Assembly: GCA_028688015.1 (NCBI GenBank)
Contig: JAQTZB010000009.1
Coordinates: forward strand, 62,001-126,000
Direction: 5' to 3'
From: Elusimicrobiales bacterium
GTDB taxonomy: Bacteria; Elusimicrobiota; Elusimicrobia; Elusimicrobiales; UBA9959
Length of the DNA: 64,000 nucleotides
The notes beneath the pieces were generated by a model. The model was not told the DNA's origin and searched no databases. It worked only from the letters and a program-made list of their open reading frames with translations. This document shows, in pieces, positions 1 through 64,000 of the stretch. Numbering within the stretch: the stretch's first letter is position 1; every line of letters starts with the position of its first letter. A program made the position numbers and the translations under genes.

Positions 1-105
1 TTTTTGATCGTGAGCCGAAACCGGTCCAGAGAATTTCACTGTTCCCGGCCCGGTCTTTGTAAGATTGATCCTGAGCTGCAGCGTTCCGAATTTTTCTTTT
101 TTCAT
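1..105 (-). CDS. N-terminal part of a small hypothetical protein, cut by the window edge
   Basis: Thirty-five codons run from an ATG at 105 to the left edge with no stop; the protein begins MKKEKFGTLQLRINLTK. A strong G-rich ribosome binding site (AAGGGGGG) lies a few bases upstream. The start is 45 bases past the stop of the next gene upstream on the same strand, so the two may be cotranscribed. I recognise no family. The visible part is lysine-rich and may start with a beta strand, but too little is present to say more. Confidence 0.55.
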   Translation of the reverse strand, partial: MKKEKFGTLQLRINLTKTGPGTVKFSGPVSAHDQK

Positions 106-150
106 AATTCCCCCCTTGCGAAATCACTCTTCAACGTTGACCATACCCCG

Positions 151-576
151 TCAGGCCTGCTCCAGCGCCGCCTTTAATGCGGCTCGGACATCTTCCCTAA
201 GTACTGTTACGAAATCATTCCTTTTATGGTCCCAGGAGTCTTTCCACCAATCAGTGGGCAGCTTTGAAGCTATCGCGTTCTTGGACATTGAGCCTCTGCA
301 TCCAGCCAGTTCGCGTCCACTGGTTTTCCCTGCAGCCGTTACCATCTCGCTGCGTGTCATCGTTCCCTTCTCCACAAGCTCACGAAGCAGAGCTTTTTGC
401 GAATCGTGCCGACCGCTACGCCTGATGAACCGCGCAAGATTCCATCCCGCCCCGGACTCGGCACCAGGCTGCCCGGCCACCATCTCTATTGCATAGCGCG
501 CTAAGCGCTCTTCCAACCCGCGGTCATCGGAGTCAACCGTGACTGTTTTTCCATTGATCTTTAGAGTAGTGCTCAT
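151..576 (-). CDS. Hypothetical protein, 141 aa
   Basis: Complete reading frame starting MSTTLKINGKTVTVDSDD, with a good ribosome binding site (AGGGGG) before the ATG and a strong sigma70-type promoter at 607-636. The first 20 residues look like a short beta hairpin. The middle is rich in Arg, Glu and Ser, and the C-terminus is a likely amphipathic helix ending in AALKAALEQA. There is no signal peptide or membrane segment. I do not recognise the family. It is the first gene after its own promoter and probably heads a unit with the partial gene at the left edge. Confidence 0.6.
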   Translation of the reverse strand: MSTTLKINGKTVTVDSDDRGLEERLARYAIEMVAGQPGAESGAGWNLARFIRRSGRHDSQKALLRELVEKGTMTRSEMVTAAGKTSGRELAGCRGSMSKNAIASKLPTDWWKDSWDHKRNDFVTVLREDVRAALKAALEQA

Positions 577-606
577 AATGCCCCCTGAGTGTGATACTGC
601 ATATTG

Positions 607-636
607 AGTATACCATGCACTCTAAGCACTTGTCAA
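607..636 (-). promoter_or_regulatory. Sigma70-type promoter with overlapping inverted repeat
   Basis: On the minus strand a TTGACA -35 box (631-636) is separated by 18 bases from a TATACT -10 box (607-612), and the start codon of the 141-aa gene follows at 576. An inverted repeat (ATACT ... AGTAT, with AGTG ... CACT outside it) overlaps and follows the -10 box and could bind a repressor. The promoter boxes are seen directly; the operator is inference. Confidence 0.6.
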
Positions 637-679
637 GTAGTTATCTAGGGGCAGTGCCGCCTTTGGCTACTTCCTGCTC

Positions 680-1462
680 TCATTCGTCCTCACTAATTGA
701 TTTAAAACTTCTGGCTCCCATTGCCCCCCAGAACCATAAACCGGCCTTGGCGCTCCCGGCAGGTCCTTGGCAGCAAATATTCACAATGTCATCCAGATAA
801 CTGACCTCGCCGGCAGAATTACTGCCTCCGAACAAAAGTTCTATCCCGGCATACCATCTGTTCACCCTCATCGTTCCGAACCTATATACTTTCAGGTCCT
901 CACCGGCGTCACAGACCGAGGCGGCTCTTTTAACAGAGACATGCCCTACCCTAAATCGCATCCCGCCGCCGATATCCAAAACTGCGCCATAATCATTAGC
1001 GGTCCGGTTCCCCAAGGAATTGTTGCCGAAAGCACAGTTTGCGGACAAGCCATGCTGATCCTTAAGAAGCCAAGTTGAGGAATACTCATAAAAGAACCGG
1101 AGACTGCCTTCCCCGCCGCTATTTCCCTCCCAGGTATAGGGAGAGTAAAACACGCTCACCGGGAAATAATCCGTCAAGAACTTAGACTTCACCGGATACA
1201 ATGCCTGCCCCGTATGGCGCCCCCAACGGTCGAAAGAGCGCTCCTCAACGGGATACTCCCAGCCTCCGTATCTTAGCGCAAAAGCGGTAACACCAAGGCC
1301 AAACCTCCTGTCAGGCAGCAGCATTTCGACCTTAAGAATATCCAAACGCGGCAGTGTAGACATGGACATGGAACCGGCCCTGTAGGCATAGACAGTATTT
1401 ACAGGCTCGCCCGCAAACACCGGCCCGCAGCCGCATAGAAACGCAACCAGCATAATTTTCAT
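680..1462 (-). CDS. Secreted hypothetical protein, possible outer-membrane barrel, 260 aa
   Basis: The N-terminus MKIMLVAFLCGCGPVFAG reads as a signal peptide, so the product should be exported. The mature part alternates aromatic and small residues in the manner of beta-barrel or beta-rich envelope proteins (YAYRAGSMSM, FALRYGGWEY, FFYEYSSTW, WYAGIELLFGG). There are several cysteines (about residues 138, 188, 229-230). I recognise no named family. It ends a run of small minus-strand genes; the stop of the gene upstream is 9 bases from this start, so cotranscription is likely. Confidence 0.6.
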   Translation of the reverse strand: MKIMLVAFLCGCGPVFAGEPVNTVYAYRAGSMSMSTLPRLDILKVEMLLPDRRFGLGVTAFALRYGGWEYPVEERSFDRWGRHTGQALYPVKSKFLTDYFPVSVFYSPYTWEGNSGGEGSLRFFYEYSSTWLLKDQHGLSANCAFGNNSLGNRTANDYGAVLDIGGGMRFRVGHVSVKRAASVCDAGEDLKVYRFGTMRVNRWYAGIELLFGGSNSAGEVSYLDDIVNICCQGPAGSAKAGLWFWGAMGARSFKSISEDE

Positions 1463-1471
1463 AATAGCGCA

Positions 1472-1885
1472 TCAAGGGTTCTCGTTCTTACCGATATCCT
1501 TAATTGCCGTTTGATACATCCCGACAAAAGTTATTTCATATTCTTCCGGAGTCATTTTTACTTTAAGGTTCTTTGTAACAAGGTAATACACATTAGCAAC
1601 CGTGAAAGCTAACCCACCAATAACCATGGTTACGATAAGATCTGTTCTTGTCTTCTTGGCGTTCTCCTCCTCAAAAACCTTCCCGACAAGCGCGTTCATG
1701 CTTTTTATGAAGATATTTATCGCCACCCTGATAGTATTGGCGTCGTCTTTAATCTTTTTTGATTTTTCATCCAAAGATGCTTTCGCCTCCAAGCTAGCCA
1801 ATATCTCCTTGGCCGTCTCCCCCGCCGGACCGTTCTTGGCGGTCTCGTTATAGTACTCTTCAAACGGGTTTTGGTCTTCGTTCAT
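1472..1885 (-). CDS. Small membrane protein with coiled-coil segment, 137 aa
   Basis: I start this at the ATG at 1885 (MNEDQNPFEEYYNE), one base after the stop of the preceding gene; a longer in-frame start at 1954 would overlap that gene by about 70 bases. Residues around 25-75 are charged and helical (KEILASLEAKASLDEKSKK), followed by one hydrophobic segment (about 83-103, LIVTMVIGGLAFTVANVYYL). It is probably a single-pass inner-membrane protein. No family is recognised. It is tightly packed between two other unknown genes. Confidence 0.55.
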   Translation of the reverse strand: MNEDQNPFEEYYNETAKNGPAGETAKEILASLEAKASLDEKSKKIKDDANTIRVAINIFIKSMNALVGKVFEEENAKKTRTDLIVTMVIGGLAFTVANVYYLVTKNLKVKMTPEEYEITFVGMYQTAIKDIGKNENP

Positions 1886-1886
1886 A

Positions 1887-2141
1887 CTATTTATCCTCAG
1901 ATTTTTTAGCTTTGAGTTTTGCCAATATTCCCCGCACCAGCTTGAGGAGTTCATCCGCCACGTAGTTTGTATGGTTGTGATCGTCCCTGGTCATTGTGCC
2001 GGCCGCAAAGTAAACGATGCCGTCCAGAAAGTGCCGTTCCTGCGTGGAAACCTCGCCCACTATCTCAAGCCGTACCGTCCTCCCCCTGGAGGTTCCGATA
2101 TTTTTGAGGTAATTCTTTCTGCTTCCTGAGATCTCGTCCAT
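1887..2141 (-). CDS. Hypothetical protein, 84 aa
   Basis: Small soluble protein starting MDEISGSRKNYLKNIG and ending in a lysine-rich tail. The middle reads RTVRLEIVGEVSTQERHFLDGIVYFAAGTM and the end TNYVADELLKLVRGILAKLK, so one beta hairpin followed by a helix is plausible. The ATG is preceded by a good ribosome binding site (GGAGGT). It abuts the downstream membrane-protein gene with a one-base gap, which suggests translational coupling. Family unknown. Confidence 0.5.
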   Translation of the reverse strand: MDEISGSRKNYLKNIGTSRGRTVRLEIVGEVSTQERHFLDGIVYFAAGTMTRDDHNHTNYVADELLKLVRGILAKLKAKKSEDK

Positions 2142-2181
2142 ATAACCTCCAGGTCATCCCTCATTTATGTCGAGCACTATT

Positions 2182-2403
2182 TCAAGACTTGGCAAATTTG
2201 ATCACTATTTTGTTTATAGGTTCGTCTTCCGTATACTTTTCGACCGCCTGTAACGCCTCTTTTCGCAGTGTAACATGCTCGGGCTCCTTTCGCTCCGGCT
2301 TAAGCGGGACCGGACCGCGGGATTCTTTTACAAAAGCAAACCCACTATGATTCCAGGCAACCTTGCTGTTATTAAACCTGCACCACGCTTTATGACCAGC
2401 CAT
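2182..2403 (-). CDS. Hypothetical protein, 73 aa
   Basis: Small basic protein beginning MAGHKAWCRFNNSKVAWNHSG, with a clear AGGAGGT ribosome binding site 5-6 bases before the ATG. The C-terminal half is charged and probably helical (HVTLRKEALQAVEKYTEDEP). There is no signal peptide or membrane segment. It is the first gene of the left-edge cluster after a terminator-like hairpin at 2479-2519, so a promoter probably lies in 2404-2478, though I cannot point to one with confidence. Family unknown. Confidence 0.5.
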   Translation of the reverse strand: MAGHKAWCRFNNSKVAWNHSGFAFVKESRGPVPLKPERKEPEHVTLRKEALQAVEKYTEDEPINKIVIKFAKS

Positions 2404-2478
2404 ACAGTTACCTCCTGACTTTTGCGCCCTTCTACCTATATATGCCCCATTACCACGGTTTTGTTGCAGGGGCCCAAG

Positions 2479-2519
2479 TAAATATCCCCTGACAGCTTAA
2501 TGCCGGCAGGGGATATTTA
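2479..2519. terminator. Perfect 13-bp inverted repeat, probable terminator
   Basis: TAAATATCCCCTG (2479-2491) pairs perfectly with CAGGGGATATTTA (2507-2519) around a 15-base loop. It lies 25 bases after the stop of the NTPase gene and before the next small gene, so it most likely ends the sigma/zinc-finger/NTPase transcript. It has no long T tract, only the AT-rich base of the stem. Confidence 0.5.
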
Positions 2520-2543
2520 GGAAAGATTTATGTTAGGGAACGC

Positions 2544-4082
2544 TTAAGATTTGAGCCGCTCAAGTGCGGCTTGAGCCGCCACCCGCACCTCCTCAAACTT
2601 ATCATTAACAGCTCTGACCAGGGATTCCCGCACACAGGGATCTCCTATCGCCCCTAAGGCTTTGGCGGCGGCAGCTCTAATTTCCGGATCAGGGTCATTG
2701 TTGAGCACAGAAACGTAGTACCGGATAAACTGTCGCGTTACGCCATCAATTTCCCTAGCATCGGTAGTTGCAGCCAGCTTATTTTCCAACATCGTGCCAG
2801 CAACAAGCATCAGCCCTCGCCAGCATTCATCCAGTCCCGCTTGACCCGAGGTCTTTGCCACAAATTGGGCAAACTCGTTAGCGGGCATATCTTTAAGCGC
2901 AATTTGACGGTTAGCAGCATCCCGGATAATATGAAAAATATAATTCGCGGCGATGTAATGGGCTTTGGAATACCGCAACCCGGACTTACGCCAGTCAGCG
3001 CACCAATTCAAGTATGCCTCGCGGCTAGACTTATCCGCCCATCTTTTTGAAATCAGTTTACCCCAGACAGCGTGCGAGATAACAATTCCCTGCCCCTTAA
3101 ACACCAGGAATCTCCGCGCTTCCTTCAGAGCCGCTTCGCAAGCGGCTAGACTTATATCACCAAGCAACTCGGAAAGATCCTCTTTTTGCAGCGGGCCGAA
3201 AGACAATGCGACAAGAACCAATAGCCTGCGTGCATTTTCGGACAGACTGGACACTCTGGTATCCAGGTATTCCTCCAGCCCACCAGCCCACGCTCTATCC
3301 GGATTGTAGCCATCTTCTCTGGCATCCTCAGCCAACACTTTTAACAACAGTGGGTAGCGATTTGTTTCAGCTTCCAGATAACGCACCAAGTGTCCGGAGA
3401 CTGTCTCTTCAAATTTGGTCGGGGCATTATCTATATCTTTTCCATAAGCTTCCCAGAAAAAGGCTTCAGCGTGTTCTCTGCCCAAAAATTTTATTTCGGC
3501 ACGATTTTTGATTTTTCCCTTCTCATAAAACCTGTCAGGCAAACCGGCATCGCACACGCCAGGCTGTGAAAAAATCACATAAACAACCCCCTCAACATAT
3601 GGCAGCTTGCCCAGAAATTCTTTAGGGTCCCGCAGCTCTTCAAGCCCATCGATAAAGAAATACACTCTTCTTTCCACATCATTGCCGATGAATTCCCCGA
3701 GTTCAAACAAAGTCTGTTGAAAATCGATGTGATCCTTCCGGCCTTTTTCCAGAGGACCGATGTTTGCGCCAAAACCAGCGGTGATCGCTTTAACCTTTGC
3801 GCATGCATATTCGTAAAAATTATCAGCATTGTTTAAAACCGGGTCAGTTGAGCTGAAGTAATAGGAGATAACTCGTTCCGGGTTATGGGCACCAACCGCA
3901 TCAGAAACAGGCTGAAGGCTGGCACTTTTTCCTATTCCAGGGAGGCCCTCTATGAGAAATACCCCGCTGAACGTACTTTTTATCTGAACGATAATTTTGT
4001 CGGTGGCCCGACTGCGAACGTAGGCAAGCCTATGCTTTTTCTGTAGAAGTTCCGCCATTGCCGCTTCAATATGATTAATCAT
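2544..4082 (-). CDS. STAND/NACHT-like P-loop NTPase with C-terminal HEAT repeats
   Basis: About 512 residues. A Walker A loop GLPGIGKS is at about 46-53 and a Walker B-like strand VYFFIDGLEEL at about 140-150, the arrangement of STAND-class signalling NTPases. A helical region follows, and the last 50 residues (DPDPEIRAAAAKALGAIGD...) are HEAT-type repeats, usual sensor or scaffold modules. There is no membrane segment. I start at the ATG at 4082, which overlaps the upstream stop by 8 bases (ATGATTAA); an in-frame ATG at 4097 is possible. It is the last gene of a coupled operon with an anti-sigma-like and a sigma-like gene. STAND NTPases of this kind act in regulation, phage defence or programmed death in bacteria. 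Which applies here is not shown by the sequence. Confidence 0.75.
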   Translation of the reverse strand: MINHIEAAMAELLQKKHRLAYVRSRATDKIIVQIKSTFSGVFLIEGLPGIGKSASLQPVSDAVGAHNPERVISYYFSSTDPVLNNADNFYEYACAKVKAITAGFGANIGPLEKGRKDHIDFQQTLFELGEFIGNDVERRVYFFIDGLEELRDPKEFLGKLPYVEGVVYVIFSQPGVCDAGLPDRFYEKGKIKNRAEIKFLGREHAEAFFWEAYGKDIDNAPTKFEETVSGHLVRYLEAETNRYPLLLKVLAEDAREDGYNPDRAWAGGLEEYLDTRVSSLSENARRLLVLVALSFGPLQKEDLSELLGDISLAACEAALKEARRFLVFKGQGIVISHAVWGKLISKRWADKSSREAYLNWCADWRKSGLRYSKAHYIAANYIFHIIRDAANRQIALKDMPANEFAQFVAKTSGQAGLDECWRGLMLVAGTMLENKLAATTDAREIDGVTRQFIRYYVSVLNNDPDPEIRAAAAKALGAIGDPCVRESLVRAVNDKFEEVRVAAQAALERLKS

Positions 4083-4632
4083 TAGAGACACCGGCATACA
4101 CGCGAATATTTACAGAGGGGCTTTTGGAAGACTCGAGAATGGCATCGACCGAGTCCGGGTATTGTATAACCCCAGTGACATCCGGGACATACATCTTTTC
4201 ACCGATCCTTACCCTATAGTCCGGCTTTGCATTATGGATCCGGGCATCCCAGCCTTTCACTCCCTCAAACCGCAAATTTATGCCGTCATAAAGTTTAGCG
4301 ATATCATATGAATTGCGTGCAGCAAACCATTTCTTCCAGGTTTCAAACCCGACAACATCCCTGTCGATTTCCAAGGCTTTGTCTTCCGGGAAGTTCCGCA
4401 TCCCCTTTGCCAGCTCCACGGCCAGAGCAGTGCATCGTCCGCATGAGAATATCTTCCCTTCTGCTACCGCGGATTCCGCAGGGGACAGCACTCCCGCTAC
4501 ATAGTCAACGATCAGCTCTTCATTGCAGCCCTTATCGCTTTTATGGGAAAGGTGCACCCCTTTCATAGGATTCTTTTCGCCAACGTCGCGAAGCTCTCTG
4601 TAGAACTCATCCAATTCCTGGTCGCGTTTCAT
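4075..4632 (-). CDS. Zinc-finger anti-sigma-like protein, 185 aa
   Basis: The N-terminal 75 residues resemble the zf-HC2 anti-sigma domain: C36 (KGCNEELIVDYVAGVLSPAES), then the pair C64-x2-C67 (FSCGRCTAL). The usual histidine four residues before the cysteine pair is a lysine here, so zinc binding may be altered. The C-terminal 110 residues contain repeated beta-strand-like stretches (DYRVRIGEKMYVPDVTGVIQY, VNIRVYAGVSND). No membrane segment is present, unlike many anti-sigma factors, so it would act in the cytoplasm. It overlaps the sigma-like gene by 4 bases and the NTPase gene by 8, strong evidence for coupled translation. A role as a switch between these two is inferred from order. Confidence 0.65.
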   Translation of the reverse strand: MKRDQELDEFYRELRDVGEKNPMKGVHLSHKSDKGCNEELIVDYVAGVLSPAESAVAEGKIFSCGRCTALAVELAKGMRNFPEDKALEIDRDVVGFETWKKWFAARNSYDIAKLYDGINLRFEGVKGWDARIHNAKPDYRVRIGEKMYVPDVTGVIQYPDSVDAILESSKSPSVNIRVYAGVSND

Positions 4633-5435
4633 ATGCTGTCTCTCTTTGTGTTTTCGATAAATTCTTTAAATGCAGTTCGATATCTTGTCAGTCCGGTATG
4701 GTCAATTTTTAACTTCATTGCCAACCCTCTTATAGAGCAAATTTCAGGTTCGCCCTCTGAAAGATAGATCGCCTGCCGCAATACCGCAGCCATTTTTTTG
4801 TTGATTTCAGATACCGCCGCAAATTTATCCAGCAATCCAAGCAGATTTTCCACTCCCTGCCTTGGGAAAGCCGCTGTATCAGGATCCATAAACTGTAAGT
4901 CAGCAGCCTGTCTCTCTAATTCATTGCGATTCTGCTCTGCTTTTTCTGAACGCTTTTTATGACGACTGGTGAGTTTTAACCATGTACGATTAACTATAGC
5001 CTTTGCCCAGGCACAGAATTGCCATGCGGGCTTTTCCTTTGACTGGATCTTGTATCCAGATATCTTCTTACAGATGACTTCCATAACCAGACTCACTAAT
5101 TCCGATATCGCTTCCTGGGACACCAGGGAATGCAAAGAGAATTTCCTTACTGCATAGGAAGCCCATCCCTTGACTTGCCCCCACAGCCGCAGCCAGGCAT
5201 TATTACGCTTCTCGGGTTCTGTTGTGTCTTTTAAATCCCCCAAAAACCCGGCAAACTCCTCGGCCGTGTCTTCACTGACCGGTTTAAAAGAAGCTCCGCC
5301 TTCATTAGATATATGCCCCATTAACTGTTCCTTGTTGCAGCAGCCAGCTTTCCAAAGCCTACTATACGTAGGATTATAGTATTCCGGGAGGCGGGCGTGG
5401 TCCTCCGCCTCCCCCATCCGGCACCGCCAGATCAC
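4629..5435 (-). CDS. ECF-type sigma-factor-like protein, 268 aa
   Basis: Residues about 105-165 look like sigma70 region 2: SQEAISELVSLVMEVICK followed by KPAWQFCAWAKAIVNRTWL and a basic stretch RHKKRSEK, matching the region 2.3/2.4 pattern of ECF factors. The C-terminal 60 residues (SIRGLAMKLKIDHTGLTRYR) look like a region 4 helix-turn-helix. The N-terminal 90 residues are extra and unknown. The start is a GTG at 5435 with AGAGGA upstream; an ATG at 5417 is possible. It is 3 bases after the preceding gene and overlaps the anti-sigma-like gene by 4 bases. It probably directs RNA polymerase to a small set of promoters, perhaps those of this island; this is inference. Confidence 0.65.
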   Translation of the reverse strand: MIWRCRMGEAEDHARLPEYYNPTYSRLWKAGCCNKEQLMGHISNEGGASFKPVSEDTAEEFAGFLGDLKDTTEPEKRNNAWLRLWGQVKGWASYAVRKFSLHSLVSQEAISELVSLVMEVICKKISGYKIQSKEKPAWQFCAWAKAIVNRTWLKLTSRHKKRSEKAEQNRNELERQAADLQFMDPDTAAFPRQGVENLLGLLDKFAAVSEINKKMAAVLRQAIYLSEGEPEICSIRGLAMKLKIDHTGLTRYRTAFKEFIENTKRDSI

Positions 5436-5438
5436 GGA

Positions 5439-5747
5439 TCAATCCTCTTCCGTATCCCACCAGTCGATTACTGTGCCTCCGCTGTTGGGATAATACGGGC
5501 TCACCAGCCAGTTCATCCCCGGGCTGCGCAGAACCATGAATTCCCGGACCTTGAACGTCTTGTCTTCGTGGATATCCAGCATTTCCGCGTCCAGTGACGG
5601 GACGGGGATAAACGGATAGAGCAGCTTAAGGACTTCCCCCTTTTTCTCTTCCGGGATGATATACGCGTCTACATACCCGCCCTCGACTTTTATCGGGCGG
5701 GTGGGATAAGGCAGCGGCAGCTCATGCGGATAAGTTACTGTTTTCAT
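5439..5747 (-). CDS. Hypothetical protein, 102 aa, first gene of the sigma/NTPase operon
   Basis: Starts at the ATG at 5747 (MKTVTYPHELPLPYPTRP) with a perfect GGAGGGAAC ribosome binding site; a longer frame upstream would run into the preceding gene. It is acidic and aromatic, with WW and YYP motifs near the C-terminus (VSPYYPNSGGTVIDWWDTEED). No domain is recognised. It is three bases from the sigma-like gene and so is part of the same unit. It could be a sensor or partner, but nothing in the sequence says so. Confidence 0.55.
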   Translation of the reverse strand: MKTVTYPHELPLPYPTRPIKVEGGYVDAYIIPEEKKGEVLKLLYPFIPVPSLDAEMLDIHEDKTFKVREFMVLRSPGMNWLVSPYYPNSGGTVIDWWDTEED

Positions 5748-5778
5748 GTTCCCTCCTAACAATCTAAATGTCGTCGAT

Positions 5779-6877
5779 TCACTGCCCTGCCGGCAAGATG
5801 GTGCGCACAATTGACATTAACTGTTTGGCCGTGGGCAGCTTGCCCTTAAGTTCAGGCGGAAGCTCGGCCTGCAGCTGGTATTGCGCCACACCGATGGGAT
5901 TGGTCTTGCTCTTCAGGGCGAATTCGACCTCCAGGTTATCCTTCTCGGCACACAGGATGATGCCGATAGAAGGACGGTCATCGGGCGCCCGTTCTTTTTC
6001 ATTCAGCAAGTTGAGATAAAAATCCATCTGGCCGGCGTGCTCGGGCTTGAATGGGCCGACTTTTAATTCAAAAGCTACCAGCGCCTTGATAAACCTGTGA
6101 TAGAAGAGCAGGTCTATGAAGTATTCCTTTTGCCCCAGCACCAGGCGATGCTGGCGGCCCACAAAGCAAAAGCCATAACCCAGTTCAAGAATGAATTCCC
6201 GCAAGCGTTCGATCAACCGGTCTTCCAGTTCACGCTCTTTTATCTCGCGGCGGACACCAAGGAATCCCAGGCTATAACTACTCTTAAGCGCCTCTTCTGC
6301 CTGGCCGGCGAGATGCTCCGGCAAGGCAAGCGGGAAGTTATGCGTCTTCTTGTCCAAAAGCGCACGTTCGTATGCGCCGGCCTTGATCTGGTTATGAAGC
6401 GTGTTACGTGACCACCCAAAGCGTGCCGTAGCCTGGATATAATACAGACGGGCGGCCGGTTCGGTCACCTTGTTAAGGATGTGCAGATTCTGACCCCAAG
6501 GTATTTCTGCGACAGCTTGTCGCAGAAATGCCGAGACCTGCCTTCCGCCCAATTTGGCAACAGCTTGTTGCCAAATTGACTCATCGGCGTAGGCAAGATA
6601 GAACTGCTTCATGTTCCGCAGGTTGCGTGGGGACAAACCCGTCACTTCCGGGAACGCCCGCTGTAAGTCTTTGGACGTCTGCTCGACTACGGCCTCGCCC
6701 CAACCCAGCGATCTTTGTTTTTCTACTATCGAATGGCCGATCCCAGTAAAGCAGGATCATCTCGCGATAGACCACCCGCGAGGCGGAAAGACGGGCAGTT
6801 TGAATACGGCTTTTGAGCGCGGCTATGAACCGCTCGTAATCAGCACCCGCTATAACGGCGTCCCTATGCTTATCCAT
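5779..6877 (-). pseudogene. DUF1016 (YhcG-type) PD-(D/E)XK nuclease, broken by a frameshift
   Basis: Two frames together make one DUF1016 protein. From 6877 the N-terminal domain reads MDKHRDAVIAGADYERF ... YREMILLYWD. It then leaves frame at about 6739-6742, and the other frame continues GHSIVEKQRSLGWGEAVV ... EVTGLSPRNLRNMKQF to the stop at 5779. The junction GATCGG would restore D-I-G if it read GATATCGG, so two bases appear to be lost. The C-terminal nuclease core (FIDLLFYHR, then AFELKVGPF) is intact. DUF1016 proteins are common in defence islands and beside restriction genes. Either this is a decayed gene or the assembly has an error here. The start sits just downstream of a hairpin shared with two other genes. 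Confidence 0.8.
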
Positions 6878-6911
6878 AACTTCCCCCTATGCCCACAAAT
6901 AGCGTAGCAGG

Positions 6912-6939
6912 CCAACCCGACAACGGTCTGTCGGGTTGG
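6912..6939. repeat. Hairpin repeat, copy 1 (core GACAACGGTCTGTC)
   Basis: CCAACCCGACA (6912-6922) and TGTCGGGTTGG (6929-6939) pair around ACGGTC. About 35 bases separate it from the start of the DUF1016 gene. A near-identical copy at 14490-14517 shares flanking bases (AATAGCRTAGCAG), and a divergent copy at 27771-27800 keeps the core but changes both arms together. It may be an operator or a REP-like element. Confidence 0.65.
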
Positions 6940-6970
6940 TTTTCATGGTTGGTAACTTATTTGTTGTGAG

Positions 6971-6991
6971 CCGGTGACAATAAGTCACCGG
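6971..6991 (-). terminator. Probable terminator of the NERD gene
   Basis: CCGGTGAC and GTCACCGG pair perfectly around a 5-base loop, 6 bases after the NERD gene stop. A weak T/A-rich stretch follows on the minus strand. The position supports termination of the helicase-NERD unit. Confidence 0.5.
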
Positions 6992-6997
6992 TATAAC

Positions 6998-7783
6998 TCA
7001 GGCGTCGGCCAGCTCGGCGTCGCTCACGGTCTTTATCCTGGCGCGCAGGGCGGTCACTATATTGCCTATTTCGTGGGCGGCCAATACCGCAGGCGCTTTG
7101 GGAAGGTGCTCATATACGAATCTCTTAGGATTAAGCACCATCAGGTCCGGCTCTATGTGGTCCTCCACCAGGAACCTGGGGAACAGAACCACAGATCTTA
7201 CACATTGCACCCTGCGGCCAAGCACATCCGACAGATAGCGCGTAAGCCACTCGCCGCCGCGGCGAGCCTGCTTCATGGGATCTTTTGCGCGCAGCGGGAT
7301 GGACCGCCCCGCCTTCTTGGACTTTATATACAGCGCTCCCGCCTCGTAGACTATCCAATCATCCGCGGCGAACTTGCTGGGATTCTTAACCTCTATGGCA
7401 TAAACGCCGGAAGGCCCCACAACCAGAAAGTCTATATCGAACTTATCCCCCGGGAAGGCGTTGATGATGTGATAACCGTCACGGATGATGGGCTCTAGTT
7501 CGTCATGGACCAGCTTTTCCCCCTCCAGCCCCTGAACATACTTCAGGCCAAAACGGGAGGACAGCGTTATGCCAGCAAAAGACACGATCAGAGAAATCCA
7601 GAACAAGGATTTGAAATAGAGGCTATCACCGGCAAAGAACCAATAAGGGATGGACATTAGCATTGTGCCGAAGAAGAATCCCATTCCCACAGAAGCCCAA
7701 CTAATGTTCGGCTGATTAGAGCCCCCCGGACGTCTTAAAAAGGCTCTGGCGAAGTAAGTTTTATTGAATTTAGAGGTCATCAT
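6998..7783 (-). CDS. Membrane-anchored NERD-domain nuclease-related protein, 261 aa
   Basis: Two hydrophobic segments (about 32-50 and 58-75) anchor the N-terminus in the membrane. A NERD domain follows: [16 protein letters not shown], then [22 protein letters not shown], which gives the D118 and E131-x-K133 pattern of the PD-(D/E)XK-like fold. NERD proteins are linked to DNA processing and often occur in defence or plasmid contexts. The start overlaps the stop of the nuclease-helicase gene by 4 bases, so the two are translated together and probably work together. The exact substrate is unknown. Confidence 0.8.
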
Positions 7784-9771
7784 AGCTCCGGGAAACCGAT
7801 TTGCTTTAAATAGTTGTAGGTTGAATTATAAAACTCTGGCGGCCTGGTATGATCCTCTGAGTTCCCTTCCGGCACTACTATCACCATCCCCTGCCGGGCG
7901 CGGGTTAGTAAAACGCGATAGGCGTTCTTCTGATAGATCTGACGATGATCCTTGTTGATGCGCTGCCACTTATTGCCCTTAAAAGACCAATTCTGCCAAC
8001 CTGCCCTGGAATATCTGAAATCGGCATCCCAGGTTACGCAGGCCCAGTCGAGCTCAAGCCCCTGCACATGGAACTCAGTGGCGACGTCCTCAAGATAATA
8101 GGAAGAGCGGACATCCTCTTTACCGTCCAGGAACCAATGAACAGGATTCACCGGGGTTTTAACGTCTATAGCGTAGGGCTTAAGCCGCTCGGCCTGGGAA
8201 GACACCACTATGCCGTAGCGCTCGGTGCCCTGCGCGCGGGCCTTAAGCCAGGCCTTGGCCTTCTGCAGGTCGCGGGTAAGCACTATGGGGTAGTTGGCGC
8301 CGATGGCGCGCAGCGTGTCGCGGGCGGAGGCGGCCTCCAGGTCCAGCACCTTCTTAACCAGCTCGGAGACGCGCTCGGCACGGAAAGAGCGCAGCGAAAC
8401 GGCCAGGTGCAGCTCGGGCTTGTAATTTACTTTATCCGGCGCTAATTTATTCAGTTTCTCAATTACCGTTCCCGCGCCGTACTCGCTGTCGGTAAGGCGC
8501 GGCGAAATGTAGACGTCCCAGCCGGGGAACTTGCGCAGGAGCGAGTCTATCCACTCGCTTATGCCGGCCTCGCCGGTGTTTATCTCCTGGCCGCCGCCCA
8601 CCAGGCACACTATCACGGCCCAGTCCGGGTGCCGGTCCAGGCAGGAGATCAAAAACTCAGGCTCGGACTGGTTGAAGTTGGGGCGCTTCTTCTTGCGCTT
8701 CATGAAGTTGGCCGTCTGCTGCAGGTCCCAAGCCCGCTGGGCCTCGTCGAAAAGCGCCACGTGCTCTACAGGCGCCCTGGTTTCGTCTTTAAGACATTCA
8801 TCCCGGAAGTTGTGCACGTTCTGGACGAACATTTTAACTTCACTGAAGGCCGCGCCTTTTCTTTTCTTATTGCCCTTGGCCTTTTCATGCAGAACCTTGT
8901 CCCGGGCGAGGGCCTCGCGCAGCACCGCCACCAGCGGGCCATTGCCGGAAAGAAAGACGCTGTATAGTTCGTCGTCCTTGTTTATGTGGGTGGTGGCGAT
9001 ATTAAGGCCCACCAGGGTTTTCCCCGCGCCGGGCACGCCCGTTACAAAGCAGATGGCCTTGCGCCGGCCCGCGCGGGCGGCGGCTATTATCTGCGCCACG
9101 CTGGTAGAGGTCTGGTCCAGGTTTATGGCGCCGGCGTCGCTTCTGCTGATCTCCGCCACCTTATGACCGCGGTATAAAGCCATGGCGGCTTCTACTATGG
9201 TGGGCGTAGGTGAGTAGCGCCCGCCCTCCCAGGTTTCGGCGGCTATGCTGGGGCCGTCGGCGAAGGCGAGCGCCGCGGAAACCACTTGGTTGATCTGCGA
9301 GGCGGCGCATTTGATGGGCGTGAAAAGCTTTGGGTTGTTGGCGGAGCAGCCTACGGCCACCGGTTGGGGCTTGGCCTCGGTGGAGATAAGCACCGGAGCC
9401 ACATATTTGCCGTGGCTGGTTTCGTGGAAATTTGAAAGGTCTAGCGCGTAATCCAGCACCTGGTCCACCGCATAAGCCGAAAAGTCCTGCGCGCCTACCT
9501 TGAACTCCAGCACAAAGATAACGTGCTCGATTAAGAGCACCACATCTATCCTGCGCCCCATGCGCGGGATGGAGTACTCGAAATAGATCTTGCCTTGTGT
9601 GCCTTTGAGGGCGGATTGGAGAAGCTCGATTTGCTGAGTCCAGGCGGAAAGCTGCTCAGGGTCGACGGCGAAGCCAGCATCAGCGCTGCCAGTGCCCAAT
9701 TGGCCAAGAATTTGATCTGAAGTGTTAACGCAGAAGTTGGGGATAGACTCTGAGTAATATTCGCGTTTCAT
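7780..9771 (-). CDS. Nuclease-helicase with DUF2075 (Schlafen group 3-like) ATPase domain
   Basis: About 663 residues. The N-terminal part has a PD-(D/E)XK-like core: [17 protein letters not shown] (D76) and FVLEFKVGA (E89, K91). The ATPase begins with Walker [11 protein letters not shown] at about 243-252 and continues with a Walker B-like [10 protein letters not shown] and late superfamily 1-type motifs ([19 protein letters not shown], then [20 protein letters not shown]). I prefer the ATG at 9771; a TTG three codons upstream is possible. It is coupled to a NERD protein. Proteins of this build are frequent in defence islands; nucleic acid cleavage or translocation is inferred from the domains. 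Confidence 0.8.
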
Positions 9772-9848
9772 AATCGCCAAAGCTTCACACTGAATATTTT
9801 ATTTCTGACGACCATTAGAATATCGGTCGATCGAAAACAGAGCGTCGC

Positions 9849-10571
9849 TTAGGCAAAAACCGAGGCCCATCGTATTTTGCTTGGTTTAGTTAACCGAAAA
9901 AAACTTATGGGCTTCCCTTTGCAAGCAGGTGTACTGTAAACACGCCAGCACCTTGAGGGATGCTTATAATTAAAAAAGACCTGGTGCCTTGCGGAAATAA
10001 GCGGGAGGAAGTCTTTTGCCGCTTTACAAGTAAGGACAAATATAAGCGGACGTGTGTGCGAATTTAATGCCAAAACTAAAGCCGCCACAAACTTCTTCCA
10101 TTGTGCCTGGTGAGTGCCCGCAAGTGAAGGCCTTGTAGTTAAGGCAGCATTTAAGAGCAAAACCCCCTGCGCAGCCCACGTTTCCAACGTCGTATCGGGC
10201 TTGTTAGGCGACTTGACATGAAGCTCTGTGCTTACCGCCCGCAAAATCTTTTTCAAACTTCGGCCTGCGTTTGTTTCTCCTAGGGAAGTGTGTTGTATAG
10301 CTTTGGGATTGAGTGCAAAGGCTAAGCCTGTAGCATAGGAATTTCCCTTCTTCACCTGGTAACAGGGATCCTGCCCGATAATGACAATTTTTACGCTTGT
10401 ATAGGGGACTCTTTCCAGAGCCTTGAAAACATCACTTTTGGGCGGCGTTATTCTTTTAGAGTTAAGCAGCGGGGTTAGGCAGCGCTTCTGATAGGCAGAA
10501 AAAGATTCTTCAGAAAATGCATTAAAAGTCTGGCTAATTCGTTTGAACCAATCCTTTTTGTGGTTTCCCAT
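9849..10571 (-). CDS. Family-1 uracil-DNA glycosylase homologue with altered active site
   Basis: 240 residues aligning along the Ung fold: VIIGQDPCY at 63-71, GLAFAL at 82-87, LLLNAALTTRPS at 138-149 and KHPSRCW at 203-209. The catalytic Asp (D68), Asn (N141) and His (H204) are kept. Two positions differ from the family rule: GQDPYH is GQDPCY, so the tyrosine that blocks thymine is cysteine, and HPSPLS is HPSRCW, so the DNA-intercalating loop is changed. Replacing that tyrosine with alanine in human UDG is known to give thymine-DNA glycosylase activity. The gene follows a PLD nuclease and two methyltransferases by 36 bases. Removal of thymine or a modified base is my inference; ordinary uracil repair remains possible. 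Confidence 0.8.
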   Translation of the reverse strand: MGNHKKDWFKRISQTFNAFSEESFSAYQKRCLTPLLNSKRITPPKSDVFKALERVPYTSVKIVIIGQDPCYQVKKGNSYATGLAFALNPKAIQHTSLGETNAGRSLKKILRAVSTELHVKSPNKPDTTLETWAAQGVLLLNAALTTRPSLAGTHQAQWKKFVAALVLALNSHTRPLIFVLTCKAAKDFLPLISARHQVFFNYKHPSRCWRVYSTPACKGKPISFFRLTKPSKIRWASVFA

Positions 10572-10607
10572 GTAAGTCGCTTCACTCTAATAAAATCCGG
10601 TAATGAA

Positions 10608-11702
10608 TTACGCAGGCTTAAATTTAGCTGTAATCGAGAGGCCGGCAAAACGCCGGAACTCATCGTTTGGAATCATGCCATAACGCTTCCCTTTGCCGCC
10701 GATGTAACTAGTGGCGAATGGCAATAGCTGGTCAAAAATAGCTGACCTCTTTTTATAAATACGCATTTCGTATGTGGCTTCTCCTGTCCGGGTAAGACAG
10801 GCCAAATCCCCTTCAGAAGCCTGTCGGGTTCCCCGCAATGGCCCGGTGCCGAGGCGAAAATCCAAATTGTTTTCCGCTTCAAACGTTACTCGAATCTTTT
10901 CGGTGCGACCCAAAGCAATGAAGTTGACATCAATAATAGCCGAGAGTGTGCCCTTATATCCGCGTTTGTTTTTCTCAAGCAGTGGTGGGAAGAAGTCAAA
11001 GCAATCTTTGCTCAGCCAGAAGTATTGTGTCCCTTTGGCCGCATTAGTCCCAGCCTTGGCTTGAATCCTGGCTGTGTCCGCATGGCTTAGGAGTAACAGC
11101 AAAGTTGTTTCTTCGGTCTGTTCCAACTTCTCTTCCAGATGTCCTTCATCGTAAAGCAGCGACCAGGCCGGGTGTTTTGAGTCGAGTTTGGGTACAGGTA
11201 ACGTCGGCCATGTCTGCCCGAGCATATTGGTGAAAAGCTTTCCCCAATCAAACCCCATGCCCTTGGTTTCTGTCTCGTTAAGTTTTATTGAGGCCTCAAC
11301 ATTCCTAGACATTCCCGGACCAGTAAAATTACCGGAAGTCACAACCAAATGCTGATCTCCTGATTTAGTGATACAACCATAAAGTTTGGCGTGCATTAGA
11401 CTTTTGCGGTTTGTTACCCAAACCTTCGCCCCACACCCAATCATGGCCTCAACAACCTGCCGACTAGAAGTGCGTTGTGCGGCACTCCCCGCCAGGATTG
11501 CATAAACGTTCCCGCCAGCCTCAGTGTGTTCTTTAAAACATTTAAAGAATCTTGCGCCACCGTTAAAGTTGGCAAAGCCTGAAACGATATAAATTGCGCC
11601 ACCTTTAAGCTTTGCGTTGTTGGGCCACAATTCTTCCAACATGCTCCTCAAGCCCGTATTAGCGCCGGTTTTATAGATAAAAGGATACAGGCCAAATTCC
11701 AT
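10608..11702 (-). CDS. PLD-fold nuclease, candidate restriction endonuclease, 364 aa
   Basis: One phospholipase D-type catalytic motif is clear: H104-x-K106 (SLMHAKLYG) followed by VTSGNFTGPG with N125, as in the Nuc/BfiI/NgoFVII class of nucleases, which dimerise to form one active site. The fold begins with IYIVSGFANFNGG and AILAGSA. The C-terminal 200 residues are unknown and could be the DNA-recognition part. The start overlaps the methyltransferase stop by one base, giving a classic restriction-modification arrangement. A lipase role is unlikely because there is no signal peptide and only one motif. Confidence 0.72.
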   Translation of the reverse strand: MEFGLYPFIYKTGANTGLRSMLEELWPNNAKLKGGAIYIVSGFANFNGGARFFKCFKEHTEAGGNVYAILAGSAAQRTSSRQVVEAMIGCGAKVWVTNRKSLMHAKLYGCITKSGDQHLVVTSGNFTGPGMSRNVEASIKLNETETKGMGFDWGKLFTNMLGQTWPTLPVPKLDSKHPAWSLLYDEGHLEEKLEQTEETTLLLLLSHADTARIQAKAGTNAAKGTQYFWLSKDCFDFFPPLLEKNKRGYKGTLSAIIDVNFIALGRTEKIRVTFEAENNLDFRLGTGPLRGTRQASEGDLACLTRTGEATYEMRIYKKRSAIFDQLLPFATSYIGGKGKRYGMIPNDEFRRFAGLSITAKFKPA

Positions 11703-13174
11703 TAGCGTCTCCTTAAGATCACAAGTTTCTCAACCTTAACGGAATTCTTGGAATGAATTGAAAATCTGTTATAGGCATCGAGGGCGATAATTTCCTGTAT
11801 CCCCCATCCCTGAGACTCCCCCACTAATGCCAGCAATTCGGGCGTATTGATTGCGTACGTGTTGTGCCCTTTCCCCACATTGTTCTGCCCTACTACTAAA
11901 GCAAAACGCCCACCACGCCTCACAACTGATTTCACCGTGTTAAAGGTTTGAGCCATGTCTGTAAAAAAACGTGCAAATAGCGCTGGCATCGCTTGCGTTC
12001 TAAACCCTGCCGACGTCTCTTCTGTTCTTGAGACTAGCTCATCATAAGCAACTCGCAATTCTTTTGGCCATTTCAAATACACCCCATTTTCAACTTTGCG
12101 ATGAGTCTCTCGCTCTTCTGAATTGCGGAATTCTCTTGAGCCGGTAATCGATGCCTCTAATTTACGTATTTCACTGGGGCTGGAAAGGCCAAGCCAAACC
12201 AAACTCAGTCTTTGGGTATCGATGTACGGGAGGGCCACAAAATATGGCGGACTAGTTATTGCCCCTCCGAACAGGTCGGCTGATCCCCGGCCTTTTCTCG
12301 AATCCACTAGATAGGCATTTTGTTTGCCTTGGGCTTTCAAGATTGACAAATGCTGCCGCTTCAGTTTGAGTACTTCTTTTTGCACCCGCTTTAAGAACAC
12401 CTCCTTCGGGTTTTCATTCGGCATAGGCGAATGCCTGCGTCGAATCCGAAGGTCTCCTGGCTCCTGCTGGGAATAATCCCGCAACAAGTCGCTACCAATT
12501 GTCAGAAAGAAATCTTTGGTTTTTGGGAATAGCCCTACTTTCTCTCTAAGTTCCTCAAAAAAACATAATTCCTGGGGACGGAACCACTTCAATAAATATT
12601 CCAACCGCGCATCCAGTGTATTGGGTAAAGACCACTTGGATTTTAGGCTCTGAACAAGCTCATCGGTGTTATCCTCAATCTCAATCGGGTCAAGGCGGAG
12701 GGTTTTAATCTTTGTGTTAGCAAGATGGACTGCGAAGGGGTTCATATCCCACCCTTCTGCAATGCGGCCCAAATGGGCGGCCTCTACCAAAGTTGTTCCA
12801 CTTCCGCAAAAAGGATCCAATATCGGCAAATCTTCCGGCACTAAATTGGCAATCAGGTGTCTGGCCGTTTGGGGGTTAAATTTGCCCTTGTACTCATGTA
12901 AGCCATGGGTGGAATAGCGTGTTGATTGCCGGCCGCCAGTCCCTTCGTTGCTTGACTGGAGCAGTGTTGTACATTTTCCGTTAATGGAGAGTGTTCGGAA
13001 GTAGGTAAGCAGGTAGGCGTCTTGGAGTTTGTTTTGGGGAATCTTTGCCGTTACAGTTTTTGCGCCAACCCTAACATCCCTTGCCTTAAGTAAATTCATA
13101 AGTTCGCCAATTGCGAACCTCTTTTCATAGGGCAGGAGCGAATAGTTAGGGAATTCCAATTCAGCTGTTATCAT
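11702..13174 (-). CDS. SPPY-type DNA methyltransferase, 490 aa
   Basis: An AdoMet-binding motif I, ILDPFCGSGTT, is at about 118-128 and catalytic motif IV TSPPY at 307-311. The order is I before IV, the reverse of the beta class. Upstream of motif I is a HEYKGKFNPQTARHLI segment matching the HPYPAKF box of the next methyltransferase. S-P-P-Y is usual for N4-cytosine enzymes but does not exclude N6-adenine. The C-terminal GGRFALVVGQNNVGKG fits the late beta strands of the fold. Its start directly abuts the stop of the second methyltransferase and its end overlaps the PLD nuclease gene. Two methyltransferases beside one nuclease suggest an asymmetric target site. Confidence 0.82.
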   Translation of the reverse strand: MITAELEFPNYSLLPYEKRFAIGELMNLLKARDVRVGAKTVTAKIPQNKLQDAYLLTYFRTLSINGKCTTLLQSSNEGTGGRQSTRYSTHGLHEYKGKFNPQTARHLIANLVPEDLPILDPFCGSGTTLVEAAHLGRIAEGWDMNPFAVHLANTKIKTLRLDPIEIEDNTDELVQSLKSKWSLPNTLDARLEYLLKWFRPQELCFFEELREKVGLFPKTKDFFLTIGSDLLRDYSQQEPGDLRIRRRHSPMPNENPKEVFLKRVQKEVLKLKRQHLSILKAQGKQNAYLVDSRKGRGSADLFGGAITSPPYFVALPYIDTQRLSLVWLGLSSPSEIRKLEASITGSREFRNSEERETHRKVENGVYLKWPKELRVAYDELVSRTEETSAGFRTQAMPALFARFFTDMAQTFNTVKSVVRRGGRFALVVGQNNVGKGHNTYAINTPELLALVGESQGWGIQEIIALDAYNRFSIHSKNSVKVEKLVILRRR

Positions 13175-14455
13175 TTAGCGCCTCTTGAAAACTAAAATCT
13201 CCTCACTCTTTGCCCGGCTATACTTAGTATTAAATGCTTTTCGGTTGGATGCAACGGAACGGGGATAAACTATTACATCGTTAAAATCATTCTCTTTTGC
13301 CGCCATTCTCAGCAGAATACCATTATCGATTATTTTCCCTTTAATTTTCGAGTCACCAACAACAAAAGCAGCATGGGCATCTTTTACGGTGATAGTCTTG
13401 AGCAAGGCGAAGAGGCCACGCATTTGCCGAAGGAAATCGAACTCCGTGTGTGGATGGGACGAGAAAAAATGGGATCTTGAGCCAATTTCTTTACGCTTAA
13501 TCGCTGTTGGGTCCCACCCAAGCCACGCCAGTCTGAATTTGTGATACAACCAATACTCATAGGCATTAGGATAGGGCGGAGAGGTCAGTACAAGTCCAAC
13601 CTGTTGACCGATCTTTTTAGCGGTGAGATCTAGTATGTCGTGGCAAATTATGTTGGGCTCGGGTTTTGGGATCCAGTTGCGGAGTTCAAGGTATTTCTCT
13701 ATTTCCTCTGCGGCAAGCACAAAGTGTCTATAAACATTCCCTTGAGGTTTCTCTATCGCCGCATACCGCGTATCACTTTCCTGGTTGGAGACTCTTACGA
13801 TAATCCTTGATAGTGCGAGCCGAAGCGCATCACCAAATATTGGTCCAGCGGAAACACTGATTTCTTTGACAATATTTGCCAACGATTGCGCGACAGAATC
13901 CTTAAACCAGTGCTCCAGATTTGGAACATTCTGGGGACGCCAAAGTTCTTTGCGGCGTGTCGCTTTTTGAGAAATCTCTTGGGCTATATCTTTTAACCCC
14001 GGCATTTTGGAGCCAGTTCTTACGCGGGTAATCAGACAGGCGATGGGGTTAAGGTCCACCCCGATAGTTTTTAACCCAAGCCGCTGGGCTTCGGCGATGG
14101 AGGTGCCTGACCCACAAAAAGGATCCAAAACGGCGGTGCCTTTTGGGACTCCAAGTATTGATATGATTTCGCGAGGAATTTCTGGGATAAATTTGGCAGG
14201 ATATGGATGAACGCCACGACTTTCAAGCCGGGTGCTATTATCAAAGCTCCAATCCACACTGTCAAAATCGGCTTTAATCTTCATCGCATCAATATCTATT
14301 GGCAAATCTATGGGTATTTGTGGCTTAAATTTGTGTTTTTCTATTGCCGAATTATATTCAGGCAACTTACTATTATTATAACTAATTGGGAATAGGTCAT
14401 CCTGGATTAGTCTCTCCCGGAAATAGGAATGTGTGGCGATGATAACCCTATACAT
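13175..14455 (-). CDS. SPPY-type DNA methyltransferase, 426 aa
   Basis: GVHPYPAKFIPEIPREI at about 81-97 precedes motif I, VLDPFCGSGTS (109-119); motif IV TSPPYPNAYEYW starts at 291, and a late AAFVVGDSKIKGK strand completes the fold. The start is the ATG at 14455, 5 bases after GGGAGG; an ATG at 14467 lies inside that ribosome binding site. The sequence is paralogous in layout to the methyltransferase immediately downstream, which fits one enzyme per strand of a non-palindromic site. It is the first gene of the methyltransferase-methyltransferase-PLD-glycosylase operon and lies just downstream of hairpin repeat copy 2. Confidence 0.82.
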   Translation of the reverse strand: MYRVIIATHSYFRERLIQDDLFPISYNNSKLPEYNSAIEKHKFKPQIPIDLPIDIDAMKIKADFDSVDWSFDNSTRLESRGVHPYPAKFIPEIPREIISILGVPKGTAVLDPFCGSGTSIAEAQRLGLKTIGVDLNPIACLITRVRTGSKMPGLKDIAQEISQKATRRKELWRPQNVPNLEHWFKDSVAQSLANIVKEISVSAGPIFGDALRLALSRIIVRVSNQESDTRYAAIEKPQGNVYRHFVLAAEEIEKYLELRNWIPKPEPNIICHDILDLTAKKIGQQVGLVLTSPPYPNAYEYWLYHKFRLAWLGWDPTAIKRKEIGSRSHFFSSHPHTEFDFLRQMRGLFALLKTITVKDAHAAFVVGDSKIKGKIIDNGILLRMAAKENDFNDVIVYPRSVASNRKAFNTKYSRAKSEEILVFKRR

Positions 14456-14489
14456 AATTCCTCCCATTTTCTGGGAATAGCATAGCAGA

Positions 14490-14517
14490 CCAACCCGACA
14501 ACGGTGTGTCGGGTTGG
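14490..14517. repeat. Hairpin repeat, copy 2 (core GACAACGGTGTGTC)
   Basis: CCAACCCGACA (14490-14500) pairs with TGTCGGGTTGG (14507-14517). Including flanks it matches copy 1 at 6912 over about 40 bases. It sits 35 bases upstream of the first methyltransferase start, the same place as copies 1 and 3 relative to their genes. Confidence 0.65.
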
Positions 14518-14620
14518 CAAAGAGTGTTTTTTACTGAAATTAAATTAATTCGGTGTTTTCTTACCTTCCGCTAATTATGCGGAAAATAGTCGCCATTTAA
14601 GCTAACCGCACAAAGCAAAT

Positions 14621-15250
14621 TCAACATGGGATGTCCTCAAAGACGACAGGGAGAAGCTTCTTAAACTCCTCTAAAAGAGGGCACGCGATCTCTCTCATCT
14701 GTGGGTGGGCAGCGGAAGTAGTTCTTAGCTTAAAGAAGTGTCTCCATTCACGCAAATTCATTGTCATCACAATCTCGGTTTTTAATGAATTCGGCAAAAC
14801 AGATCTGGCTTCCTGCGCAGTAGCTCCAAGCCCAAGAAGTTTGAGATAAGATAGTTCTGAATGTTCCATTGAGGACTTCCAGATTTTATACTTTTCCAAA
14901 TCGGCATCGGTTGACCAGAAGCAAGGCTTGATAACAGTGAGTTCGTTCCCGTGTTTCTCTTTTGAATAGTTACAGTATCTGGTACTTTCTTGACTATAAC
15001 TTGCAATCCGGTGTCTCACAATCTCATGCGAAACACCTCTATCACAAACAACCCTTACAGTAATTTTTTCATGTTCCAAAACCGTTTCATGTCCACGCTT
15101 AATTAACATTTTCACAAACGCTTCAGCGGAATCATTGGTTATTCTATCCTCGCTTTTATAACAGGTCCTTCCGGCTTTCTCGATACGCTTCAGCATGTCG
15201 AGGCCCACTACCGCATCTTCTATTAAGATAAAAGGTTTGATTATAATCAT
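14621..15250 (-). CDS. thyX: FAD-dependent thymidylate synthase ThyX
   Basis: ThyX makes dTMP from dUMP with FAD, NADPH and methylenetetrahydrofolate. The signature RHRX7S is intact: R79-H80-R81 to S89 within RHRIASYSQESTRY. The N-terminus (KPFILIEDAVVGLDML ... GRTCYKSEDR) and the late NLREWRHFFKLRTTSAAHPQMREIA block, shortened here, are typical. At 209 residues it has normal family length. It stands between two operons with about 130-200 bases on each side and shares their AT-rich composition. A weak hairpin at about 14566-14584 may terminate it. Whether it is the cell's only thymidylate synthase cannot be told from this window. Confidence 0.93.
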   Translation of the reverse strand: MIIIKPFILIEDAVVGLDMLKRIEKAGRTCYKSEDRITNDSAEAFVKMLIKRGHETVLEHEKITVRVVCDRGVSHEIVRHRIASYSQESTRYCNYSKEKHGNELTVIKPCFWSTDADLEKYKIWKSSMEHSELSYLKLLGLGATAQEARSVLPNSLKTEIVMTMNLREWRHFFKLRTTSAAHPQMREIACPLLEEFKKLLPVVFEDIPC

Positions 15251-15444
15251 ATATCAACTTGTTTTAGACACACGAGACTGGCCTAAAGCGTTACGTTCCG
15301 AAACGATAAAGCATCTGACCTTTACCCCATCTTTATCCTTTCTGGCTGGGGACACAGAATGCATTTAACTTTTTCTATTCCTACAGCAATTCCCCGCCAG
15401 CGGGAATAAATAGTCGAAAAGCCAGAAACGTCGCAATGTGCCAC

Positions 15445-16413
15445 CTAGTTATACTCTATAGTATATTGCCACACTCCGGATAGTCCGACACTGTCGTTCT
15501 TCGCATACTTCAAATAAAATGGATAAATAATACTTATTGGATCATCATCACATTCTGTTGAATAAAATAGCGCAAAGCCTAATGCTTGGGCCTTTGTTCC
15601 TAAAGGGCAAAGGTAGACATTTGAATACGTGATGCTTTGATCCAGGTCATCAAATATTTTGCGCAACACAGCTGCCGTTACGAAGGGATCATATGCTGGA
15701 GCACAATAGCCATTAAGGGGGGCAAGAATAGCCGGCCCAATGGCCTCCGATGCTTTCTGAACCTGAAATACATTCTCCTGATACATATCAGCCTTTAAAG
15801 ACGGGAAGCCATATATCTTAATCTTTTTTGCATTTTCTTTAGAGGCTGCAACCTGATTAATTAGTGCATAATCGTATCCAGTGCCAATTATCAAAACATC
15901 GTCGGAATTCTCTGTAACATGTTTCCCCTCACAGCCCCCTATCTGTCGAACCTCTTGCACATTTTCCGAAAACTTCGTATTTTCTTGAGCTAAGTATCGA
16001 TCTGGTTCGGAATAAATAACATCATATTTCGTTATTCCTATTCTTTTCAAATATAGCAAAAGAAATATTAAGGTTGGTTGCGTGAAGCCGGTAATATCCA
16101 CACACAATTTAACCTCCGTTAAATCTTTATTGATAAATTCCAAAGACTTTTGGATGAACTCAGCTTCGTCGATATTTTTATCTTCAGGACTAAATAGACG
16201 TTCATTAGGGGTAAGGGTTGGCATTTCACCTGACTCAACTCCATATACGGGGTGAATTAGCCATATCTTTTCAGTTGCACGAACATCTTTAAAGACTTTT
16301 AAGACTCTTTCATTAAGGGAATATGTGGAGATAAATAAGTCCCAAGAGCCAGACAACCGATCGCCTGCCGAGACATTCACATAGCGTTTATAAAAAACCG
16401 TATAGTCTCTCAT
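15445..16413 (-). CDS. Unknown two-domain protein of the PRTase/ORC-ATPase operon, 322 aa
   Basis: No family is recognised with certainty. Two Rossmann-like halves can be suggested. The first ends with KLCVDITGFTQPTLIFLL (D106-I-T-G109) then YDVIYSEPDRY, reminiscent of the TGGTK-type strand-loop of CARF domains. The second begins DDVLIIGTGYDYALINQV and later has YLCPLGTKAQALGFALFY. It is soluble, with no transmembrane segment. It starts 2 bases after the ATPase stop and is the last gene of the operon. A weak hairpin at 15389-15407 may end the transcript. A ligand-sensing or effector role is a guess from operon position and the DITG motif. Confidence 0.65.
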   Translation of the reverse strand: MRDYTVFYKRYVNVSAGDRLSGSWDLFISTYSLNERVLKVFKDVRATEKIWLIHPVYGVESGEMPTLTPNERLFSPEDKNIDEAEFIQKSLEFINKDLTEVKLCVDITGFTQPTLIFLLLYLKRIGITKYDVIYSEPDRYLAQENTKFSENVQEVRQIGGCEGKHVTENSDDVLIIGTGYDYALINQVAASKENAKKIKIYGFPSLKADMYQENVFQVQKASEAIGPAILAPLNGYCAPAYDPFVTAAVLRKIFDDLDQSITYSNVYLCPLGTKAQALGFALFYSTECDDDPISIIYPFYLKYAKNDSVGLSGVWQYTIEYN

Positions 16414-16415
16414 TT

Positions 16416-18413
16416 TTAAAAGTCAAATAACGAAGGGTTTTTGTACTCCACCTTAAATGGTGCAGTCATTCTTCCCACCCGAGTATTCAATAATTGCTCG
16501 AAATCCGCCACATGACTCGGATCGAATATTGAGTTAACCTCATCCATATTCAAGCCAACCGTGCCTCTTCTAGCGATTGGCAACTGCCAAATAGGGGACA
16601 ACATTTTATTTAGCACGTATTCGCGATCAATTCTCTTTGAGTTTCTATCTTTCCGTCCTTTAGGAGACAAGACCAACAACGACCATTGTTCTGCTAAATC
16701 TATATTCTTTTGAGCTTCAGTAGATATATTTGATGGGTCGTAGCTAAAACCCGCGCAGGACACCTCCACCGGCTTATCAGAAAACAAGAGCGATCTAAAG
16801 AGCTCACCGAGCCGAGAAACACTGTCACGAACAACTTTGCCGTTCCCATTTATGCTCCTAGCATCATTATAAAACCAGTCAGCGGCTTCTTGCACCCCCA
16901 GTCTTTGCGAATCCATAGAGATCACACCATTCTCAAATGGTTTTTCCCCTTTAAACTCCGCCCACTTATAAATATTTTTCAATATTACCAATAAGTTTCT
17001 GGGCAGCCCATGCGATGATTCGACAAAAGAATCAAATCCAAAATATTCACTTTTCTTATCACACTCCCTGTAAAGCTGGGCCAACATGTCCTCTTTCCAA
17101 TAGTAAAAGAGTCTGGAATACTTGTCCTGTCTATGAGGGGCCGCTGTCGTTAAAAGGCTACAACATTCCTTCATGATCGCTTCTGACGCATCTCGGAGGT
17201 TCTCACCTTGTGACCAGCGCTGATATAACTGGAAAGCATTGAACTTCTCGACTAGGGGATATTCTTTGACAGAAATATTTCCAATTACTTCATCAATCTT
17301 ATTGCTAATTAGCCCCGCTTTCTGGAGATTCTTTTTTAATGAAACAAGATGCGGACGTTCGTCTGATTTATACTTTTCAAGGATGAAGGCAGTTCTCTTG
17401 GTCTCAAATCTTCCATCGCTATTGTTTTCAAAAAACTCCCCCATGCATCTTTTCTCACTCTCTTTAATAAAGTTCTCCTGGATTAAGCGTTTTTTGCACA
17501 AGCTTTCGATAAAACCGCTATATTCCTTCTTTGCTCGGAAATGGGCATCAAGCTCTAATTGTTCGAATTCCGAATCCTTTTTTATTTCCTCTCCTGCACT
17601 TAAGGTTAATTTCGTCCGAAACCCATATTTTCTCCCCCCAATCTTAAGCGTTGCTGGTGACTTTTTTTCACGGATCAAGGAGTTTACATACTTCTGCTGC
17701 TCCTGCGTCAGATTTTCAAATTCATCTATTAAATATACGAACAATATTTTTTTTAGTGAAGGCAATGTTTTCCCAAGTACTTTCGGGATGCCAAAAGTTA
17801 AGTTGGGGGAAGTTACTACAATTTTTGTGGTTAGCTTTCTTTCCACCGCACAGTTGTTGACATCCAAATCAATCCCTTTTTGGATTGTTGATAGATACCC
17901 CAACCAATCTGATAGGGAATTCGGAACGGCAGCTATTTCATCAAAAAGCTTTGCGATTTCCGAACAAATCAGATTCTCGCTCTTTTTCAATTCTCCATTG
18001 TTGTCATAAACCGCAAGAACTGTTTTCAACAATAATTGCGAGAGCCAAATATCCATGTAATAAGAAAAAACAGAATTCCAACGTTCAGAAGACTGTCCTT
18101 TTCCAGAGAAACGAGAGGCATTAATCCCGCCGCAAAGCATATAAATTCCAACATAGCCATCCTTCTTTATGCCGTCAATGCTATTGGGGCTGTTAAAGCG
18201 CATTTTTTGCAAAGGGAATGAATAATGCCTCATTAAATGAGTTTTTCCACTCCCCTTACCCCCACTAATAATCATCGGCATGGGAGACGTGGGCTTAACT
18301 ATCTTCTCAAAACCTGTAGCCGGATAGTCTACCCAAAAACTATTTATTTCGTTATTCGTAAAATCAGATGCTTTAGTTACATTAAAAGGATTACATTTAC
18401 TATTTTCCGGCAT
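16416..18413 (-). CDS. ORC/CDC6-type AAA+ ATPase, 665 aa
   Basis: Walker A SGGKGSGKTHLMRHYSF is at about 50-66 and Walker B LFVYLIDEFENL at about 224-235. The opening FWVDYPATGFEKIVKPTSPMP and the GGINASRFSGKGQ region are what I associate with the bacterial ORC-CDC6-like ATPase group. The C-terminal 400 residues are largely helical, ending in a basic stretch RKDRNSKRIDREYVLNKM and a likely winged-helix-like tail. It is far longer than archaeal Orc1/Cdc6 (about 400 aa) and is not a chromosome origin gene by context. It lies between a PRTase-like gene (9-base gap) and the unknown gene (2-base gap). It probably senses or binds DNA within a multi-gene conflict system. Confidence 0.75.
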   Translation of the reverse strand: MPENSKCNPFNVTKASDFTNNEINSFWVDYPATGFEKIVKPTSPMPMIISGGKGSGKTHLMRHYSFPLQKMRFNSPNSIDGIKKDGYVGIYMLCGGINASRFSGKGQSSERWNSVFSYYMDIWLSQLLLKTVLAVYDNNGELKKSENLICSEIAKLFDEIAAVPNSLSDWLGYLSTIQKGIDLDVNNCAVERKLTTKIVVTSPNLTFGIPKVLGKTLPSLKKILFVYLIDEFENLTQEQQKYVNSLIREKKSPATLKIGGRKYGFRTKLTLSAGEEIKKDSEFEQLELDAHFRAKKEYSGFIESLCKKRLIQENFIKESEKRCMGEFFENNSDGRFETKRTAFILEKYKSDERPHLVSLKKNLQKAGLISNKIDEVIGNISVKEYPLVEKFNAFQLYQRWSQGENLRDASEAIMKECCSLLTTAAPHRQDKYSRLFYYWKEDMLAQLYRECDKKSEYFGFDSFVESSHGLPRNLLVILKNIYKWAEFKGEKPFENGVISMDSQRLGVQEAADWFYNDARSINGNGKVVRDSVSRLGELFRSLLFSDKPVEVSCAGFSYDPSNISTEAQKNIDLAEQWSLLVLSPKGRKDRNSKRIDREYVLNKMLSPIWQLPIARRGTVGLNMDEVNSIFDPSHVADFEQLLNTRVGRMTAPFKVEYKNPSLFDF

Positions 18414-18422
18414 TATATCCTC

Positions 18423-19370
18423 TTATCTCTTTTCAACTCGCTTAAACACGGGATTCCATTTAAAGTTCGCATTTCCACCGCAACAGATAATAGGCAATGT
18501 GTTGTCGGGGATATTATGATTAAAACCCAACAGAAGTTGATTATTACGGTACCCTAACGCATGACCTGGCCTCAATTTGTCACCATATTTCTGACAGAAC
18601 TCTTCCGCAAATTGCTTATTAATGTCTTTATCTGTAACAGCAAAATAGCGAGAAGTAGTGTTAAAACACTTAAAGGAGGAATCCAACGTAAATACCGCCT
18701 CAATTCGATCAAACCCCGTCGCGACACGAGAAGCACTCATCCCCTCGGTAAGCCCCATAAGGACCAAATACTGAACATCGACACTGGGACTCAATGCTTT
18801 TAGTTTTGAAACAATTTCTTTGGAATAACTTGTCGCCTGGGTACCGGAACTACAGAGATCATCTATAAAAACGTAATGTCTAATGGCAGGATCTTTTATT
18901 TTCAATACAGCTTTTTCGCCTACTTTCTCTTCAGTAAAGATCTCATGGCTATATATAAACAAATCTCTTTTTAGGTTGTTTTCTTGCCGAAAGGGGTAAA
19001 GCAAAAACACTCCACTTTCGGACGGATTTCCTATCCCTAAAAATCGTGTAGCCTGAAGTTCTTCGTGAAATTTAGCCTTAATCAAATCTTCGTTTAACGT
19101 GTCGCCATTGTCCCTCCTGATTTTGCAGATTAAAGGGTATTTATACAAATCACGATAAAGCGCCTTCAACATCTCCTTAATTTGTATTTCGCCGAAGTAT
19201 AAAAATTTAGAAAGCAGAAACAATGCATGGAGTCTTTCATTCTTACCCGAATAGGATTCTTTTTTGAAATTACTTAGCCAGAGCTCGACACACGAACCAA
19301 AGGCTTCATTGCGATCCCAAATCGTCTCATTTAGAATCTTAATTTTATTTAACAGTTCTGTCTCTTCCAT
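18423..19370 (-). CDS. Phosphoribosyltransferase-like protein, 315 aa
   Basis: The PRPP-binding signature of type I phosphoribosyltransferases is seen at about 167-178, YVFIDDLCSSGTQ: hydrophobic strand, two acidic residues, then a small-residue loop. Before it, ATRFLGIGNPSESGVFLLYPFRQ at about 107-129 resembles the pyrophosphate-loop region. The N-terminal 100 residues are helical. There is no fused synthase or purine-salvage domain, and the neighbours are a DNA methyltransferase and an ORC-type ATPase, so a nucleotide-salvage role is unlikely. PRTase-like domains have been proposed as effectors in prokaryotic conflict systems, which suits this context. Confidence 0.75.
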   Translation of the reverse strand: MEETELLNKIKILNETIWDRNEAFGSCVELWLSNFKKESYSGKNERLHALFLLSKFLYFGEIQIKEMLKALYRDLYKYPLICKIRRDNGDTLNEDLIKAKFHEELQATRFLGIGNPSESGVFLLYPFRQENNLKRDLFIYSHEIFTEEKVGEKAVLKIKDPAIRHYVFIDDLCSSGTQATSYSKEIVSKLKALSPSVDVQYLVLMGLTEGMSASRVATGFDRIEAVFTLDSSFKCFNTTSRYFAVTDKDINKQFAEEFCQKYGDKLRPGHALGYRNNQLLLGFNHNIPDNTLPIICCGGNANFKWNPVFKRVEKR

Positions 19371-19388
19371 TTATCTGCTCGTATGTTC

Positions 19389-20717
19389 TTATTTCCTAAA
19401 TACCAACACCCACTCTTTTGTAATAATCCCAGCAGTTGCATTGCGTTTTGTCATCAACCCCCGTGATTGGATACTGTCAACCAATTTCAAAATAGTCTTA
19501 AAACCAATTTCTCTTGCTATTATTTCTAAATACCTATGGCTTAAAAATCTCTTGCCACAAATAGAATTATCCCCGATGACGATTACCAAATGCCCCTTTG
19601 GCTTCAGACTCGCAAAGATGTTCCTAAAGGAGTCTCGCATGTCATTGAGATACTTTGCCGCGATATGTGCACGAAGTGGATTGATTTTCCGTATTTCCTT
19701 TAAAAATCTGTCAGCAGATGCAATATCTGTAGGCAACATCTCTTTATATTCAGCTTTGGGATAAAACTCTCGGCCGATGGAATTGTCTTCAATCTCTCTA
19801 ATCTCATCTGGAGAACAAAAACCCAATAAATCCAAGCTTAGCTTGGACGCTCGTATATATTTCTGTGCTCCTGCATAGGGCGGTGAAGTAATAACCAGAG
19901 AAACAGCTGGCGAACAAGACACCTTCTTTTGCTTACTAAAATCGGACTGAAAGATTTCCACAGTCGCATCATTCTGGCCAAACTTGTTCAGTTCAATCAA
20001 TCTTTTAATATTGGTATCGAGAGTTTTTAAATATATGCTTTTAACATCTCCTCGCTTGAGGTTATTAATTCTTTTTTCCTCTTCTATTCTTAACCCATTA
20101 TCTTTGCTCATTGCCTTAAAATTAAACTTGACGGGGACAGAAATTCTCGGATCTGCTAGGCTAACTCTTCGAATAAACCCAGAGAATGAAACCAATAAAA
20201 AATTACGTATATCAAGATCTTTAACCGTTTCAATGCAAGCTCTTATTCCCGCTAATTCTTTAAAGACACGCGGATAAAACCAATACGCAACCTTGGAATT
20301 TCTCTTAACTGCAGCCAACTTGGATTTACAATTCAGATTCCTCTTCAAATCTGCCACGGAAGAATTCAATTTCTTTACGTCAAGGCGTTTTGTTTTCACT
20401 CTGGCAATTAAACAAGCTAGCGGATTTATGTCGAATCCAATTGCTTTTCTATCGGCCAGCATGGATTCCAACAAAACGGTACCTGTCCCGCAGAATGGAT
20501 CAAGAACTATGTCTCCGGGCTTGCTTAACACATCATTTGATAAGAAGAAATTCGGAATATGGAATAAAAGCTTAGCAGGATAAGGATGAACGAAATGGGT
20601 GGCTCTCTCATGGTACGGCAAATTCACTAATTTTCTAAAATCCACCTCAATCGGTTTTTCTGCTTTCCTGTATTTCAGGAGCAACTCCTGCAGTAGATTC
20701 TTTGATTCTGATTTCAT
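19389..20717 (-). CDS. SPPY-type DNA methyltransferase of the PRTase/ORC operon, 442 aa
   Basis: FVHPYPAKLLFHIPNFFL (about 42-59) precedes motif I, VLDPFCGTGT (71-80), followed by FDINPLACLIARV. Motif IV TSPPYAGAQKYI starts at 277 and the late strand HLVIVIGDNSICGK at about 382-395. It has the same permuted architecture as the two methyltransferases at 11.7-14.5 kb but a diverged target region, so it probably recognises another sequence. It is the first gene of a four-gene operon (gaps of 18, 9 and 2 bases) and would mark self DNA or modify a specific site. N4-cytosine is the likelier product from SPPY. Confidence 0.82.
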   Translation of the reverse strand: MKSESKNLLQELLLKYRKAEKPIEVDFRKLVNLPYHERATHFVHPYPAKLLFHIPNFFLSNDVLSKPGDIVLDPFCGTGTVLLESMLADRKAIGFDINPLACLIARVKTKRLDVKKLNSSVADLKRNLNCKSKLAAVKRNSKVAYWFYPRVFKELAGIRACIETVKDLDIRNFLLVSFSGFIRRVSLADPRISVPVKFNFKAMSKDNGLRIEEEKRINNLKRGDVKSIYLKTLDTNIKRLIELNKFGQNDATVEIFQSDFSKQKKVSCSPAVSLVITSPPYAGAQKYIRASKLSLDLLGFCSPDEIREIEDNSIGREFYPKAEYKEMLPTDIASADRFLKEIRKINPLRAHIAAKYLNDMRDSFRNIFASLKPKGHLVIVIGDNSICGKRFLSHRYLEIIAREIGFKTILKLVDSIQSRGLMTKRNATAGIITKEWVLVFRK

Positions 20718-20884
20718 TTATCAAATATTGCTTTGCACCAATAACTTTAATACAGCAAGACAGCTCAGTAGAAAAAAACACAACATTAATATACCAAATT
20801 GCCTTAATCCGGGCACTGAGCAGTACGGAAGAAGCATAAAACAATTACTCTTAGGGACCATATTAGTCGCTGGCGCCGGCGCCA

Positions 20885-23281
20885 TTAAATCTTATTCTTC
20901 GCACTTCCCACCACTTCCGCCACGACCATGAACTCTTCATCGTCCGCGCTCGGGATGACTATGGGTTTGTAGTCCGGGTTCAGCGGCTTCAGCAATATTT
21001 CCTCGTGCTGCCAGGTGCCGTCTTCGGCGTACTTCTTGCGGCTGGTGTACTTCTTTACGGTGTAGCTGGCGCCGGTGTCGGGGTCGGCTATGCTGCTGTG
21101 CTGCACCAGCACTATTTTGTTCTGGCGGGTGCCGGCCACGTTGGCGCGGAAAACGCAGTAGTCGCCATGGTGCAGTTTGGGCTCCATGGAGCGGCCGCAT
21201 ACCCTGGCCACGAACATGTTGCGGTCGGGCTTAAGGCCGGGCGGGCATTTGGCCCAGCCCTGCGGCTCCACGGCCATGCCGCGGCCGAAGCCGCCGCAGG
21301 CGGCCTCAAGGCTGTAGACGGGCAGGTAGTCCTTCCATTTAAGCGCGTCGGGCACGCGCGGTTCGATATTGAAGATCTTCTTCAGCGTTTCGGCAAGACC
21401 GGCGGCCGGCGCAGGTGCTAGGCCGGGATGTATTAGGGTCTTAAAATATTCGGCCGTCTCCCCGTCGGTGAAATATACGTAGCAGCCCTTCTGGCCGCGG
21501 GTCATAAGGGTGCGGTAGGTGTTCTTTATCAGCAGGTCCAGGCGTTTTTTTGTGGCGACAGGGTCCGCTTTGTACAAAGCTTTCCAGCCGTGCACTGACT
21601 TGTCGCTGCCGGCGCGGGCCTCGGGCGACGTTATCATTTCGCCGTCGCGGGCTATAAGGTCCGGGCCCACTATCACGCCCACGTAGTCCAGCTCCAGGCC
21701 CTGGCAGGTGTGTATGCAGCCCACCTCGCTTACCGAGTCGGGCTGTATTATCCAGGTCTGGCCGTCGTCGTTAAGGTTCCAGGTGGCCTGGTAATCACCG
21801 ATCACAATATCCTTCAGTGAGGAATCCTTCTTGCTGATCCATTTCCAACAGTAGCCGGCCACCACGCGGGCTTTATTGTTGGTGTTCTTCTCGCGGATAA
21901 GGGCGTGCAGGGTGGCGGGGTCGTCGATTATCCTAAAGTCATAGTCTTTGGTATCCAGGATATCATTTGCTGTTTTCCCCACCTGCAGGGCGTTGTCCAG
22001 CCAGGCCAGGTAGCCGTCCGAGCCGTTGCAGCGGAACTGGGACTCCAGTTTTAGCTCGGTCACAATGGCGGCGTGCTTTTTGGCCCAGCGGCGGATCTCT
22101 TCTTTGTCGCCGATGTCCTTCAGCGTTACTTTCTGGTCTTCGTCTATAAAGAACACGGCCAGCTTTGCGGCGTTGATGAGTTCTTTTACCTGGTTCTCGC
22201 CCAGGTTGCCGAACATGCCGGACTTTTCCTTAAGGCGGTGGGCTTCGTCCACAATAAGGCAGTCGTACTCGTTGGGCCGGGCCTTGTGGAAGGTTTCGGA
22301 ACTGCGGAACATGTTATCTATGCGGCTGCGTTTTAGTGTCCCGGCAAGTTTGGCCGCGTACACCAGGCGGGGCGCGGAATTGCGCGTTACGTACTGCGCT
22401 ACCATGTCCTGGTTTGTGAGCGCCACCAGCAGGTTTATGGCTACCACGCTTTTGCCGGTGCCGGGGCCGCCTTCTACTATGAGCACGTGCTTTTGGCCGG
22501 TGGCGGCCTGGCGGGCCTGGGCCAGGGCGGTCTCGTAGACTATCTTCTGGTCGTCCACCATTACGAATTCCTGGTTGCCCCGCAGCATGCCGGCCAGGCT
22601 GTCGGCCAGGTTCTTGCTGGGTTTTATTTTGCCGTGGTCTATGCGGTAGAGCAGTTTGTTCCTGTCGCCGTGGCGGATGTTGCGCTTTATGAAATCCTGC
22701 AGCTTCAGGGCGTCGGGCTTTAGGAAGACCGGGGCCTCTTTGGTGTATTGGGCGTAGAATGGGTTGTTGATGGTGTTGTCGGGCGCGTAGTTGTGCAGGT
22801 AGGCGCAGGGGTAAAGGTTGATCTTTTCTTCCTGCACGGTTTGGTTGTAGTCCTCTAGCAGGCGCTTGTAGGTCCAGGCCTGGTAGGACGGGTGGGCGGT
22901 CTCCTGCGGGCCACCTTGGAAGGTGGTTATTACCACGCCGTCCTTGGTGGTGAGGTCGGCCTGCTGCCACTGCTTTAGCTCCACCAAAATGGCGGTGTCG
23001 GTGTGCTGGGCGTCGGCGCCGGTTAGGATGAAGTCTATGCGCTTGCTGGAGCGCGGGATGTGGTACTCTATGGCCACTCCGGCGTCGGCGGGGATGGCGG
23101 GGTCCGCTATGACGCGGTCCATGTACTGCAGGGAGTTCACCCAGGAATTGATTTCGGATTGTTTGGTGCCGTGGCCGGTTACGGACTTGAAGGTGCTGGC
23201 GATAATGCCGCCGATGTCATTGGTCATGACATCACTGCGGAACTGGCTTTTGGTGCCTGAGTAGACTATCACGCGTTGCAT
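20885..23281 (-). CDS. Nuclease-helicase-LexA-like peptidase fusion, 798 aa
   Basis: Three parts in one chain. First, a PD-(D/E)XK-like core, IEYHIPRSSKRIDFIL (D83) and ILVELKQW (E101, K103). Second, a DUF2075/Schlafen-like ATPase: Walker A VEGGPGTGKS at about 269-278, Walker B CLIVDEAHRLKE, and late motifs CIHTCQGLELDYVGVIVGP and NTYRTLMTRGQKGCYVYF. Third, a C-terminal S24/LexA-like domain with RVCGRSMEPKLHHGDY (Ser about 698) and SYTVKKYTS (Lys about 743), so the Ser-Lys dyad is present. I start at the ATG at 23281, where MQRVIVYSGTKSQF matches DUF2075 starts; the frame is open to 23374. It is a paralogue in layout of the gene at 7780. A damage-triggered self-cleavage switch is suggested by the domain, not shown. 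Confidence 0.82.
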   Translation of the reverse strand: MQRVIVYSGTKSQFRSDVMTNDIGGIIASTFKSVTGHGTKQSEINSWVNSLQYMDRVIADPAIPADAGVAIEYHIPRSSKRIDFILTGADAQHTDTAILVELKQWQQADLTTKDGVVITTFQGGPQETAHPSYQAWTYKRLLEDYNQTVQEEKINLYPCAYLHNYAPDNTINNPFYAQYTKEAPVFLKPDALKLQDFIKRNIRHGDRNKLLYRIDHGKIKPSKNLADSLAGMLRGNQEFVMVDDQKIVYETALAQARQAATGQKHVLIVEGGPGTGKSVVAINLLVALTNQDMVAQYVTRNSAPRLVYAAKLAGTLKRSRIDNMFRSSETFHKARPNEYDCLIVDEAHRLKEKSGMFGNLGENQVKELINAAKLAVFFIDEDQKVTLKDIGDKEEIRRWAKKHAAIVTELKLESQFRCNGSDGYLAWLDNALQVGKTANDILDTKDYDFRIIDDPATLHALIREKNTNNKARVVAGYCWKWISKKDSSLKDIVIGDYQATWNLNDDGQTWIIQPDSVSEVGCIHTCQGLELDYVGVIVGPDLIARDGEMITSPEARAGSDKSVHGWKALYKADPVATKKRLDLLIKNTYRTLMTRGQKGCYVYFTDGETAEYFKTLIHPGLAPAPAAGLAETLKKIFNIEPRVPDALKWKDYLPVYSLEAACGGFGRGMAVEPQGWAKCPPGLKPDRNMFVARVCGRSMEPKLHHGDYCVFRANVAGTRQNKIVLVQHSSIADPDTGASYTVKKYTSRKKYAEDGTWQHEEILLKPLNPDYKPIVIPSADDEEFMVVAEVVGSAKNKI

Positions 23282-23506
23282 CCCCTGTTGCTGTGGGGAG
23301 GCTATCCGTATACTAGTATAGCTCGCCCCGCCTAACCTATTTCCAATTCTATATCTTCGCGCATTAATGCGCAATTTAATTTATTATGGGGCGCTACTGC
23401 CCCGAGTCCAAACCACAAAATGTGCTTATGCCACAAGCATTTCGCAATTTCCCGCGGCAGAATTTGAGGGCGGCTTCGTATATATATAGTGACGGGGCTC
23501 TGGAAT

Positions 23507-23716
23507 ATGACCAAAAATGAATTAACTTGGCTGCTGCGGAACATGCGCTACGCGCCAGCGGAGCGGATCAAAGTTTGGGAACTCCGCGACAACAACCATG
23601 GCAAGCTGCTTGCCCGGGACGCTACCGGACGCATGCTGACCTGGGTTGTCCGGGCCTCATCCTGCTACAAGCGCATGTGCCCGGCTTGGGACATGCGGCT
23701 GAAACACGGAGGTTAA
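23507..23716 (+). CDS. Hypothetical protein, 69 aa
   Basis: Short basic protein starting MTKNELTWLLRNMRYAPAER, divergent from the helicase fusion; an in-frame GTG at 23489 would add six residues. Two cysteines (ASSCYKRMCPAW) lie near the end. An A/T-rich TATATATAG stretch just upstream is a likely -10 region. It is 7 bases from the next plus-strand gene, so the pair is probably cotranscribed. Family unknown; it may be a real small gene or a remnant. Confidence 0.45.
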   Translation: MTKNELTWLLRNMRYAPAERIKVWELRDNNHGKLLARDATGRMLTWVVRASSCYKRMCPAWDMRLKHGG

Positions 23717-23723
23717 CACAGAT

Positions 23724-24245
23724 ATGGATACTACCCTTAAATCCTTAATTGAGACCGCCCTACCAGTGTCCCCGGACGGGCGGCATTCCCTGGCTTGGTC
23801 CTGGGGAGGGACCATAGGTATCTTTGAGTTGAAGTACGGGGAACCGCTGTTGAGCTTCCGCGAGGAGCACGGCGCCATTATGCGCGCCGGCTTTTCCCCG
23901 GACATGCGCCGGCTGATAGCCGAGAACGAGGACCGGAGCTTCTCCATCTGGCATATGGACAATGAAATTGATGAGCAAGAGGGCGCTGAGACCGGCAACA
24001 TAGTGGACTTCATGCTCAACAACGACTTTGTGCCCTGCCTGAACATAGCGCCGGGGCTTAAGGTATGCCGCTTCGAACACACCCTGCACGATTTCAGCGA
24101 CGCGCAATACGATTACTACGACTGGGGAAACCACTATTGCGCCGCTTGCGCTTGGTACAAGCCGGCCTGCGGGACATGTTGCATCCTTCGCACTGGTTGC
24201 GAGTTCAGGCTCAAAATACCGGCAAAAGTTAGAGCCACCTCATGA
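23724..24245 (+). CDS. Hypothetical protein with WD40/beta-propeller-like repeats, 173 aa
   Basis: Two or three short repeats resemble propeller blades: SPDGRHSLAWSWGGTIGIFEL, then SPDMRRLIAENEDRSFSIWHM, each a small-Pro-Asp turn followed by strands and a terminal aromatic strand (written here as separate short pieces: SPDGRHSLAW, GTIGIFEL, SPDMRRLIAE, FSIWHM). A full propeller needs about seven blades, so this is a partial or degenerate one. The C-terminus is rich in cysteine (YCAACAWYKPACGTCC). It overlaps the end of the convergent nuclease gene by 17 bases. No named family; its role is unknown. Confidence 0.5.
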   Translation: MDTTLKSLIETALPVSPDGRHSLAWSWGGTIGIFELKYGEPLLSFREEHGAIMRAGFSPDMRRLIAENEDRSFSIWHMDNEIDEQEGAETGNIVDFMLNNDFVPCLNIAPGLKVCRFEHTLHDFSDAQYDYYDWGNHYCAACAWYKPACGTCCILRTGCEFRLKIPAKVRATS

Positions 24246-25017
24246 GACGCGTTAGCTCGTGATTTTTTGTCGCTTTGAAACTTTCACGCAGGTCTGCATA
24301 CGAAAGCGTGCCGATATCCTGACCTGACATCAGTTCTATATCGGCATCGGTAATCCCCAGTGTTTCCTTATTGGATTTAAGCGCCTCCTCGAAGAGTTTT
24401 ATCTTAGGACAGGGTCTACCGGCGGCCTTTTTACCAGCGGTCAGCGCCACAAAGAAAAACTTCGTCGTCTGGTCCAGTGGCGTTTTGGCTTTATATGCTT
24501 TTGACGAAGTGAACCGCTCAATAATTTCAAGCGCGGCTGGCTTCTTTAAGTGGAAGTTGAGAATCTTGTCGTACTTCAGGAGTTTTTTACCAGCAGAACC
24601 ATCCCATTTCGACTTTGACAACTTGACCTTGTTTAAGAACTGCACCGCAATGTTGCTCGTGTTATCCTGCGTGAGGGCTGTCACCAGGTCATCCTTCTTT
24701 GCTTCTATAAAAACACAAGTGTAGTGCGAGTCATGTTGCCGCACATTCCCGGAGTTGCTGAAATAAAGTATCAGGTCCGGGTCCCCGTACTTCCCGAAGG
24801 AGGGCTCTAGTGCAATCGTTAGATAAGCAGCCTCTTTAATCGCATTATCCAAGGCCCTCTTTGTTTCAGGGCTCTCAAATTTAACGGTGCCCAGAAACTG
24901 TTCAAGATACTCTTTATACCGTGGCTGATATCTGTCGGCCAACTTAACGAAGTAATAGACCAGTCCTCGTTCAGAATACAGGTTAAAATTGATCCGGCCG
25001 GATATTTTTGCGCTCAT
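24229..25017 (-). CDS. PD-(D/E)XK-like nuclease-related protein, 262 aa
   Basis: The core reads GDPDLILYF (D81) then YTCVFIEAKKDD (E105, K107), the D...ExK pattern of restriction-type nucleases. The N-terminus (INFNLYSERGLVYYF) and the C-terminal helices (DIGTLSYADLRESFKATKN) match no family I can name. A strong GGGGGAAC ribosome binding site precedes the ATG. It stands alone at the right border of the accessory island with no methyltransferase beside it. A nuclease role is inferred only from the motif spacing. Confidence 0.6.
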   Translation of the reverse strand: MSAKISGRINFNLYSERGLVYYFVKLADRYQPRYKEYLEQFLGTVKFESPETKRALDNAIKEAAYLTIALEPSFGKYGDPDLILYFSNSGNVRQHDSHYTCVFIEAKKDDLVTALTQDNTSNIAVQFLNKVKLSKSKWDGSAGKKLLKYDKILNFHLKKPAALEIIERFTSSKAYKAKTPLDQTTKFFFVALTAGKKAAGRPCPKIKLFEEALKSNKETLGITDADIELMSGQDIGTLSYADLRESFKATKNHELTRLMRWL

Positions 25018-25092
25018 TGTTCCCCCTAACGAAGAATACTAACTCAGAATTTCCAGATCTTTACTGACCCAAACGGGTATTGCCCGACCAAA

Positions 25093-25809
25093 TTAATTTC
25101 CCGGCATGGCCGGCGCGGGGGCTTGCTGGGCCGCGCGGGCGCGCTCTTTAAGGTGGGCGTGGACGTCGGCGAAGATCTTGGCGGCCACGAAGAAGACCAG
25201 CACCGGGCCGGCCGCGGGCATGGCCGTGGACACGAAGGCGCCCAGCAGTATAGTGAAGTGCATCACTATTACGCGCGGGTAGGGCTGGGACATGCACTGG
25301 TCGGCGCGGGCGCTGCGGTATTCGCCGGCGCCGAGGTAGTTCATAAAGAAAGACGCGGCGTGGCCGGCGAAGAGCGACAGGATGCCCCACTTCACGGCCC
25401 AGAGGTAATGCAGCCAGAGGTTGGGGCTCATTGGGTCCACGGTGGCCTTGCCCAGGTGCATGCCCTGCAGCACAAAGCCGAACAGAAAGACGCCGTGCAC
25501 GAACATGAACATGCCGAAATGGAAGGTGAAGAAGCCGGCGATAAAGACCTTTGCGCCCATGGCCAGCGCGGAGTAAGCCCCGCCGGGGATGGCTTCCGGC
25601 CGGGTATACTCCGTGGGGGCGCCGCGGCTGCCGCCGAGCCTGGCTATGGGGCCGCCGGCCGAGAGTATTTTGAGCAGGGCAAAGAACCCTATTATGGCCG
25701 ACTCGCTCCAGTAGAGCGGCAGTATTTCGTTAAGGGCCCAGGCGCCGCCCATGGTCATGACCAGCGGCAGCAGGTTGGCGGCTATTATGATGTAGGCGGA
25801 GTTGGTCAT
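25093..25809 (-). CDS. DUF6498-like integral membrane protein, 238 aa
   Basis: About five or six hydrophobic segments: IIIAANLLPLVMTMGGAW, LYWSESAIIGFFALLKIL, KVFIAGFFTFHFGMFMFVHG, LHYLWAVKWGILSLFAG, then VIVMHFTILLGAFVSTAM and a last helix. The WSESAIIGFFALLK segment and the HFGMFMFVHG pair resemble the DUF6498 family of unknown function. A proline/alanine-rich cytoplasmic tail ends the protein. It overlaps the stop of the upstream barrel-like gene at 25809, so the two are coupled. This is where GC-rich, apparently ordinary sequence begins. Confidence 0.65.
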   Translation of the reverse strand: MTNSAYIIIAANLLPLVMTMGGAWALNEILPLYWSESAIIGFFALLKILSAGGPIARLGGSRGAPTEYTRPEAIPGGAYSALAMGAKVFIAGFFTFHFGMFMFVHGVFLFGFVLQGMHLGKATVDPMSPNLWLHYLWAVKWGILSLFAGHAASFFMNYLGAGEYRSARADQCMSQPYPRVIVMHFTILLGAFVSTAMPAAGPVLVFFVAAKIFADVHAHLKERARAAQQAPAPAMPGN

Positions 25810-26420
25810 TACTTCTCTTTGCTGGTCCAGAAGCCCTGGAAGGCGTAGCCCACCTTTAGGCCTAGCGCGGGCTTGAGTGTGGCGGCTTTGCCGTTGCCGG
25901 CGTCGTCTAGGTCCAGGTCGGTCAGGCGGTAGAAGAGGTTGAAGGTCAGGCCGGTGGGCGTGAGGGCCAGGTAGTCGGTGGTGTAGAGGAAGCCCGCCGT
26001 AAGGACCGGCGCGGCGTACAGGGTGCTGCCCGACAGCCCCAAGTCGGCGAAGGCCGCGGCGGTAAAGCGCAGCGGCTTGCCCTGCACTTTGGGGGTCATG
26101 TACTCCACGCCGAGCAGCAGGTCCAGCAGGTAGAAGGTGTTATTGCCGGTGGAGGGGCTGTCCACCTTTACGCTTTGCAGCTGCAGCCCGGCGGTTTTGC
26201 CGAAGGGCCCGTTGCCTACGGCGCGGATGCCCAGGCCCCAGGGCTTAACGCTCTCGGTAACGCCGGCTGCTGGCAGGCGCAGGTCCTGGGCGGTGGGCAG
26301 GAGCAGGTAGTATTCGGTGCCGGCTATCCACTTGTAGGCGGGCTTCGCCTCGGCGGCGGCCAGCCGCCCCAGGCCTAGGAAACCGACACAAAACGACAAT
26401 AGCGCGATTTTTTTAGTCAT
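25809..26420 (-). CDS. Secreted beta-barrel-like protein, 203 aa
   Basis: A signal peptide (MTKKIALLSFCVGFLGLGRLAAAEA) precedes a beta-rich chain with alternating hydrophobic residues (WIAGTEYYLLLP, LGIRAVGNGPFG, TFYLLDLLLGVEYMT, LGLKVGYAFQGFW), typical of a small outer-membrane barrel. The C-terminus ends FQGFWTSKEK and not in a bare aromatic residue. No family is recognised. The start codon overlaps neither neighbour; the ribonuclease J-like gene ends 12 bases upstream, so one transcript may serve all three. Confidence 0.6.
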   Translation of the reverse strand: MTKKIALLSFCVGFLGLGRLAAAEAKPAYKWIAGTEYYLLLPTAQDLRLPAAGVTESVKPWGLGIRAVGNGPFGKTAGLQLQSVKVDSPSTGNNTFYLLDLLLGVEYMTPKVQGKPLRFTAAAFADLGLSGSTLYAAPVLTAGFLYTTDYLALTPTGLTFNLFYRLTDLDLDDAGNGKAATLKPALGLKVGYAFQGFWTSKEK

Positions 26421-26432
26421 GTTTTACCTCAC

Positions 26433-27740
26433 TTAAAGGTCAAAGCTGCCGCCGTTCTTGAGGGGGTGCACGCGGTCCGCGCCGAAGGCCCAGGCGAAGT
26501 TTTCGGGGTGCTCGGTGTGCACGGGGATGATGTGCTTGGGCTTCTTGTTCTCCACCAGCTCCATCACGGCCGAGAAGTACGCGTGGCCGCTGGCGTGCAC
26601 GGGGAATTCCGGCAGGCCGCGGGATTTGAAGAACTCCAGCGTGTCGTGAAAGCTTACCTCTTCTTTGTAGCCGTCCCACATAGAGTATACCAGCACGCCG
26701 CCGGCGAGGTCGCGGATATTGTCCCCCACCCAATACTGCGACCAGGTGCGCACGGGGATTATCAGCTTCTTATGATTCTCGCGCACCCAGTCCCAGCTCA
26801 CCATGTGCGGCTTCATGCGGGCGAAGATGGCGGCGTATTCGGGCCGGCGCGAGAGCTTTAGCGTGGCCGGTGTCTCCAGCACCTTAATGTGCTCGTCGCC
26901 TATGCCGGGGATCTGCAACTCCACGCCGGTCTCGCGGCGCACCAGGGACTTCAAGAGCTCGAGCACAGTCATAATGTACCCATCCACCGCCAGCCAGCGG
27001 CCGTGGGCCTGGGCTATCTCCGAGAGGCTCGTTATCACGTCGAGGTCCTGGCCGGAGCACATCACATACACGGTGCCCTCGCGGCCGCTGACCAGGCGCT
27101 CTATGTCGGTGAGCACCTGGTGCTCGCTTGGGCCGCTGAGGTTGGCGGCCTGGGTGCCCTCGGTGATCAGCAGGTCCAGCTCGCCCAGGTCGGCGTCGAG
27201 GAACTGCTGAAAGGCGGCGCGCTTGTTGCCGTGCTTGCGGTAGTCGCCGGTGTACACCAGGCGCTTGCCCTCGGCCTCTATCAGGAAAGCGAAGGCCTCC
27301 GGGGCGGAGTGGTCCATCAAATAGGGCGTCAGCTTGAAGGCGCCCACGGTGAACGGCACGCCTTTGCGGTAATGCTCTACGGTGGCTTTCAGCTCGGTGG
27401 CGTCGCGCGGGATGCGGCCCACCAGGCGGATGAGCTGCTCCATGGCAGCGGTCATGTAGACCGGGACCTTGGGATTGACCGGCTTGGGGATGAGCCCGCC
27501 GAAGTGGTCCCCGTGGTTGTGGGAGATGACTATGCCGTCGAGCGGCTTGGTGCCGTCTTCGTAGAGGCCCGGGATGTTGAGGATGATCTGCTCGGGCGTG
27601 GGATAGACGGTTTTGTTGGTTTCCGGGTCGATCTTGGGCAGCGGGGCGCCGTAGTCGAGCAAAATGCGGGACTCGCCCGACTGCAGTTCTATGGTATTGC
27701 CGCCGATCTCCTCGGCGCCGCGGTGTACTGTGATCTTCAT
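26433..27740 (-). CDS. Metallo-beta-lactamase fold hydrolase, ribonuclease J-like, 435 aa
   Basis: The metal-binding signature HNHGDHFGG (about 78-86, after GIVIS) and YTGDYRKHG are present, together with later HASGHAYFSAVM and IIPVHTEHPENF, the HASGH and HxEH-type motifs of the beta-CASP RNase J group. The start is the ATG at 27740 with AAGGGG upstream and a TATAAT box beyond. At 435 residues it lacks the extra C-terminal domain of full RNase J (about 550 aa). It probably cleaves RNA in the cytoplasm; a role in processing stable RNAs is possible but not shown. Hairpin repeat copy 3 lies just upstream. Confidence 0.8.
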   Translation of the reverse strand: MKITVHRGAEEIGGNTIELQSGESRILLDYGAPLPKIDPETNKTVYPTPEQIILNIPGLYEDGTKPLDGIVISHNHGDHFGGLIPKPVNPKVPVYMTAAMEQLIRLVGRIPRDATELKATVEHYRKGVPFTVGAFKLTPYLMDHSAPEAFAFLIEAEGKRLVYTGDYRKHGNKRAAFQQFLDADLGELDLLITEGTQAANLSGPSEHQVLTDIERLVSGREGTVYVMCSGQDLDVITSLSEIAQAHGRWLAVDGYIMTVLELLKSLVRRETGVELQIPGIGDEHIKVLETPATLKLSRRPEYAAIFARMKPHMVSWDWVRENHKKLIIPVRTWSQYWVGDNIRDLAGGVLVYSMWDGYKEEVSFHDTLEFFKSRGLPEFPVHASGHAYFSAVMELVENKKPKHIIPVHTEHPENFAWAFGADRVHPLKNGGSFDL

Positions 27741-27770
27741 AATGTTTCCCCTTGGATATATTATACAGAA

Positions 27771-27800
27771 CCGCAGCGACAACGGTCTGTCGCGATGCGG
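27771..27800. repeat. Hairpin repeat, copy 3 (core GACAACGGTCTGTC), between divergent promoters
   Basis: CCGCA...CGACA pairs with TGTCG...TGCGG around ACGGTC. The core equals copies 1 and 2 but the outer arms are different and still complementary, so structure or symmetry is conserved. TATAAT boxes for the minus-strand hydrolase and the plus-strand zinc-ribbon gene (27810-27815) lie on either side. Confidence 0.6.
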
Positions 27801-27821
27801 CAAAACAGATATAATCTCTAT

Positions 27822-28088
27822 ATGAAACGCCCCCACCTGCCCATGGTTGAACTGCCGCATTTGCGCTGCCCCGGCTGCGGCAAGCACCTGGGGCCGGTGA
27901 AGGCCCGCAACATACCCCTGGCGGAGAAGTTCGAGGACTGCCTGCGCCGCTGCGAGCGGTGCCGCATAGGCGCCACCAACGCCAAGAACCCCGCCAAGGT
28001 GCGGTTCATCCAGGGCGTAAAGCCGCCGGAAGCCCCAAAGCCGGAGCCCGCGCCGGAGACTCCGCCGCAGACGCCGCCCCAGCCTTAA
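27822..28088 (+). CDS. Small zinc-ribbon protein, 88 aa
   Basis: Two Cys-x2-Cys knuckles, LRCPGCGKHLG and LRRCERCRIG, are separated by about 25 residues, a zinc-ribbon layout. The last 20 residues are proline-rich (KPPEAPKPEPAPETPPQ). A TATAAT box at 27810-27815 ends 6 bases before the ATG and there is no ribosome binding site, so the mRNA is probably leaderless. It is divergent from the RNase J-like gene and convergent with the SDR gene one base away. It may bind nucleic acid, but the sequence alone does not show this. Confidence 0.6.
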   Translation: MKRPHLPMVELPHLRCPGCGKHLGPVKARNIPLAEKFEDCLRRCERCRIGATNAKNPAKVRFIQGVKPPEAPKPEPAPETPPQTPPQP

Positions 28089-28089
28089 C

Positions 28090-29652
28090 TCACCAGTCGG
28101 TGGGTTTGTAATCTTTCAGGAATTTTCCCCACACATGCTCGCCGGTATTGAAGCCGGAGATGATAGGGTCCACTATGCGCGCCGCGCCGTCCACTATGTC
28201 TAACGGCGGGTGAAAGCGGTGCTCTTTGGTCTTGCGCTCAGCTATGTGCAAGGGGTCCTCGTCGGTCACCCAGCCGGTGTCCACGGCGTTCATGTGGATG
28301 CCGCCCAGCTGGTAGTCGGCGGCCGAGGTGCGCGTCATCATGTTGAGCGCGGCCTTGGCCATGTTGGTGTGCGGGTGGCGCGTGGTCTTGAACTTGCGGT
28401 AGAACTGCCCCTCCACCGCCGAGACGTTAACAATGTGTTTGTCGCGCTCTGGTGTGCGCAGCATCAGGGGCTTGAGCCGGGCATTGAGGATGAACGGGGC
28501 CACGGCGTTGACCAGCTGCACTTCCAGCAGCTCCACGGCGGGCACTTCCGCCATCAGCAGCCGCCAGGAGTTGCGCTCGCGCAGGTCCACCTGCTGCAGG
28601 TCCTGGTCGAGGCGGCCTTCGGGGAATAAACCTTTCTGCGCGGCCAGTTCCTCGGGCAGCAGCGGCACCTGAGACAGGGCGGCGGCGTGCGTGAGGCCCG
28701 CGAGTGCGGCGCCGGGGGTTTGCGGCGCGGTCAGGTCGCGGCCGGCAGCGGGCGCGCCTTCGGGCAGGATGTGGTAGCCGCGCAGGCCTTCGTAGGCGCC
28801 CAGCAGGCGGCGGGCTTCCGGCGGCAGGTCCTTCAGCGGTCCCTGTTCGCGCTGCATCATGTGGGCGTAAAAGTCCGGCGGGCGGCGCACGGTCTGGCAG
28901 GCGTTGTTGACTATAAAGTCCAGCCGCTGGCGCGTGGTCAGCAAATGGTGGCAGAAGGCCTCAACGCTGGGCGTGTGGCGCAGGTCCAGGCCGAAGATCT
29001 CCAGCCGGTTGCCCCACTCCTTAAAATCGGGTTCGGCCGCGTAGCGGGCGGCCGAGTCGCGCGGGAAGCGCGTGGTGACTATCAAATGCGCGCCGGCGCG
29101 CAGCAGCTTGATGCCGGCCTGGTAGCCTATCTTCACGCGCCCGCCGGTGAGCAGGGCCACGCGGCCGCGCAGGTCGGCGGTTTCGGTGCGCTTGCGGTAG
29201 TTCACCTCGGCGCAGGCGGGGCAGAGCTGGTCGTAAAAATGGTGCAGCTGGGTGTAGTTGGCCTTGCAGACGTAGCAGTTCTGTTCTTCGTGCGGCTCGC
29301 GGAAATCGGGGTTGTCCTTCACCTCGGTCTGCTCGGCCGAAGGCGGCGGCAGCTGGTTGGGGGTGGTGAAGACGGTCTGGCGGCGCAGTTTGCGGATGCC
29401 GGTCTGGTGCAGCACGCTCTCGGCGCGCTCCAGCTTGGCGGCTTTGCGGCGGCGCTCGTATTCCTTCAGCATCTGGCGCCGCGCCGGGGCGTCTGGGCGC
29501 GACACCTTGCCGGCGGCGGTCAGCAGGCGCGTGGTTTCGGCCTCGGGCAGCTTTATCAGCAGCCCGCGGTCGCCGGCTATGGCTTCCAGCACTTCGGCGG
29601 CGGCCTGCACTTTGGCGGCGAAGGTTTCGTCTTTAACTTCTGAGTCTTCCAT
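28090..29652 (-). CDS. SDR-family oxidoreductase with N-terminal zinc-ribbon extension, 520 aa
   Basis: Residues 1-110 are helical and basic. A zinc ribbon follows ([23 protein letters not shown], shown here as NCYVC and LCPAC). The Rossmann domain starts with [17 protein letters not shown], which lacks the third classic glycine spacing, then [13 protein letters not shown]. The catalytic block reads [20 protein letters not shown] then TNMAKAALN: the Ser and Lys are present but the residue four before the Lys is Thr and not Tyr. I recall actinobacterial relatives of this long SDR type with the same substitution. Its substrate is unknown. It probably precedes the oxoprolinase unit's end, 19 bases from the PxpA-PxpC stop. 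Confidence 0.72.
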
Positions 29653-29671
29653 TGTAGTAGCGGCGGGCGCG

Positions 29672-31252
29672 TCAGGGCCGGCGGAGCTTGGCCAGGGCTT
29701 CTTCTTTCTGCCGGGCGAAGGCGCGGGCCTGCTCCAGGCTGACCTGCACGAAGTGGATGGCCTGGTTGGGGGCGAACTGGCCCAGCAGGTCTATGTCGGC
29801 GGAGATCACGTTGAAAATGCGCGGGTAGCCGCCGGTGGTCTGGCGGTGGCGCAGCAGGATGATGGGGCTTTCCGGCGTCAGCTGGATGGTGCCGTCGGCC
29901 ACGGCGCCGGAGATCATGTTGCCCATGCCGCAGGTCAGGCCCGGCTCGCCGGCCAGGCGGATGCCCATCTTGTCCATCTTGAAGGTGGTGCGCCAGGGCG
30001 TCAGGAAGAACAGCCCCGGCTGCTCCAGGCAGTCGAACTCGGGGCCGGGCAGCACGCGGATGCGGCCCTGCGGGTCGGCCCAGCCGCTTACGGCGGCGTA
30101 GGGCACGGCCTCGGCGGGCACGGCGCCCCCGCCGTCGCGGCCGCGGAAGCAGAAATAGGTGTGCAGGCCGTAGCGCTTGCCGCCGAAGGTCAGCTTGTCG
30201 CCGGCTTCGGCCTCGTAGACCTGGCTGTGCTCCACCGGGGCTGGCTCGGCCGAGCCGCGGTGCAGGAAGGCCTCCAGGCGGCCGCCGGTCAGCACAAAGC
30301 GGCCGGGCGTCAGCAGTTCTATCTCGGGCGGCCCGAGTATTTCGAGCGCCGGGCTGTTCTCCGGGTTGCCCAGCATTAAATTGCCGCGCCGCAGCGAGAA
30401 GCAGTCCATGGCGCCGCCCGGCGACACGCCGATATGCTGCTTGCCGTAGGCCGGCAGGCCGGCGGTGCCGCAGAAACCGGGTTTGACCAGGCGGATATTG
30501 CCGCGCACGCCGGAGGCGGCGGCCACTTTTTCGGCCTGCTCCAGGGCCGGGCGCAGGCGGCGGGCCAGCTCCAGCGCTATGGGCGAATCGGAATGGATAC
30601 AGACGGTGTCGGCCTTGATGGGTTTCCAGACGGGCTTGGCCGGGTCCCCGCTTACGTTGACGCGGCCGCGCTCTATGATGTCGGCGGCCTGGGCCAGGGC
30701 TTCGTTGGCGTCGGCAATGACGGCGTTGCCCGCCGCGCGGGGCAGCAGGCGCAAATGGCCGGCGGCCTCGTCGTAGGAGTAACGGCGGTCCAGGAAGGCC
30801 TCGCGCAGCACGCTGACGCCCAGGGCGTAAGCGGCGGCGGCCAGCTCGGAGTCGGCGGGGGCCAGCACGGTGGCTATGCCCGAGCGCTTCAGCCAGACGG
30901 CCAGCAGCTCGGCCAGATGGGTATCGCGGCAGGCGTCGTTGTAGAGCGCGCCGTGGAACTTGACCAGCGGCACGCCGGGCAGCAGCGCCAGCTGCGCGTC
31001 CAGCGCGGCCAGCAGGGCCTCGTCGGCTATCTCCATGCTGGCGCGGCCGAAATTGGGCTTGTCGGGGTAGGAGATGTGGGCCGAAATGCGCACGCCGCGC
31101 TGCTCGGCCAGGGCGCGGAAGGCCGCCACGCTTTCCTTGTCGCCGGCGTGGCCGTCGCAGGCGATGTTGGCGATGTGGATGAACTCCATCAGGGCACGGT
31201 CGCCCTCGTGCAGGGGGCCCTGCTCGCCGATGTCGCAGTTTATCCGGATCAT
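29672..31252 (-). CDS. pxpA-pxpC: 5-oxoprolinase subunit A-subunit C fusion, 526 aa
   Basis: Residues 1-245 are the LamB/YcsF domain (PxpA): [23 protein letters not shown] and [18 protein letters not shown]. Residues about 265-526 are the PxpC/KipA domain: [35 protein letters not shown] and [11 protein letters not shown]. PxpA, PxpB and PxpC together cleave 5-oxoproline to glutamate with ATP. In most bacteria A and C are separate proteins. The start overlaps the pxpB stop by 4 bases, so the whole enzyme is coded by two coupled genes. I see no frameshift at the junction, so the fusion looks genuine. Confidence 0.85.
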
Positions 31253-31899
31253 GCCTCGGCCCTCGTGAAGAGCACCGTGTCGCCGGGCTCTATGGGGTAG
31301 AGCAGCTCGGGCTGCGTCATGCCCAGGATGTTCCAGCCGCCGGGCGAGGTCTGCGGGTACACGCCGGTCTGCTCGCCGCCTATGGCCACGGCGCCGGCGG
31401 GCACGGCGGTGCGCGGCGAGTCCAGCCGCGGGGTCACCAGGCTGCTGTCGAGGCCGAGCAAATACGGGAAATGGGGGCGGAAGCCTATCATGGCCACCAG
31501 GTATTCCGGGGCGGTGTGGCGGCGCACCACCTCGTCGGGGGCTATCTTGGCGTGGTCGGCCACGCGCTGCAGGTCCTCTCCGTTGTAGACTACCGGCAGC
31601 ACGTGCCGCGCGGAGCGCACCAGCAGTTTGGCCTCGGCAGAAGGCATGGCGGCCAGGCAGTCCTCTACCACGCGGCGCACGGCGTCCCAGTCGGAAAGCG
31701 GGTCGGCGTGGGCGGCCAGGGCGGTATAGGACGGCACCAGGTCGTGTACGCCCAGGCGCGCCAGCTCGGGGTTCTTCTTGAGCTGCCGGTAGGCGTAGAG
31801 CACCTGCAGCGAGGTCAGGCGGTCTATCTTCTCGCCCAATTGCCAGCAGAGGCAGGCGTCGCCGAGGTAGTAGGTATTAAAAGCTTTAGCCGTGGCCAT
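31249..31899 (-). CDS. pxpB: 5-oxoprolinase subunit B (KipI-like), 216 aa
   Basis: Typical PxpB/KipI features: YYLGDACLCWQLGEKID at the N-terminus, DLVPSYTALAAHADP, LPVVYNGEDLQRVADHAK, and the family hallmark GFRPHFPYLLGLD then RLDSPRTAVPAGAVAIGG with YPQTSPGGWNILG. It is the partner of the PxpA-PxpC fusion that follows with a 4-base overlap. A TATAAT box at 31907-31912 leaves only 7 bases before the ATG and no ribosome binding site, so the transcript is probably leaderless. Length is normal for the family. Confidence 0.9.
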   Translation of the reverse strand: MATAKAFNTYYLGDACLCWQLGEKIDRLTSLQVLYAYRQLKKNPELARLGVHDLVPSYTALAAHADPLSDWDAVRRVVEDCLAAMPSAEAKLLVRSARHVLPVVYNGEDLQRVADHAKIAPDEVVRRHTAPEYLVAMIGFRPHFPYLLGLDSSLVTPRLDSPRTAVPAGAVAIGGEQTGVYPQTSPGGWNILGMTQPELLYPIEPGDTVLFTRAEA

Positions 31900-31923
31900 C
31901 GCTCTAATTATATATTTTTGGGG

Positions 31924-33603
31924 TTATAACTGGTCGAACATGTAGCGCCGGGCGAGGTAATTGAGCGGGTTGTCTTTCAGCCCCAGCTCGGCGCTGTCGG
32001 CTATGGGGCGCGCGGCGGCTATGTCCTGCGCGAACACGGCCTCCATCTGCCCGGCGAAATCGCGGTCCACCACGTGCAGGGTCACCTCGCGCTCGTGGCG
32101 GATGCTCTTGGGGTGGAAGTTGTAGGAGCCCACCGTGGCGAACAGCCCGTCTACGGTCAAGAACTTGCTGTGCAGGGTCTCCCCCTCCTTCACGTAGATC
32201 TCGGCGCCGGCGGCCTTCATTTCGGCCAGGCTTTCGAGGATGAAGGAGGTGAGGATGGGCTCGTTGTTGCTCTGGGCGGAATTGGTGAGGATGCGCACCT
32301 TGACGCCGCGCTCGACGGCCTCGCTCAGGGCGGTCTTGAGCGACGGGATGGTGACGAAGTAGGCGTTCTCGATATTGACACTGGAAGTGGCGCCGTAAAT
32401 GGCCTTGAGCAGCGACAGGTAAATGGCGGGTTCGGCGTCGGCGCGCTGGTACACCAGCGCGGCGCGCACGGGGCCGGCGGCAGCGGCGGAGCCGGCGGCG
32501 GTCAGGGGTTCCAGGTTCTGGCTGGCGGCCACGCCGTTCCAGGTGGCGGCGAAGATGCGTTCGGCGTCGGCGGCGGCGGGGCCGGAGAAAAGGACGTCGG
32601 TGTCGCGCCAGTGGTGCGAGTCGGGATTAAGGTGGGAGTACTTGTCGCCTATGTTCATGCCGCCGGTGACGGCGGTCTCGCCGTCCACCACCAGGATCTT
32701 GGAGTGCATGCCGTCGTACTTGCGCTCGGCGTCCCAGAAGCGGGCCACCGGCACGCCGGCCTCAGCGAGGGCCGCGAAGGATTCTTTACCGAGGAAATTG
32801 GAGATATTGCCGTCCACCATCACGCGCACGTCCAGGCCTTCGTTCTTTTTGGCTATCAGCAGGTCGCGGGTGATCTTGCCGGTGACGTCGTCGTAGAAGC
32901 CCCAGACCATCAGGTAGACGCTGCGGCGCGCGCCGCGTATGATGCGCTCGCGGGCGGCGAAGGAGGCCGGGCCGTTCACCAGGGGCTCCACGCTGTGTCC
33001 GGCGGAAAAAGGTACGCGGGTTATCTCTTCCAGCTCGGCCAGGTAGCCGGGATGCGTGAAGAGGGAGGCGGCCTTGGCCTGCGGCTTGAACTTGGAGGCC
33101 TTCATCAGGCCGATGTGGCGCTCGCTCATCTTCTCCCACTCTTCGAAGGCCTGCGCGCCGCGCACATAGCCGCCGCCTTCCAGCTGGGCGGCTATCATGC
33201 GGGGAAATTTCTTTATATAGTCCTCGCGCTTGGCGGGCGGCAGCGGCGGCAAAAACTTGGCCATCAGCGGGCTGCGCAGGGCGTGCTCCAGGGCGGGCAC
33301 CAGCTTGCCGCGCTTGTGGGCGTAGCCCATGATCTTGAAGATGGGGTATTCCACCAGGTGCATGGCCTTGGGATGGCGGATCATCAGGCCGACCAGCTTG
33401 TCGCCTATCTTCTGCGGGCTGGCGCCGCGCACGTCTTTAAGGATGTCTTCCTGTTCAGGCTCGGGGATGGCGGCCAGGTTGGCCGCGGCGTCCTCCGCGG
33501 AGACGGGGCTCAGGCCTGCCGCGCCGCGGAAAGCGTTGATCTGTTCCACCTGGGCCGAGGCCGGGGCAGCGAGGACCATGAGGGAGAAAATTATCTTCAG
33601 CAT
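31924..33603 (-). CDS. Secreted phospholipase D-family protein (cardiolipin synthase-like), 559 aa
   Basis: Signal peptide MLKIIFSLMVLAAPASAQ, so it acts outside the cytoplasm. Two HKD motifs are intact: MHSKILVVDGETAVTGGMN and LHSKFLTVDGLFATVGSYN, the two halves of one active site. An N-terminal region of about 200 helical residues is unknown. The C-terminus resembles cardiolipin synthase-type PLD enzymes (RHEREVTLHVVDRDFAGQM). I start at the ATG at 33603; a TAAAAT box lies 7 bases upstream with no ribosome binding site. It may hydrolyse or transfer phosphatidyl groups in the periplasm. Confidence 0.8.
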   Translation of the reverse strand: MLKIIFSLMVLAAPASAQVEQINAFRGAAGLSPVSAEDAAANLAAIPEPEQEDILKDVRGASPQKIGDKLVGLMIRHPKAMHLVEYPIFKIMGYAHKRGKLVPALEHALRSPLMAKFLPPLPPAKREDYIKKFPRMIAAQLEGGGYVRGAQAFEEWEKMSERHIGLMKASKFKPQAKAASLFTHPGYLAELEEITRVPFSAGHSVEPLVNGPASFAARERIIRGARRSVYLMVWGFYDDVTGKITRDLLIAKKNEGLDVRVMVDGNISNFLGKESFAALAEAGVPVARFWDAERKYDGMHSKILVVDGETAVTGGMNIGDKYSHLNPDSHHWRDTDVLFSGPAAADAERIFAATWNGVAASQNLEPLTAAGSAAAAGPVRAALVYQRADAEPAIYLSLLKAIYGATSSVNIENAYFVTIPSLKTALSEAVERGVKVRILTNSAQSNNEPILTSFILESLAEMKAAGAEIYVKEGETLHSKFLTVDGLFATVGSYNFHPKSIRHEREVTLHVVDRDFAGQMEAVFAQDIAAARPIADSAELGLKDNPLNYLARRYMFDQL

Positions 33604-33735
33604 TAGGATAATTTTATTAATACCGGGGCGCCGGCAATAGGTGCGAAGGTCCCAAAAAAGCGGCGTCATTTGCCGGGCGCGGGGTGGGCCTTCCGGCGCA
33701 GGCGCGGGCGCGCTTTAACTGTTATGATCTGGATA

Positions 33736-34308
33736 ATGCGGATACTCTACGCCATTGCGGTCGCCGCCCTGCTGGGCGCGGGCACGGCTTACGCCGCGCC
33801 GGCGCAGGTGATCTTTATCCGCCACGCCGAGAAGCCCGCCGCCGGGCCCGAGCTGAGCGCCCAGGGCTTCAGGCGGGCAGAGGCGCTGGTGAATTTTTTC
33901 AAGACCAATCCCGCCGTCACAAAATACGGCACCCCCGCGGCCATCTACGCCGCCGCGCCCAAGAACGAGGACAGCTCCGTCCGCTCCATCCAGACGGTGA
34001 CGCCGCTGGCGCGGGCCATAGGCGTAAAGGTGGACGCCAGCTTCACCCGCGGCCAGACCGGCAAGCTGGTGCGCGCTATAATGGAGAACCCGGCCTACGA
34101 CGGGCGCCTGGTGCTGGTGTGCTGGCAGCACGAGCGGCTGGTGGACGCCGCCGCGGAGCTGGCCGAATACAATAATTCCTCCGTTACCATCCCGCTGGCC
34201 TGGGACAGCGACGCCTACGACCGCGCGTGGGTGCTGGATTTGAAGAACGGCAAGGTAATCGCTTTCAGGAATATCCCCCAACACCTCCTCCCCGGCGACA
34301 GCAATTAA
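33736..34308 (+). CDS. Secreted histidine-phosphatase-superfamily protein, 190 aa
   Basis: The N-terminus MRILYAIAVAALLGAGTAYA is a signal peptide. The superfamily motif is VIFIRHAEKPAAGPELSAQG, with the catalytic RHAEK at about 29-33; the second histidine would be in VLVCWQHERL. Chain length suits the branch of small secreted phosphatases. An in-frame ATG at 33724 overlaps the probable -10 box TATGAT (33723-33728), so I prefer 33736, 7 bases after it. The gene ends directly at palindrome copy 1, which probably terminates it. Substrate unknown. Confidence 0.75.
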   Translation: MRILYAIAVAALLGAGTAYAAPAQVIFIRHAEKPAAGPELSAQGFRRAEALVNFFKTNPAVTKYGTPAAIYAAAPKNEDSSVRSIQTVTPLARAIGVKVDASFTRGQTGKLVRAIMENPAYDGRLVLVCWQHERLVDAAAELAEYNNSSVTIPLAWDSDAYDRAWVLDLKNGKVIAFRNIPQHLLPGDSN

Positions 34309-34368
34309 GAGGGGACGCTGCTTCCTATCTTCCTAACCAGTTAGGAAGATAGGAAGCAGCGTCCCCTC
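34309..34368. repeat. 60-bp perfect palindrome, copy 1
   Basis: Two 29-base arms, GAGGGGACGCTGCTTCC and onward to CTAAC, pair perfectly around CA. The first arm begins at the base after a stop codon and the element lies between two convergent genes. A second copy is at 44631-44690. Repeats of this look are often REP elements moved by RAYT (Y1) transposases, none of which is in the window. It may also end transcription from both sides. Confidence 0.85.
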
Positions 34369-34373
34369 AGCTA

Positions 34374-35234
34374 TTAAAAGACTTTCCAGGAAAGAGCGAG
34401 GCTGGTCCCCTGCTCCCACTCGTAATCTATCTCGGTGGAGCTGACGTCCTTGTTGTCCAGGTTGAAGCTGAAGATCAGCTTCAGGTGCTTGGCCAGCGAG
34501 ACCGTCAGGGTGTTGTCCCATTCCAGCGCGCACTTGCGCGACTCGGTCAGCCGGTTCCAGGAATCGTCGGTGGCGACGAGGCCGGTGTACACGCCGCCCT
34601 TCATCTCGTACTCCACGGCCGGGCCCAGCCGGCCGTCGTATTCCAGCACGGCCTCCAGGCCGTGCAGGCGGTCATGGTGATAAAGGCGCGAGTTGAAGTA
34701 ATGCTGGTTGAACCAGCCGCCGCGCAGCGTCAGCTCCTGGCTGCCGCCGTCGAGGATGGTGAAGATCAGCCCCAGCGATTCCCTGACCTGCACCGGCCTG
34801 AACGCCCTGAACTCCGTGTCGAAGCGCGTGTCGTGGATGGAGGTCTGGAAATTCCCGGAGCCGTACGGGTCGGCGAAGAAGCCGGTCTTGTAACGGTAGA
34901 CCGAGTCGGCTATCAGCTGGTCCTTGCTTTCCACCCACCGCGGGTGGTCGTCGTCCAGCGTTTCGTCCTTGGTCCAGCCGGAGGCGTAGTCCAGCGTGAC
35001 CGTGTTGGCCCACTTGGCTCCCGCGGAGTCGCGGTCGAACTCGCCGCGCAGCTTCAGGCTCAGGTCGGTTTTGACCCTGTCGTAGAAATAGCCTTCCACG
35101 AAGATGCGGTTGCGGGAATGGCTGAACCCGGCCGCGACTTTGAGTTCCCTGCTCCAGGCGCCTTCCGCCGCCGCGGCGGCCGGCAGTAAAGCCAGCGCCG
35201 CGCCGAGGAACAGCGCGCGTTCAGTTGCAGCCAT
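34374..35234 (-). CDS. Outer-membrane barrel-like secreted protein (DUF481/YdiY-like), 286 aa
   Basis: Signal peptide MAATERALFLGAALALLPAAAAAEG, then a long alternating beta pattern: LKVAAGFSHSRNRIFVEGYF, LRGEFDRDSAGAKW, YRYKTGFFADPY, LGLIFTILDGG and a last strand SLALSWKVF ending in phenylalanine, the usual barrel C-terminal signal. The overall look is like DUF481/YdiY-type salt-stress barrels. It overlaps the end of the upstream coiled-coil gene by 14 bases, so it is cotranscribed. Function unknown. Confidence 0.65.
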   Translation of the reverse strand: MAATERALFLGAALALLPAAAAAEGAWSRELKVAAGFSHSRNRIFVEGYFYDRVKTDLSLKLRGEFDRDSAGAKWANTVTLDYASGWTKDETLDDDHPRWVESKDQLIADSVYRYKTGFFADPYGSGNFQTSIHDTRFDTEFRAFRPVQVRESLGLIFTILDGGSQELTLRGGWFNQHYFNSRLYHHDRLHGLEAVLEYDGRLGPAVEYEMKGGVYTGLVATDDSWNRLTESRKCALEWDNTLTVSLAKHLKLIFSFNLDNKDVSSTEIDYEWEQGTSLALSWKVF

Positions 35235-36633
35235 AGCTGACCCCGTCGCAGAGGTTGGGCACGGAGGGCAGCAGCCCCTTGGGCGAGAAGAAGCCGAACG
35301 AGAGCTCGATGTCGGGCAGCGGCAGGCTCACGCCCGGCAGGCCGAAGTCCGGCAGGGAGGTATCCACGACCGGGAATTTCAGCGCGTCCAGCGCGGCGGG
35401 CAGGCCGGTGATGGAGGCGTCGAAAGCGTCCAGCGGACCGAAGTCCGGCAGGCCGAGGTCTATGTCGAAATGCACGGCGCGCACCAGCCTATTGGCTTCC
35501 CGCTCGGCCTGGTCCTTGAGGTCGTCGACGTATTTGCCAACGCCGACGCGCTTGAGCACCTTCCACAGGAAGCCGCTGAGGATATGCTCTATCTCCTTCT
35601 CTATGGCGTTGGCGCCCTGCACTATCTTGCGGAAGCCGATCTTTACGTGGTAATGCGAGATGCGCGCGGGGTTGGTCCACGTGGGGTTGGGGTAAGGGAA
35701 GCTGAAACCGAACTTCATGTTCAGCACTTTCAGCAGGCCGTGCAGCTCGCCCTCCAGCTTTTCCACGCGGCCCAGCAGGGCGTCCACCTCTTCGCGCAGC
35801 TTCTCCAGCTCGGCGAGCTCGGCCGAGAAAGGATCGAAGAACTTCATGGAGGGCAGCCAGGGCTCCGGCGTGTAGATCAGGATCTTTACCACGCGGTCGT
35901 ACTCCGTCACGATGGAGTCCACCGTGCCGGCCTTGGAGTCCACGCTGTTCTGGGCACAGGGGCGCTTCTCCGGCGTCATCTTATTGAGGCAGCCGGCGGC
36001 GATGCCCAGCGGGAAGGGCATTTTGTTGACCACGCCCTCGTTGACGCCCCAGAGCGCAAGCCTGACCTTGCCGAGCTTCTCGGCGGCGTTCTCCATCTTC
36101 TCGCGGACGGGCTTGGTCTTGAGCACCACGGCGTCCAGGCGCTTGCGGGCGGCGGTGACGTCCTTGAGGGTGACCGCTACGGAGGCGCGCACTTTCTTGG
36201 CCTTCTCGCGGGCCTGCGGTATGGCCTCGGCGGCCTCGGCGGCGGTGTCGATGGCTTTGAGCCCGGCTTCCGTGGCCTTCAGGTCGGCGTCTATGGTCTC
36301 CAGCAGGCCGAGGCGGCTGGCTGAGGTGTCGAGAAAATCCTTAACGGTCTCCACGCGGGCTATCAGGGCCGCCTGGTCTTTGTAGAGGGTCCGCGAGTCG
36401 GCGTCCAGCTTGCGCAGCGGTTCGCTGGCGGTCTGCAGGTCCAGCAGGTACTGCGGGGTGACGGGGCCCTTGCCGCCCAGCAGGGCGTCATCGGCGGGAG
36501 CGGCGGCGGTATCTTCGGCCGCGGCCGGGGCCGGCTTGTTATGCACCTGGCTGAACGGGGGCTTGGCCCCCGCGCCGGCCTGGGCGAAAATAATAAAAGC
36601 TGCGGCAAAAGCGGCTACAGAAAAGCTTCTCAT
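35221..36633 (-). CDS. Secreted coiled-coil protein of unknown function, 470 aa
   Basis: The start is the ATG at 36633 with a strong AGGGAGGA site; a longer frame to 36675 has none. Signal peptide MRSFSVAAFAAAFIIFAQAGAG. Residues about 55-180 are heptad-rich and alanine/lysine-rich (DLKATEAGLKAIDTAAEAAE), and 275-320 is another coiled coil (LAELEKLREEVDALLGRVEK). The C-terminal 90 residues contain repeated LPDFG/LPDIE units (DLGLPDFGPLDA, TSLPDFGLPGVSLPLPDIEL). Four or five cysteines suggest disulfides. Family not recognised. It pairs with the barrel gene that it overlaps. Confidence 0.6.
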   Translation of the reverse strand: MRSFSVAAFAAAFIIFAQAGAGAKPPFSQVHNKPAPAAAEDTAAAPADDALLGGKGPVTPQYLLDLQTASEPLRKLDADSRTLYKDQAALIARVETVKDFLDTSASRLGLLETIDADLKATEAGLKAIDTAAEAAEAIPQAREKAKKVRASVAVTLKDVTAARKRLDAVVLKTKPVREKMENAAEKLGKVRLALWGVNEGVVNKMPFPLGIAAGCLNKMTPEKRPCAQNSVDSKAGTVDSIVTEYDRVVKILIYTPEPWLPSMKFFDPFSAELAELEKLREEVDALLGRVEKLEGELHGLLKVLNMKFGFSFPYPNPTWTNPARISHYHVKIGFRKIVQGANAIEKEIEHILSGFLWKVLKRVGVGKYVDDLKDQAEREANRLVRAVHFDIDLGLPDFGPLDAFDASITGLPAALDALKFPVVDTSLPDFGLPGVSLPLPDIELSFGFFSPKGLLPSVPNLCDGVSYGCN

Positions 36634-36715
36634 GGTGTCCTCCCTGAAGCTGAACTCCCGCTTATATCGTAGCAAAGCCGGGGAGCAAATAGAATCAATA
36701 CTGAACCAGTTCGAT

Positions 36716-36748
36716 AAAAAACCCGGGCCGTGTGGCCCGGGGTTTTTT
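36716..36748. terminator. Bidirectional intrinsic terminator
   Basis: CCCGGGCC and GGCCCGGG pair around GTGT with A and T tracts of five to six bases on either side. It lies 15 bases after the stop of the kinase-like gene and before the coiled-coil gene, so on the minus strand it ends the kinase-like transcript. Confidence 0.8.
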
Positions 36749-36762
36749 ATTGGCTGGCGCGC

Positions 36763-38016
36763 TCAGTTGTACTGCGAGAACGGGTCGGGCTGGGGCACGT
36801 AGGAGTTGGGCGGCACCACTTCGTAGGGGCAGGCGAAGTTGGCCGGCGTCTTGTCGCCCAGCGGGCGGCGCAGTTTGTCCACCTTGCGCAGGAACAGGTC
36901 GGCCCATTCGGCGGCGCTGTGCTCCGGAGCGCGCTGCGGGGCGCGGGCGGCGGTGAAGATGTCTATCAGCTGTTCGCGCGACAGCAGCGACAGCCGGCGC
37001 ACCAGCAGCTGGCGGGCAGCCTCGCCGATCTGGTGCATGTCGCGGCCGGTGCGGTCTTTCTCGCGCAGCGAGCTGGTGCGGACTATGTTGAGGCGCATGA
37101 TGCAGGCCTCGGGGTTGTCCCACACGTCCTCGTTCTTCCACTTGCGGTAATGCATGCGGCGGTTGTGGTAAATGCCGCGCCCGCCGAAGCTGACGCCCAT
37201 GTCCTGCAGGTAGACCACCGGCCGGCGGCAGACCGCGCGGCCGCCCTCCAGCGCCACTTCGTCCTTGGGGCAGGCCACGGCCTGGTTCTCGGCCTTGTTG
37301 TCGGTATTGCCGAACAGCATGGCTAGCCCGGACAGAGCCTCGGCCTCCACCCTGTTCTGCACCAGGTGCTGCTCGTCGAAGCCGAAGCCGGAGTTGGCGG
37401 CGTACTCCAGGCGCTCTCCCAGCTTGTCCTCGATTACGGCGATCTGGCCCTGCTTCCAGGCGCCGGGGTCGCGCTCGCTCTTGAAAGGGTCCGACGGGCA
37501 GTCGGGGCAGTTGAGGCGCACGGGGTACATGCGGTCGGAGTAGACGCCGATGCCGGTGAAGATCCAGCTGGCGGCCACTTCGGTCATCAGTTCGCCGTTA
37601 TCCTCGCCGTACTTCACCTTGAAGTCCTTGCCCTTGGCGTCGCGGCACTTGAACTTGCGCGTCATGCCGTTGGGCTTGCCGCCCTCGTAGGCTTCCTTCA
37701 TCGGGATGTAATTGCAGGTGACCAGTTCCTCGGGGGCGTACTTCATCTTGGGATAGGGGCCGGCCTTGTAGTCGATCGCGGCGGTATTGAGCTCGCTCTC
37801 GGGGCGGAAAGCCGTGGCGCGGGTGACGTACTCGTCGCGCTCGGCCTTGGACAGCAGGCCCAGTTTCAGTTTTTCAGGCTTGGCCGGGCTGGCCGGCGGG
37901 ATGTTCTCCGCGGGAGCCTGCTTAATTTCCCAGGCGCTGACGGCCAGGGCGCTGAAATCCTGCGCCGCGGCCGGCGCGGCGGCCGCTATCAAGGTCAGAA
38001 ATATAAAGTTTTTCAT
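36763..38016 (-). CDS. Secreted protein with protein-kinase-like motifs, 417 aa
   Basis: Signal peptide MKNFIFLTLIAAAAPAAAQ. The order of short motifs matches a protein-kinase-like fold: DFKVKYG (K135, candidate beta-3 lysine), ELMTEVAASWIFTGIG (E146, candidate alpha-C glutamate), LFGNTDNKAENQAV (D239 and N244, candidate catalytic loop) and VYLQDMGVSFGG (D272, candidate metal-binding DFG-like residue). Several cysteines (ACPKDE, RLNCPDCP) suggest disulfides. Secreted kinases of the FAM20/CotH type show similar pattern economy. Assignment is by motif order only; an inactive or different fold is possible. The downstream terminator at 36716 ends it. Confidence 0.55.
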   Translation of the reverse strand: MKNFIFLTLIAAAAPAAAQDFSALAVSAWEIKQAPAENIPPASPAKPEKLKLGLLSKAERDEYVTRATAFRPESELNTAAIDYKAGPYPKMKYAPEELVTCNYIPMKEAYEGGKPNGMTRKFKCRDAKGKDFKVKYGEDNGELMTEVAASWIFTGIGVYSDRMYPVRLNCPDCPSDPFKSERDPGAWKQGQIAVIEDKLGERLEYAANSGFGFDEQHLVQNRVEAEALSGLAMLFGNTDNKAENQAVACPKDEVALEGGRAVCRRPVVYLQDMGVSFGGRGIYHNRRMHYRKWKNEDVWDNPEACIMRLNIVRTSSLREKDRTGRDMHQIGEAARQLLVRRLSLLSREQLIDIFTAARAPQRAPEHSAAEWADLFLRKVDKLRRPLGDKTPANFACPYEVVPPNSYVPQPDPFSQYN

Positions 38017-38026
38017 CTATTCCTTA

Positions 38027-38575
38027 TTATTTGCGCATCTGGTCCACGATGAAGTCCCAACAGGGCACCTCGATGTCGGGGCCGCCGCCGTGCTTGTTGG
38101 TGAGCTGCGCCGGGGACGAGAAGAATTCCTGGATGTCGGCGCCGTAGTTGGCGTTGTAGTTGGAATCCCACTGCGGGCCGGAGAAGAAGGCCACCTCTAC
38201 GCGCTGCGGAGTGCCGGCGAAGCCGGACGGCACGAAATCGTAATAGCTCAGGCCCGCGGTCAGGTAGCCGGTGCCGTGCCACTCGCGCTGCAGGTCTATC
38301 ACCTTCTCGATGGTCTTGTGGTAGCCGGAATAATATTCCACCGAGGTCATGCGGACCACGGCCTGGATGCGGTCCCGGCCGCCCAGGAGGCCGTTGCCCT
38401 TGTAGCCGATGACCAGCTTGCTCATGATGCCGCTGTTGACCGTGGCGAGCACGGCCGGGCCGCGCGTGACCACGCGCACGGTCTGGTAGGTGTAATCGGG
38501 AGGATAATTGGAGGCGTCTACGGCTGCGGAAGAGGCGAACAGCGCGAGGGCGAAAATAGCCAGGAACTTTTTCAT
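38027..38575 (-). CDS. Secreted hypothetical protein, 182 aa
   Basis: Signal peptide MKKFLAIFALALFASSAAVDA. The mature part is beta-rich with many aromatics (PPDYTYQTVRVVTRGPAVLA, YDFVPSGFAGTPQRVEVAFF). One cysteine near the end (VPCWDFIVDQMRK). A good AAGGAGATCTC site precedes the ATG. The kinase-like gene starts 10 bases after its stop, so the two are one transcript and both products reach the same compartment. No family recognised. It may be a partner or substrate of the kinase-like protein, by position only. Confidence 0.6.
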   Translation of the reverse strand: MKKFLAIFALALFASSAAVDASNYPPDYTYQTVRVVTRGPAVLATVNSGIMSKLVIGYKGNGLLGGRDRIQAVVRMTSVEYYSGYHKTIEKVIDLQREWHGTGYLTAGLSYYDFVPSGFAGTPQRVEVAFFSGPQWDSNYNANYGADIQEFFSSPAQLTNKHGGGPDIEVPCWDFIVDQMRK

Positions 38576-38718
38576 CAGTGAGATCTCCTTAAGTACCGTC
38601 AGGAGAAATCATAGCGAAAGCCGGGGCGGCCCAAATAGAAGCGAAAGGCCTAAGGGCGCGATGTCTTTTGGACTGCTTCGTTGGGACTGACTGTCGTCAA
38701 GGCGGCGGGCCGGCGCGC

Positions 38719-38826
38719 TCAGCGCTCGCGCGGCAGGCCGAAGCGGGAGGCGAGGGAGTGCAGCAGGTCTTTGGCGCGGCTCTCTTCCAGGCTCCAGTCG
38801 CGGCCTTTGTATAAAAAAACGCTCAT
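38719..38826 (-). CDS. Possible small protein, 35 aa, after the hybrid kinase
   Basis: A short frame beginning MSVFLYKGRDWSLEESRAKD and ending FGLPRER starts 7 bases after the histidine kinase stop. The residue pattern is protein-like (amphipathic helix, no codon oddities), but there is no clear ribosome binding site and no homologue I can name. It could be a small accessory protein translated by coupling, or chance. Confidence 0.35.
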   Translation of the reverse strand: MSVFLYKGRDWSLEESRAKDLLHSLASRFGLPRER

Positions 38827-38833
38827 GCGCCGG

Positions 38834-41674
38834 TTACGCCCTGGCCTTGTCCGCGGGGCCATCCAGCACCTCGCGCATCTTCCGCAGCAGGGCGTCCACC
38901 GAGAACGGCTTGTAGATAAAAGCTATACCTTCATCCGTAGCACCGCCGCGCATCACGGCGTCGTCGGCATAACCGGACATATAGAGCACCCTGGGGGCCA
39001 GGCCGAGGCGCTGCGCCTCCAAGGCAAGCTCGCGGCCGCCCATACCCGGCATCACCACGTCGGTTACCAGCAGGTCCACCGGCTTGCCGCGCTCGCGCAG
39101 CGCTTTCAGGGCGGCGGCGGCACCGGAGACCGCCAGCACCTCGTACCCGGCCGCTGCCATAACCCGCTCCCCTATGCGGCGCAGGCTGTCCTCATCCTCC
39201 ACCAGCAGTATCGCCTCGCCGGAGGCGGGCCGCAGCGCGCACTGATTGCCGGCTGCGCCGCTTTCTGCACAGGACTCGCCGGAATAGGCGAGGTAAATGC
39301 TGAATGTGGTCCCGCTCCCGGGCAGGCTCTCCACTTCCACTTCGCCGCCGCTCTGTTTAATGATGCCGAACACCGTGGACAACCCCAGCCCGGTGCCCTT
39401 GCCTTGCTCCTTGGTGGTAAAGAACGGTTCGAAGATATGCTCCATCACTTCCGGCTTCATGCCGGAGCCGTTATCGCTTATCTTCAGCCGCACCAGCCGG
39501 CCGCGCGGCAGCTCCGGGTGCGTCAGGAACAGCGCGGCCGTGCCCTCCACTACCGCCGTCTCTATCCTTATGGTCCCGCCGTCGGGCATGGCGTCGCGGG
39601 CGTTGACGGCCAGGTTCATCACCACCTGCTCTATCTGCCCCGTATCCACCTTCACCAGGCACGGCTCCACGGATAGGTCGGTTTTCAGCTCTATATGCTC
39701 GCCTATCAGCCGGGAGAGCATGTTGAGCATGTCGGCGGTGACGACGTTAAGGTCCGCCACCTTGGGCGTCATTACCTGGCGGCGGCTGACGGCCAGCAGC
39801 TGCCGCGTCAGCGATACCGCCCGGTCCGCCGCGGACAGGATCTCCGCCGCGTCGTCGCGCTTCTGGTCGCCGGGGGGCATGGCCTTGCGGACCTGCTCCG
39901 CGTAGAACTTTATAGCGGTAAGTATATTATTAAAGTCGTGGGCCACCCCGCCGGCCAGGCGCCCGATGGATTCCATTTTCTGCGACTGCAGCAGCTGGTT
40001 CTCTATGCGCGAACGGATGATATTGGCGGCCAGCACGTCGGCGGCCACCTTCAGGAACTCCTCCTGCTTGGGCGTTATGGGCAAGTCGGCTTTCAGGTAC
40101 AGATTGAGCACTCCCAGCGTTTCACCGCCGGCGATGATCGGCACGCAGCAGTGTCCGTGTTCGTGCATACCGTAGTAGCCGATCTCATGCTCCGGCCCCA
40201 GGCAGGCCGAGATCAGCGGCTTGGCGGAGGCGGCGGCCCGGCCGCAAAGACATCGCCCGAGCGGGACGGTATCGCACTTAGCCACCAGTTCCGGCGACAA
40301 GCCGCGCTGGACCGTAAGCTTCAGGGCGCCGCCCTCTAGCAGGAAGATGGCCCCCTTGGCCTCCACCGACAGCCAGGAGACCCGCAGGATGTCCTCCAGG
40401 TATTCGGCCAGTTTCACGGAGAGCGGCGAGGTTTCCAGGGAGCGGTGCAGCATTTTGTTCAGTGCCGCCTGGATCTCGTAGCCCTCCCGCCGCTCCGCCG
40501 AGGCCTTTTTCATCTCCGTGACGTCGCGCACCGTGGCGTGCAGCACCTGGCGGCCGTCCAGCGTCAGCCGCGTCAGCAATACCGTGGCGTCGAACTCTTC
40601 GCCTGAACATTTTCTGTGGCGCCACTCGAAGGAATGGCCGCCCTTCTCCATGGCCAGGGCCACGATCTCCCGCGCTTTTTCCTCCGACAGCCGCCCGTCC
40701 GGCTGCCGCTCCGGGGAAAGATCCGCCGGGGTCAGCTTGCGGAACTGCTCCCGTGTGCAGTTGAACAGCGCGAAGGTGGCGTCGTTGCCGTCGAAGAACC
40801 CGCGCTCGGGGCTGTAGAGCACCAGCGCGTCCCGGGAGCCCAGGTAAATGGTCTTGTAGCGCGCCTCGCTGGCCGCCAGCTCCCGCTCGAGGCGCTTGTC
40901 CTCCGTAACGTCCCGGAACGACCAGATGCGCCCGAACTGTTTCCCGTCCGCGGCCGCGACCGGGGCCGAGAACCGGTCGAACACCCGGCCGTCCTTGAGG
41001 CGCACTTCGTCGCGGCTGGTTTCGCCGCTGTGCGAGTACAGGTACTTCACCTTGGCGAGGAACCCTTCCGGGTCCTCCAGTTCATCCAGCACGTGCCCCA
41101 GCGCGCGCTCGTCGCTGCCGGAAGAGAGCACGTCGTCCGGCAGGCCCCACATCCTGGCGAAATTCCTGTTGAAGAACACTATTTTCCCGGAGGCGTCCAC
41201 CATCAGCAAGCCGTCGGGCACCACTTCCTGCTGGGCGGCCAGCATGGTATTGCCCAGCTTCAGCTCTTCCTCGTACTTCCTGCGCTCGGTGATGTCGCGG
41301 TCGATAGCCACTATCAGCTTGCGGCCCTGCAGTTCGATCACGCGGGCGTAGGCCTCCACCGGGAACCGGCTGCCGTCCTTGCGCGCGTGCGTCAGTTCGT
41401 AGCGCGCCTCGCCTCTTGCTGCTATTTTCCCGATACGTTCCGGCACCAGCGCCGCGTCTTCGGGCGGGTTCATTATCCCGATACTCTTGCCTATCAGTTC
41501 CGCCCGCTCGTACCCGGTGGCGCGGCAGACCGCGTCGTTGACATAGAGGATCCGGCCTTGCCCGTCCAGGATGTGCACGCTGTCGGCGACCTTATCCAGC
41601 AGCGCAGGGAACAGTTCCGGCGGCAGTGCGGGCGAGTTACCAGGCCCGTTATCGGCTGAAATTTCTTTTTTCAT
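38834..41674 (-). CDS. Hybrid histidine kinase: PAS-PAS-PAS-GAF-HisKA-HATPase-receiver, 946 aa
   Basis: No membrane segments, so it is cytoplasmic. Three PAS domains come first (DGQGRILYVNDAVCRATGYE, VDASGKIVFFNRNFARMWG, and LYSPERGFFDGNDATFALF), then a GAF domain (about 410-540, with CLCGRAAASAKPL). The H box GVAHDFNNILTAIKF has H579; the ATP-binding N, G1 and G2 boxes (VVMNLAVNARDAMPDGG, ISDNGSGMKPEVME, GTGLGLSTVFGIIKQSGG) follow. A receiver domain (ILLVEDEDSL, D872 in LLVTDVVMPGMGG) closes the chain. It senses an internal signal and relays phosphate to its own receiver or on to a phosphotransfer protein. No regulator gene is adjacent. Confidence 0.92.
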   Translation of the reverse strand: MKKEISADNGPGNSPALPPELFPALLDKVADSVHILDGQGRILYVNDAVCRATGYERAELIGKSIGIMNPPEDAALVPERIGKIAARGEARYELTHARKDGSRFPVEAYARVIELQGRKLIVAIDRDITERRKYEEELKLGNTMLAAQQEVVPDGLLMVDASGKIVFFNRNFARMWGLPDDVLSSGSDERALGHVLDELEDPEGFLAKVKYLYSHSGETSRDEVRLKDGRVFDRFSAPVAAADGKQFGRIWSFRDVTEDKRLERELAASEARYKTIYLGSRDALVLYSPERGFFDGNDATFALFNCTREQFRKLTPADLSPERQPDGRLSEEKAREIVALAMEKGGHSFEWRHRKCSGEEFDATVLLTRLTLDGRQVLHATVRDVTEMKKASAERREGYEIQAALNKMLHRSLETSPLSVKLAEYLEDILRVSWLSVEAKGAIFLLEGGALKLTVQRGLSPELVAKCDTVPLGRCLCGRAAASAKPLISACLGPEHEIGYYGMHEHGHCCVPIIAGGETLGVLNLYLKADLPITPKQEEFLKVAADVLAANIIRSRIENQLLQSQKMESIGRLAGGVAHDFNNILTAIKFYAEQVRKAMPPGDQKRDDAAEILSAADRAVSLTRQLLAVSRRQVMTPKVADLNVVTADMLNMLSRLIGEHIELKTDLSVEPCLVKVDTGQIEQVVMNLAVNARDAMPDGGTIRIETAVVEGTAALFLTHPELPRGRLVRLKISDNGSGMKPEVMEHIFEPFFTTKEQGKGTGLGLSTVFGIIKQSGGEVEVESLPGSGTTFSIYLAYSGESCAESGAAGNQCALRPASGEAILLVEDEDSLRRIGERVMAAAGYEVLAVSGAAAALKALRERGKPVDLLVTDVVMPGMGGRELALEAQRLGLAPRVLYMSGYADDAVMRGGATDEGIAFIYKPFSVDALLRKMREVLDGPADKARA

Positions 41675-41788
41675 AGTCTTTCAGGTTCCCCGGCGGAGTC
41701 GTGCCGACGGCGCACGTTTCCGGCTGCGTCTTCGCTCCGGGCCGGCACAATGGATATTACAGGCAACTCCCCTATCCCGTATAATAAC

Positions 41789-41820
41789 AAAAAAAGCGGC
41801 CCGGGTTGAGCCGGGCCGGC
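41789..41820 (-). terminator. Intrinsic terminator of the 5'-nucleotidase gene
   Basis: On the minus strand CGGCCCGG pairs with CCGGGCCG and a run of seven T follows. It begins 6 bases after the stop of the gene, so it is a standard rho-independent terminator. Confidence 0.85.
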
Positions 41821-41825
41821 GGGGG

Positions 41826-43379
41826 TCAGGGCAGGCGTTTTATGCGGCCGGCCGGCGGGGCGCTTACCGGCCCTTTGGCGAAGGCCTTTATCAGCGCGTC
41901 GCGCACCGGAAGCATGGTGTCTTCTATCTCCTTCCCCCCGGAGAAGACGGCGCCGCCGTCGCCGCCGCCGGCCAGGTAGTCGTTGGTGGCGATGGTAAAT
42001 TCCTGGGCGTCCTTTATTTCCCTGCCGCGGTATTTAACCCGCAGCAGCGCGGGCTCGCGGCCGGGGCCCGGCTTGAACTCCACCGTCAGGCCGGAGACCT
42101 GCATGAAACTCTTCGGGCCCACCAGGTTGTCGGCCAGCAGGCGGCGCACCTGCGCGCCGGTCAGGCGCATGGTGATGATATTGTTGTCGAAGGGCATGGC
42201 CTGGTACAGGTCGCGCAGGCGCACCGGGCCCTTTCTGATCTCTGCGCGGATGGCGCCGGTGTTCTGGAAAGCCAGCTGCGCGCCGGTGACTTCGCGCGTG
42301 ACGTCGCTGACCCAGTTGCCTATGCCGGAATCCAGCCGCTCGGGGCTGAAAAGCAGGTCGGTTTTAGCCTGGCCCACGGTCTGCCCCATCTCCTTCTCCA
42401 CCTGAGCGCTGAAACCGGCTATGGTCGCGAGCACGGCGGGGTCCTGGCCGGTCTGGTCCACCCACAGCGGCACTATGCCGGCGCTGACGCCCGTAAGTTT
42501 GCCGGTGGCCTCGTCGAAGGTCAGTTCGGCGCGGGTGACGTTGGAGAGGCCGTAGCCGCTTTCGCCCAGCACCGTGCCGGACACGGGGTCCCGGTAGCCG
42601 TTCAGCAGGGCGGCGTGGTGGTGGCCGCCCAGCAGCAGGTCTATGCCGGGCGCGGCGCGGGCCACCAGCAGCGCGCTGTGCGCGCCCAGGTCTTCGAAGG
42701 TCCAGGTGGACACGTCCACACTCTTCACGGACAGGTCCTCGGTGATGCCGCGGTGGATGAGCAGGATGACGGCGTCGGGGGCGAGCTTCTTTATCTCGGG
42801 CAGGCGGGCGGCGGCTTCGGCGGCCTCGTCCCGGAACTCCAGGTGCCGCACGCCGTCGGGGCGGGTGGAGGTGCCGGTGTGCGAGCCGGCCAGGCCCAGC
42901 ACGGCTATGCGCTTGCCGGCCACGGTCAGCACCGTGTAAGGCTTGAAATACGGCGCCGGCGCGCCGGTCTTTTTCTCATAGACGTTGGCGGCGAGGAAAG
43001 GAAATTTGGCGGCGGCGATCATGGCCTTCAGCGGGCCTTCGCCGTAGTCGTAGTCGTGGTTGCCCGGGGCCGCGGCGGCGTAGCCCAGCTGGTTCATCAG
43101 CGTAACGCTGGCCAGGCCCTTGGTCAGTATGCCCTCGGGCGTGCCCTGGAACATGTCGCCGGAATCCAGCAGCAGGTAGGGGCTGGTCTCTTTTTCAAGC
43201 TGCGCCGCCAGCGCGGCGAAGCCGCCTATCAGGCGGGCGGGCTGGGCGTTGTCCCAGCGGGCGGGCCGGGCCGAATACCAGCCGTGCGCGTCCGAGGTAT
43301 GGTAGACGGCGACGGTCAGCGCGGCGGCGCGGCCGCCTGCCGCCAGCAGCAGGGTTAAAAGGAAAAATATTTTCTTCAC
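41826..43379 (-). CDS. Secreted 5'-nucleotidase/metallophosphatase (UshA-like), 517 aa
   Basis: Signal peptide KKIFFLLTLLLAAGGRAAA. Metal-binding motifs of the calcineurin-like domain are present: VYHTSDAHGWY, LLDSGDMFQGTP, APGNHDYDYGEG and GGHHHAALL. The C-terminal 5'-nucleotidase domain has DLYQAMPFDNNIITMRLTG and FTIATNDYLAGGGDGG. It would release nucleosides and phosphate from nucleotides in the periplasm. The start is a GTG at 43379; a TACAAT box lies 6 bases before it, so the mRNA is probably leaderless. A terminator upstream isolates it from dut. Confidence 0.88.
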   Translation of the reverse strand: MKKIFFLLTLLLAAGGRAAALTVAVYHTSDAHGWYSARPARWDNAQPARLIGGFAALAAQLEKETSPYLLLDSGDMFQGTPEGILTKGLASVTLMNQLGYAAAAPGNHDYDYGEGPLKAMIAAAKFPFLAANVYEKKTGAPAPYFKPYTVLTVAGKRIAVLGLAGSHTGTSTRPDGVRHLEFRDEAAEAAARLPEIKKLAPDAVILLIHRGITEDLSVKSVDVSTWTFEDLGAHSALLVARAAPGIDLLLGGHHHAALLNGYRDPVSGTVLGESGYGLSNVTRAELTFDEATGKLTGVSAGIVPLWVDQTGQDPAVLATIAGFSAQVEKEMGQTVGQAKTDLLFSPERLDSGIGNWVSDVTREVTGAQLAFQNTGAIRAEIRKGPVRLRDLYQAMPFDNNIITMRLTGAQVRRLLADNLVGPKSFMQVSGLTVEFKPGPGREPALLRVKYRGREIKDAQEFTIATNDYLAGGGDGGAVFSGGKEIEDTMLPVRDALIKAFAKGPVSAPPAGRIKRLP

Positions 43380-43395
43380 CTCTATATTGTAGAAA

Positions 43396-43428
43396 AAAGA
43401 AAACCCGGCGCGGTGCCGGGCTTTCTTC
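43396..43428 (-). terminator. Intrinsic terminator of the nrd-dut operon
   Basis: On the minus strand GCCCGGC... and ...GCCGGG pair (CCCGGC at 43404-43409, GCCGGG at 43415-43420), followed by TTTTCTTTTTT. It lies 25 bases after the dut stop and so ends the nrd-dut transcript. Confidence 0.8.
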
Positions 43429-43452
43429 TATCGAGGCGAGCCTCGGGGCGGC

Positions 43453-43896
43453 TCAGTGCTTGCCGGTGCTGCCGAAGCCGCCGGCGCCGCGGGTGGTGGC
43501 GGTGAGTTCGGCCTTCTCTGAGAACTCGGCGTGTTTTACTTTGGCGAAGACCATCTGCGCTATCTTCTCCCCCTTCTTCACTTCGTAGGGGGTCTTGGGA
43601 TCGAGGTTGATGAGGATGACGCCGACCTCGCCGCGGTAAGGCGCGTCCACGGTGCCGGGCGTGTTGAGCACGGTGATGCCGTGCTTGAGGGCGAGGCCGC
43701 TCTTGGGGCGCACCTGGCCTTCGTAGCCCTCGGGAATGGCCATCTTCAGGCCGGTGGGGATCAGCGCGCGCGCGCCGGGCTGCAGCACGTGGTCGATGAC
43801 GGAGTACAGGTCCACGCCGGCGTCGCCGTGATGGGCGTAAGCGGGCAGCTTGGCCTCGGGGTTGATCTTCTGGATCTCGATCTCTACTTTGGACAT
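43453..43896 (-). CDS. dut: dUTP diphosphatase (dUTPase), 147 aa
   Basis: Trimeric dUTPase; hydrolyses dUTP to dUMP and pyrophosphate. Motifs visible: AYAHHGDAGVDLYSV (motif 1), VRPKSGLALKHGITV (motif 2), GTVDAPYRGEVGVIL (motif 3) and the C-terminal RGAGGFGSTGKH (motif 5). Length is typical. It starts one base after the nrdG stop and completes the nucleotide operon. By supplying dUMP it feeds thymidylate synthesis, which in this window is represented by ThyX. Confidence 0.95.
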   Translation of the reverse strand: MSKVEIEIQKINPEAKLPAYAHHGDAGVDLYSVIDHVLQPGARALIPTGLKMAIPEGYEGQVRPKSGLALKHGITVLNTPGTVDAPYRGEVGVILINLDPKTPYEVKKGEKIAQMVFAKVKHAEFSEKAELTATTRGAGGFGSTGKH

Positions 43897-43897
43897 G

Positions 43898-44623
43898 TCA
43901 GCCTCTCAACTGGGTATTAGGAAGATATTTGAGCACTTCTTTGTGTATTTCCTGCAGCAGCGTCACCGGGGTTTCCGGGAACTTTTCCAGGCGCGCGTCG
44001 AGCAGGCCGTTCTTGCGGGGCACGAACTTCTGCACGTAGTACTTGTGCGCCGCCCCGCCGGTGGCGGCCGCTATCAGTTTGGCAGCGGCGGCCATCTCGT
44101 GCACGGTCAGGAAGGTGATCTCGCCGTCGCCCCGCGGCACGGGCGCCACGGTGGTGCGGAACTCGTACTCGGGGAATTTGGCCACCAGCTTCATGCTCTC
44201 GGCCATGGCTTCCTCGTGCCCCTCGACCCCGGCGGTGGCCGGCCACAGGAAGCGCGGGCCTTTCACGTCCATGGCCACATAATCCACCAGGCCCTCGCCC
44301 AGCAGGCGCTCCAGCACCTTGGGATTGCTGCCGTTGGTGTCCAGCTTGACGCAAAGCTTGCGCTCGCGCAGCTGCCCTATAAAGGGGACCAGGTTGGGCT
44401 GCAGCGTGGGTTCTCCGCCGCAGATCACCACGCCGTTGACCCACTCTTTCACCGTGTCCAGGTACTGCAGGAAGGACTGAGAGCCCAGGTTCGGCGCGTC
44501 CTTCAGCAGCGGCGCGGCATGGCAGTGCGGGCACAGGTAGTTGCAGCCCGTAGTGAACGCCACCGCGGCTATCTTGCCGGGGTAGTCTATCAGGTTGAAG
44601 CCTAAAGTCGCGCCTATTTTCAT
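43898..44623 (-). CDS. nrdG: Anaerobic ribonucleotide reductase activating protein (radical SAM), 241 aa
   Basis: Radical SAM activase that generates the glycyl radical in NrdD. The CxxxCxxC-type cluster motif is C27-x3-C31-x2-C34 (TTGCNYLCPHC), and the following GGEPTLQPNLVPFIGQLR is the SAM-binding GGE motif. The C-terminal half reads as a partial barrel (YKYYVQKFVP-like strand VQKFVPRKNGL). The chain is longer than E. coli NrdG (154 aa) and matches the longer NrdG type found in anaerobes. It starts after palindrome copy 2 and ends one base before dut. Confidence 0.9.
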   Translation of the reverse strand: MKIGATLGFNLIDYPGKIAAVAFTTGCNYLCPHCHAAPLLKDAPNLGSQSFLQYLDTVKEWVNGVVICGGEPTLQPNLVPFIGQLRERKLCVKLDTNGSNPKVLERLLGEGLVDYVAMDVKGPRFLWPATAGVEGHEEAMAESMKLVAKFPEYEFRTTVAPVPRGDGEITFLTVHEMAAAAKLIAAATGGAAHKYYVQKFVPRKNGLLDARLEKFPETPVTLLQEIHKEVLKYLPNTQLRG

Positions 44624-44630
44624 TTAAATA

Positions 44631-44690
44631 GAGGGGACGCTGCTTCCTATCTTCCTAACTCGTTAGGAAGATAGGAAGCAGCGTCCCCTA
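44631..44690. repeat. 60-bp near-perfect palindrome, copy 2
   Basis: Same 29-base first arm as copy 1 (GAGGGGACGCTGCTTCC...CTAAC); the loop is TC and the last base of the second arm is A and not C. It lies between nrdD and nrdG within one operon, where a strong hairpin could lower or stabilise expression of the downstream genes. Confidence 0.85.
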
Positions 44691-44695
44691 AGCTC

Positions 44696-47600
44696 CTACT
44701 TCACGGCGTAGGCTCCCTCGATCATCTTCACGTACTCGGGCTCTTTGCGGTGCACGGGCTTGCCGCGCTTGAACTCCAGTTCATAGCGCACGGCGGTGCC
44801 GTTGTTCTTCACCAGCACGGTCGGGATCGGGTCCAGCGGCACGTTCCAGCGGGCCGCCAGCAGCCGCGCGTCCTGCTTGGTCAGGTCGTAGAACTCCACC
44901 GGGATCTCCATGCCCTTTTCCTTAAGGGACTTGGTCAGCCAGGTCTTGGCCTCCTCGCACATGGAGCAGCCGGCCTTGCCGAACACCATCACCTTCTTGG
45001 ACGGGTCGGTCTCGTGCAGCCAGCTCACCTTGGGGCTGAAGTCCGCGTAGTGGTGCGCCACGGCCTCGCGGGCCTTGCTGATGGCCAGCTGCGAGTCGTT
45101 CCAGCCGGGCAGGTTGGAGAAGTAGCCCACGATCTTGGTGCGCTTGGTCATGTCCTCGCTGCCGCACTTGCCGCACTTCTCCTTGAAGCCGAAGAAGTTG
45201 GTGTGGCAGTTATTGCAGTGCGTGAACTCCGGCGACACCGTGACCTGCGAAGCCCGCGTGTTGCGGTAGGTCTTCTCGATCAGGGTGCCGATGGAGGCGG
45301 GCGGGATCTGGCTCTCACCGCAGTACACGTGGATGATGGAGCCCGACTCTATCATGTCGTGGAACTTGCTCTGCAGCTCGATGCGGTCGAGGATGCTCAC
45401 GTCCGCGCCGGGGTTGAGGTGGATGGAGTTGGTGTAGTACGGGGCCTTCTTCAGGTCGCCCTTCACCACTTTCTTCGCCTCGGGGAAGCGGGCCATGTCG
45501 CCCTTCGCCAGCTTCTGCGTGGCGCTCTCCGCCGGGGTTTCCTCCAGCGTGACCTTCAGGCCGTACTGCGCCTTCAGGGAGGCCACCTTCTGGTACATGT
45601 GGTCTATGATCTGCAGGCCGGTCTCGTAGGCGTCCTTGCCGTCGTGGAGCTCCTTGCCGGTGAGGTACTGCACCACTTCGTTAAGGCCGATGAGGCCCAT
45701 GATGTAGGTGGCCTTGTTCAGGTCCACGTAGGGCGTGCCGTCGTCGGAAGGCAGGCCGAGCGAGCGCAGCGGGGAGCCGTCGGTGTCCAGCAGGGTCTGG
45801 GTGTAGACCTTCTTCTCCAGGTGGGCGCGCATCGCGAGGTCCATCGCCTTGGTGATCTGGTCCAGCGTGCCCTGCAGCGTCTTGCCCTTGAAGGCGGCCT
45901 GCGGCAGGTTGATGGTGACGTTCTGGAAGCCGGTGAAGCGGATGCGCTCCGGGCGCTTGAGCAGGTCCGGGTCGGTCACCTTCTCCTTGAGGCGGCAGCA
46001 CTGCGCCAGGGTGGCGCCGGCGCCGTCGCGGTCGAACATGAAGTAGGTGGAGCCGTTCCGGGTGGCGAGGCGGCAGCCGTAGTCGTAGACCTCGCGCTCG
46101 TCGGGGTTTTCCAGGGCTTCCTTGCTGACGTGCAGGTCGCACTTGGGGAAGGCGAACTGGATGCCGTACTTGTCGCCGTCCTCCCAGACCTTCATCAGCT
46201 CTATGGCGAACTCCTGCGAGGTCTTGACCATGCGGGGATCGCCGTAGGTTATGAACTTGCGGCCGTCCGTCGGGTGCACCACGTCGCCGTTGCGGGAATC
46301 GCCCTCGACGCCCTTGAAGCGCGGCGCCTCGTCGACCAGCTCGATGTGGCCCTGCGCGTCTTCCAGCATGTACTTGCCGCCGGGCCCCATGGCCGGGACG
46401 TTGTGCATGTACTGCGGCACGCCGGTGTGGATGTTGAAGTCTATGAACAGCGTCTGGCCGCCGCGGCTGAACGCGTTCTGGCTGGCCGAGAAGATGAGGT
46501 TCTGGGCGATCTGGCGCATCTCTTTGCGGGAGAGCTTGTTGAGCACGCGCACCTCGCCGGTCTTCTTGAAGTAGGGCGTCGGCGTGCCGTCGGAGAAAGT
46601 GACGGTGCCGGCCTCGGCCATGGCCTCCAGGGTGTCCTTGCGCAGGCGCACCTGCTTGCCTTCCAGCTCGCCCTCGACCAGGATCTCGGGGCAGTTGAGC
46701 ATGGGGGCGTAGAGGATGTTGAGGAAGCCGAAGCCCAGGGCGCCGGCGTAGCGGCTCTGCATGGAGGCCAGGAAGGTCTGGATGTGGCCGTTGAGCACCA
46801 TGGCGGACTTGGCCGGGTTGCTCTTGTTCTGCAGGTTGGAGACTATCTTGTCGAGGCCGTACTTCTTGATGTACTCGACGGAGTGGGAGGAGCAGTACAC
46901 GCGCTGGGGGTAGCCCAGGTCGTGGATGTGCACCATGCCGTTGTTGTGGGCCTGCGCCACTTCTTCGGAGAAGACCTTGCGCAGGTTGTACTGCTTGAGC
47001 ACGTATTCCGCGATGCCCAGGTTGACGGCCTCGGGGTTATTGGAGGTGATGTTGGAGTTTTCCTTGCTGTTGCCGATGACCAGGCTTTCGACGGTGGAGA
47101 TGGGCATGGCGAGCGCGGAATTCTTGAGCGGGATGCCCATCATGGACAGGTGGCTCTCGGCGATGCGGCGCAGGAACTGGGTGTCGTAGCTCTTGGTGCC
47201 GTACTTATCGGAGAGCTCGTAGGCGTTGTTCTCGGTCTCCTTGGCTATCATGCTGGCCAGGTCGGGGGTCAGGGCGTATTCCTTCTCCAGGGCCTGGGCG
47301 AGCTTGGCCCGGTCGAAGGGCTCGATGGTCTCGTTGGTGATGGACTGCACCAGGAGCATCTGGTCGGTGATGTCGGCCTTGGCGTTCTTCTTCTTGACGG
47401 TCAGGCCGCTGCGCACGCGGGTGCGGTCGAGCATGTAGAACTCGAACTTGTCGGCGGTGCGGTCGAAGCCCTTCTCGCGCAGGACGGTGACGCACATGGC
47501 GTTGGAGTCGTCCACGTTGGGGATGTTCCCCTTAAGGGTAAAATCATTGTTCAGCCGGCGGGCCACTTCATTGGCCACGTCCACGGCTTTCTCCTCGTCG

Positions 47601-47713
47601 CGGCCGCCCAGCGTCAGGGCAGCTTTCGAGATGGCGGTCTTTATCTTCTGGATGTCGAACAGGGCCTTCTTGCCGTCGCGCTTCTTGATGACTTTCGGAA
47701 AAAATTCGTTCAT
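44696..47713 (-). CDS. nrdD: Anaerobic ribonucleoside-triphosphate reductase with C-terminal glutaredoxin-like domain, 1005 aa
   Basis: Makes dNTPs from NTPs without oxygen. An ATP-cone (about 5-95; VIKKRDGKKALFDIQKIK) precedes the catalytic barrel. Near the end are the zinc knuckles CNNCHTNFFG and CGKCGSED and the likely glycyl-radical strand KIVGYFSNLPGWND. After this comes about 90 residues resembling glutaredoxin/thioredoxin: KVMVFGKAGCSMCEEAKTWL with C-x2-C, and DPIPTVLVKNNG. That extension is not part of standard NrdD and may supply reducing power directly. The gene sits between nrdR (21 bases) and nrdG. Confidence 0.93.
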   Translation of the reverse strand: MNEFFPKVIKKRDGKKALFDIQKIKTAISKAALTLGGRDEEKAVDVANEVARRLNNDFTLKGNIPNVDDSNAMCVTVLREKGFDRTADKFEFYMLDRTRVRSGLTVKKKNAKADITDQMLLVQSITNETIEPFDRAKLAQALEKEYALTPDLASMIAKETENNAYELSDKYGTKSYDTQFLRRIAESHLSMMGIPLKNSALAMPISTVESLVIGNSKENSNITSNNPEAVNLGIAEYVLKQYNLRKVFSEEVAQAHNNGMVHIHDLGYPQRVYCSSHSVEYIKKYGLDKIVSNLQNKSNPAKSAMVLNGHIQTFLASMQSRYAGALGFGFLNILYAPMLNCPEILVEGELEGKQVRLRKDTLEAMAEAGTVTFSDGTPTPYFKKTGEVRVLNKLSRKEMRQIAQNLIFSASQNAFSRGGQTLFIDFNIHTGVPQYMHNVPAMGPGGKYMLEDAQGHIELVDEAPRFKGVEGDSRNGDVVHPTDGRKFITYGDPRMVKTSQEFAIELMKVWEDGDKYGIQFAFPKCDLHVSKEALENPDEREVYDYGCRLATRNGSTYFMFDRDGAGATLAQCCRLKEKVTDPDLLKRPERIRFTGFQNVTINLPQAAFKGKTLQGTLDQITKAMDLAMRAHLEKKVYTQTLLDTDGSPLRSLGLPSDDGTPYVDLNKATYIMGLIGLNEVVQYLTGKELHDGKDAYETGLQIIDHMYQKVASLKAQYGLKVTLEETPAESATQKLAKGDMARFPEAKKVVKGDLKKAPYYTNSIHLNPGADVSILDRIELQSKFHDMIESGSIIHVYCGESQIPPASIGTLIEKTYRNTRASQVTVSPEFTHCNNCHTNFFGFKEKCGKCGSEDMTKRTKIVGYFSNLPGWNDSQLAISKAREAVAHHYADFSPKVSWLHETDPSKKVMVFGKAGCSMCEEAKTWLTKSLKEKGMEIPVEFYDLTKQDARLLAARWNVPLDPIPTVLVKNNGTAVRYELEFKRGKPVHRKEPEYVKMIEGAYAVK

Positions 47714-47734
47714 TTCTTTATATCCCCTATTTGC

Positions 47735-48184
47735 TCACTTTTTTATGGACTTTATTTCCTTCTCGAAATCCGCCACGTCCTCAAAGTCCTTGTAGATGGA
47801 CGCGAACCGGATGTATGCGACCTTGTCGAGCGCCTTGAGCTTGCGGGCCACGAGCTCCCCGATCTTGCTGCTGGGTATCTCGTAGGTATCCTCGTTCCTC
47901 AGGGTGTTCTCGATATCCCTGCCTGCCTCCTCCATTTTTTCCACGCTGACGTCCCGCTTCTGGCAGGACTTGGTGATGCCGCTCATCAGCTTCTCTTTCA
48001 AAAAGCTCTCGCGCCGGCCGTCCTTCTTTATGACGATCAGCGGGTGCGTCTCTATGCGCTCGTAGGTGGTGAACCTCTTCTCGCACTTCTCGCATTCGCG
48101 CCGGCGCCTTATTTCAAAGGCTTCGGACGAGTCGCGGCTGTCGGTGACTTTGGTGTCTTCGGCGCCGCAAAATGGACATTTCAT
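47735..48184 (-). CDS. nrdR: Transcriptional repressor NrdR, 149 aa
   Basis: Zinc ribbon MKCPFCGAEDTKVTDSRD with later CEKCEKRFTTYERIE, then an ATP-cone domain (VIKKDGRRESFLKEKLMSGI). NrdR senses ATP/dATP and represses ribonucleotide reductase genes. It is the first gene of the nrdR-nrdD-nrdG-dut operon, which it should control. Possible binding sites lie upstream at 48241-48276. Length is normal for the family. Confidence 0.96.
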   Translation of the reverse strand: MKCPFCGAEDTKVTDSRDSSEAFEIRRRRECEKCEKRFTTYERIETHPLIVIKKDGRRESFLKEKLMSGITKSCQKRDVSVEKMEEAGRDIENTLRNEDTYEIPSSKIGELVARKLKALDKVAYIRFASIYKDFEDVADFEKEIKSIKK

Positions 48185-48240
48185 CGTTTGCTTACCTGTT
48201 CTTTTGGGGCGAAAAGCCCCCGGGCTCAGCGTCCCTGCTA

Positions 48241-48276
48241 TACTATACTAGACGCTCGCCTATCTACTATACGTTG
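48241..48276 (-). promoter_or_regulatory. Candidate NrdR operator region
   Basis: TACTATAC occurs twice, at 48241-48248 and 48265-48272. The second copy, extended to ACTATACGTTGTGC, matches most key bases of the published NrdR box pattern (acaCwAtATaTwGtgt). The spacing of 24 bases is not the usual one of about 31, and the first copy fits poorly, so only one real box may be present. Position upstream of nrdR supports autoregulation. Confidence 0.35.
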
Positions 48277-48381
48277 TGCTTGTTACAACCCTCACCACTA
48301 TTAGTAGTAGCGAGGATATTTTACACTATGTCCTGTTTTTGGCGCAATCTTTTTGTATTTTTTCATTGGGAAAAATAAAAG

Positions 48382-48410
48382 TTGACATCAAAACGGTAAA
48401 TAGATACTTT
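48382..48410 (+). promoter_or_regulatory. Sigma70-type promoter of the pilin gene
   Basis: TTGACA (48382-48387) and TACTTT (48405-48410) are 17 bases apart. The start codon is at 48475 with AGGAG at 48461, which leaves a leader of about 60 bases. Confidence 0.7.
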
Positions 48411-48474
48411 CTCTATTAAAGCGCCGCGGGCGCGTTTTAAGCGGGTCGGAAGGGTTCCTTAGGAGACTGAAATA

Positions 48475-48936
48475 ATGAAGAGTTCAAAGCTCGGTTTTAC
48501 CCTGATAGAGTTGATGATAGTGGTGGCGATCATCGGCATCCTCGCCGCGGTGGCTATACCCAAGTTCGCCGACCTGATAGACAAGTCCAAGGACGGCGCC
48601 ACCAAGGGCGCTCTCTCCTCCATCCGCAGCGCGATCCAGGTTTATTACGGCGACAACGAGGGCTGGTTCCCGGCGGACACGCTGGCCGTGCTGACGCTGA
48701 ACGGCAAGTACATCGGCGAGATCCCCGCGGCCAAAGCCCCCGGCACCGGCCACGCGCAGGTCAAGACCGTCGCGGCGGTAACCGGCGGCGGCGCAGTCAC
48801 CGACGCGCCGGGCTGGGCCTACTTCAACGACCCGGGGCACGCCTTAAGCTGGGGCAACGTGGCGGTGAGCTGCACGCACGAGGACGTGAAGGGGCGCGCC
48901 AGCGCCGACCTGTTCACCCCCTGGTCCACCCTTTGA
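48475..48936 (+). CDS. Type IV pilin-like prepilin, 153 aa
   Basis: Class III/type IV prepilin leader MKSSKLG then FTLIELMIVVAIIGILAAVA, with cleavage expected after the glycine and Glu at position 5 of the mature chain. The helical stalk continues IPKFADLIDKSKDGATKG. The C-terminal part has a GDNEGWFPAD motif and is rich in Gly/Ala. One cysteine (AVSCTHEDV) is present. Such single pilin genes scattered on the chromosome are frequent in Elusimicrobiota, which supports that placement only weakly. It has its own promoter and terminator. Confidence 0.9.
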   Translation: MKSSKLGFTLIELMIVVAIIGILAAVAIPKFADLIDKSKDGATKGALSSIRSAIQVYYGDNEGWFPADTLAVLTLNGKYIGEIPAAKAPGTGHAQVKTVAAVTGGGAVTDAPGWAYFNDPGHALSWGNVAVSCTHEDVKGRASADLFTPWSTL

Positions 48937-48948
48937 CCGGCGCATGAC

Positions 48949-48981
48949 AAAGGCCCCGCGCTGCCGGCGCGGGGCCTTTTT
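48949..48981. terminator. Bidirectional intrinsic terminator between pilin and recG
   Basis: GGCCCCGCG and CGCGGGGCC pair around a seven-base loop, followed by five T on the plus strand and preceded by three A. It separates the convergent pilin and recG genes. Confidence 0.8.
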
Positions 48982-48998
48982 CACGCCCGGGGGGCGGC

Positions 48999-51074
48999 TC
49001 AAGCCAGGTCTATCAGGTTCCAGCGGGCGGCGTAGAGGTCGCGCAGCTTCTTGCGCAGGCCGCGGTGCTCTTTGGCCGCCAGCTCCGGGTCCGCGGCCAG
49101 GATGGCCTCACGGTCCTCTATGGCCAGCTCCAGGATGGCCTTGTCGCGGGACATGTCGGCCAGCTTGAAGTCCATATCGCCGTGCTGGCGCACGCCCAGG
49201 ATCTCGCCGGCGCCCCTTATATAGATGTCCTTTTCGCTTAATTCAAAGCCGTTGGCCGTCTGTACCATGGCGCGCAGGCGCTCGGCCGAGTCGCCGCCGC
49301 GGTTGTGGGCCACCAGCAGGCAGCGCGAGTCGTGGGCGCCGCGGCCCACGCGGCCGCGCAGCTGGTGCAGGCTGGCCAGGCCGTAGCGCTCGGCGTTGTT
49401 TATCACCATCAGGGTGGCGTTGGGCACGTCTATGCCCACCTCTATGACCTGCGTGGCGACCAGGATATCGGTGCGGCCGGCCGCGAAGTCTTCCATGACC
49501 TGCTTTTTCAGCTCGCCCGGCAGGCGGCCGTGCAGCATGTCCACCTTTTTGCCGCGGAAAAGGACCTTCAGGCGCTCGAACTCGGCCTTGACCGACTTCA
49601 TATCGGCGTCGGCGGTCTCCTCTATGACAGGATAGACGATATAGACCTGGCGGCCCTTGGCGGCCTCGTCTTTAGCGGCCAGGAAGGCCACGTCCTCGGT
49701 GGCCTCGGCGGTCTTGATGGGGCGGCGCCCCGGAGGCAGCTCCCGCAATACGCTCAGGTCCAAATCGCCGTACATGGCCAGGAACAGGGTGCGCGGGATG
49801 GGCGTGGCGGTCATTATGAGCATGTCGGCCCGGTCGCCCTTGGCGCGCAGCGCTGCGCGCTGGCGCACGCCGAAGCGGTGCTGCTCGTCTATGACCACCA
49901 GGCGCAGGTTCTTGAAGGCCACGCCGTCGCTGATGACGGCGTGGGTGCCGATCAGGATGTCTATCGTCCCGGCGGCCAGGTCGGCCAGGATCTTTTTCTT
50001 CTCGGCGGCCTTCACGCGGCCGGTCAGCAGGGCGGCGCGGACACCCAGGCCCTTGAGGAAGCGCTCGAAAGTGAGGGCGTGCTGCTCGGCCAGGATCTCG
50101 GTGGGCGCGGCGAACACGCTCTGGCCGCCGTTCTCGGCCGCCAGCAGCATGGCCGACAGCGCCACCACCGTCTTGCCGCTGCCCACGTCGCCCTCCAGCA
50201 GGCGGGCCATGGGGGTGGGCGCCTGCATGTCGGTGAAGATCTCGTTGATGGCGTGCGCCTGGCCGGCGGTGAACCGGAAGCCCAGGTTGGCGCGGAAGGG
50301 CGTAAGCAGGGTTTTCTTCACCTCGTAGGCGAAGCCCTTCTGCACGGCGCGGGTCTGCCGCTTCTTGATGGCCCAGGCCAGCGCCAGCAGCAGCAGCTCC
50401 TCGTAGATGAAGCGGCGGCGGGCCTGTACCAGCTCGAAATTATTCTCGGGGAAGTGGATGGCCCTGGCGGCCAGCGACCGGGCCAGCAGGCCGCGCCGGG
50501 CGGCCAGCGCCGGCGGCAGGAAGTCGCCCACCGACTCCGCGCCGGCCTGCACGGCCTCGTAGACCGCCTCCCGCATGAACCTGGCCGTCAGGCCCTCGGT
50601 GAGCGGGTACACGGGCACTATGCGGCCGACATGCATCTTCAGCGCGGCTGCGTCGTCGTCGGCGTAATATTCGTCGGCGCGCAGGCGGGTGAGGAACAGC
50701 GGGTCGTCCGGGGTGCCGGTGACCCAGACCGTGCGGCCCTCCTTAAGGTCCTTGCGCAGCGGGGCGAACACGTCGAAGCGCGGGCTGTGGCGCTTGAAGA
50801 AGGAGGCCTCGGCCTCGCCGGCGGGGGTTTCGAGCACGGTCTTGAAGATGCGCAGGCCGCTGCCGGTGTAGAGGTCGCGGACGGACTTGATCTTGCCGCG
50901 GATGACGGGGGCGTCCTCGAGGACGGGGTTCGGCTCTTTTTTGCCTGGCAGGCGGCGGTCTTCCCAGGCGCGCGGGAAATAGAACAGCAGGTCGTCCAGG
51001 CTCTCCACGCCCAGGCGCCCGAAAAGCTCCGCTTTTTTGGGCCCCACGCCCTTTAGAAACTGGATAGAAGTCAT
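48999..51074 (-). CDS. recG: ATP-dependent DNA helicase RecG, 691 aa
   Basis: Branch-migrating helicase that acts on stalled forks and Holliday junctions. The wedge domain begins FLKGVGPKKAELFGRLGVES. Helicase motifs: RLLEGDVGSGKTVVAL (I), FAAPTEILAEQHA (Ia), LVVIDEQHRFGVRQRAAL (II), MTATPIPRTL (III), VATQVIEVGIDVPNATLMVI (V) and QLRGRVGRG (VI). A TATAAT box and AAGAG site lie upstream of the start. Length is normal. Confidence 0.96.
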   Translation of the reverse strand: MTSIQFLKGVGPKKAELFGRLGVESLDDLLFYFPRAWEDRRLPGKKEPNPVLEDAPVIRGKIKSVRDLYTGSGLRIFKTVLETPAGEAEASFFKRHSPRFDVFAPLRKDLKEGRTVWVTGTPDDPLFLTRLRADEYYADDDAAALKMHVGRIVPVYPLTEGLTARFMREAVYEAVQAGAESVGDFLPPALAARRGLLARSLAARAIHFPENNFELVQARRRFIYEELLLLALAWAIKKRQTRAVQKGFAYEVKKTLLTPFRANLGFRFTAGQAHAINEIFTDMQAPTPMARLLEGDVGSGKTVVALSAMLLAAENGGQSVFAAPTEILAEQHALTFERFLKGLGVRAALLTGRVKAAEKKKILADLAAGTIDILIGTHAVISDGVAFKNLRLVVIDEQHRFGVRQRAALRAKGDRADMLIMTATPIPRTLFLAMYGDLDLSVLRELPPGRRPIKTAEATEDVAFLAAKDEAAKGRQVYIVYPVIEETADADMKSVKAEFERLKVLFRGKKVDMLHGRLPGELKKQVMEDFAAGRTDILVATQVIEVGIDVPNATLMVINNAERYGLASLHQLRGRVGRGAHDSRCLLVAHNRGGDSAERLRAMVQTANGFELSEKDIYIRGAGEILGVRQHGDMDFKLADMSRDKAILELAIEDREAILAADPELAAKEHRGLRKKLRDLYAARWNLIDLA

Positions 51075-51138
51075 CTCTTTTTGCCGGAAAATATTATAGT
51101 AATTTCCCGCGCCCGACGGAGAAAGCCCCCCCGCAATC

Positions 51139-51192
51139 TTGAGCGCCTTTTGAGCCGCATTTGAGCGTTTCTTGAAGGGGTTTTCTTATACT
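51139..51192 (+). promoter_or_regulatory. Phased direct repeats and -10 box of small RNA 1
   Basis: Four 7-base repeats, TTGAGCG, TTGAGCC, TTGAGCG and TTGAAGG, start at 51139, 51150, 51161 and 51172, exactly 11 bases apart. The -10 box TATACT starts at 51187, 15 bases after the last repeat. No good -35 box exists. Repeats of 7+4 bases in one helical phase ending where a -35 should be are how PhoB/OmpR-type activators bind. The gene of such a regulator lies 500 bases downstream. Confidence 0.7.
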
Positions 51193-51198
51193 ATGAGT

Positions 51199-51389
51199 GT
51201 AGTCTTAAGCTCTTTAAAAAACAGATCCCCGGCGCCGTTGATACGCCCCCCTAACCCAAACCCCCAAGACTTCGGGCCTTCGGGCTCGTTGCTCTAGTAT
51301 CCGCGGCGCCGGCTCACTTTAAGCTCTGCCGGCCAACGTATAAGGCAATTAATAAGGCTTTTGTAAGTCTCCCTCAACCCCGGCAGAGC
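51199..51389 (+). ncRNA. Structured small RNA 1 of a tandem pair
   Basis: Predicted from GTAGTC at 51199. Stem 1 is CCGGCGCCG (51229-51237) with CGGCGCCGG (51304-51312). Between the arms is the block GCCCCCCTAACCCAAA, then a GGGCCTTCGGGCTC hairpin and GCTCTAG. Stem 2 is GCTCTGCCGG (51323-51332) with CCGGCAGAGC (51380-51389). All of these recur in RNA 2, with paired changes that keep the stems. No open frame of note runs through it. It is not like 6S, tmRNA or SRP RNA. Confidence 0.7.
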
Positions 51390-51401
51390 GCAATTTAGCG
51401 G

Positions 51402-51455
51402 TTGATACCGCTCAAATAAACATTTGAGCGGTTCTTGAACGGTGTTTGTTATACT
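51402..51455 (+). promoter_or_regulatory. Phased direct repeats and -10 box of small RNA 2
   Basis: TTGATAC at 51402, TTGAGCG at 51424 and TTGAACG at 51435 lie on an 11-base grid (one grid position, 51413, has CAAATAA). TATACT starts at 51450, again 15 bases after the last repeat, as in RNA 1. ACCGCTCAAAT and ATTTGAGCGGT also form a perfect inverted repeat around AAAC (51407-51432). Confidence 0.65.
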
Positions 51456-51461
51456 TTTTGC

Positions 51462-51665
51462 GTAGTCAGTTCTTTTAAAAAACAGATCTCCAGCGCTGTA
51501 CGGTGCGCCCCCCTAACCCAACCCCCCAAGACTCGGGGCCTTCGGGCTCCGTGCTCTAGCATCTGCAGCGCTGGTCTAACTCTGCCCCGCCGGGCACAAC
51601 TTGTCAGACTCCTCGTAAGGCCAACTTGTAACTCACCATGACTGTTCCGGCGGGGCGCTTTTTTT
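51462..51665 (+). ncRNA. Structured small RNA 2 of a tandem pair, with terminator
   Basis: Predicted from GTAGTC at 51462. Stem 1 is CCAGCGCTG (51490-51498) with CAGCGCTGG (51566-51574); stem 2 is GCCCCGCCGG (51584-51593) with CCGGCGGGGC (51647-51656), followed by seven T, so stem 2 probably ends transcription. Compared with RNA 1, one base pair in stem 1 and two in stem 2 changed on both sides, which is evidence for conserved RNA structure. The loop block CCCCCCTAACCCAA is conserved in sequence and may be the functional or pairing region. Confidence 0.72.
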
Positions 51666-51681
51666 GTTATATAATTCCCTT

Positions 51682-52368
51682 ATGAAAGAGCGCGCTTTGA
51701 TAGTGGACGACGACGCGGAGCTTCTGGGTATCCTCAAGAAGTACCTGGAGAACCACGGGCTGGAGACCATTACCGCCGCCAACGGGGCGGAGGCGCTGGC
51801 CGCCGCCCCCTCGGGCAAACCCGACATCATCATCACCGACGTGGAAATGCCGCGCCTGGACGGCTTCTCCCTGTGCCGCCGCGTCAAGGACAACAAAGTG
51901 CTGGCCGACATCCCGGTCATCATCATGACCGGCAAGAAGATCTCCGAGGCCGACCAGGTGGCCGGCTACGGCTGCGGGGCCGACGATTACGTGGTCAAAC
52001 CCTTCTCCTATCCCGTGCTGCTGGCCAAGGTGAAGGCCATGCTGCGCCGGGCCGCCCGCGGCAAGAAAAAGACCTCCGTCCTGCGCATAGGCGACCTGGA
52101 GCTCAACCTCGAAGGCCGCACCCTGCAGCTCAGGGGCAAGCCCGTCAAGCTTACCTCCAAAGAATTCGACCTGCTGCACACCCTCGTTTCCAAGCCGGGC
52201 AAGGTACTGAGCCTCAACAGCCTGCTCGAGGCCGTCTGGGGCTACAACACCGCCGACTACAACGACCCCCACACCGTGGAAGTGCACGTCTCCAACCTGC
52301 GCCGCAAGATAGGCGCCTTCGGCAAGCGCATCCTGGCCGTCCCCGGCCACGGGTACAAGTTCGTCTGA
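51682..52368 (+). CDS. OmpR/PhoB-family response regulator, 228 aa
   Basis: A receiver domain (MKERALIVDDDAELLGIL, phosphorylation site D53 in IIITDVEMPRLDG, K in YVVKPFSY) is followed by a winged-helix DNA-binding domain (KLTSKEFDLLHTLVSKPGK, then VEVHVSNLRRKIG). The start is the ATG at 51682; a TATAAT box at 51670-51675 leaves six bases, so the mRNA is probably leaderless unless it is read through from RNA 2. A histidine-kinase-like gene follows 41 bases later. The phased repeats upstream of the two RNAs suit this protein family as activator, which is my inference. Confidence 0.92.
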   Translation: MKERALIVDDDAELLGILKKYLENHGLETITAANGAEALAAAPSGKPDIIITDVEMPRLDGFSLCRRVKDNKVLADIPVIIMTGKKISEADQVAGYGCGADDYVVKPFSYPVLLAKVKAMLRRAARGKKKTSVLRIGDLELNLEGRTLQLRGKPVKLTSKEFDLLHTLVSKPGKVLSLNSLLEAVWGYNTADYNDPHTVEVHVSNLRRKIGAFGKRILAVPGHGYKFV

Positions 52369-52409
52369 AGCCACTTTGCTATAATTACCCCGGGTAGGCA
52401 GGGCTATCG

Positions 52410-54377
52410 ATGAAGAATTCCGGTATTACAAGCCAGGATACGGCCGTGTTCGGCAAGGCGATGCAGGCCTTGCTGCTGGCCTCCTTCGCGCCCGACAATT
52501 TCGAACCCTTTCTCAAGAAGATCCTGAAGCTGCTGGCCAGCCAGGGCGGACTTGGCGGCCGCGCCGCGCTGGCAGTGATCCTGCAGCGCCCCGGCGGCGC
52601 CGGCCCGCTGGCGGTCTTCCACAACCTGCCGGCAGACGCCAGGCGGCGCCTGCTGGCCGCCCCGCGCCCCGCGCTGAAGGGCGCCCTCCGGGCGGAGATC
52701 CGCCCCGGCGGGGCCAAGGCCGGCCTGCTCCTGGCCTTGCCCGGGGTGCCGACGCTCCGCAGGCCCGCCGCCGTCAGCCTGGTGCAGACAGCGGCCAAGA
52801 TCATAGCCGCGCGCTTCGCCGGAGAAAAGCGCGACGCGGAACTTTCCTTCGAGCGAGACCTCTCCTATTCGCTCAAGCACATCGAGGAACTCTACCTGTC
52901 CTTCCCCGGCATCTCGCTGGAGGAGATCTCCCGCGCGGTGCTGGACGAGGCGCGGCGCCTGACCGGCAGCGCCTTCGGCTTCGCCGGGAACATAGACCCG
53001 GCCTCCGGCCACATGCGCATGACCGCCGTCACCTCCGAGGCCTGGGACCACTGCGCCATGGCCGAGAAGCCCGTGATCTTCAAGCATTTCAGCGGCCTCT
53101 GGGGCTGGGTCCTGCAGAAAAAGAAGCCGCTGCTGACCAACGCCGCCCCCGACGACCGCCGCTCCGGCGGCCTGCCCAAGGGCCACCTCAGGATAGAGAA
53201 GTTCCTGGGCGTACCGGCCATGTCCGGGCGGAAGCTGGCCGGCATCCTGGCGCTGGCCAACCCGTCCAAGCCCTACGGCCCGGACGATCTGGAGGCGGCC
53301 GAGAAGCTGGCGCGCGTCTACGCCATGATCCTGCAGCGCAAGCTGGCCGAGGACAGGCAGAAAGAGGAGGACAGCCGCTTCCGCGCCATAGTCTCCTCCA
53401 CGCGCGACGTGATCTACACCGCGGGGATGGACGGCCGGATAACCTACGTCAGCCCCCGGGCTGACGACTACGGCTATACCCCGGAGGAGCTGATCGGGCG
53501 CAGCGTGACGGACCTGGCCCACCCCGAGGACAAGGAATTCCTGACCAAGGCCTTCGCCAACACGGTCACGTCGGGCAAGACCCTGCCGATAGTGCCGTAC
53601 CGCATCCGCAAGAAGGACGGCTCCTACGCCTACGTGGAGCAGAAGAGCGGCGTCGTGATGAAGGGCGGCAGGCCGTTCCTCATCACCGGCGTGGTGCGCG
53701 ACGTGACGGAGCAGAAGCGGACCGAGCTGCTGCTGAAGGAGAACGAGGCGCTGCTGCGCATGGTCTTCGACACGGCCAACGACGCCATCTTCGTCAAGGA
53801 CATGAACGGCATGTACGTTAAGGCCAACAAGGCCTGCGCGGACCTGATGCGCACTACCGCCGAAGAGATGATAGGCCGCACCGATTCCGACTACTTCCCC
53901 GGAGAGGCCGCCGAGAGCGTGTTCCGCACCGATTCCGAGGTGGTGCGCACCGGGCGCACGCTGTCGCTGAACAACCTGCACCCGTTCCCGGGCGGCACGC
54001 GCTACGTGAACATCATCAAGACCCCGCTGAAGAACTCGGCGGGCGAAGTGATAGGCCTGCTGGGCATAGCCCGCGACATCACCGAACTAAAGCGCATGGA
54101 GAACGCGCTGGCGCTGGCCAACGCCGCCGAGGCGGTCAGCAAGGTGGCGCGCCCCATGGCGCACGATTTCAACAACGCGCTGGCGGCCATCAACGGCTAC
54201 GCCACGCTGATAGAGGATGACCTGAAGCCGGATAGCCCCATCAAGACCGAGATCTCGCGCATCATCGAAGCCGTGCAGCGCGCCGCGGAGCTGACCTCCA
54301 GGTTCCAGGACTTCGCCCGCAACCCCAAAATAGAAAACCCCGGCGAGGCCGGGGACAAAAAGCATGAAAAAAAGTAG
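52410..54377 (+). CDS. PAS/GAF sensor protein with HisKA but no ATPase domain, 655 aa
   Basis: An N-terminal region of about 130 residues is followed by a GAF domain (about 170-310, with MAEKPVIFKHFSGLWGWVLQ) and two PAS domains (DGRITYVSPRADDYGYTPEE, and VKDMNGMYVKANKACADLM with a PAC-like tail). The dimerisation/H box ARPMAHDFNNALAAINGYA has H585. The chain then stops after about 70 residues, ending GEAGDKKHEKK, with no N, G1 or G2 box, so it cannot bind ATP as a normal kinase does. The 3' end forms a CCCCGGCGAGGCCGGGG hairpin. It may be phosphorylated in trans or be a truncated kinase. Confidence 0.85.
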   Translation: MKNSGITSQDTAVFGKAMQALLLASFAPDNFEPFLKKILKLLASQGGLGGRAALAVILQRPGGAGPLAVFHNLPADARRRLLAAPRPALKGALRAEIRPGGAKAGLLLALPGVPTLRRPAAVSLVQTAAKIIAARFAGEKRDAELSFERDLSYSLKHIEELYLSFPGISLEEISRAVLDEARRLTGSAFGFAGNIDPASGHMRMTAVTSEAWDHCAMAEKPVIFKHFSGLWGWVLQKKKPLLTNAAPDDRRSGGLPKGHLRIEKFLGVPAMSGRKLAGILALANPSKPYGPDDLEAAEKLARVYAMILQRKLAEDRQKEEDSRFRAIVSSTRDVIYTAGMDGRITYVSPRADDYGYTPEELIGRSVTDLAHPEDKEFLTKAFANTVTSGKTLPIVPYRIRKKDGSYAYVEQKSGVVMKGGRPFLITGVVRDVTEQKRTELLLKENEALLRMVFDTANDAIFVKDMNGMYVKANKACADLMRTTAEEMIGRTDSDYFPGEAAESVFRTDSEVVRTGRTLSLNNLHPFPGGTRYVNIIKTPLKNSAGEVIGLLGIARDITELKRMENALALANAAEAVSKVARPMAHDFNNALAAINGYATLIEDDLKPDSPIKTEISRIIEAVQRAAELTSRFQDFARNPKIENPGEAGDKKHEKK

Positions 54378-54381
54378 CGGC

Positions 54382-55266
54382 TCAGCCGCGCCGCAGGGCC
54401 GCCGCCAGCTCCAGGAGCCCGGCGGTCTCTTTTTTTGAGAGGCGCAGGCCGGCCAGGAACTCGTCGCCGGCGGCGCCCATCAGGGCGGCTATGGCGGCCA
54501 GACGGGCGGAGTGCCCCCGCTGCGCGGCCACGGCGGGGCCGAAGGCGAAAGCCGGGTGGATGACGGCCAGCGCGCCGAGCTCTTTGAGCAGCTCCAGCGC
54601 GGGCAGCGGGTTTTCTTCCTTTAAGATCTTCACCAGCTCGTTGCGCAGCCGCTCGCGCGACAGCAGGCCGGGCGCCCCGGCGGCGACGGCGGCGCGGGCC
54701 AGCGCCAGCGTGCCGTCGGCCAGCCGCCAGCCGAAGCGGCCGGCGAAGCGCGCCGCGCGGTAGAGGCGGGTGGGATCGTCCTCAAAGCTCTTCTCGTGCA
54801 GCACGCGCACCAGGCCCGCCTTTATATCGTCCAGCCCCTTATAGGGGTCCAGCAGGGCGTACGGGGCGGGGCCGTCCAGGCGCACGGCCATGGCGTTGCA
54901 GGCGAAGTCGCGGCGCTTGAGGTCTTCGGCGGCCGAGGCCGCCTGGGTGACGGTGGGCAGCGCGGCGGGCTTGGCGTAGGTCTCCTTGCGGAAGCGCGCG
55001 AAATCCAGGCGGCGGCCCTGCCCGTCGAAGAAGCGCACCGTCAGGAAGGGAGAGAACCGCTGCCGGCTGCCGCCGTAGGCGGCCTCCAGGCCGTCAACCA
55101 CGGGCCCGGCGTCGCCGCTGAGCAGGAAATCGATGTCGGCGCTGGGGCGGCCGAGCGCCCAGTCGCGGGCGCAGCCGCCCACGGCGTAGAGCTCCAGCCC
55201 CGCCCCGGCGGCCAGCGCGGCGGCTTTCTGCAGCAGCGGCAGGTCGTTGAGCGGTCGCAGGTCCAT
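54382..55266 (-). CDS. cca: CCA-adding enzyme/poly(A) polymerase family nucleotidyltransferase, 294 aa
   Basis: Adds or repairs the 3' CCA of tRNAs, or adds A tails. Class II signature YAVGGCARDWALGRPSADID with catalytic D44 and D46, followed by FSPFLTVRFFDGQGRRLDFA, RRDFACNAMAV and the neck motif DDPTRLYRAARFAGRFG. At 294 residues it lacks the longer body and HD domain of E. coli Cca. A much longer frame upstream is only an overlap with the CpXC gene. The start codon overlaps the CpXC stop by one base (TAATG). Confidence 0.85.
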   Translation of the reverse strand: MDLRPLNDLPLLQKAAALAAGAGLELYAVGGCARDWALGRPSADIDFLLSGDAGPVVDGLEAAYGGSRQRFSPFLTVRFFDGQGRRLDFARFRKETYAKPAALPTVTQAASAAEDLKRRDFACNAMAVRLDGPAPYALLDPYKGLDDIKAGLVRVLHEKSFEDDPTRLYRAARFAGRFGWRLADGTLALARAAVAAGAPGLLSRERLRNELVKILKEENPLPALELLKELGALAVIHPAFAFGPAVAAQRGHSARLAAIAALMGAAGDEFLAGLRLSKKETAGLLELAAALRRG

Positions 55267-55910
55267 TATTTTTTCAGGAAAGCTATCTCTTCGCCCTTGG
55301 CGGCGGCGAGCGCGTCGACGAGGCGCTTCAGGCGCGGCAGGGCGTCGTTCTTGGCGCGCAGGTCCTGCGCCGCCTTCAGGGCCGCGGCGCGGCCGCTCAG
55401 CCCGGCGGGCATCGGCAGCGTGAAGGGGAGGTCCAGCTCGCGCGCGGCGGCGGGCTGCACGGGCAGCAATTGCAGGCCGTCCTCGCGGGCGATGAATTCC
55501 ATGACTTCGGTCTCTTCCTCGCGGTCGCGGTCGGTCTCTAGCAGCAGCGTCAGCGGCGCGAGGCCGAAGAGATACAGCGGCTCGCCGGTGACGCCCTGCC
55601 CGGCGGTCAGCGTGGCGCGCACGGGCTCGTAGTCCTTCTTCATGCGCGCTATCCACTCGTCTTTCTTTTCCAGGTAGGACTCGGGCATCACGAAGGCCAG
55701 CAGGTCCCGGCCCGGGTCGAGGTAGAGGAAGGGCTCCTCGTGCTGGAAGAGCTTCTCGCACTTGGGGCACATCAGGATGTCGAACTCGCCGCTGAGGATG
55801 AGCTCCTTGACCTCGGCGTCGCGGTCCCCGCGGACCACGGTCCAGAAGTCCGCGTCGAACCCCTCCCCGCAGTGCGGGCACTCGACCCTGAAGACGCCCT
55901 TGGTGGCCAT
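55266..55910 (-). CDS. CpXC-domain protein, 214 aa
   Basis: CpXC zinc-binding domain: two Cys-Pro-x-Cys motifs, VECPHCGEG near the N-terminus and LMCPKCEKLFQHEEP at about 47-61, with the family's FLYLDPGRDLLAFVMP stretch. The C-terminal half is helical and alanine-rich. Function of the family is unknown. It starts one base before the PLP-enzyme stop and overlaps the cca start, so three genes (PLP enzyme, CpXC, cca) share one transcript. Confidence 0.8.
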   Translation of the reverse strand: MATKGVFRVECPHCGEGFDADFWTVVRGDRDAEVKELILSGEFDILMCPKCEKLFQHEEPFLYLDPGRDLLAFVMPESYLEKKDEWIARMKKDYEPVRATLTAGQGVTGEPLYLFGLAPLTLLLETDRDREEETEVMEFIAREDGLQLLPVQPAAARELDLPFTLPMPAGLSGRAAALKAAQDLRAKNDALPRLKRLVDALAAAKGEEIAFLKK

Positions 55911-57361
55911 CAGTTAACCCCGGCTTCCTTGTTGAAGGCTTCTATCAGGCGGTCGTACTCCTCCACCTGGGCGAAGGTCTCTTCCCAGTAAGAGGGCTCC
56001 CAGAGCTTGCGCAGCTCGTCGGAGGTGCGGCCCTGCTGCTCTACCCAGGTGAAGTACTTGAGGTTGTGCACGGCCTTGCGGTCGGCGTAGGTGAGCTCTT
56101 TCATGGCGGAGGTGTTCTCGCCCAGCAGGCGGCGCTCGAAGTCCACCAGGGCGTTCTCGCGGGTGTATTTGCCCATTTCCTTCTCCATTTCCTTCAGGCG
56201 CGAGCCGTAGAGGTCCATGGAGTCGGTGAAGACGGTCATCACCACGTCGTTCTCGCCGAGCTCGTAGTATTTGGCGCTCTTGATGGCGCTGAGCATGTTG
56301 GAGATACCGGAGAAGCCCAGCAGGTTCAGGCGCTCGATGACTTCTTTCTTGACGCCGTACTGCGCCAGCACCTTCTTGCCCTCGGGCTCGTTGAAGAGCC
56401 GGGCTATGCGCACGCAGCTCTCGTCGTCGATGGCGGTGACCACGTCGGTGTTGCGGACGTTGTGCACCCAGGGGATGTGCTTGTCGCCTATGCCCTCTAT
56501 GCGGTGCTCGCCGAAGCCGTTGCACAGGATGGTGGGGCACTGCAGGGCCTCGGAGGCGGTGATGAACGAGCCGGGGAACTTCTTCTTGAGGTAATCGCCC
56601 GCGCCTATGGTGCCGGCTGAACCGGTGGCGGAGCAGAAGCCGGCCAGGCGGCTCTTCGGGCCCTTCACGGCGTTGAAGGCCTCTTCCAGGGCGGCGCCGG
56701 TCACGTGGTAATGCCAGGTGGGGTTGCCCATCTCTTCGAACTGGTTGAAGATCACGCAGTCCTTGCGGGTCTTCTTGATCTCCCAGCACTTGTCGTAGAT
56801 CTCTTTGACGTTGCTCTCGGTGCCGGGGGTGGCTATGACCTCGGAGCCGATTTCCTTGAGCCAGTCGAAGCGCTCCTTGCTCATGCCCTCGGGCAGGATG
56901 GCCACGGGCGTGGTGCCCAGCAGCTTGCTGTCGAAGGCGCCGCCGCGGCAGTAGTTGCCGGTGGAGGGCCAGACGGCTTTCTGGGCCGCTGCGTCGAACT
57001 CGCCGGTGACCATGCGGGGGGCCAGGCAGCCGAAGGCGGCGCCCACTTTGTGCGCGCCGGTGGGGAAGTACTTGCCCACTATGCCGACGACGCGGGCCTT
57101 GATGCCGGTGATCTCGCGGGGGATCTCCAGCATGTTGACGGGGCCGAAGCCACCGGTCTTGTGGTCGTTGTGCCAGTTGATGCGGAAGAGGTTGACGGGG
57201 TTGATGTCCCACAGGCCTACGGGTTTGAGGGCCTTCTTGATCTTCTCGGGGATGAGGTTGGGGTCCTTCATCTGCTTGAAGGTGGGCATGATGATGCCGC
57301 GCTTCTTGCACAGCGCGGCGTTCTTCTTGACGATAGCGGAATTGACCTTGAGTTTAGCCAT
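55910..57361 (-). CDS. PLP-dependent enzyme of the cysteine synthase/threonine synthase fold, 483 aa
   Basis: Fold-type II PLP enzyme. The PLP lysine lies in TGAHKVGAAFG, the phosphate-binding glycines in GFCSATGSAGTIGAGDY (ATGSAGTIGAG), and STGNYCRGGAF is the substrate loop. I start at the ATG at 57361 with GGAGGAAC upstream. At 483 residues it is longer than CysK (about 310 aa); the C-terminal 120 residues are extra. Related long proteins are often annotated only as PLP-dependent cysteine synthase family. Substrate not determined. Confidence 0.78.
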   Translation of the reverse strand: MAKLKVNSAIVKKNAALCKKRGIIMPTFKQMKDPNLIPEKIKKALKPVGLWDINPVNLFRINWHNDHKTGGFGPVNMLEIPREITGIKARVVGIVGKYFPTGAHKVGAAFGCLAPRMVTGEFDAAAQKAVWPSTGNYCRGGAFDSKLLGTTPVAILPEGMSKERFDWLKEIGSEVIATPGTESNVKEIYDKCWEIKKTRKDCVIFNQFEEMGNPTWHYHVTGAALEEAFNAVKGPKSRLAGFCSATGSAGTIGAGDYLKKKFPGSFITASEALQCPTILCNGFGEHRIEGIGDKHIPWVHNVRNTDVVTAIDDESCVRIARLFNEPEGKKVLAQYGVKKEVIERLNLLGFSGISNMLSAIKSAKYYELGENDVVMTVFTDSMDLYGSRLKEMEKEMGKYTRENALVDFERRLLGENTSAMKELTYADRKAVHNLKYFTWVEQQGRTSDELRKLWEPSYWEETFAQVEEYDRLIEAFNKEAGVN

Positions 57362-57475
57362 TATATGTTCCTCCGGAGTAATCTTCGCGAAAATCTTATT
57401 TTTATTATACCAACTATCCACAATATTGAAATAGCCTTACCGAACGGAGGGATCCGCGAGATGCGAAGTCGGGGC

Positions 57476-57598
57476 CAGCAGGGGAGGGGCCCCGTGCTCC
57501 TGGGCAGAGGGAAACCGTTGCGCGGTTTCCCCCCGCCCTTGGGAAATTAAGGGCGGGGCCCCCTTTCCCCAAAGTCGCACGGAACCCCTCCCCTGCTG
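57476..57598. other. GC-rich nested-hairpin element
   Basis: The outer arms CAGCAGGGGAGGGG (57476-57489) and CCCCTCCCCTGCTG (57585-57598) are perfectly complementary. Inside are two further hairpins: GGGAAACCG/CGGTTTCCC (57509-57531) and CCCCGCCCTT/AAGGGCGGGG (57531-57558). It lies in the intergenic region 57362-57862 beside repeat element B1. It could be a structured RNA or a mobile palindromic element; strand is not clear. Confidence 0.5.
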
Positions 57599-57640
57599 TC
57601 CCCTCCGCCCCCTCTGTCGATACCATACCAAGCGAGCCAC

Positions 57641-57776
57641 CAGCGGAGACCGCGAGGGGCAGGGTTAGCAAAACCTTCACGAGGCCGAGGCTTGCGTAGC
57701 GCCGAGGCCGAGTGATGAGTGAGCGCACGGTGTGCGCGAACGCGTTTTGCGGTCCTATCCCTGCGGTAGGCCGCCA
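57641..57776. repeat. Structured repeat element B, copy 1
   Basis: Contains GCAAAAC (57668-57674) pairing with GTTTTGC (57744-57750), GCAGGG pairing with CCCTGC outside it, and a GCGCAC-GGT-GTGCGC hairpin (57723-57737). A second copy lies at 59206-59340 with the same order and spacing, and with different but still complementary bases in that hairpin. Confidence 0.65.
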
Positions 57777-57810
57777 CCCACGAGCGCCCATTCAAGGAGC
57801 TGCTCAGGAT

Positions 57811-57846
57811 AAAAAAATACCCGCCTTTTGATGGGCGGGTATTTTT
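57811..57846. terminator. Bidirectional intrinsic terminator
   Basis: ATACCCGCC and GGGCGGGTAT pair around TTTTGAT, with seven A before and five T after. It starts 17 bases after the stop of the gene at 57863 on the minus strand. Confidence 0.85.
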
Positions 57847-57862
57847 GTCGGTTAGGAGCGGG

Positions 57863-58807
57863 TTATTTGCTGATGACCGGGGTCTTGTCCTTCTTGACGA
57901 AGTTGTCCTTGGACAGGGAGCCGACGCGCTTGAAGCCCCACTTGAGGAAGTACTTCTTGGCGCCGCGGATGCCGTCGTTGGCGTCGGCCTCGGGCTTTTC
58001 CAGGTCGCCCTCGGTGAAGGCCATGGTGTAGCCTTCGGCGGCGTCGAAGGTGAATTCCTTCGAGCCCTTGAAGGTGTCGAAGAATAGGGCGTTGTCCTTG
58101 TAGAGCTCGACCTTGATGGCCACTTTCTCGCCGGCGTATTCCTTGGCCCACTTGTCGGAGGCCTTGAAGACGAACTTGCCGTCGACGAAGGCGAAGTCGG
58201 CGTAATTGATGCCGTCCTCGTCGGCCTTCATGGCCACCTTCTGCCCGGGGGTCAGCACGAACAGCGTCTCGTAGTTGCCGCCCTCGCGCTTGGCGGTGTA
58301 CTTGTAGGCCGCCGCGTTAACGTACAGGTCCATCCAGGGGCCCTGCAGGCAGATCTCGAAGTTCTCGCGCTCCCAGGGAAGCAGCTGGCGGGCGTTGACC
58401 TTGATCTGGCCGTACTCGCCCCAGGTCATGCCGGGGCGCTCGTAGCAGTTCTGCACGGGCACCATGTGGCACTGCTGCTGCGGCACCTGGGTGTTGTTGG
58501 GGCCGGGCACCATCACGGTGTGGCACTGCTGCACCATCTGCGTGTGGCAGACGGTCTCGTACTCGGTGCTGCGCAGGTACACCTTCTGGCTGAGCATCTC
58601 GCCGTCGGCGGGGCCGAAAGAGAAGCGGGCGCAGTCGCGGGAGTAGGTCATGCGGCCGGGCGCGGCGACGGCCGGCACCGGCAGGTCCGCGGCTACGGCC
58701 TGCGAGACGAAGTCTTTGGTATCAGGGGCCCGGGTAAAATCCACCTGGGCGCTGGCTGCGGCAATGAGGCCCGTGGTCACGAGCGCCGCGAAAATAACTT
58801 TCTTCAT
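57863..58807 (-). CDS. Secreted cysteine-rich hypothetical protein, 314 aa
   Basis: Signal peptide MKKVIFAALVTTGLIAAASA. Residues about 55-130 hold six cysteines in pairs (ETVCHTQMVQQCHTVMVP, QQQCHMVPVQNCYERPG), which suggests disulfides in the periplasm. The rest is beta-rich with lysines and acidic residues (YAGEKVAIKVELYKDN, FDTFKGSKEFTFDAAEGY). A GGAGGAAC site precedes the ATG, with TATAC further upstream. No family recognised. Monocistronic between two terminator or repeat regions. Confidence 0.65.
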   Translation of the reverse strand: MKKVIFAALVTTGLIAAASAQVDFTRAPDTKDFVSQAVAADLPVPAVAAPGRMTYSRDCARFSFGPADGEMLSQKVYLRSTEYETVCHTQMVQQCHTVMVPGPNNTQVPQQQCHMVPVQNCYERPGMTWGEYGQIKVNARQLLPWERENFEICLQGPWMDLYVNAAAYKYTAKREGGNYETLFVLTPGQKVAMKADEDGINYADFAFVDGKFVFKASDKWAKEYAGEKVAIKVELYKDNALFFDTFKGSKEFTFDAAEGYTMAFTEGDLEKPEADANDGIRGAKKYFLKWGFKRVGSLSKDNFVKKDKTPVISK

Positions 58808-58894
58808 TAACTGTTCCTCCGTATAGTCCCCCCAATTACAACAGGGCTATGCCGATATTCTATAATTTTACCGCCCGGTAAGTATTGACGCCCG

Positions 58895-59167
58895 TCAAGC
58901 CACCTTGACGTCCTTGCCCACCCAGACGAAGGCCGAGGGCAGCACTATGCACTGGCAGTGGGAACTGAGGATAGAGCTGTTCTCCGGCAGGATGGTGACG
59001 ATGCCGTTGCTCCAGGACACGTAGCGGATATGCACGGCGTCTATCCACTCGTAGACCCGCGGGCCCACCCGCGGCATCACCGTCCAGACCACCGCCTTGT
59101 CCCACGGTATCTCCCCCGCCTCCGCCGAATACTTGATCTCCGGTATCTTCCCAGCTAAAGAGTCCAT
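58895..59167 (-). CDS. Hypothetical protein, 90 aa
   Basis: Starts MDSLAGKIPEIKYSAEAGEIP with a strong AAGGAGAGAAG site. It is a beta-rich small domain (VVWTVMPRVGPRVYEWIDAV, IRYVSWSNGIVTILPEN) with one C-x-C (SSHCQCIVLPSAFVWVG). It ends in hydrophobic strands but has no signal peptide, so it is cytoplasmic. Family not recognised. It stands alone between the secreted protein gene and repeat B copy 2. Confidence 0.55.
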   Translation of the reverse strand: MDSLAGKIPEIKYSAEAGEIPWDKAVVWTVMPRVGPRVYEWIDAVHIRYVSWSNGIVTILPENSSILSSHCQCIVLPSAFVWVGKDVKVA

Positions 59168-59205
59168 CTTCTCTCCTTTTTAACACAAAAAGTTTCGAGG
59201 ACGAT

Positions 59206-59340
59206 CAGCGGCTGACGCGGGGACAGGGTTAGCAAAACCTTCATGAGCCCGACGCTTGCGTAAGCGCGGAGGGCGAATGCAGAGCGAGGCCACGGTGTGG
59301 CCGAGCGCGTTTTGCGTTCCTGTCCCCGCGGCGGCCGCCA
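59206..59340. repeat. Structured repeat element B, copy 2
   Basis: GGGGACAGG pairs with CCTGTCCCC; inside, GCAAAAC (59232-59238) pairs with GTTTTGC (59309-59315), and GGCCAC-GGT-GTGGCC forms a hairpin (59288-59302). Flanks CAGCGG and GGCCGCCA match copy 1. It lies between a small gene and the 3' end of the RNase P RNA gene. Confidence 0.65.
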
Positions 59341-59356
59341 GCCGGAGAAACTTTTT

Positions 59357-59740
59357 CAGACCGCGGACTATACCCCGAATTCTGTCCAGCCCCTTGCGGG
59401 ACCTGGAGGACCATTTATCTATTGCGGCCCACTCTGCGCTTCCCCCCGGAGGGGGACGGACGGGCAGTCCTGGCGCAACTTTGGCCTTGCTTCAGGAGGG
59501 GCTTGCCTTGCCGTACGCATCGCTGCGGACGCGGTGCGCTCTTACCGCACCTTTTCACCCTTACCCTCGCGGGCGGTATGTTCTCTGTGGCGCTGTCCGG
59601 CGGCGGGGGATGTGGCCCCCGCCTCCCGGCCTATGCTCCGCTCATATTATGCTGCGGAGTTTGAACCGGCACCCTGCCCTGTGAAGTTCGGAAGTTCCTC
59701 CCTCCCCTTGCGGGAAGAGCGGCCCTCCGTCCGCGGTCTG
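59357..59740 (-). ncRNA. rnpB: RNase P RNA, bacterial type A
   Basis: The catalytic RNA that trims tRNA 5' ends. On the minus strand CAGACCGCGGAC at the start pairs with GTCCGCGGTCTG at the end (helix P1). Inside are the universally conserved blocks ACAGGGCAGGGTGCCGG, then CACAGAGAACATACCGCC, GGGTAAGGGTGAAAAGGTGC, GTAAGAGCGCACCG, and near the end AATAGATAAATGGTC and ACAGAATTCGGGGTATAG. The length of about 384 is normal. It follows the zinc-ribbon protein gene, whose stop is 7 bases upstream, so it may be processed from that transcript or use a promoter inside it. Confidence 0.95.
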
Positions 59741-59746
59741 AAAATC

Positions 59747-60496
59747 TTACTGCCCGTAAAGGGTCTTTTCCGAATACATCAGCCGGCGGCACTCGGGGCA
59801 GAAGGTGAAAGTCTCAGGCTTCTTGATGTCCACCGCCTTCTGCGGCGTCAGGCCCATGTGGCAGCCGCTGCAGGTCAGCTTGCCGGTGGCCTGCTCCTCG
59901 TGCACGGGGGCCACGGCCAGGCCCGCGCGGGCGGCGCGGATGGCCTCGTATTTCTCCAGCAGCCCCGCGTCTATGGCGGCGGCCGAGACCGCGCGCGCTG
60001 CGGAGGCGTCAGCCAGCGCGGCGGCGGCCTCTCTGGCCGCGGCCTCCAGCCCGGCCACCTCCGAATTCTTGGCGTCCTCAACCACCTTCACCTCGGCCTG
60101 CAGCGCCTTATCCTGCACGGAGGCCTTGTCTATCTCCTCCAGCAGCGTCAGCACGCCGGTCTCCAGCTCGTCCTTGGCGGCCTTGTCGCCTTCTATCTCG
60201 CTGAGCAGGGCCTTGAAGGCCGCGTTGTCCTTCACCTGGTTAAGCTGCAGCTGGTGCTTGCGGATGCCTTCCTCGGCCTCCGCGATGCGGAGCTCCAGGT
60301 CCTTCTTGCGGGACTGCAGCGACAGGAAGGCCTCGCGCGCCGCCAGCATGGCCGCCTTCTTGCCGGCGAAGGCGGCGTTGACGCCCCTGATCTTAAGGGG
60401 GATGTCGGCCGCCCGCGCCTTGAGCGCGTCGATGGCCAGGTCTTTTTTCTGCAGGTCGGCCAGCGCCCTGGCTTCCGGTGTGTGTAGAGTTTCCAT
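59747..60496 (-). CDS. Coiled-coil hairpin protein with C4 zinc ribbon, 249 aa
   Basis: Residues 1-180 are a long antiparallel coiled coil (LADLQKKDLAIDALKARAAD, LQSRKKDLELRIAEAEEGI, ALLSEIEGDKAAKDELETG). The C-terminus is a zinc ribbon: KLTCSGCHMGL and FTFCPECRRLMY. This is the widespread C4-type zinc-ribbon/CT398-like family, thought to act with RNA or secretion factors; the role is not settled. It is followed at once by rnpB on the same strand, as seen in several other genomes. MetF lies upstream. Confidence 0.82.
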   Translation of the reverse strand: METLHTPEARALADLQKKDLAIDALKARAADIPLKIRGVNAAFAGKKAAMLAAREAFLSLQSRKKDLELRIAEAEEGIRKHQLQLNQVKDNAAFKALLSEIEGDKAAKDELETGVLTLLEEIDKASVQDKALQAEVKVVEDAKNSEVAGLEAAAREAAAALADASAARAVSAAAIDAGLLEKYEAIRAARAGLAVAPVHEEQATGKLTCSGCHMGLTPQKAVDIKKPETFTFCPECRRLMYSEKTLYGQ

Positions 60497-60512
60497 GTTC
60501 CCCCGCCCTTGC

Positions 60513-61376
60513 TCAGGGCTTCCCTTTGACGTTCTTCAGGATCGCCATGGCCGCGCGGCTGCGGTTGAGCGTGTACAGGTGCAGGCCTGGCGCGCCGCCC
60601 TTAAGCAGCGCCTCGGCCTGCGCTGAGGCGTAGTCCACGCTGAACTTGAACATCCCGTCCTTGTCCCCGTCCCAGCGCTCTATCCCCGCGCGCAGGGCAT
60701 CCGGGATAGCCACCCGCATCAGCGTGGTAAAATTCTGCATCTGCTTGTAGCTGGTCACCGGCATCAGCCCCGGCAGCACCGGAGCCGTCACGCCGGCGGC
60801 GGCGGCTTTTTCCAGGAACCTGAAATAGTAGTCGTTATCGAAGAAGAGCTGCGTGATCAGGTACTCGGCCCCCGCCTCCACCTTCTCCCTGAGCCGCGCG
60901 ATGTCGGCGTCGAGCGTAGCGGCCTCGGGATGCTTCTCGGGATAGCAGGCGCCGCCTATGGCGAAGCCGCCCTCCTTCTTCAGGTCCGCGATGAGCTGCG
61001 TGGCGTGGCTGTAATCGCGCCGCCGGTAGTCCGGGGCCACGTTATGAGGGTCTCCGCGCAGCGCGAGGATATTAGTGATGTCCATCTTGCGCAGCCCGGA
61101 GCAGATCTCGGCGATTTCGGCCCTCGTGTGCGCCAGGCAGGTCAGGTGGGCGACCACGTCCAGGCCGAACTGCGCCTTCAGCACGCCGCACAGCGCCACG
61201 GTGCGGTACGGCGCCACGCCGCTGGAGGAATTGGTGACCGAGACGAAGTCCGGCGACAGCGCCATCAGCTCGACGGCGGTATTGAACAGCTTGGCCGTGT
61301 CCTCCGCGGTCTTGGGCGGGTAGAACTCGAACGAGTAGACCTTCTTGCCGGTCTTGAGGCGTTCTGTGAATTTCAT
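60513..61376 (-). CDS. metF: Methylenetetrahydrofolate reductase, 287 aa
   Basis: Reduces 5,10-methylenetetrahydrofolate to 5-methyltetrahydrofolate for methionine synthesis; FAD enzyme. Motifs: VYSFEFYPPKTAEDTAKL with the catalytic Glu, FVSVTNSSSGVAPYRTV, VAHLTCLAHTRAEIAE, NILALRGDPHN and YLITQLFFDNDYYFRFL. C-terminal GLMPVTSYKQMQNF fits. The start is 1 base before the lepB stop region, so it is cotranscribed with lepB. It shares a folate pool with ThyX. Confidence 0.95.
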   Translation of the reverse strand: MKFTERLKTGKKVYSFEFYPPKTAEDTAKLFNTAVELMALSPDFVSVTNSSSGVAPYRTVALCGVLKAQFGLDVVAHLTCLAHTRAEIAEICSGLRKMDITNILALRGDPHNVAPDYRRRDYSHATQLIADLKKEGGFAIGGACYPEKHPEAATLDADIARLREKVEAGAEYLITQLFFDNDYYFRFLEKAAAAGVTAPVLPGLMPVTSYKQMQNFTTLMRVAIPDALRAGIERWDGDKDGMFKFSVDYASAQAEALLKGGAPGLHLYTLNRSRAAMAILKNVKGKP

Positions 61377-62375
61377 TTAATCCGGAAAGCCCATCCTGGA
61401 GGGCGGCCAGTAGGTGAACCAGGCCTTGCCCTTGATGAGGCCCTCGGGGACCGCGCCCCAGTAGCGCGAGTCGCACGAGCGGTCGCGGTTGTCGCCCATC
61501 ACCAGGTATTGTCCCTGCGGGACCACCACGGGGCCGAAGTTGTCGCGGATGTACTCGGAGAACATCTTGCCGAGCATGCGGTTCTCCCAGAAGACCTGGT
61601 AGTCTCCGGGCGCCACCTTCTCGGCGGCTTTCGGGTAGCGGAACCGGTCGGCGAACTGGGTGTACGGCTCGTTCTCCACCGCCACGGCGTTGACATAGAG
61701 CTGCCCGTCGCGCACCTCCACCTTGTCGCCGGGCATGCCCACCACGCGCTTGATGAAGTCCTTGCCGTACTGGCTGCCGCCGCACTGGAACTCGCGCGGG
61801 TCCGTGGACGGGAACTGGAACACCACGATGTCGCCCTTCTTGACCTTGCGGAACTTGAGCAGCTTGGTCCTGGTGTAGGGGATGCGGAAGCCGTAGATGA
61901 ACTTGTTGACGAAGAGGTGGTCGCCTATCAGGAAGGTCTTTTCCATGGAGCCCGATGGGATCTTGAAGGCCTGGATGAACAGGTACATCACCACGCTGGC
62001 CAGCAGCACGGCGGAGAACACGGTCTCCGACCACTCCATGTCCTCTTTCATCGCGGAGTTCACGCCGTCCTTGACCGGGGTCTTGCCCTTGAAGCCCTTC
62101 CACAGGGCCCAGGCGGCGCCGGCGCACGCGGCCAGCAGGCCGTAGCCGAGCTGCCGCGAGCTGAACAGCACCGAGGTCACCACGTCGCCGCGGCGGTTGT
62201 CGAGGCTGACGGTGAGCAGCACCGCCACCGTGAAGGACAGCAGCGCGGCGAAGAAGGCGTGCCAGGCGCGGGTGAACTTGGTGTCGCCCTTGAATTTACC
62301 CTTGTCCTTGAAATGGTGAGAGAGGAACAGGTGGCCGCCCATCAGTACGCCAATCCAGAATAATTTTTCTTCCAT
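61377..62375 (-). CDS. lepB: Signal peptidase I, 332 aa
   Basis: Inner-membrane serine protease that cleaves signal peptides. Three or four N-terminal membrane segments (about 5-20, 40-58, 75-92 and 120-137) precede box B IPSGSMEKTFLIGD with catalytic S143. Box D KDFIKRVVGMPGDKVE has the general-base K209, and box E VMGDNRDRSCDSRYWG is intact. It lies directly after lepA, as in many bacteria. The extra membrane segments make it longer than Gram-positive enzymes. It would process the many secreted proteins in this window. Confidence 0.95.
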   Translation of the reverse strand: MEEKLFWIGVLMGGHLFLSHHFKDKGKFKGDTKFTRAWHAFFAALLSFTVAVLLTVSLDNRRGDVVTSVLFSSRQLGYGLLAACAGAAWALWKGFKGKTPVKDGVNSAMKEDMEWSETVFSAVLLASVVMYLFIQAFKIPSGSMEKTFLIGDHLFVNKFIYGFRIPYTRTKLLKFRKVKKGDIVVFQFPSTDPREFQCGGSQYGKDFIKRVVGMPGDKVEVRDGQLYVNAVAVENEPYTQFADRFRYPKAAEKVAPGDYQVFWENRMLGKMFSEYIRDNFGPVVVPQGQYLVMGDNRDRSCDSRYWGAVPEGLIKGKAWFTYWPPSRMGFPD

Positions 62376-62438
62376 GTTGTAAGTTCTCCGGTCCCCGCGC
62401 CCCTCCCTTAATACGGGGCGGGGGCCGCGGCGGTTGCG

Positions 62439-64000
62439 CTACTTGTCCTGGCTGATCTTGAGCAGCGACATGAAGGCCTCCTGCGGGATCTCCACGGACC
62501 CCATCAGCTTCATCTTGCGCTTGCCTTCCTTCTGCGCTTCCAGCAGCTTGCGCTTGCGGGTGATGTCACCGCCGTAGCACTTGGCCAGCACGTCCTTGCG
62601 CTGCGCGCCTATGGTCTCGCGCGCTATGATCTTGCCGTTCACCTGCGCCTGCACGGCTATCTCGAACATGTGCCGCGGGATGAGCTCCTTGAGCTTCTCG
62701 CAGAGCACCCGGGAATTGGCGAGCGCCTTGCTCTTGTGCGTGATAAAGGAGAGCGCGTCGACGGCCTCGCTGTGCAGCAGGATCTCTATCTTGACCATGT
62801 CGGAGGAGCGGTATTCGTGCGGCTCGTAGTCGAACGAGGCGTAGCCGCGCGACACGCTCTTCAGCTTGTCGTAGAAGTCCAGGATGATCTCGGAGAGCGG
62901 CAGGTAGTATTCCACGATGACGCGGGTGGTGGAGATATACTCTATCTTTATATGCTCGCCGCGCTTTTCCTTGAGGAGGTTCATGATGCCCTCCATGTAG
63001 GTCAGCGGCGCTATGATGTTGGCCTTCACATAGGGCTCCATGATGTCCATCACGTCGCCGTAATGGGGGAAGTCGGCCGGGTTGGTGACCTCGACGTATT
63101 TCCCCTTCATGCCCTGCTTGTCCTTGGCCTGCACCCTGTAGATAACGTTGGGGTTGGTGGCGATGAGCGGGATGTTGAACTCGCGCTCGATGCGCTCGCG
63201 GATGATGTCGAGGTGCAGCAGGCCCATGAAGCCCAGGCGGAAGCCGAAGCCCAGGGCCTTGGAGGTCTCGCCCTGGAAGTTGAACGAGGAGTCCGTGAGG
63301 TTGAGCTTCTCGATGGCGGTCTTCAGGGCGGTGTAGTCCGTGGTGTTGACCGGGTAGAAGCCGGCGAAGACCACGGGGTTCACTTCCTTGTAGCCGGGCA
63401 GCGGCTCGTCGAGCCTGACGCCCTTTTCGAAGATGGTGTCGCCCATCTTGATCTCGTGGATATCCCGGATGCCGGCCACGAGGTAGCCGACTTCGCCGGT
63501 CTTGATGGACTGGCCCTTGATGAGCTTGGGCGTGAGGTAGCCGACCTCCTCCACTTTGTAGCTGGTGCCCTTGGAATGGAAGGTGATGTACTTGCCGGCG
63601 GAGACGGCGCCGTCCACGACGCGGGTATAGATGACCACACCCTTGTAGACGTCGTAGAAAGAGTCGAAGACCAGCGCCTTGAGGGGCCGCTCGGCCGAGC
63701 CCACCGGCGGCGGGATCTCCTTGATGACCCGCTCGAGCACTTCGCGCGCGCCGCGGCCGTCCTTGGCGCTGATGCGGGAGGAATCCTTCGGGTCCTTGAG
63801 CACTTCCCAGATCTGCTCCTCGGTGGCGTCGGGGTTGGAATGCTCCAGGTCGATCTTGTTGATGACGGGGATGATGGTGAGGCCCAGCGACTGCGCAAGA
63901 TGCGCGTGCGCCAGCGTCTGCGCCTCCACGCCCTGCGACGCGTCCACCAGCAGGATGGCGCCCTCGCAGGCGGCCATCGCGCGGGAAACCTCGTAGGAGA
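62439..64000 (-). CDS. lepA: Elongation factor 4 (LepA), 5' end outside the window
   Basis: Ribosome-associated GTPase that back-translocates or helps initiation. The frame is open to the right edge (SYEVSRAMAACEGAILLVDA), so the G1 loop is missing. Present are the G4 motif INKIDLE, the EF-G-like core, and the LepA-specific C-terminal domain with QVNGKIIARETIGAQRKDVL then KCYGGDITRKRKLLEAQKEG. The protein ends EAFMSLLKISQDK. It is the first gene of the lepA-lepB-metF group. Confidence 0.95.
   Translation of the reverse strand, partial: SYEVSRAMAACEGAILLVDASQGVEAQTLAHAHLAQSLGLTIIPVINKIDLEHSNPDATEEQIWEVLKDPKDSSRISAKDGRGAREVLERVIKEIPPPVGSAERPLKALVFDSFYDVYKGVVIYTRVVDGAVSAGKYITFHSKGTSYKVEEVGYLTPKLIKGQSIKTGEVGYLVAGIRDIHEIKMGDTIFEKGVRLDEPLPGYKEVNPVVFAGFYPVNTTDYTALKTAIEKLNLTDSSFNFQGETSKALGFGFRLGFMGLLHLDIIRERIEREFNIPLIATNPNVIYRVQAKDKQGMKGKYVEVTNPADFPHYGDVMDIMEPYVKANIIAPLTYMEGIMNLLKEKRGEHIKIEYISTTRVIVEYYLPLSEIILDFYDKLKSVSRGYASFDYEPHEYRSSDMVKIEILLHSEAVDALSFITHKSKALANSRVLCEKLKELIPRHMFEIAVQAQVNGKIIARETIGAQRKDVLAKCYGGDITRKRKLLEAQKEGKRKMKLMGSVEIPQEAFMSLLKISQDK

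Follow-up and report, generated by a model that had tools for sequence, protein, structure and literature searches.

A recurrent operon of a DNA methyltransferase, a PRTase-CE phosphoribosyltransferase, an ORC-CDC6-like ATPase and a tandem-CARF protein: a putative CARF-gated defence cassette

Results

Genes and gene products at the locus

The window, by which we mean the whole 64,000-nucleotide stretch of Elusimicrobiales DNA analysed here, contains four tightly packed genes on the minus strand between positions 15445 and 20717. In the direction of reading, they encode an N6_N4-type DNA methyltransferase of 442 amino acids (19389..20717), a PRTase-CE phosphoribosyltransferase (PRTase) of 315 (18423..19370), an ORC-CDC6-like P-loop ATPase of 665 (16416..18413) and a tandem-CARF protein of 322 that carries no fused effector (15445..16413). 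ORF calls confirmed the coordinates and strand given in a first-pass annotation of this DNA, as well as the intergenic gaps of 18, 9 and 2 bases. The next gene in line, on the same strand and 194 bases past the CARF gene (14621..15250), lay outside the four-gene set of that annotation and encodes an accessory flavin-dependent thymidylate synthase, ThyX, of 209 amino acids (Pfam Thy1, E = 4.8e-54). The AT-rich patch remarked upon earlier is also real: with a GC content of 0.39-0.41, the segment at 15-21 kb is richer in AT than any other part of the window, the first 15 kb having 0.43-0.59 and most of the remainder 0.56-0.71 (0.486 at 24-25 kb). Promoter and terminator patterns at the locus did not exceed those found in shuffled sequences.

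The first three products had been named methyltransferase, PRTase-like protein and ORC/CDC6-type ATPase, and all three score above the respective Pfam cut-offs: N6_N4_Mtase at 61.3 bits (cut-off 26.7; E = 1.7e-16, with PADLOC MTase_II at 1.8e-42), PRTase-CE (PF24390) at 206.6 bits (gathering cut-off 27) and ORC-CDC6-like (PF24389) at 401.5 bits (gathering cut-off 27; E = 8.8e-120). The fourth protein, initially classed as unknown, has no Pfam or NCBIfam match above cut-off but can now be assigned, since it matches PADLOC CARF6 with an E-value of 1.7e-101 and its predicted structure has a CARF/SAVED fold, structural matches covering residues 21-304 as two tandem CARF halves. The accompanying suggestion of a Rossmann-type ligand sensor agrees with both profile and fold. 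PRTase-CE, ORC-CDC6-like and CARF6 are all families already known to Pfam or PADLOC.

Key residues of the motifs singled out in the first-pass annotation are conserved across relatives (39-44 sequences per motif). In the methyltransferase motifs DPFCGTGT and TSPPY, residues D73, P74, F75, G77, G79 and T80 and the SPPY stretch are kept in 42/42 sequences; both Asp residues of the PRTase motif, Asp170 and Asp171 in the window protein, are kept in 44/44; the ATPase retains the Walker A Lys57 and Asp230 in 39/39 and Glu231 in 38/39; and Asp106, Thr108 and Gly109 of the CARF protein are invariant in 43 sequences. The predicted PRTase structure has the PRTase fold, uracil PRTases ranking top in structural comparisons but tied with others, purine PRTases included. 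Sequence searches of the PDB with the PRTase, ATPase and CARF proteins yielded nothing useful. A plain salvage enzyme is not our first choice for the PRTase, given its PRTase-CE family and the fixed place of its gene within a conserved operon.

Recurrence of the four genes

A single scan of the GTDB species collection with an alignment of five ATPase sequences gave 220 pattern-matching stretches, from which 48 related loci were taken, their gene order being read by six-frame profile search. The methyltransferase, PRTase, ATPase and CARF genes follow one another in one order and on one strand in 46 of these 48, an association that exceeds chance; the two exceptions, lacking the methyltransferase (L080) and the CARF gene (L081), lie at contig ends. 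The four genes recur together in unrelated phyla, at least eight being represented (Pseudomonadota, Nitrospirota, Bacteroidota, Verrucomicrobiota, Myxococcota, Bdellovibrionota, Thermodesulfobacteriota and Chlorobiota), and many of the 48 loci are on long contigs. One Heimdallarchaeota bin also has the locus, on a contig of 6.8 kb that may be a stray. Within the phylum of the window, 141 of 340 genomes match PF24389 at E 0.001, seven above cut-off, and among the matches listed the full-length family is present only in the genome of the window itself and one other (G125).

Plasmids also carry the cassette, and seven plasmid loci were fetched. A viral scan with a single protein gave no match; profile scans gave four viral loci and then one more that repeated a contig already found. 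All four genes are present in each of the four viral contigs (L169-L172), presence alone and not order being established for L170-L172. In L169 the full set adjoins short genes that look phage-like by eye. In the copy on a Rhizobium leguminosarum plasmid (L037, 8001-11792), the ATPase gene is broken by a transposase-like ORF.

Exchangeable partners

Among 397 genomes of the Hyphomicrobiales, the order of the Sinorhizobium genome G347, 16 have PF24390 at an E-value of 1e-8 or better. The 17 matches were classed as two full sets, two cases of the PRTase-ATPase-CARF trio with another methyltransferase, four trio-like loci, eight retron-like loci and one fusion. Each of the three trio profiles finds a match in L154, where the methyltransferase belongs to N6_Mtase, and in L157, which has a C5 cytosine methylase; the trio is thus found with DNA methyltransferases of three Pfam families (N6_N4_Mtase, N6_Mtase and C5 methylase). 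In a further two loci (L036 and L039) it lies beside an annotated N6 or type I methylase. Four loci without the operon methyltransferase (L159, L164, L165 and L166) encode the PRTase together with two proteins that correspond to the ATPase and CARF protein in size and order. Of these, L166 matches both the ATPase and the CARF profile, L165 the ATPase profile alone, L159 the CARF profile alone and L164 neither. Their companions include a HAD-matching protein of about 640 residues and a NADAR protein, as scanned in L159 (2786-9504), and a PfkB kinase, as scanned in L164. A 1098-residue protein with a PRTase-CE region is apparently a fusion (L153, 5540-8836). PRTase, ATPase and CARF are a core trio with exchangeable partners.

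Exchange is seen on comparing the loci of Sinorhizobium medicae (L047) and Phyllobacterium (L053). Their ThyX and methyltransferase sequences are 87% and 78% identical, respectively, whereas PRTase, ATPase and CARF share 42%, 38% and 42% identity, a contrast indicating that the two halves have been swapped as blocks. Comparison of L047 with both L053 and L038 gives the same picture of closely similar ThyX and methyltransferase beside a divergent trio. The window methyltransferase is 44% identical to that of L040.

Defence genes in the neighbourhood

To assess the surroundings, 110 ORFs of 200-1100 amino acids, drawn from 294 in the 48 loci, were compared with PADLOC, 110 of 190 ORFs from thyA regions in 20 of the same genomes serving as control. 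At 1e-10, the neighbours hit 96 PADLOC families and the controls 19; for 22 of the neighbour families the match reached 1e-40 or better, the best control value being 4.7e-37; since several families can match one protein, 96 and 19 are not protein counts. The control matches include four proteins to RT-Protease_XI and two to mad3. Matches to defence models are thus both more numerous and stronger among sampled neighbours than among controls.

In the window itself, a BfiI-like restriction system, comprising a BfiI_DBD/PLD nuclease (1.7e-64) and two N6_N4 methyltransferases, directly follows thyX (10608-14467). Adjoining this, near thyX, is a protein of the Uracil-DNA glycosylase superfamily (9849-10571; Pfam, 4.4e-9), a clustering that does not recur among neighbours of related loci. 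Just upstream of the operon, an 829-residue protein (20885-23374) matches PADLOC PDC-S41 (2.5e-18) and Nhi (6.2e-12). Its C-terminus has a weak NCBIfam match to the autoproteolytic subunit of a translesion polymerase.

ThyX, dUTPase and PRA-PH beside the cassette

ThyX is linked to the cassette in 17 loci (11 of the 48 genome loci, five of the seven plasmid loci and the window), and the RHRx7S catalytic motif is intact in every one. The idea that thyX is the sole thymidylate synthase of its host was ruled out by the 12 linked genomes tested, all of which have another (ThyA in ten, a second ThyX in two). In each of the ten linked Hyphomicrobiales genomes, ThyA is accompanied by a single ThyX, whose position is that of the linked gene; the genome of the window and that from Chlorobiota each have two ThyX and no ThyA match. 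The linked and unlinked copies are 66% identical in the Chlorobiota genome and 27.5% in that of the window, whose linked ThyX is 22-27% identical to rhizobial ThyX.

Other nucleotide-handling enzymes take a similar position. A trimeric dUTPase is found in L075, L086 and, on the opposite strand, L154; a dimeric dUTPase in L036 and L039; and PRA-PH in L046. The trimeric and dimeric dUTPase families have unrelated folds. A six-frame profile check of 56 loci (L032-L087), the window, 11 further loci and the 20 control regions revealed no further loci with ThyX, dUTPase or PRA-PH, and none of these enzymes in the controls. By profile, 34 of the 48 genome loci lack all three, although other nucleotide enzymes may be present, Pfam having been scanned on part of the neighbours; so do 34 of the 38 outside the Hyphomicrobiales, as judged from genus names, and L155. 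On the ATPase tree (53 rows, 15 with ThyX), the starred branches require at least three changes of the ThyX label, the tree being the product of a quick search in which treekit flags long branches. By these sequence comparisons, ThyX and dUTPase enzymes were recruited to the cassette more than once. Two other candidates were set aside. A small downstream gene in L051, considered as a nucleotide pyrophosphatase, has only a weak DUF1357 match and recurs nowhere else; and a NUDIX-like match in L052, which bears a NUDIX label on the tree together with its relative in L040, falls below cut-off and was not counted.

Cyclases in the host genomes

Profiles for the Cas10 palm (PF22335) and SMODS (PF18144) were searched in 49 host genomes, many of them drafts. 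The Cas10 palm matched in 21 at E 0.001, nine being over cut-off and three above 50 bits (G344, G375 and G380); the remaining matches, at 36.5 bits or less, we read as cross-matches to GGDEF domains. SMODS was over cut-off in three (G342, G383 and G387). The genome of the window, 97% complete and 6.9% contaminated, has no match to either profile. Overall, 43 of the 49 genomes are without clear Cas10 and without SMODS (37 of 49 on a looser Cas10 count). With clear Cas10 and SMODS each found in only three of 49 genomes, the ligand of the CARF protein is probably an unusual one.

Comparison with known systems

The PRTase matches the PADLOC model PRTase_III-A (PDLC02934; 9.1e-29), a label in which we read 'III-A' as retron type III-A; a passage of PMC12548924 describes a PRTase/WH effector of such retrons. 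Eight Hyphomicrobiales members of PF24390 have a protein of 368-408 residues either directly alongside or one gene away; in the case scanned (L160), it is a reverse transcriptase. PRTase-CE is probably the effector family of type III-A retrons. The present cassette shares their PRTase profile but has an ORC-like ATPase, a CARF protein and a methyltransferase instead of a reverse transcriptase: RVT_1, searched to E 1, hit neither the four operon products nor six neighbouring proteins, and PADLOC and NCBIfam gave no reverse transcriptase match in the 829-residue upstream protein. The earlier proposal that the PRTase is an effector or signal maker is strengthened by its match to the profile of a probable retron effector, and in this operon it is best regarded as a putative effector.

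The type III CRISPR effectors Can1, Csm6 and Card1 have a fused effector domain, unlike the CARF protein here, and depend on a Cas10 cyclase, clear in only three of the 49 genomes and without a match in that of the window. Similarly, CBASS with SAVED receptors (Cap5) differs in that sensor and effector are here separate proteins, and the SMODS cyclase that it requires is confined to the three genomes mentioned above. As described in part of PMC12839542, an ORC/Cdc6-type ATPase works with a self-marking DNA methyltransferase in BREX; those two components are common to both systems but CARF and PRTase occur only in the present cassette, and PglZ, BrxC and BrxX found no match among the window proteins scanned (part of its genes). 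ShosTA, according to PMC9122126, likewise pairs a PRTase, its probable effector, with a protein that may sense DNA, DprA; the partners here are instead an ORC-like ATPase and CARF, and DprA had no match among the window proteins scanned. Type II restriction-modification requires an endonuclease, and neither Pfam nor PADLOC finds a nuclease family in the four proteins; the BfiI-like nuclease nearby sits with two methyltransferases of its own.

A locus from the same genus (L003) has the same ATPase family (282.3 bits) but a calcineurin-like phosphoesterase replaces the PRTase, from which the ORC-CDC6-like ATPase may serve other effectors too. The L003 genes overlap (386-4418 of a 4.7 kb locus sequence), the third encoding a 332-residue protein without Pfam match.

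Discussion

We propose that the cassette is a CRISPR-independent, CARF-gated anti-phage operon in which methylation marks self and the PRTase acts on uracil or thymine nucleotides, a reading to which we give an even chance of being right. The methyltransferase, as putative self-marker, would label the cell's own DNA. By analogy with BREX, the ORC-like ATPase may inspect DNA or the replication of an invader and act as sensor and switch. The tandem-CARF protein, as its predicted fold suggests, would bind a nucleotide induced by infection that in most hosts comes from neither Cas10 nor a SMODS cyclase. The PRTase, once released, would alter or deplete a nucleotide pool by means of PRPP, and growth would stop. 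That ThyX, dUTPases of two families and PRA-PH have repeatedly joined the cassette, together with the weak structural lean towards uracil PRTases, points to the uracil/thymine pool as the most likely target. ThyX, dUTPase or PRA-PH, where present, might lessen the damage done to the dUTP/dUMP/dTMP branch or restore that branch.

It is unlikely that the PRTase makes a messenger rather than acting as a toxin, joining PRPP to a base or other acceptor to give an unusual nucleotide that CARF reads, the ATPase and methyltransferase responding and the accessory enzymes clearing the messenger. Some other ligand maker is needed in the 43 (or 37) genomes without the usual cyclases, the PRTase travels with CARF, and the accessory enzymes are all nucleotide-handling; against this, retrons probably use a member of this PRTase family as their effector, and family profiles find no other obvious killer, such as a nuclease, in the operon. 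We see a similarly small chance that the four genes are a defence system to which ThyX and dUTPase are added as spares insensitive to phage inhibitors of the host thymidylate synthase or dUTPase. The additional thymidylate synthase retained by every linked host tested fits such a bypass, as does recruitment on more than one occasion, but the placement of these enzymes with this particular operon would be left unexplained.

An extension of the messenger idea, still less probable, would make the cassette a third kind of self-contained nucleotide-signalling immune circuit, without Cas10 or CD-NTase: the PRTase would make a pyrimidine-based messenger from PRPP, the tandem CARF would read it, and ThyX, dUTPase or PRA-PH would be the off-switch, counterpart of ring nucleases. 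Very improbable, in our estimation, is a DNA-modification pathway in which an altered pyrimidine is produced with the aid of ThyX and the PRTase, the methyltransferase works with it, ATPase and CARF regulate, and the modified DNA protects. A DNA methyltransferase is indeed present in 47 of the 48 loci, the remaining one being cut, and it moved together with ThyX in one exchange; yet that was a single event involving genes that are simply adjacent, 37 of the 48 genome loci have no ThyX, and all 17 linked ThyX have the normal catalytic motif. Finally, the ORC-like ATPase and the several plasmid and viral copies might suggest that the operon has no part in defence and regulates replication, partition or metabolism in mobile elements; this is likewise very improbable in view of the stronger defence models among neighbours than controls, the combination of CARF, methyltransferase and retron-type PRTase, and the 48 loci in a genome collection, many on long contigs.

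Returning to the CARF-gated anti-phage reading, we file the cassette as a variant of CARF-gated defence. Neither a name for the four-gene set nor the cassette and its link to ThyX and dUTPase was found in the literature searched, key papers on the parts lying outside that search. Parts of the set may be described in a classification of CARF proteins and in a paper of 2020 on the components of prokaryotic immunity.

A role for thymidylate synthase in defence has a precedent: PMC13092281 counts one such enzyme among its newly validated domains, treats a dUTPase and MazG as predictions, and names a PRTase in a figure legend of validated systems. As for PRTases in defence, a statement in PMC9122126 calls their mode of action unknown. 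The cassette links a retron-type PRTase family both to a nucleotide sensor without obvious ligand source and to repeatedly recruited thymidylate synthase and dUTPase. That tie provides a lead on the targets of these PRTases, namely uracil and thymine nucleotides, and the cassette, as a CARF system, may lead to a new signal.
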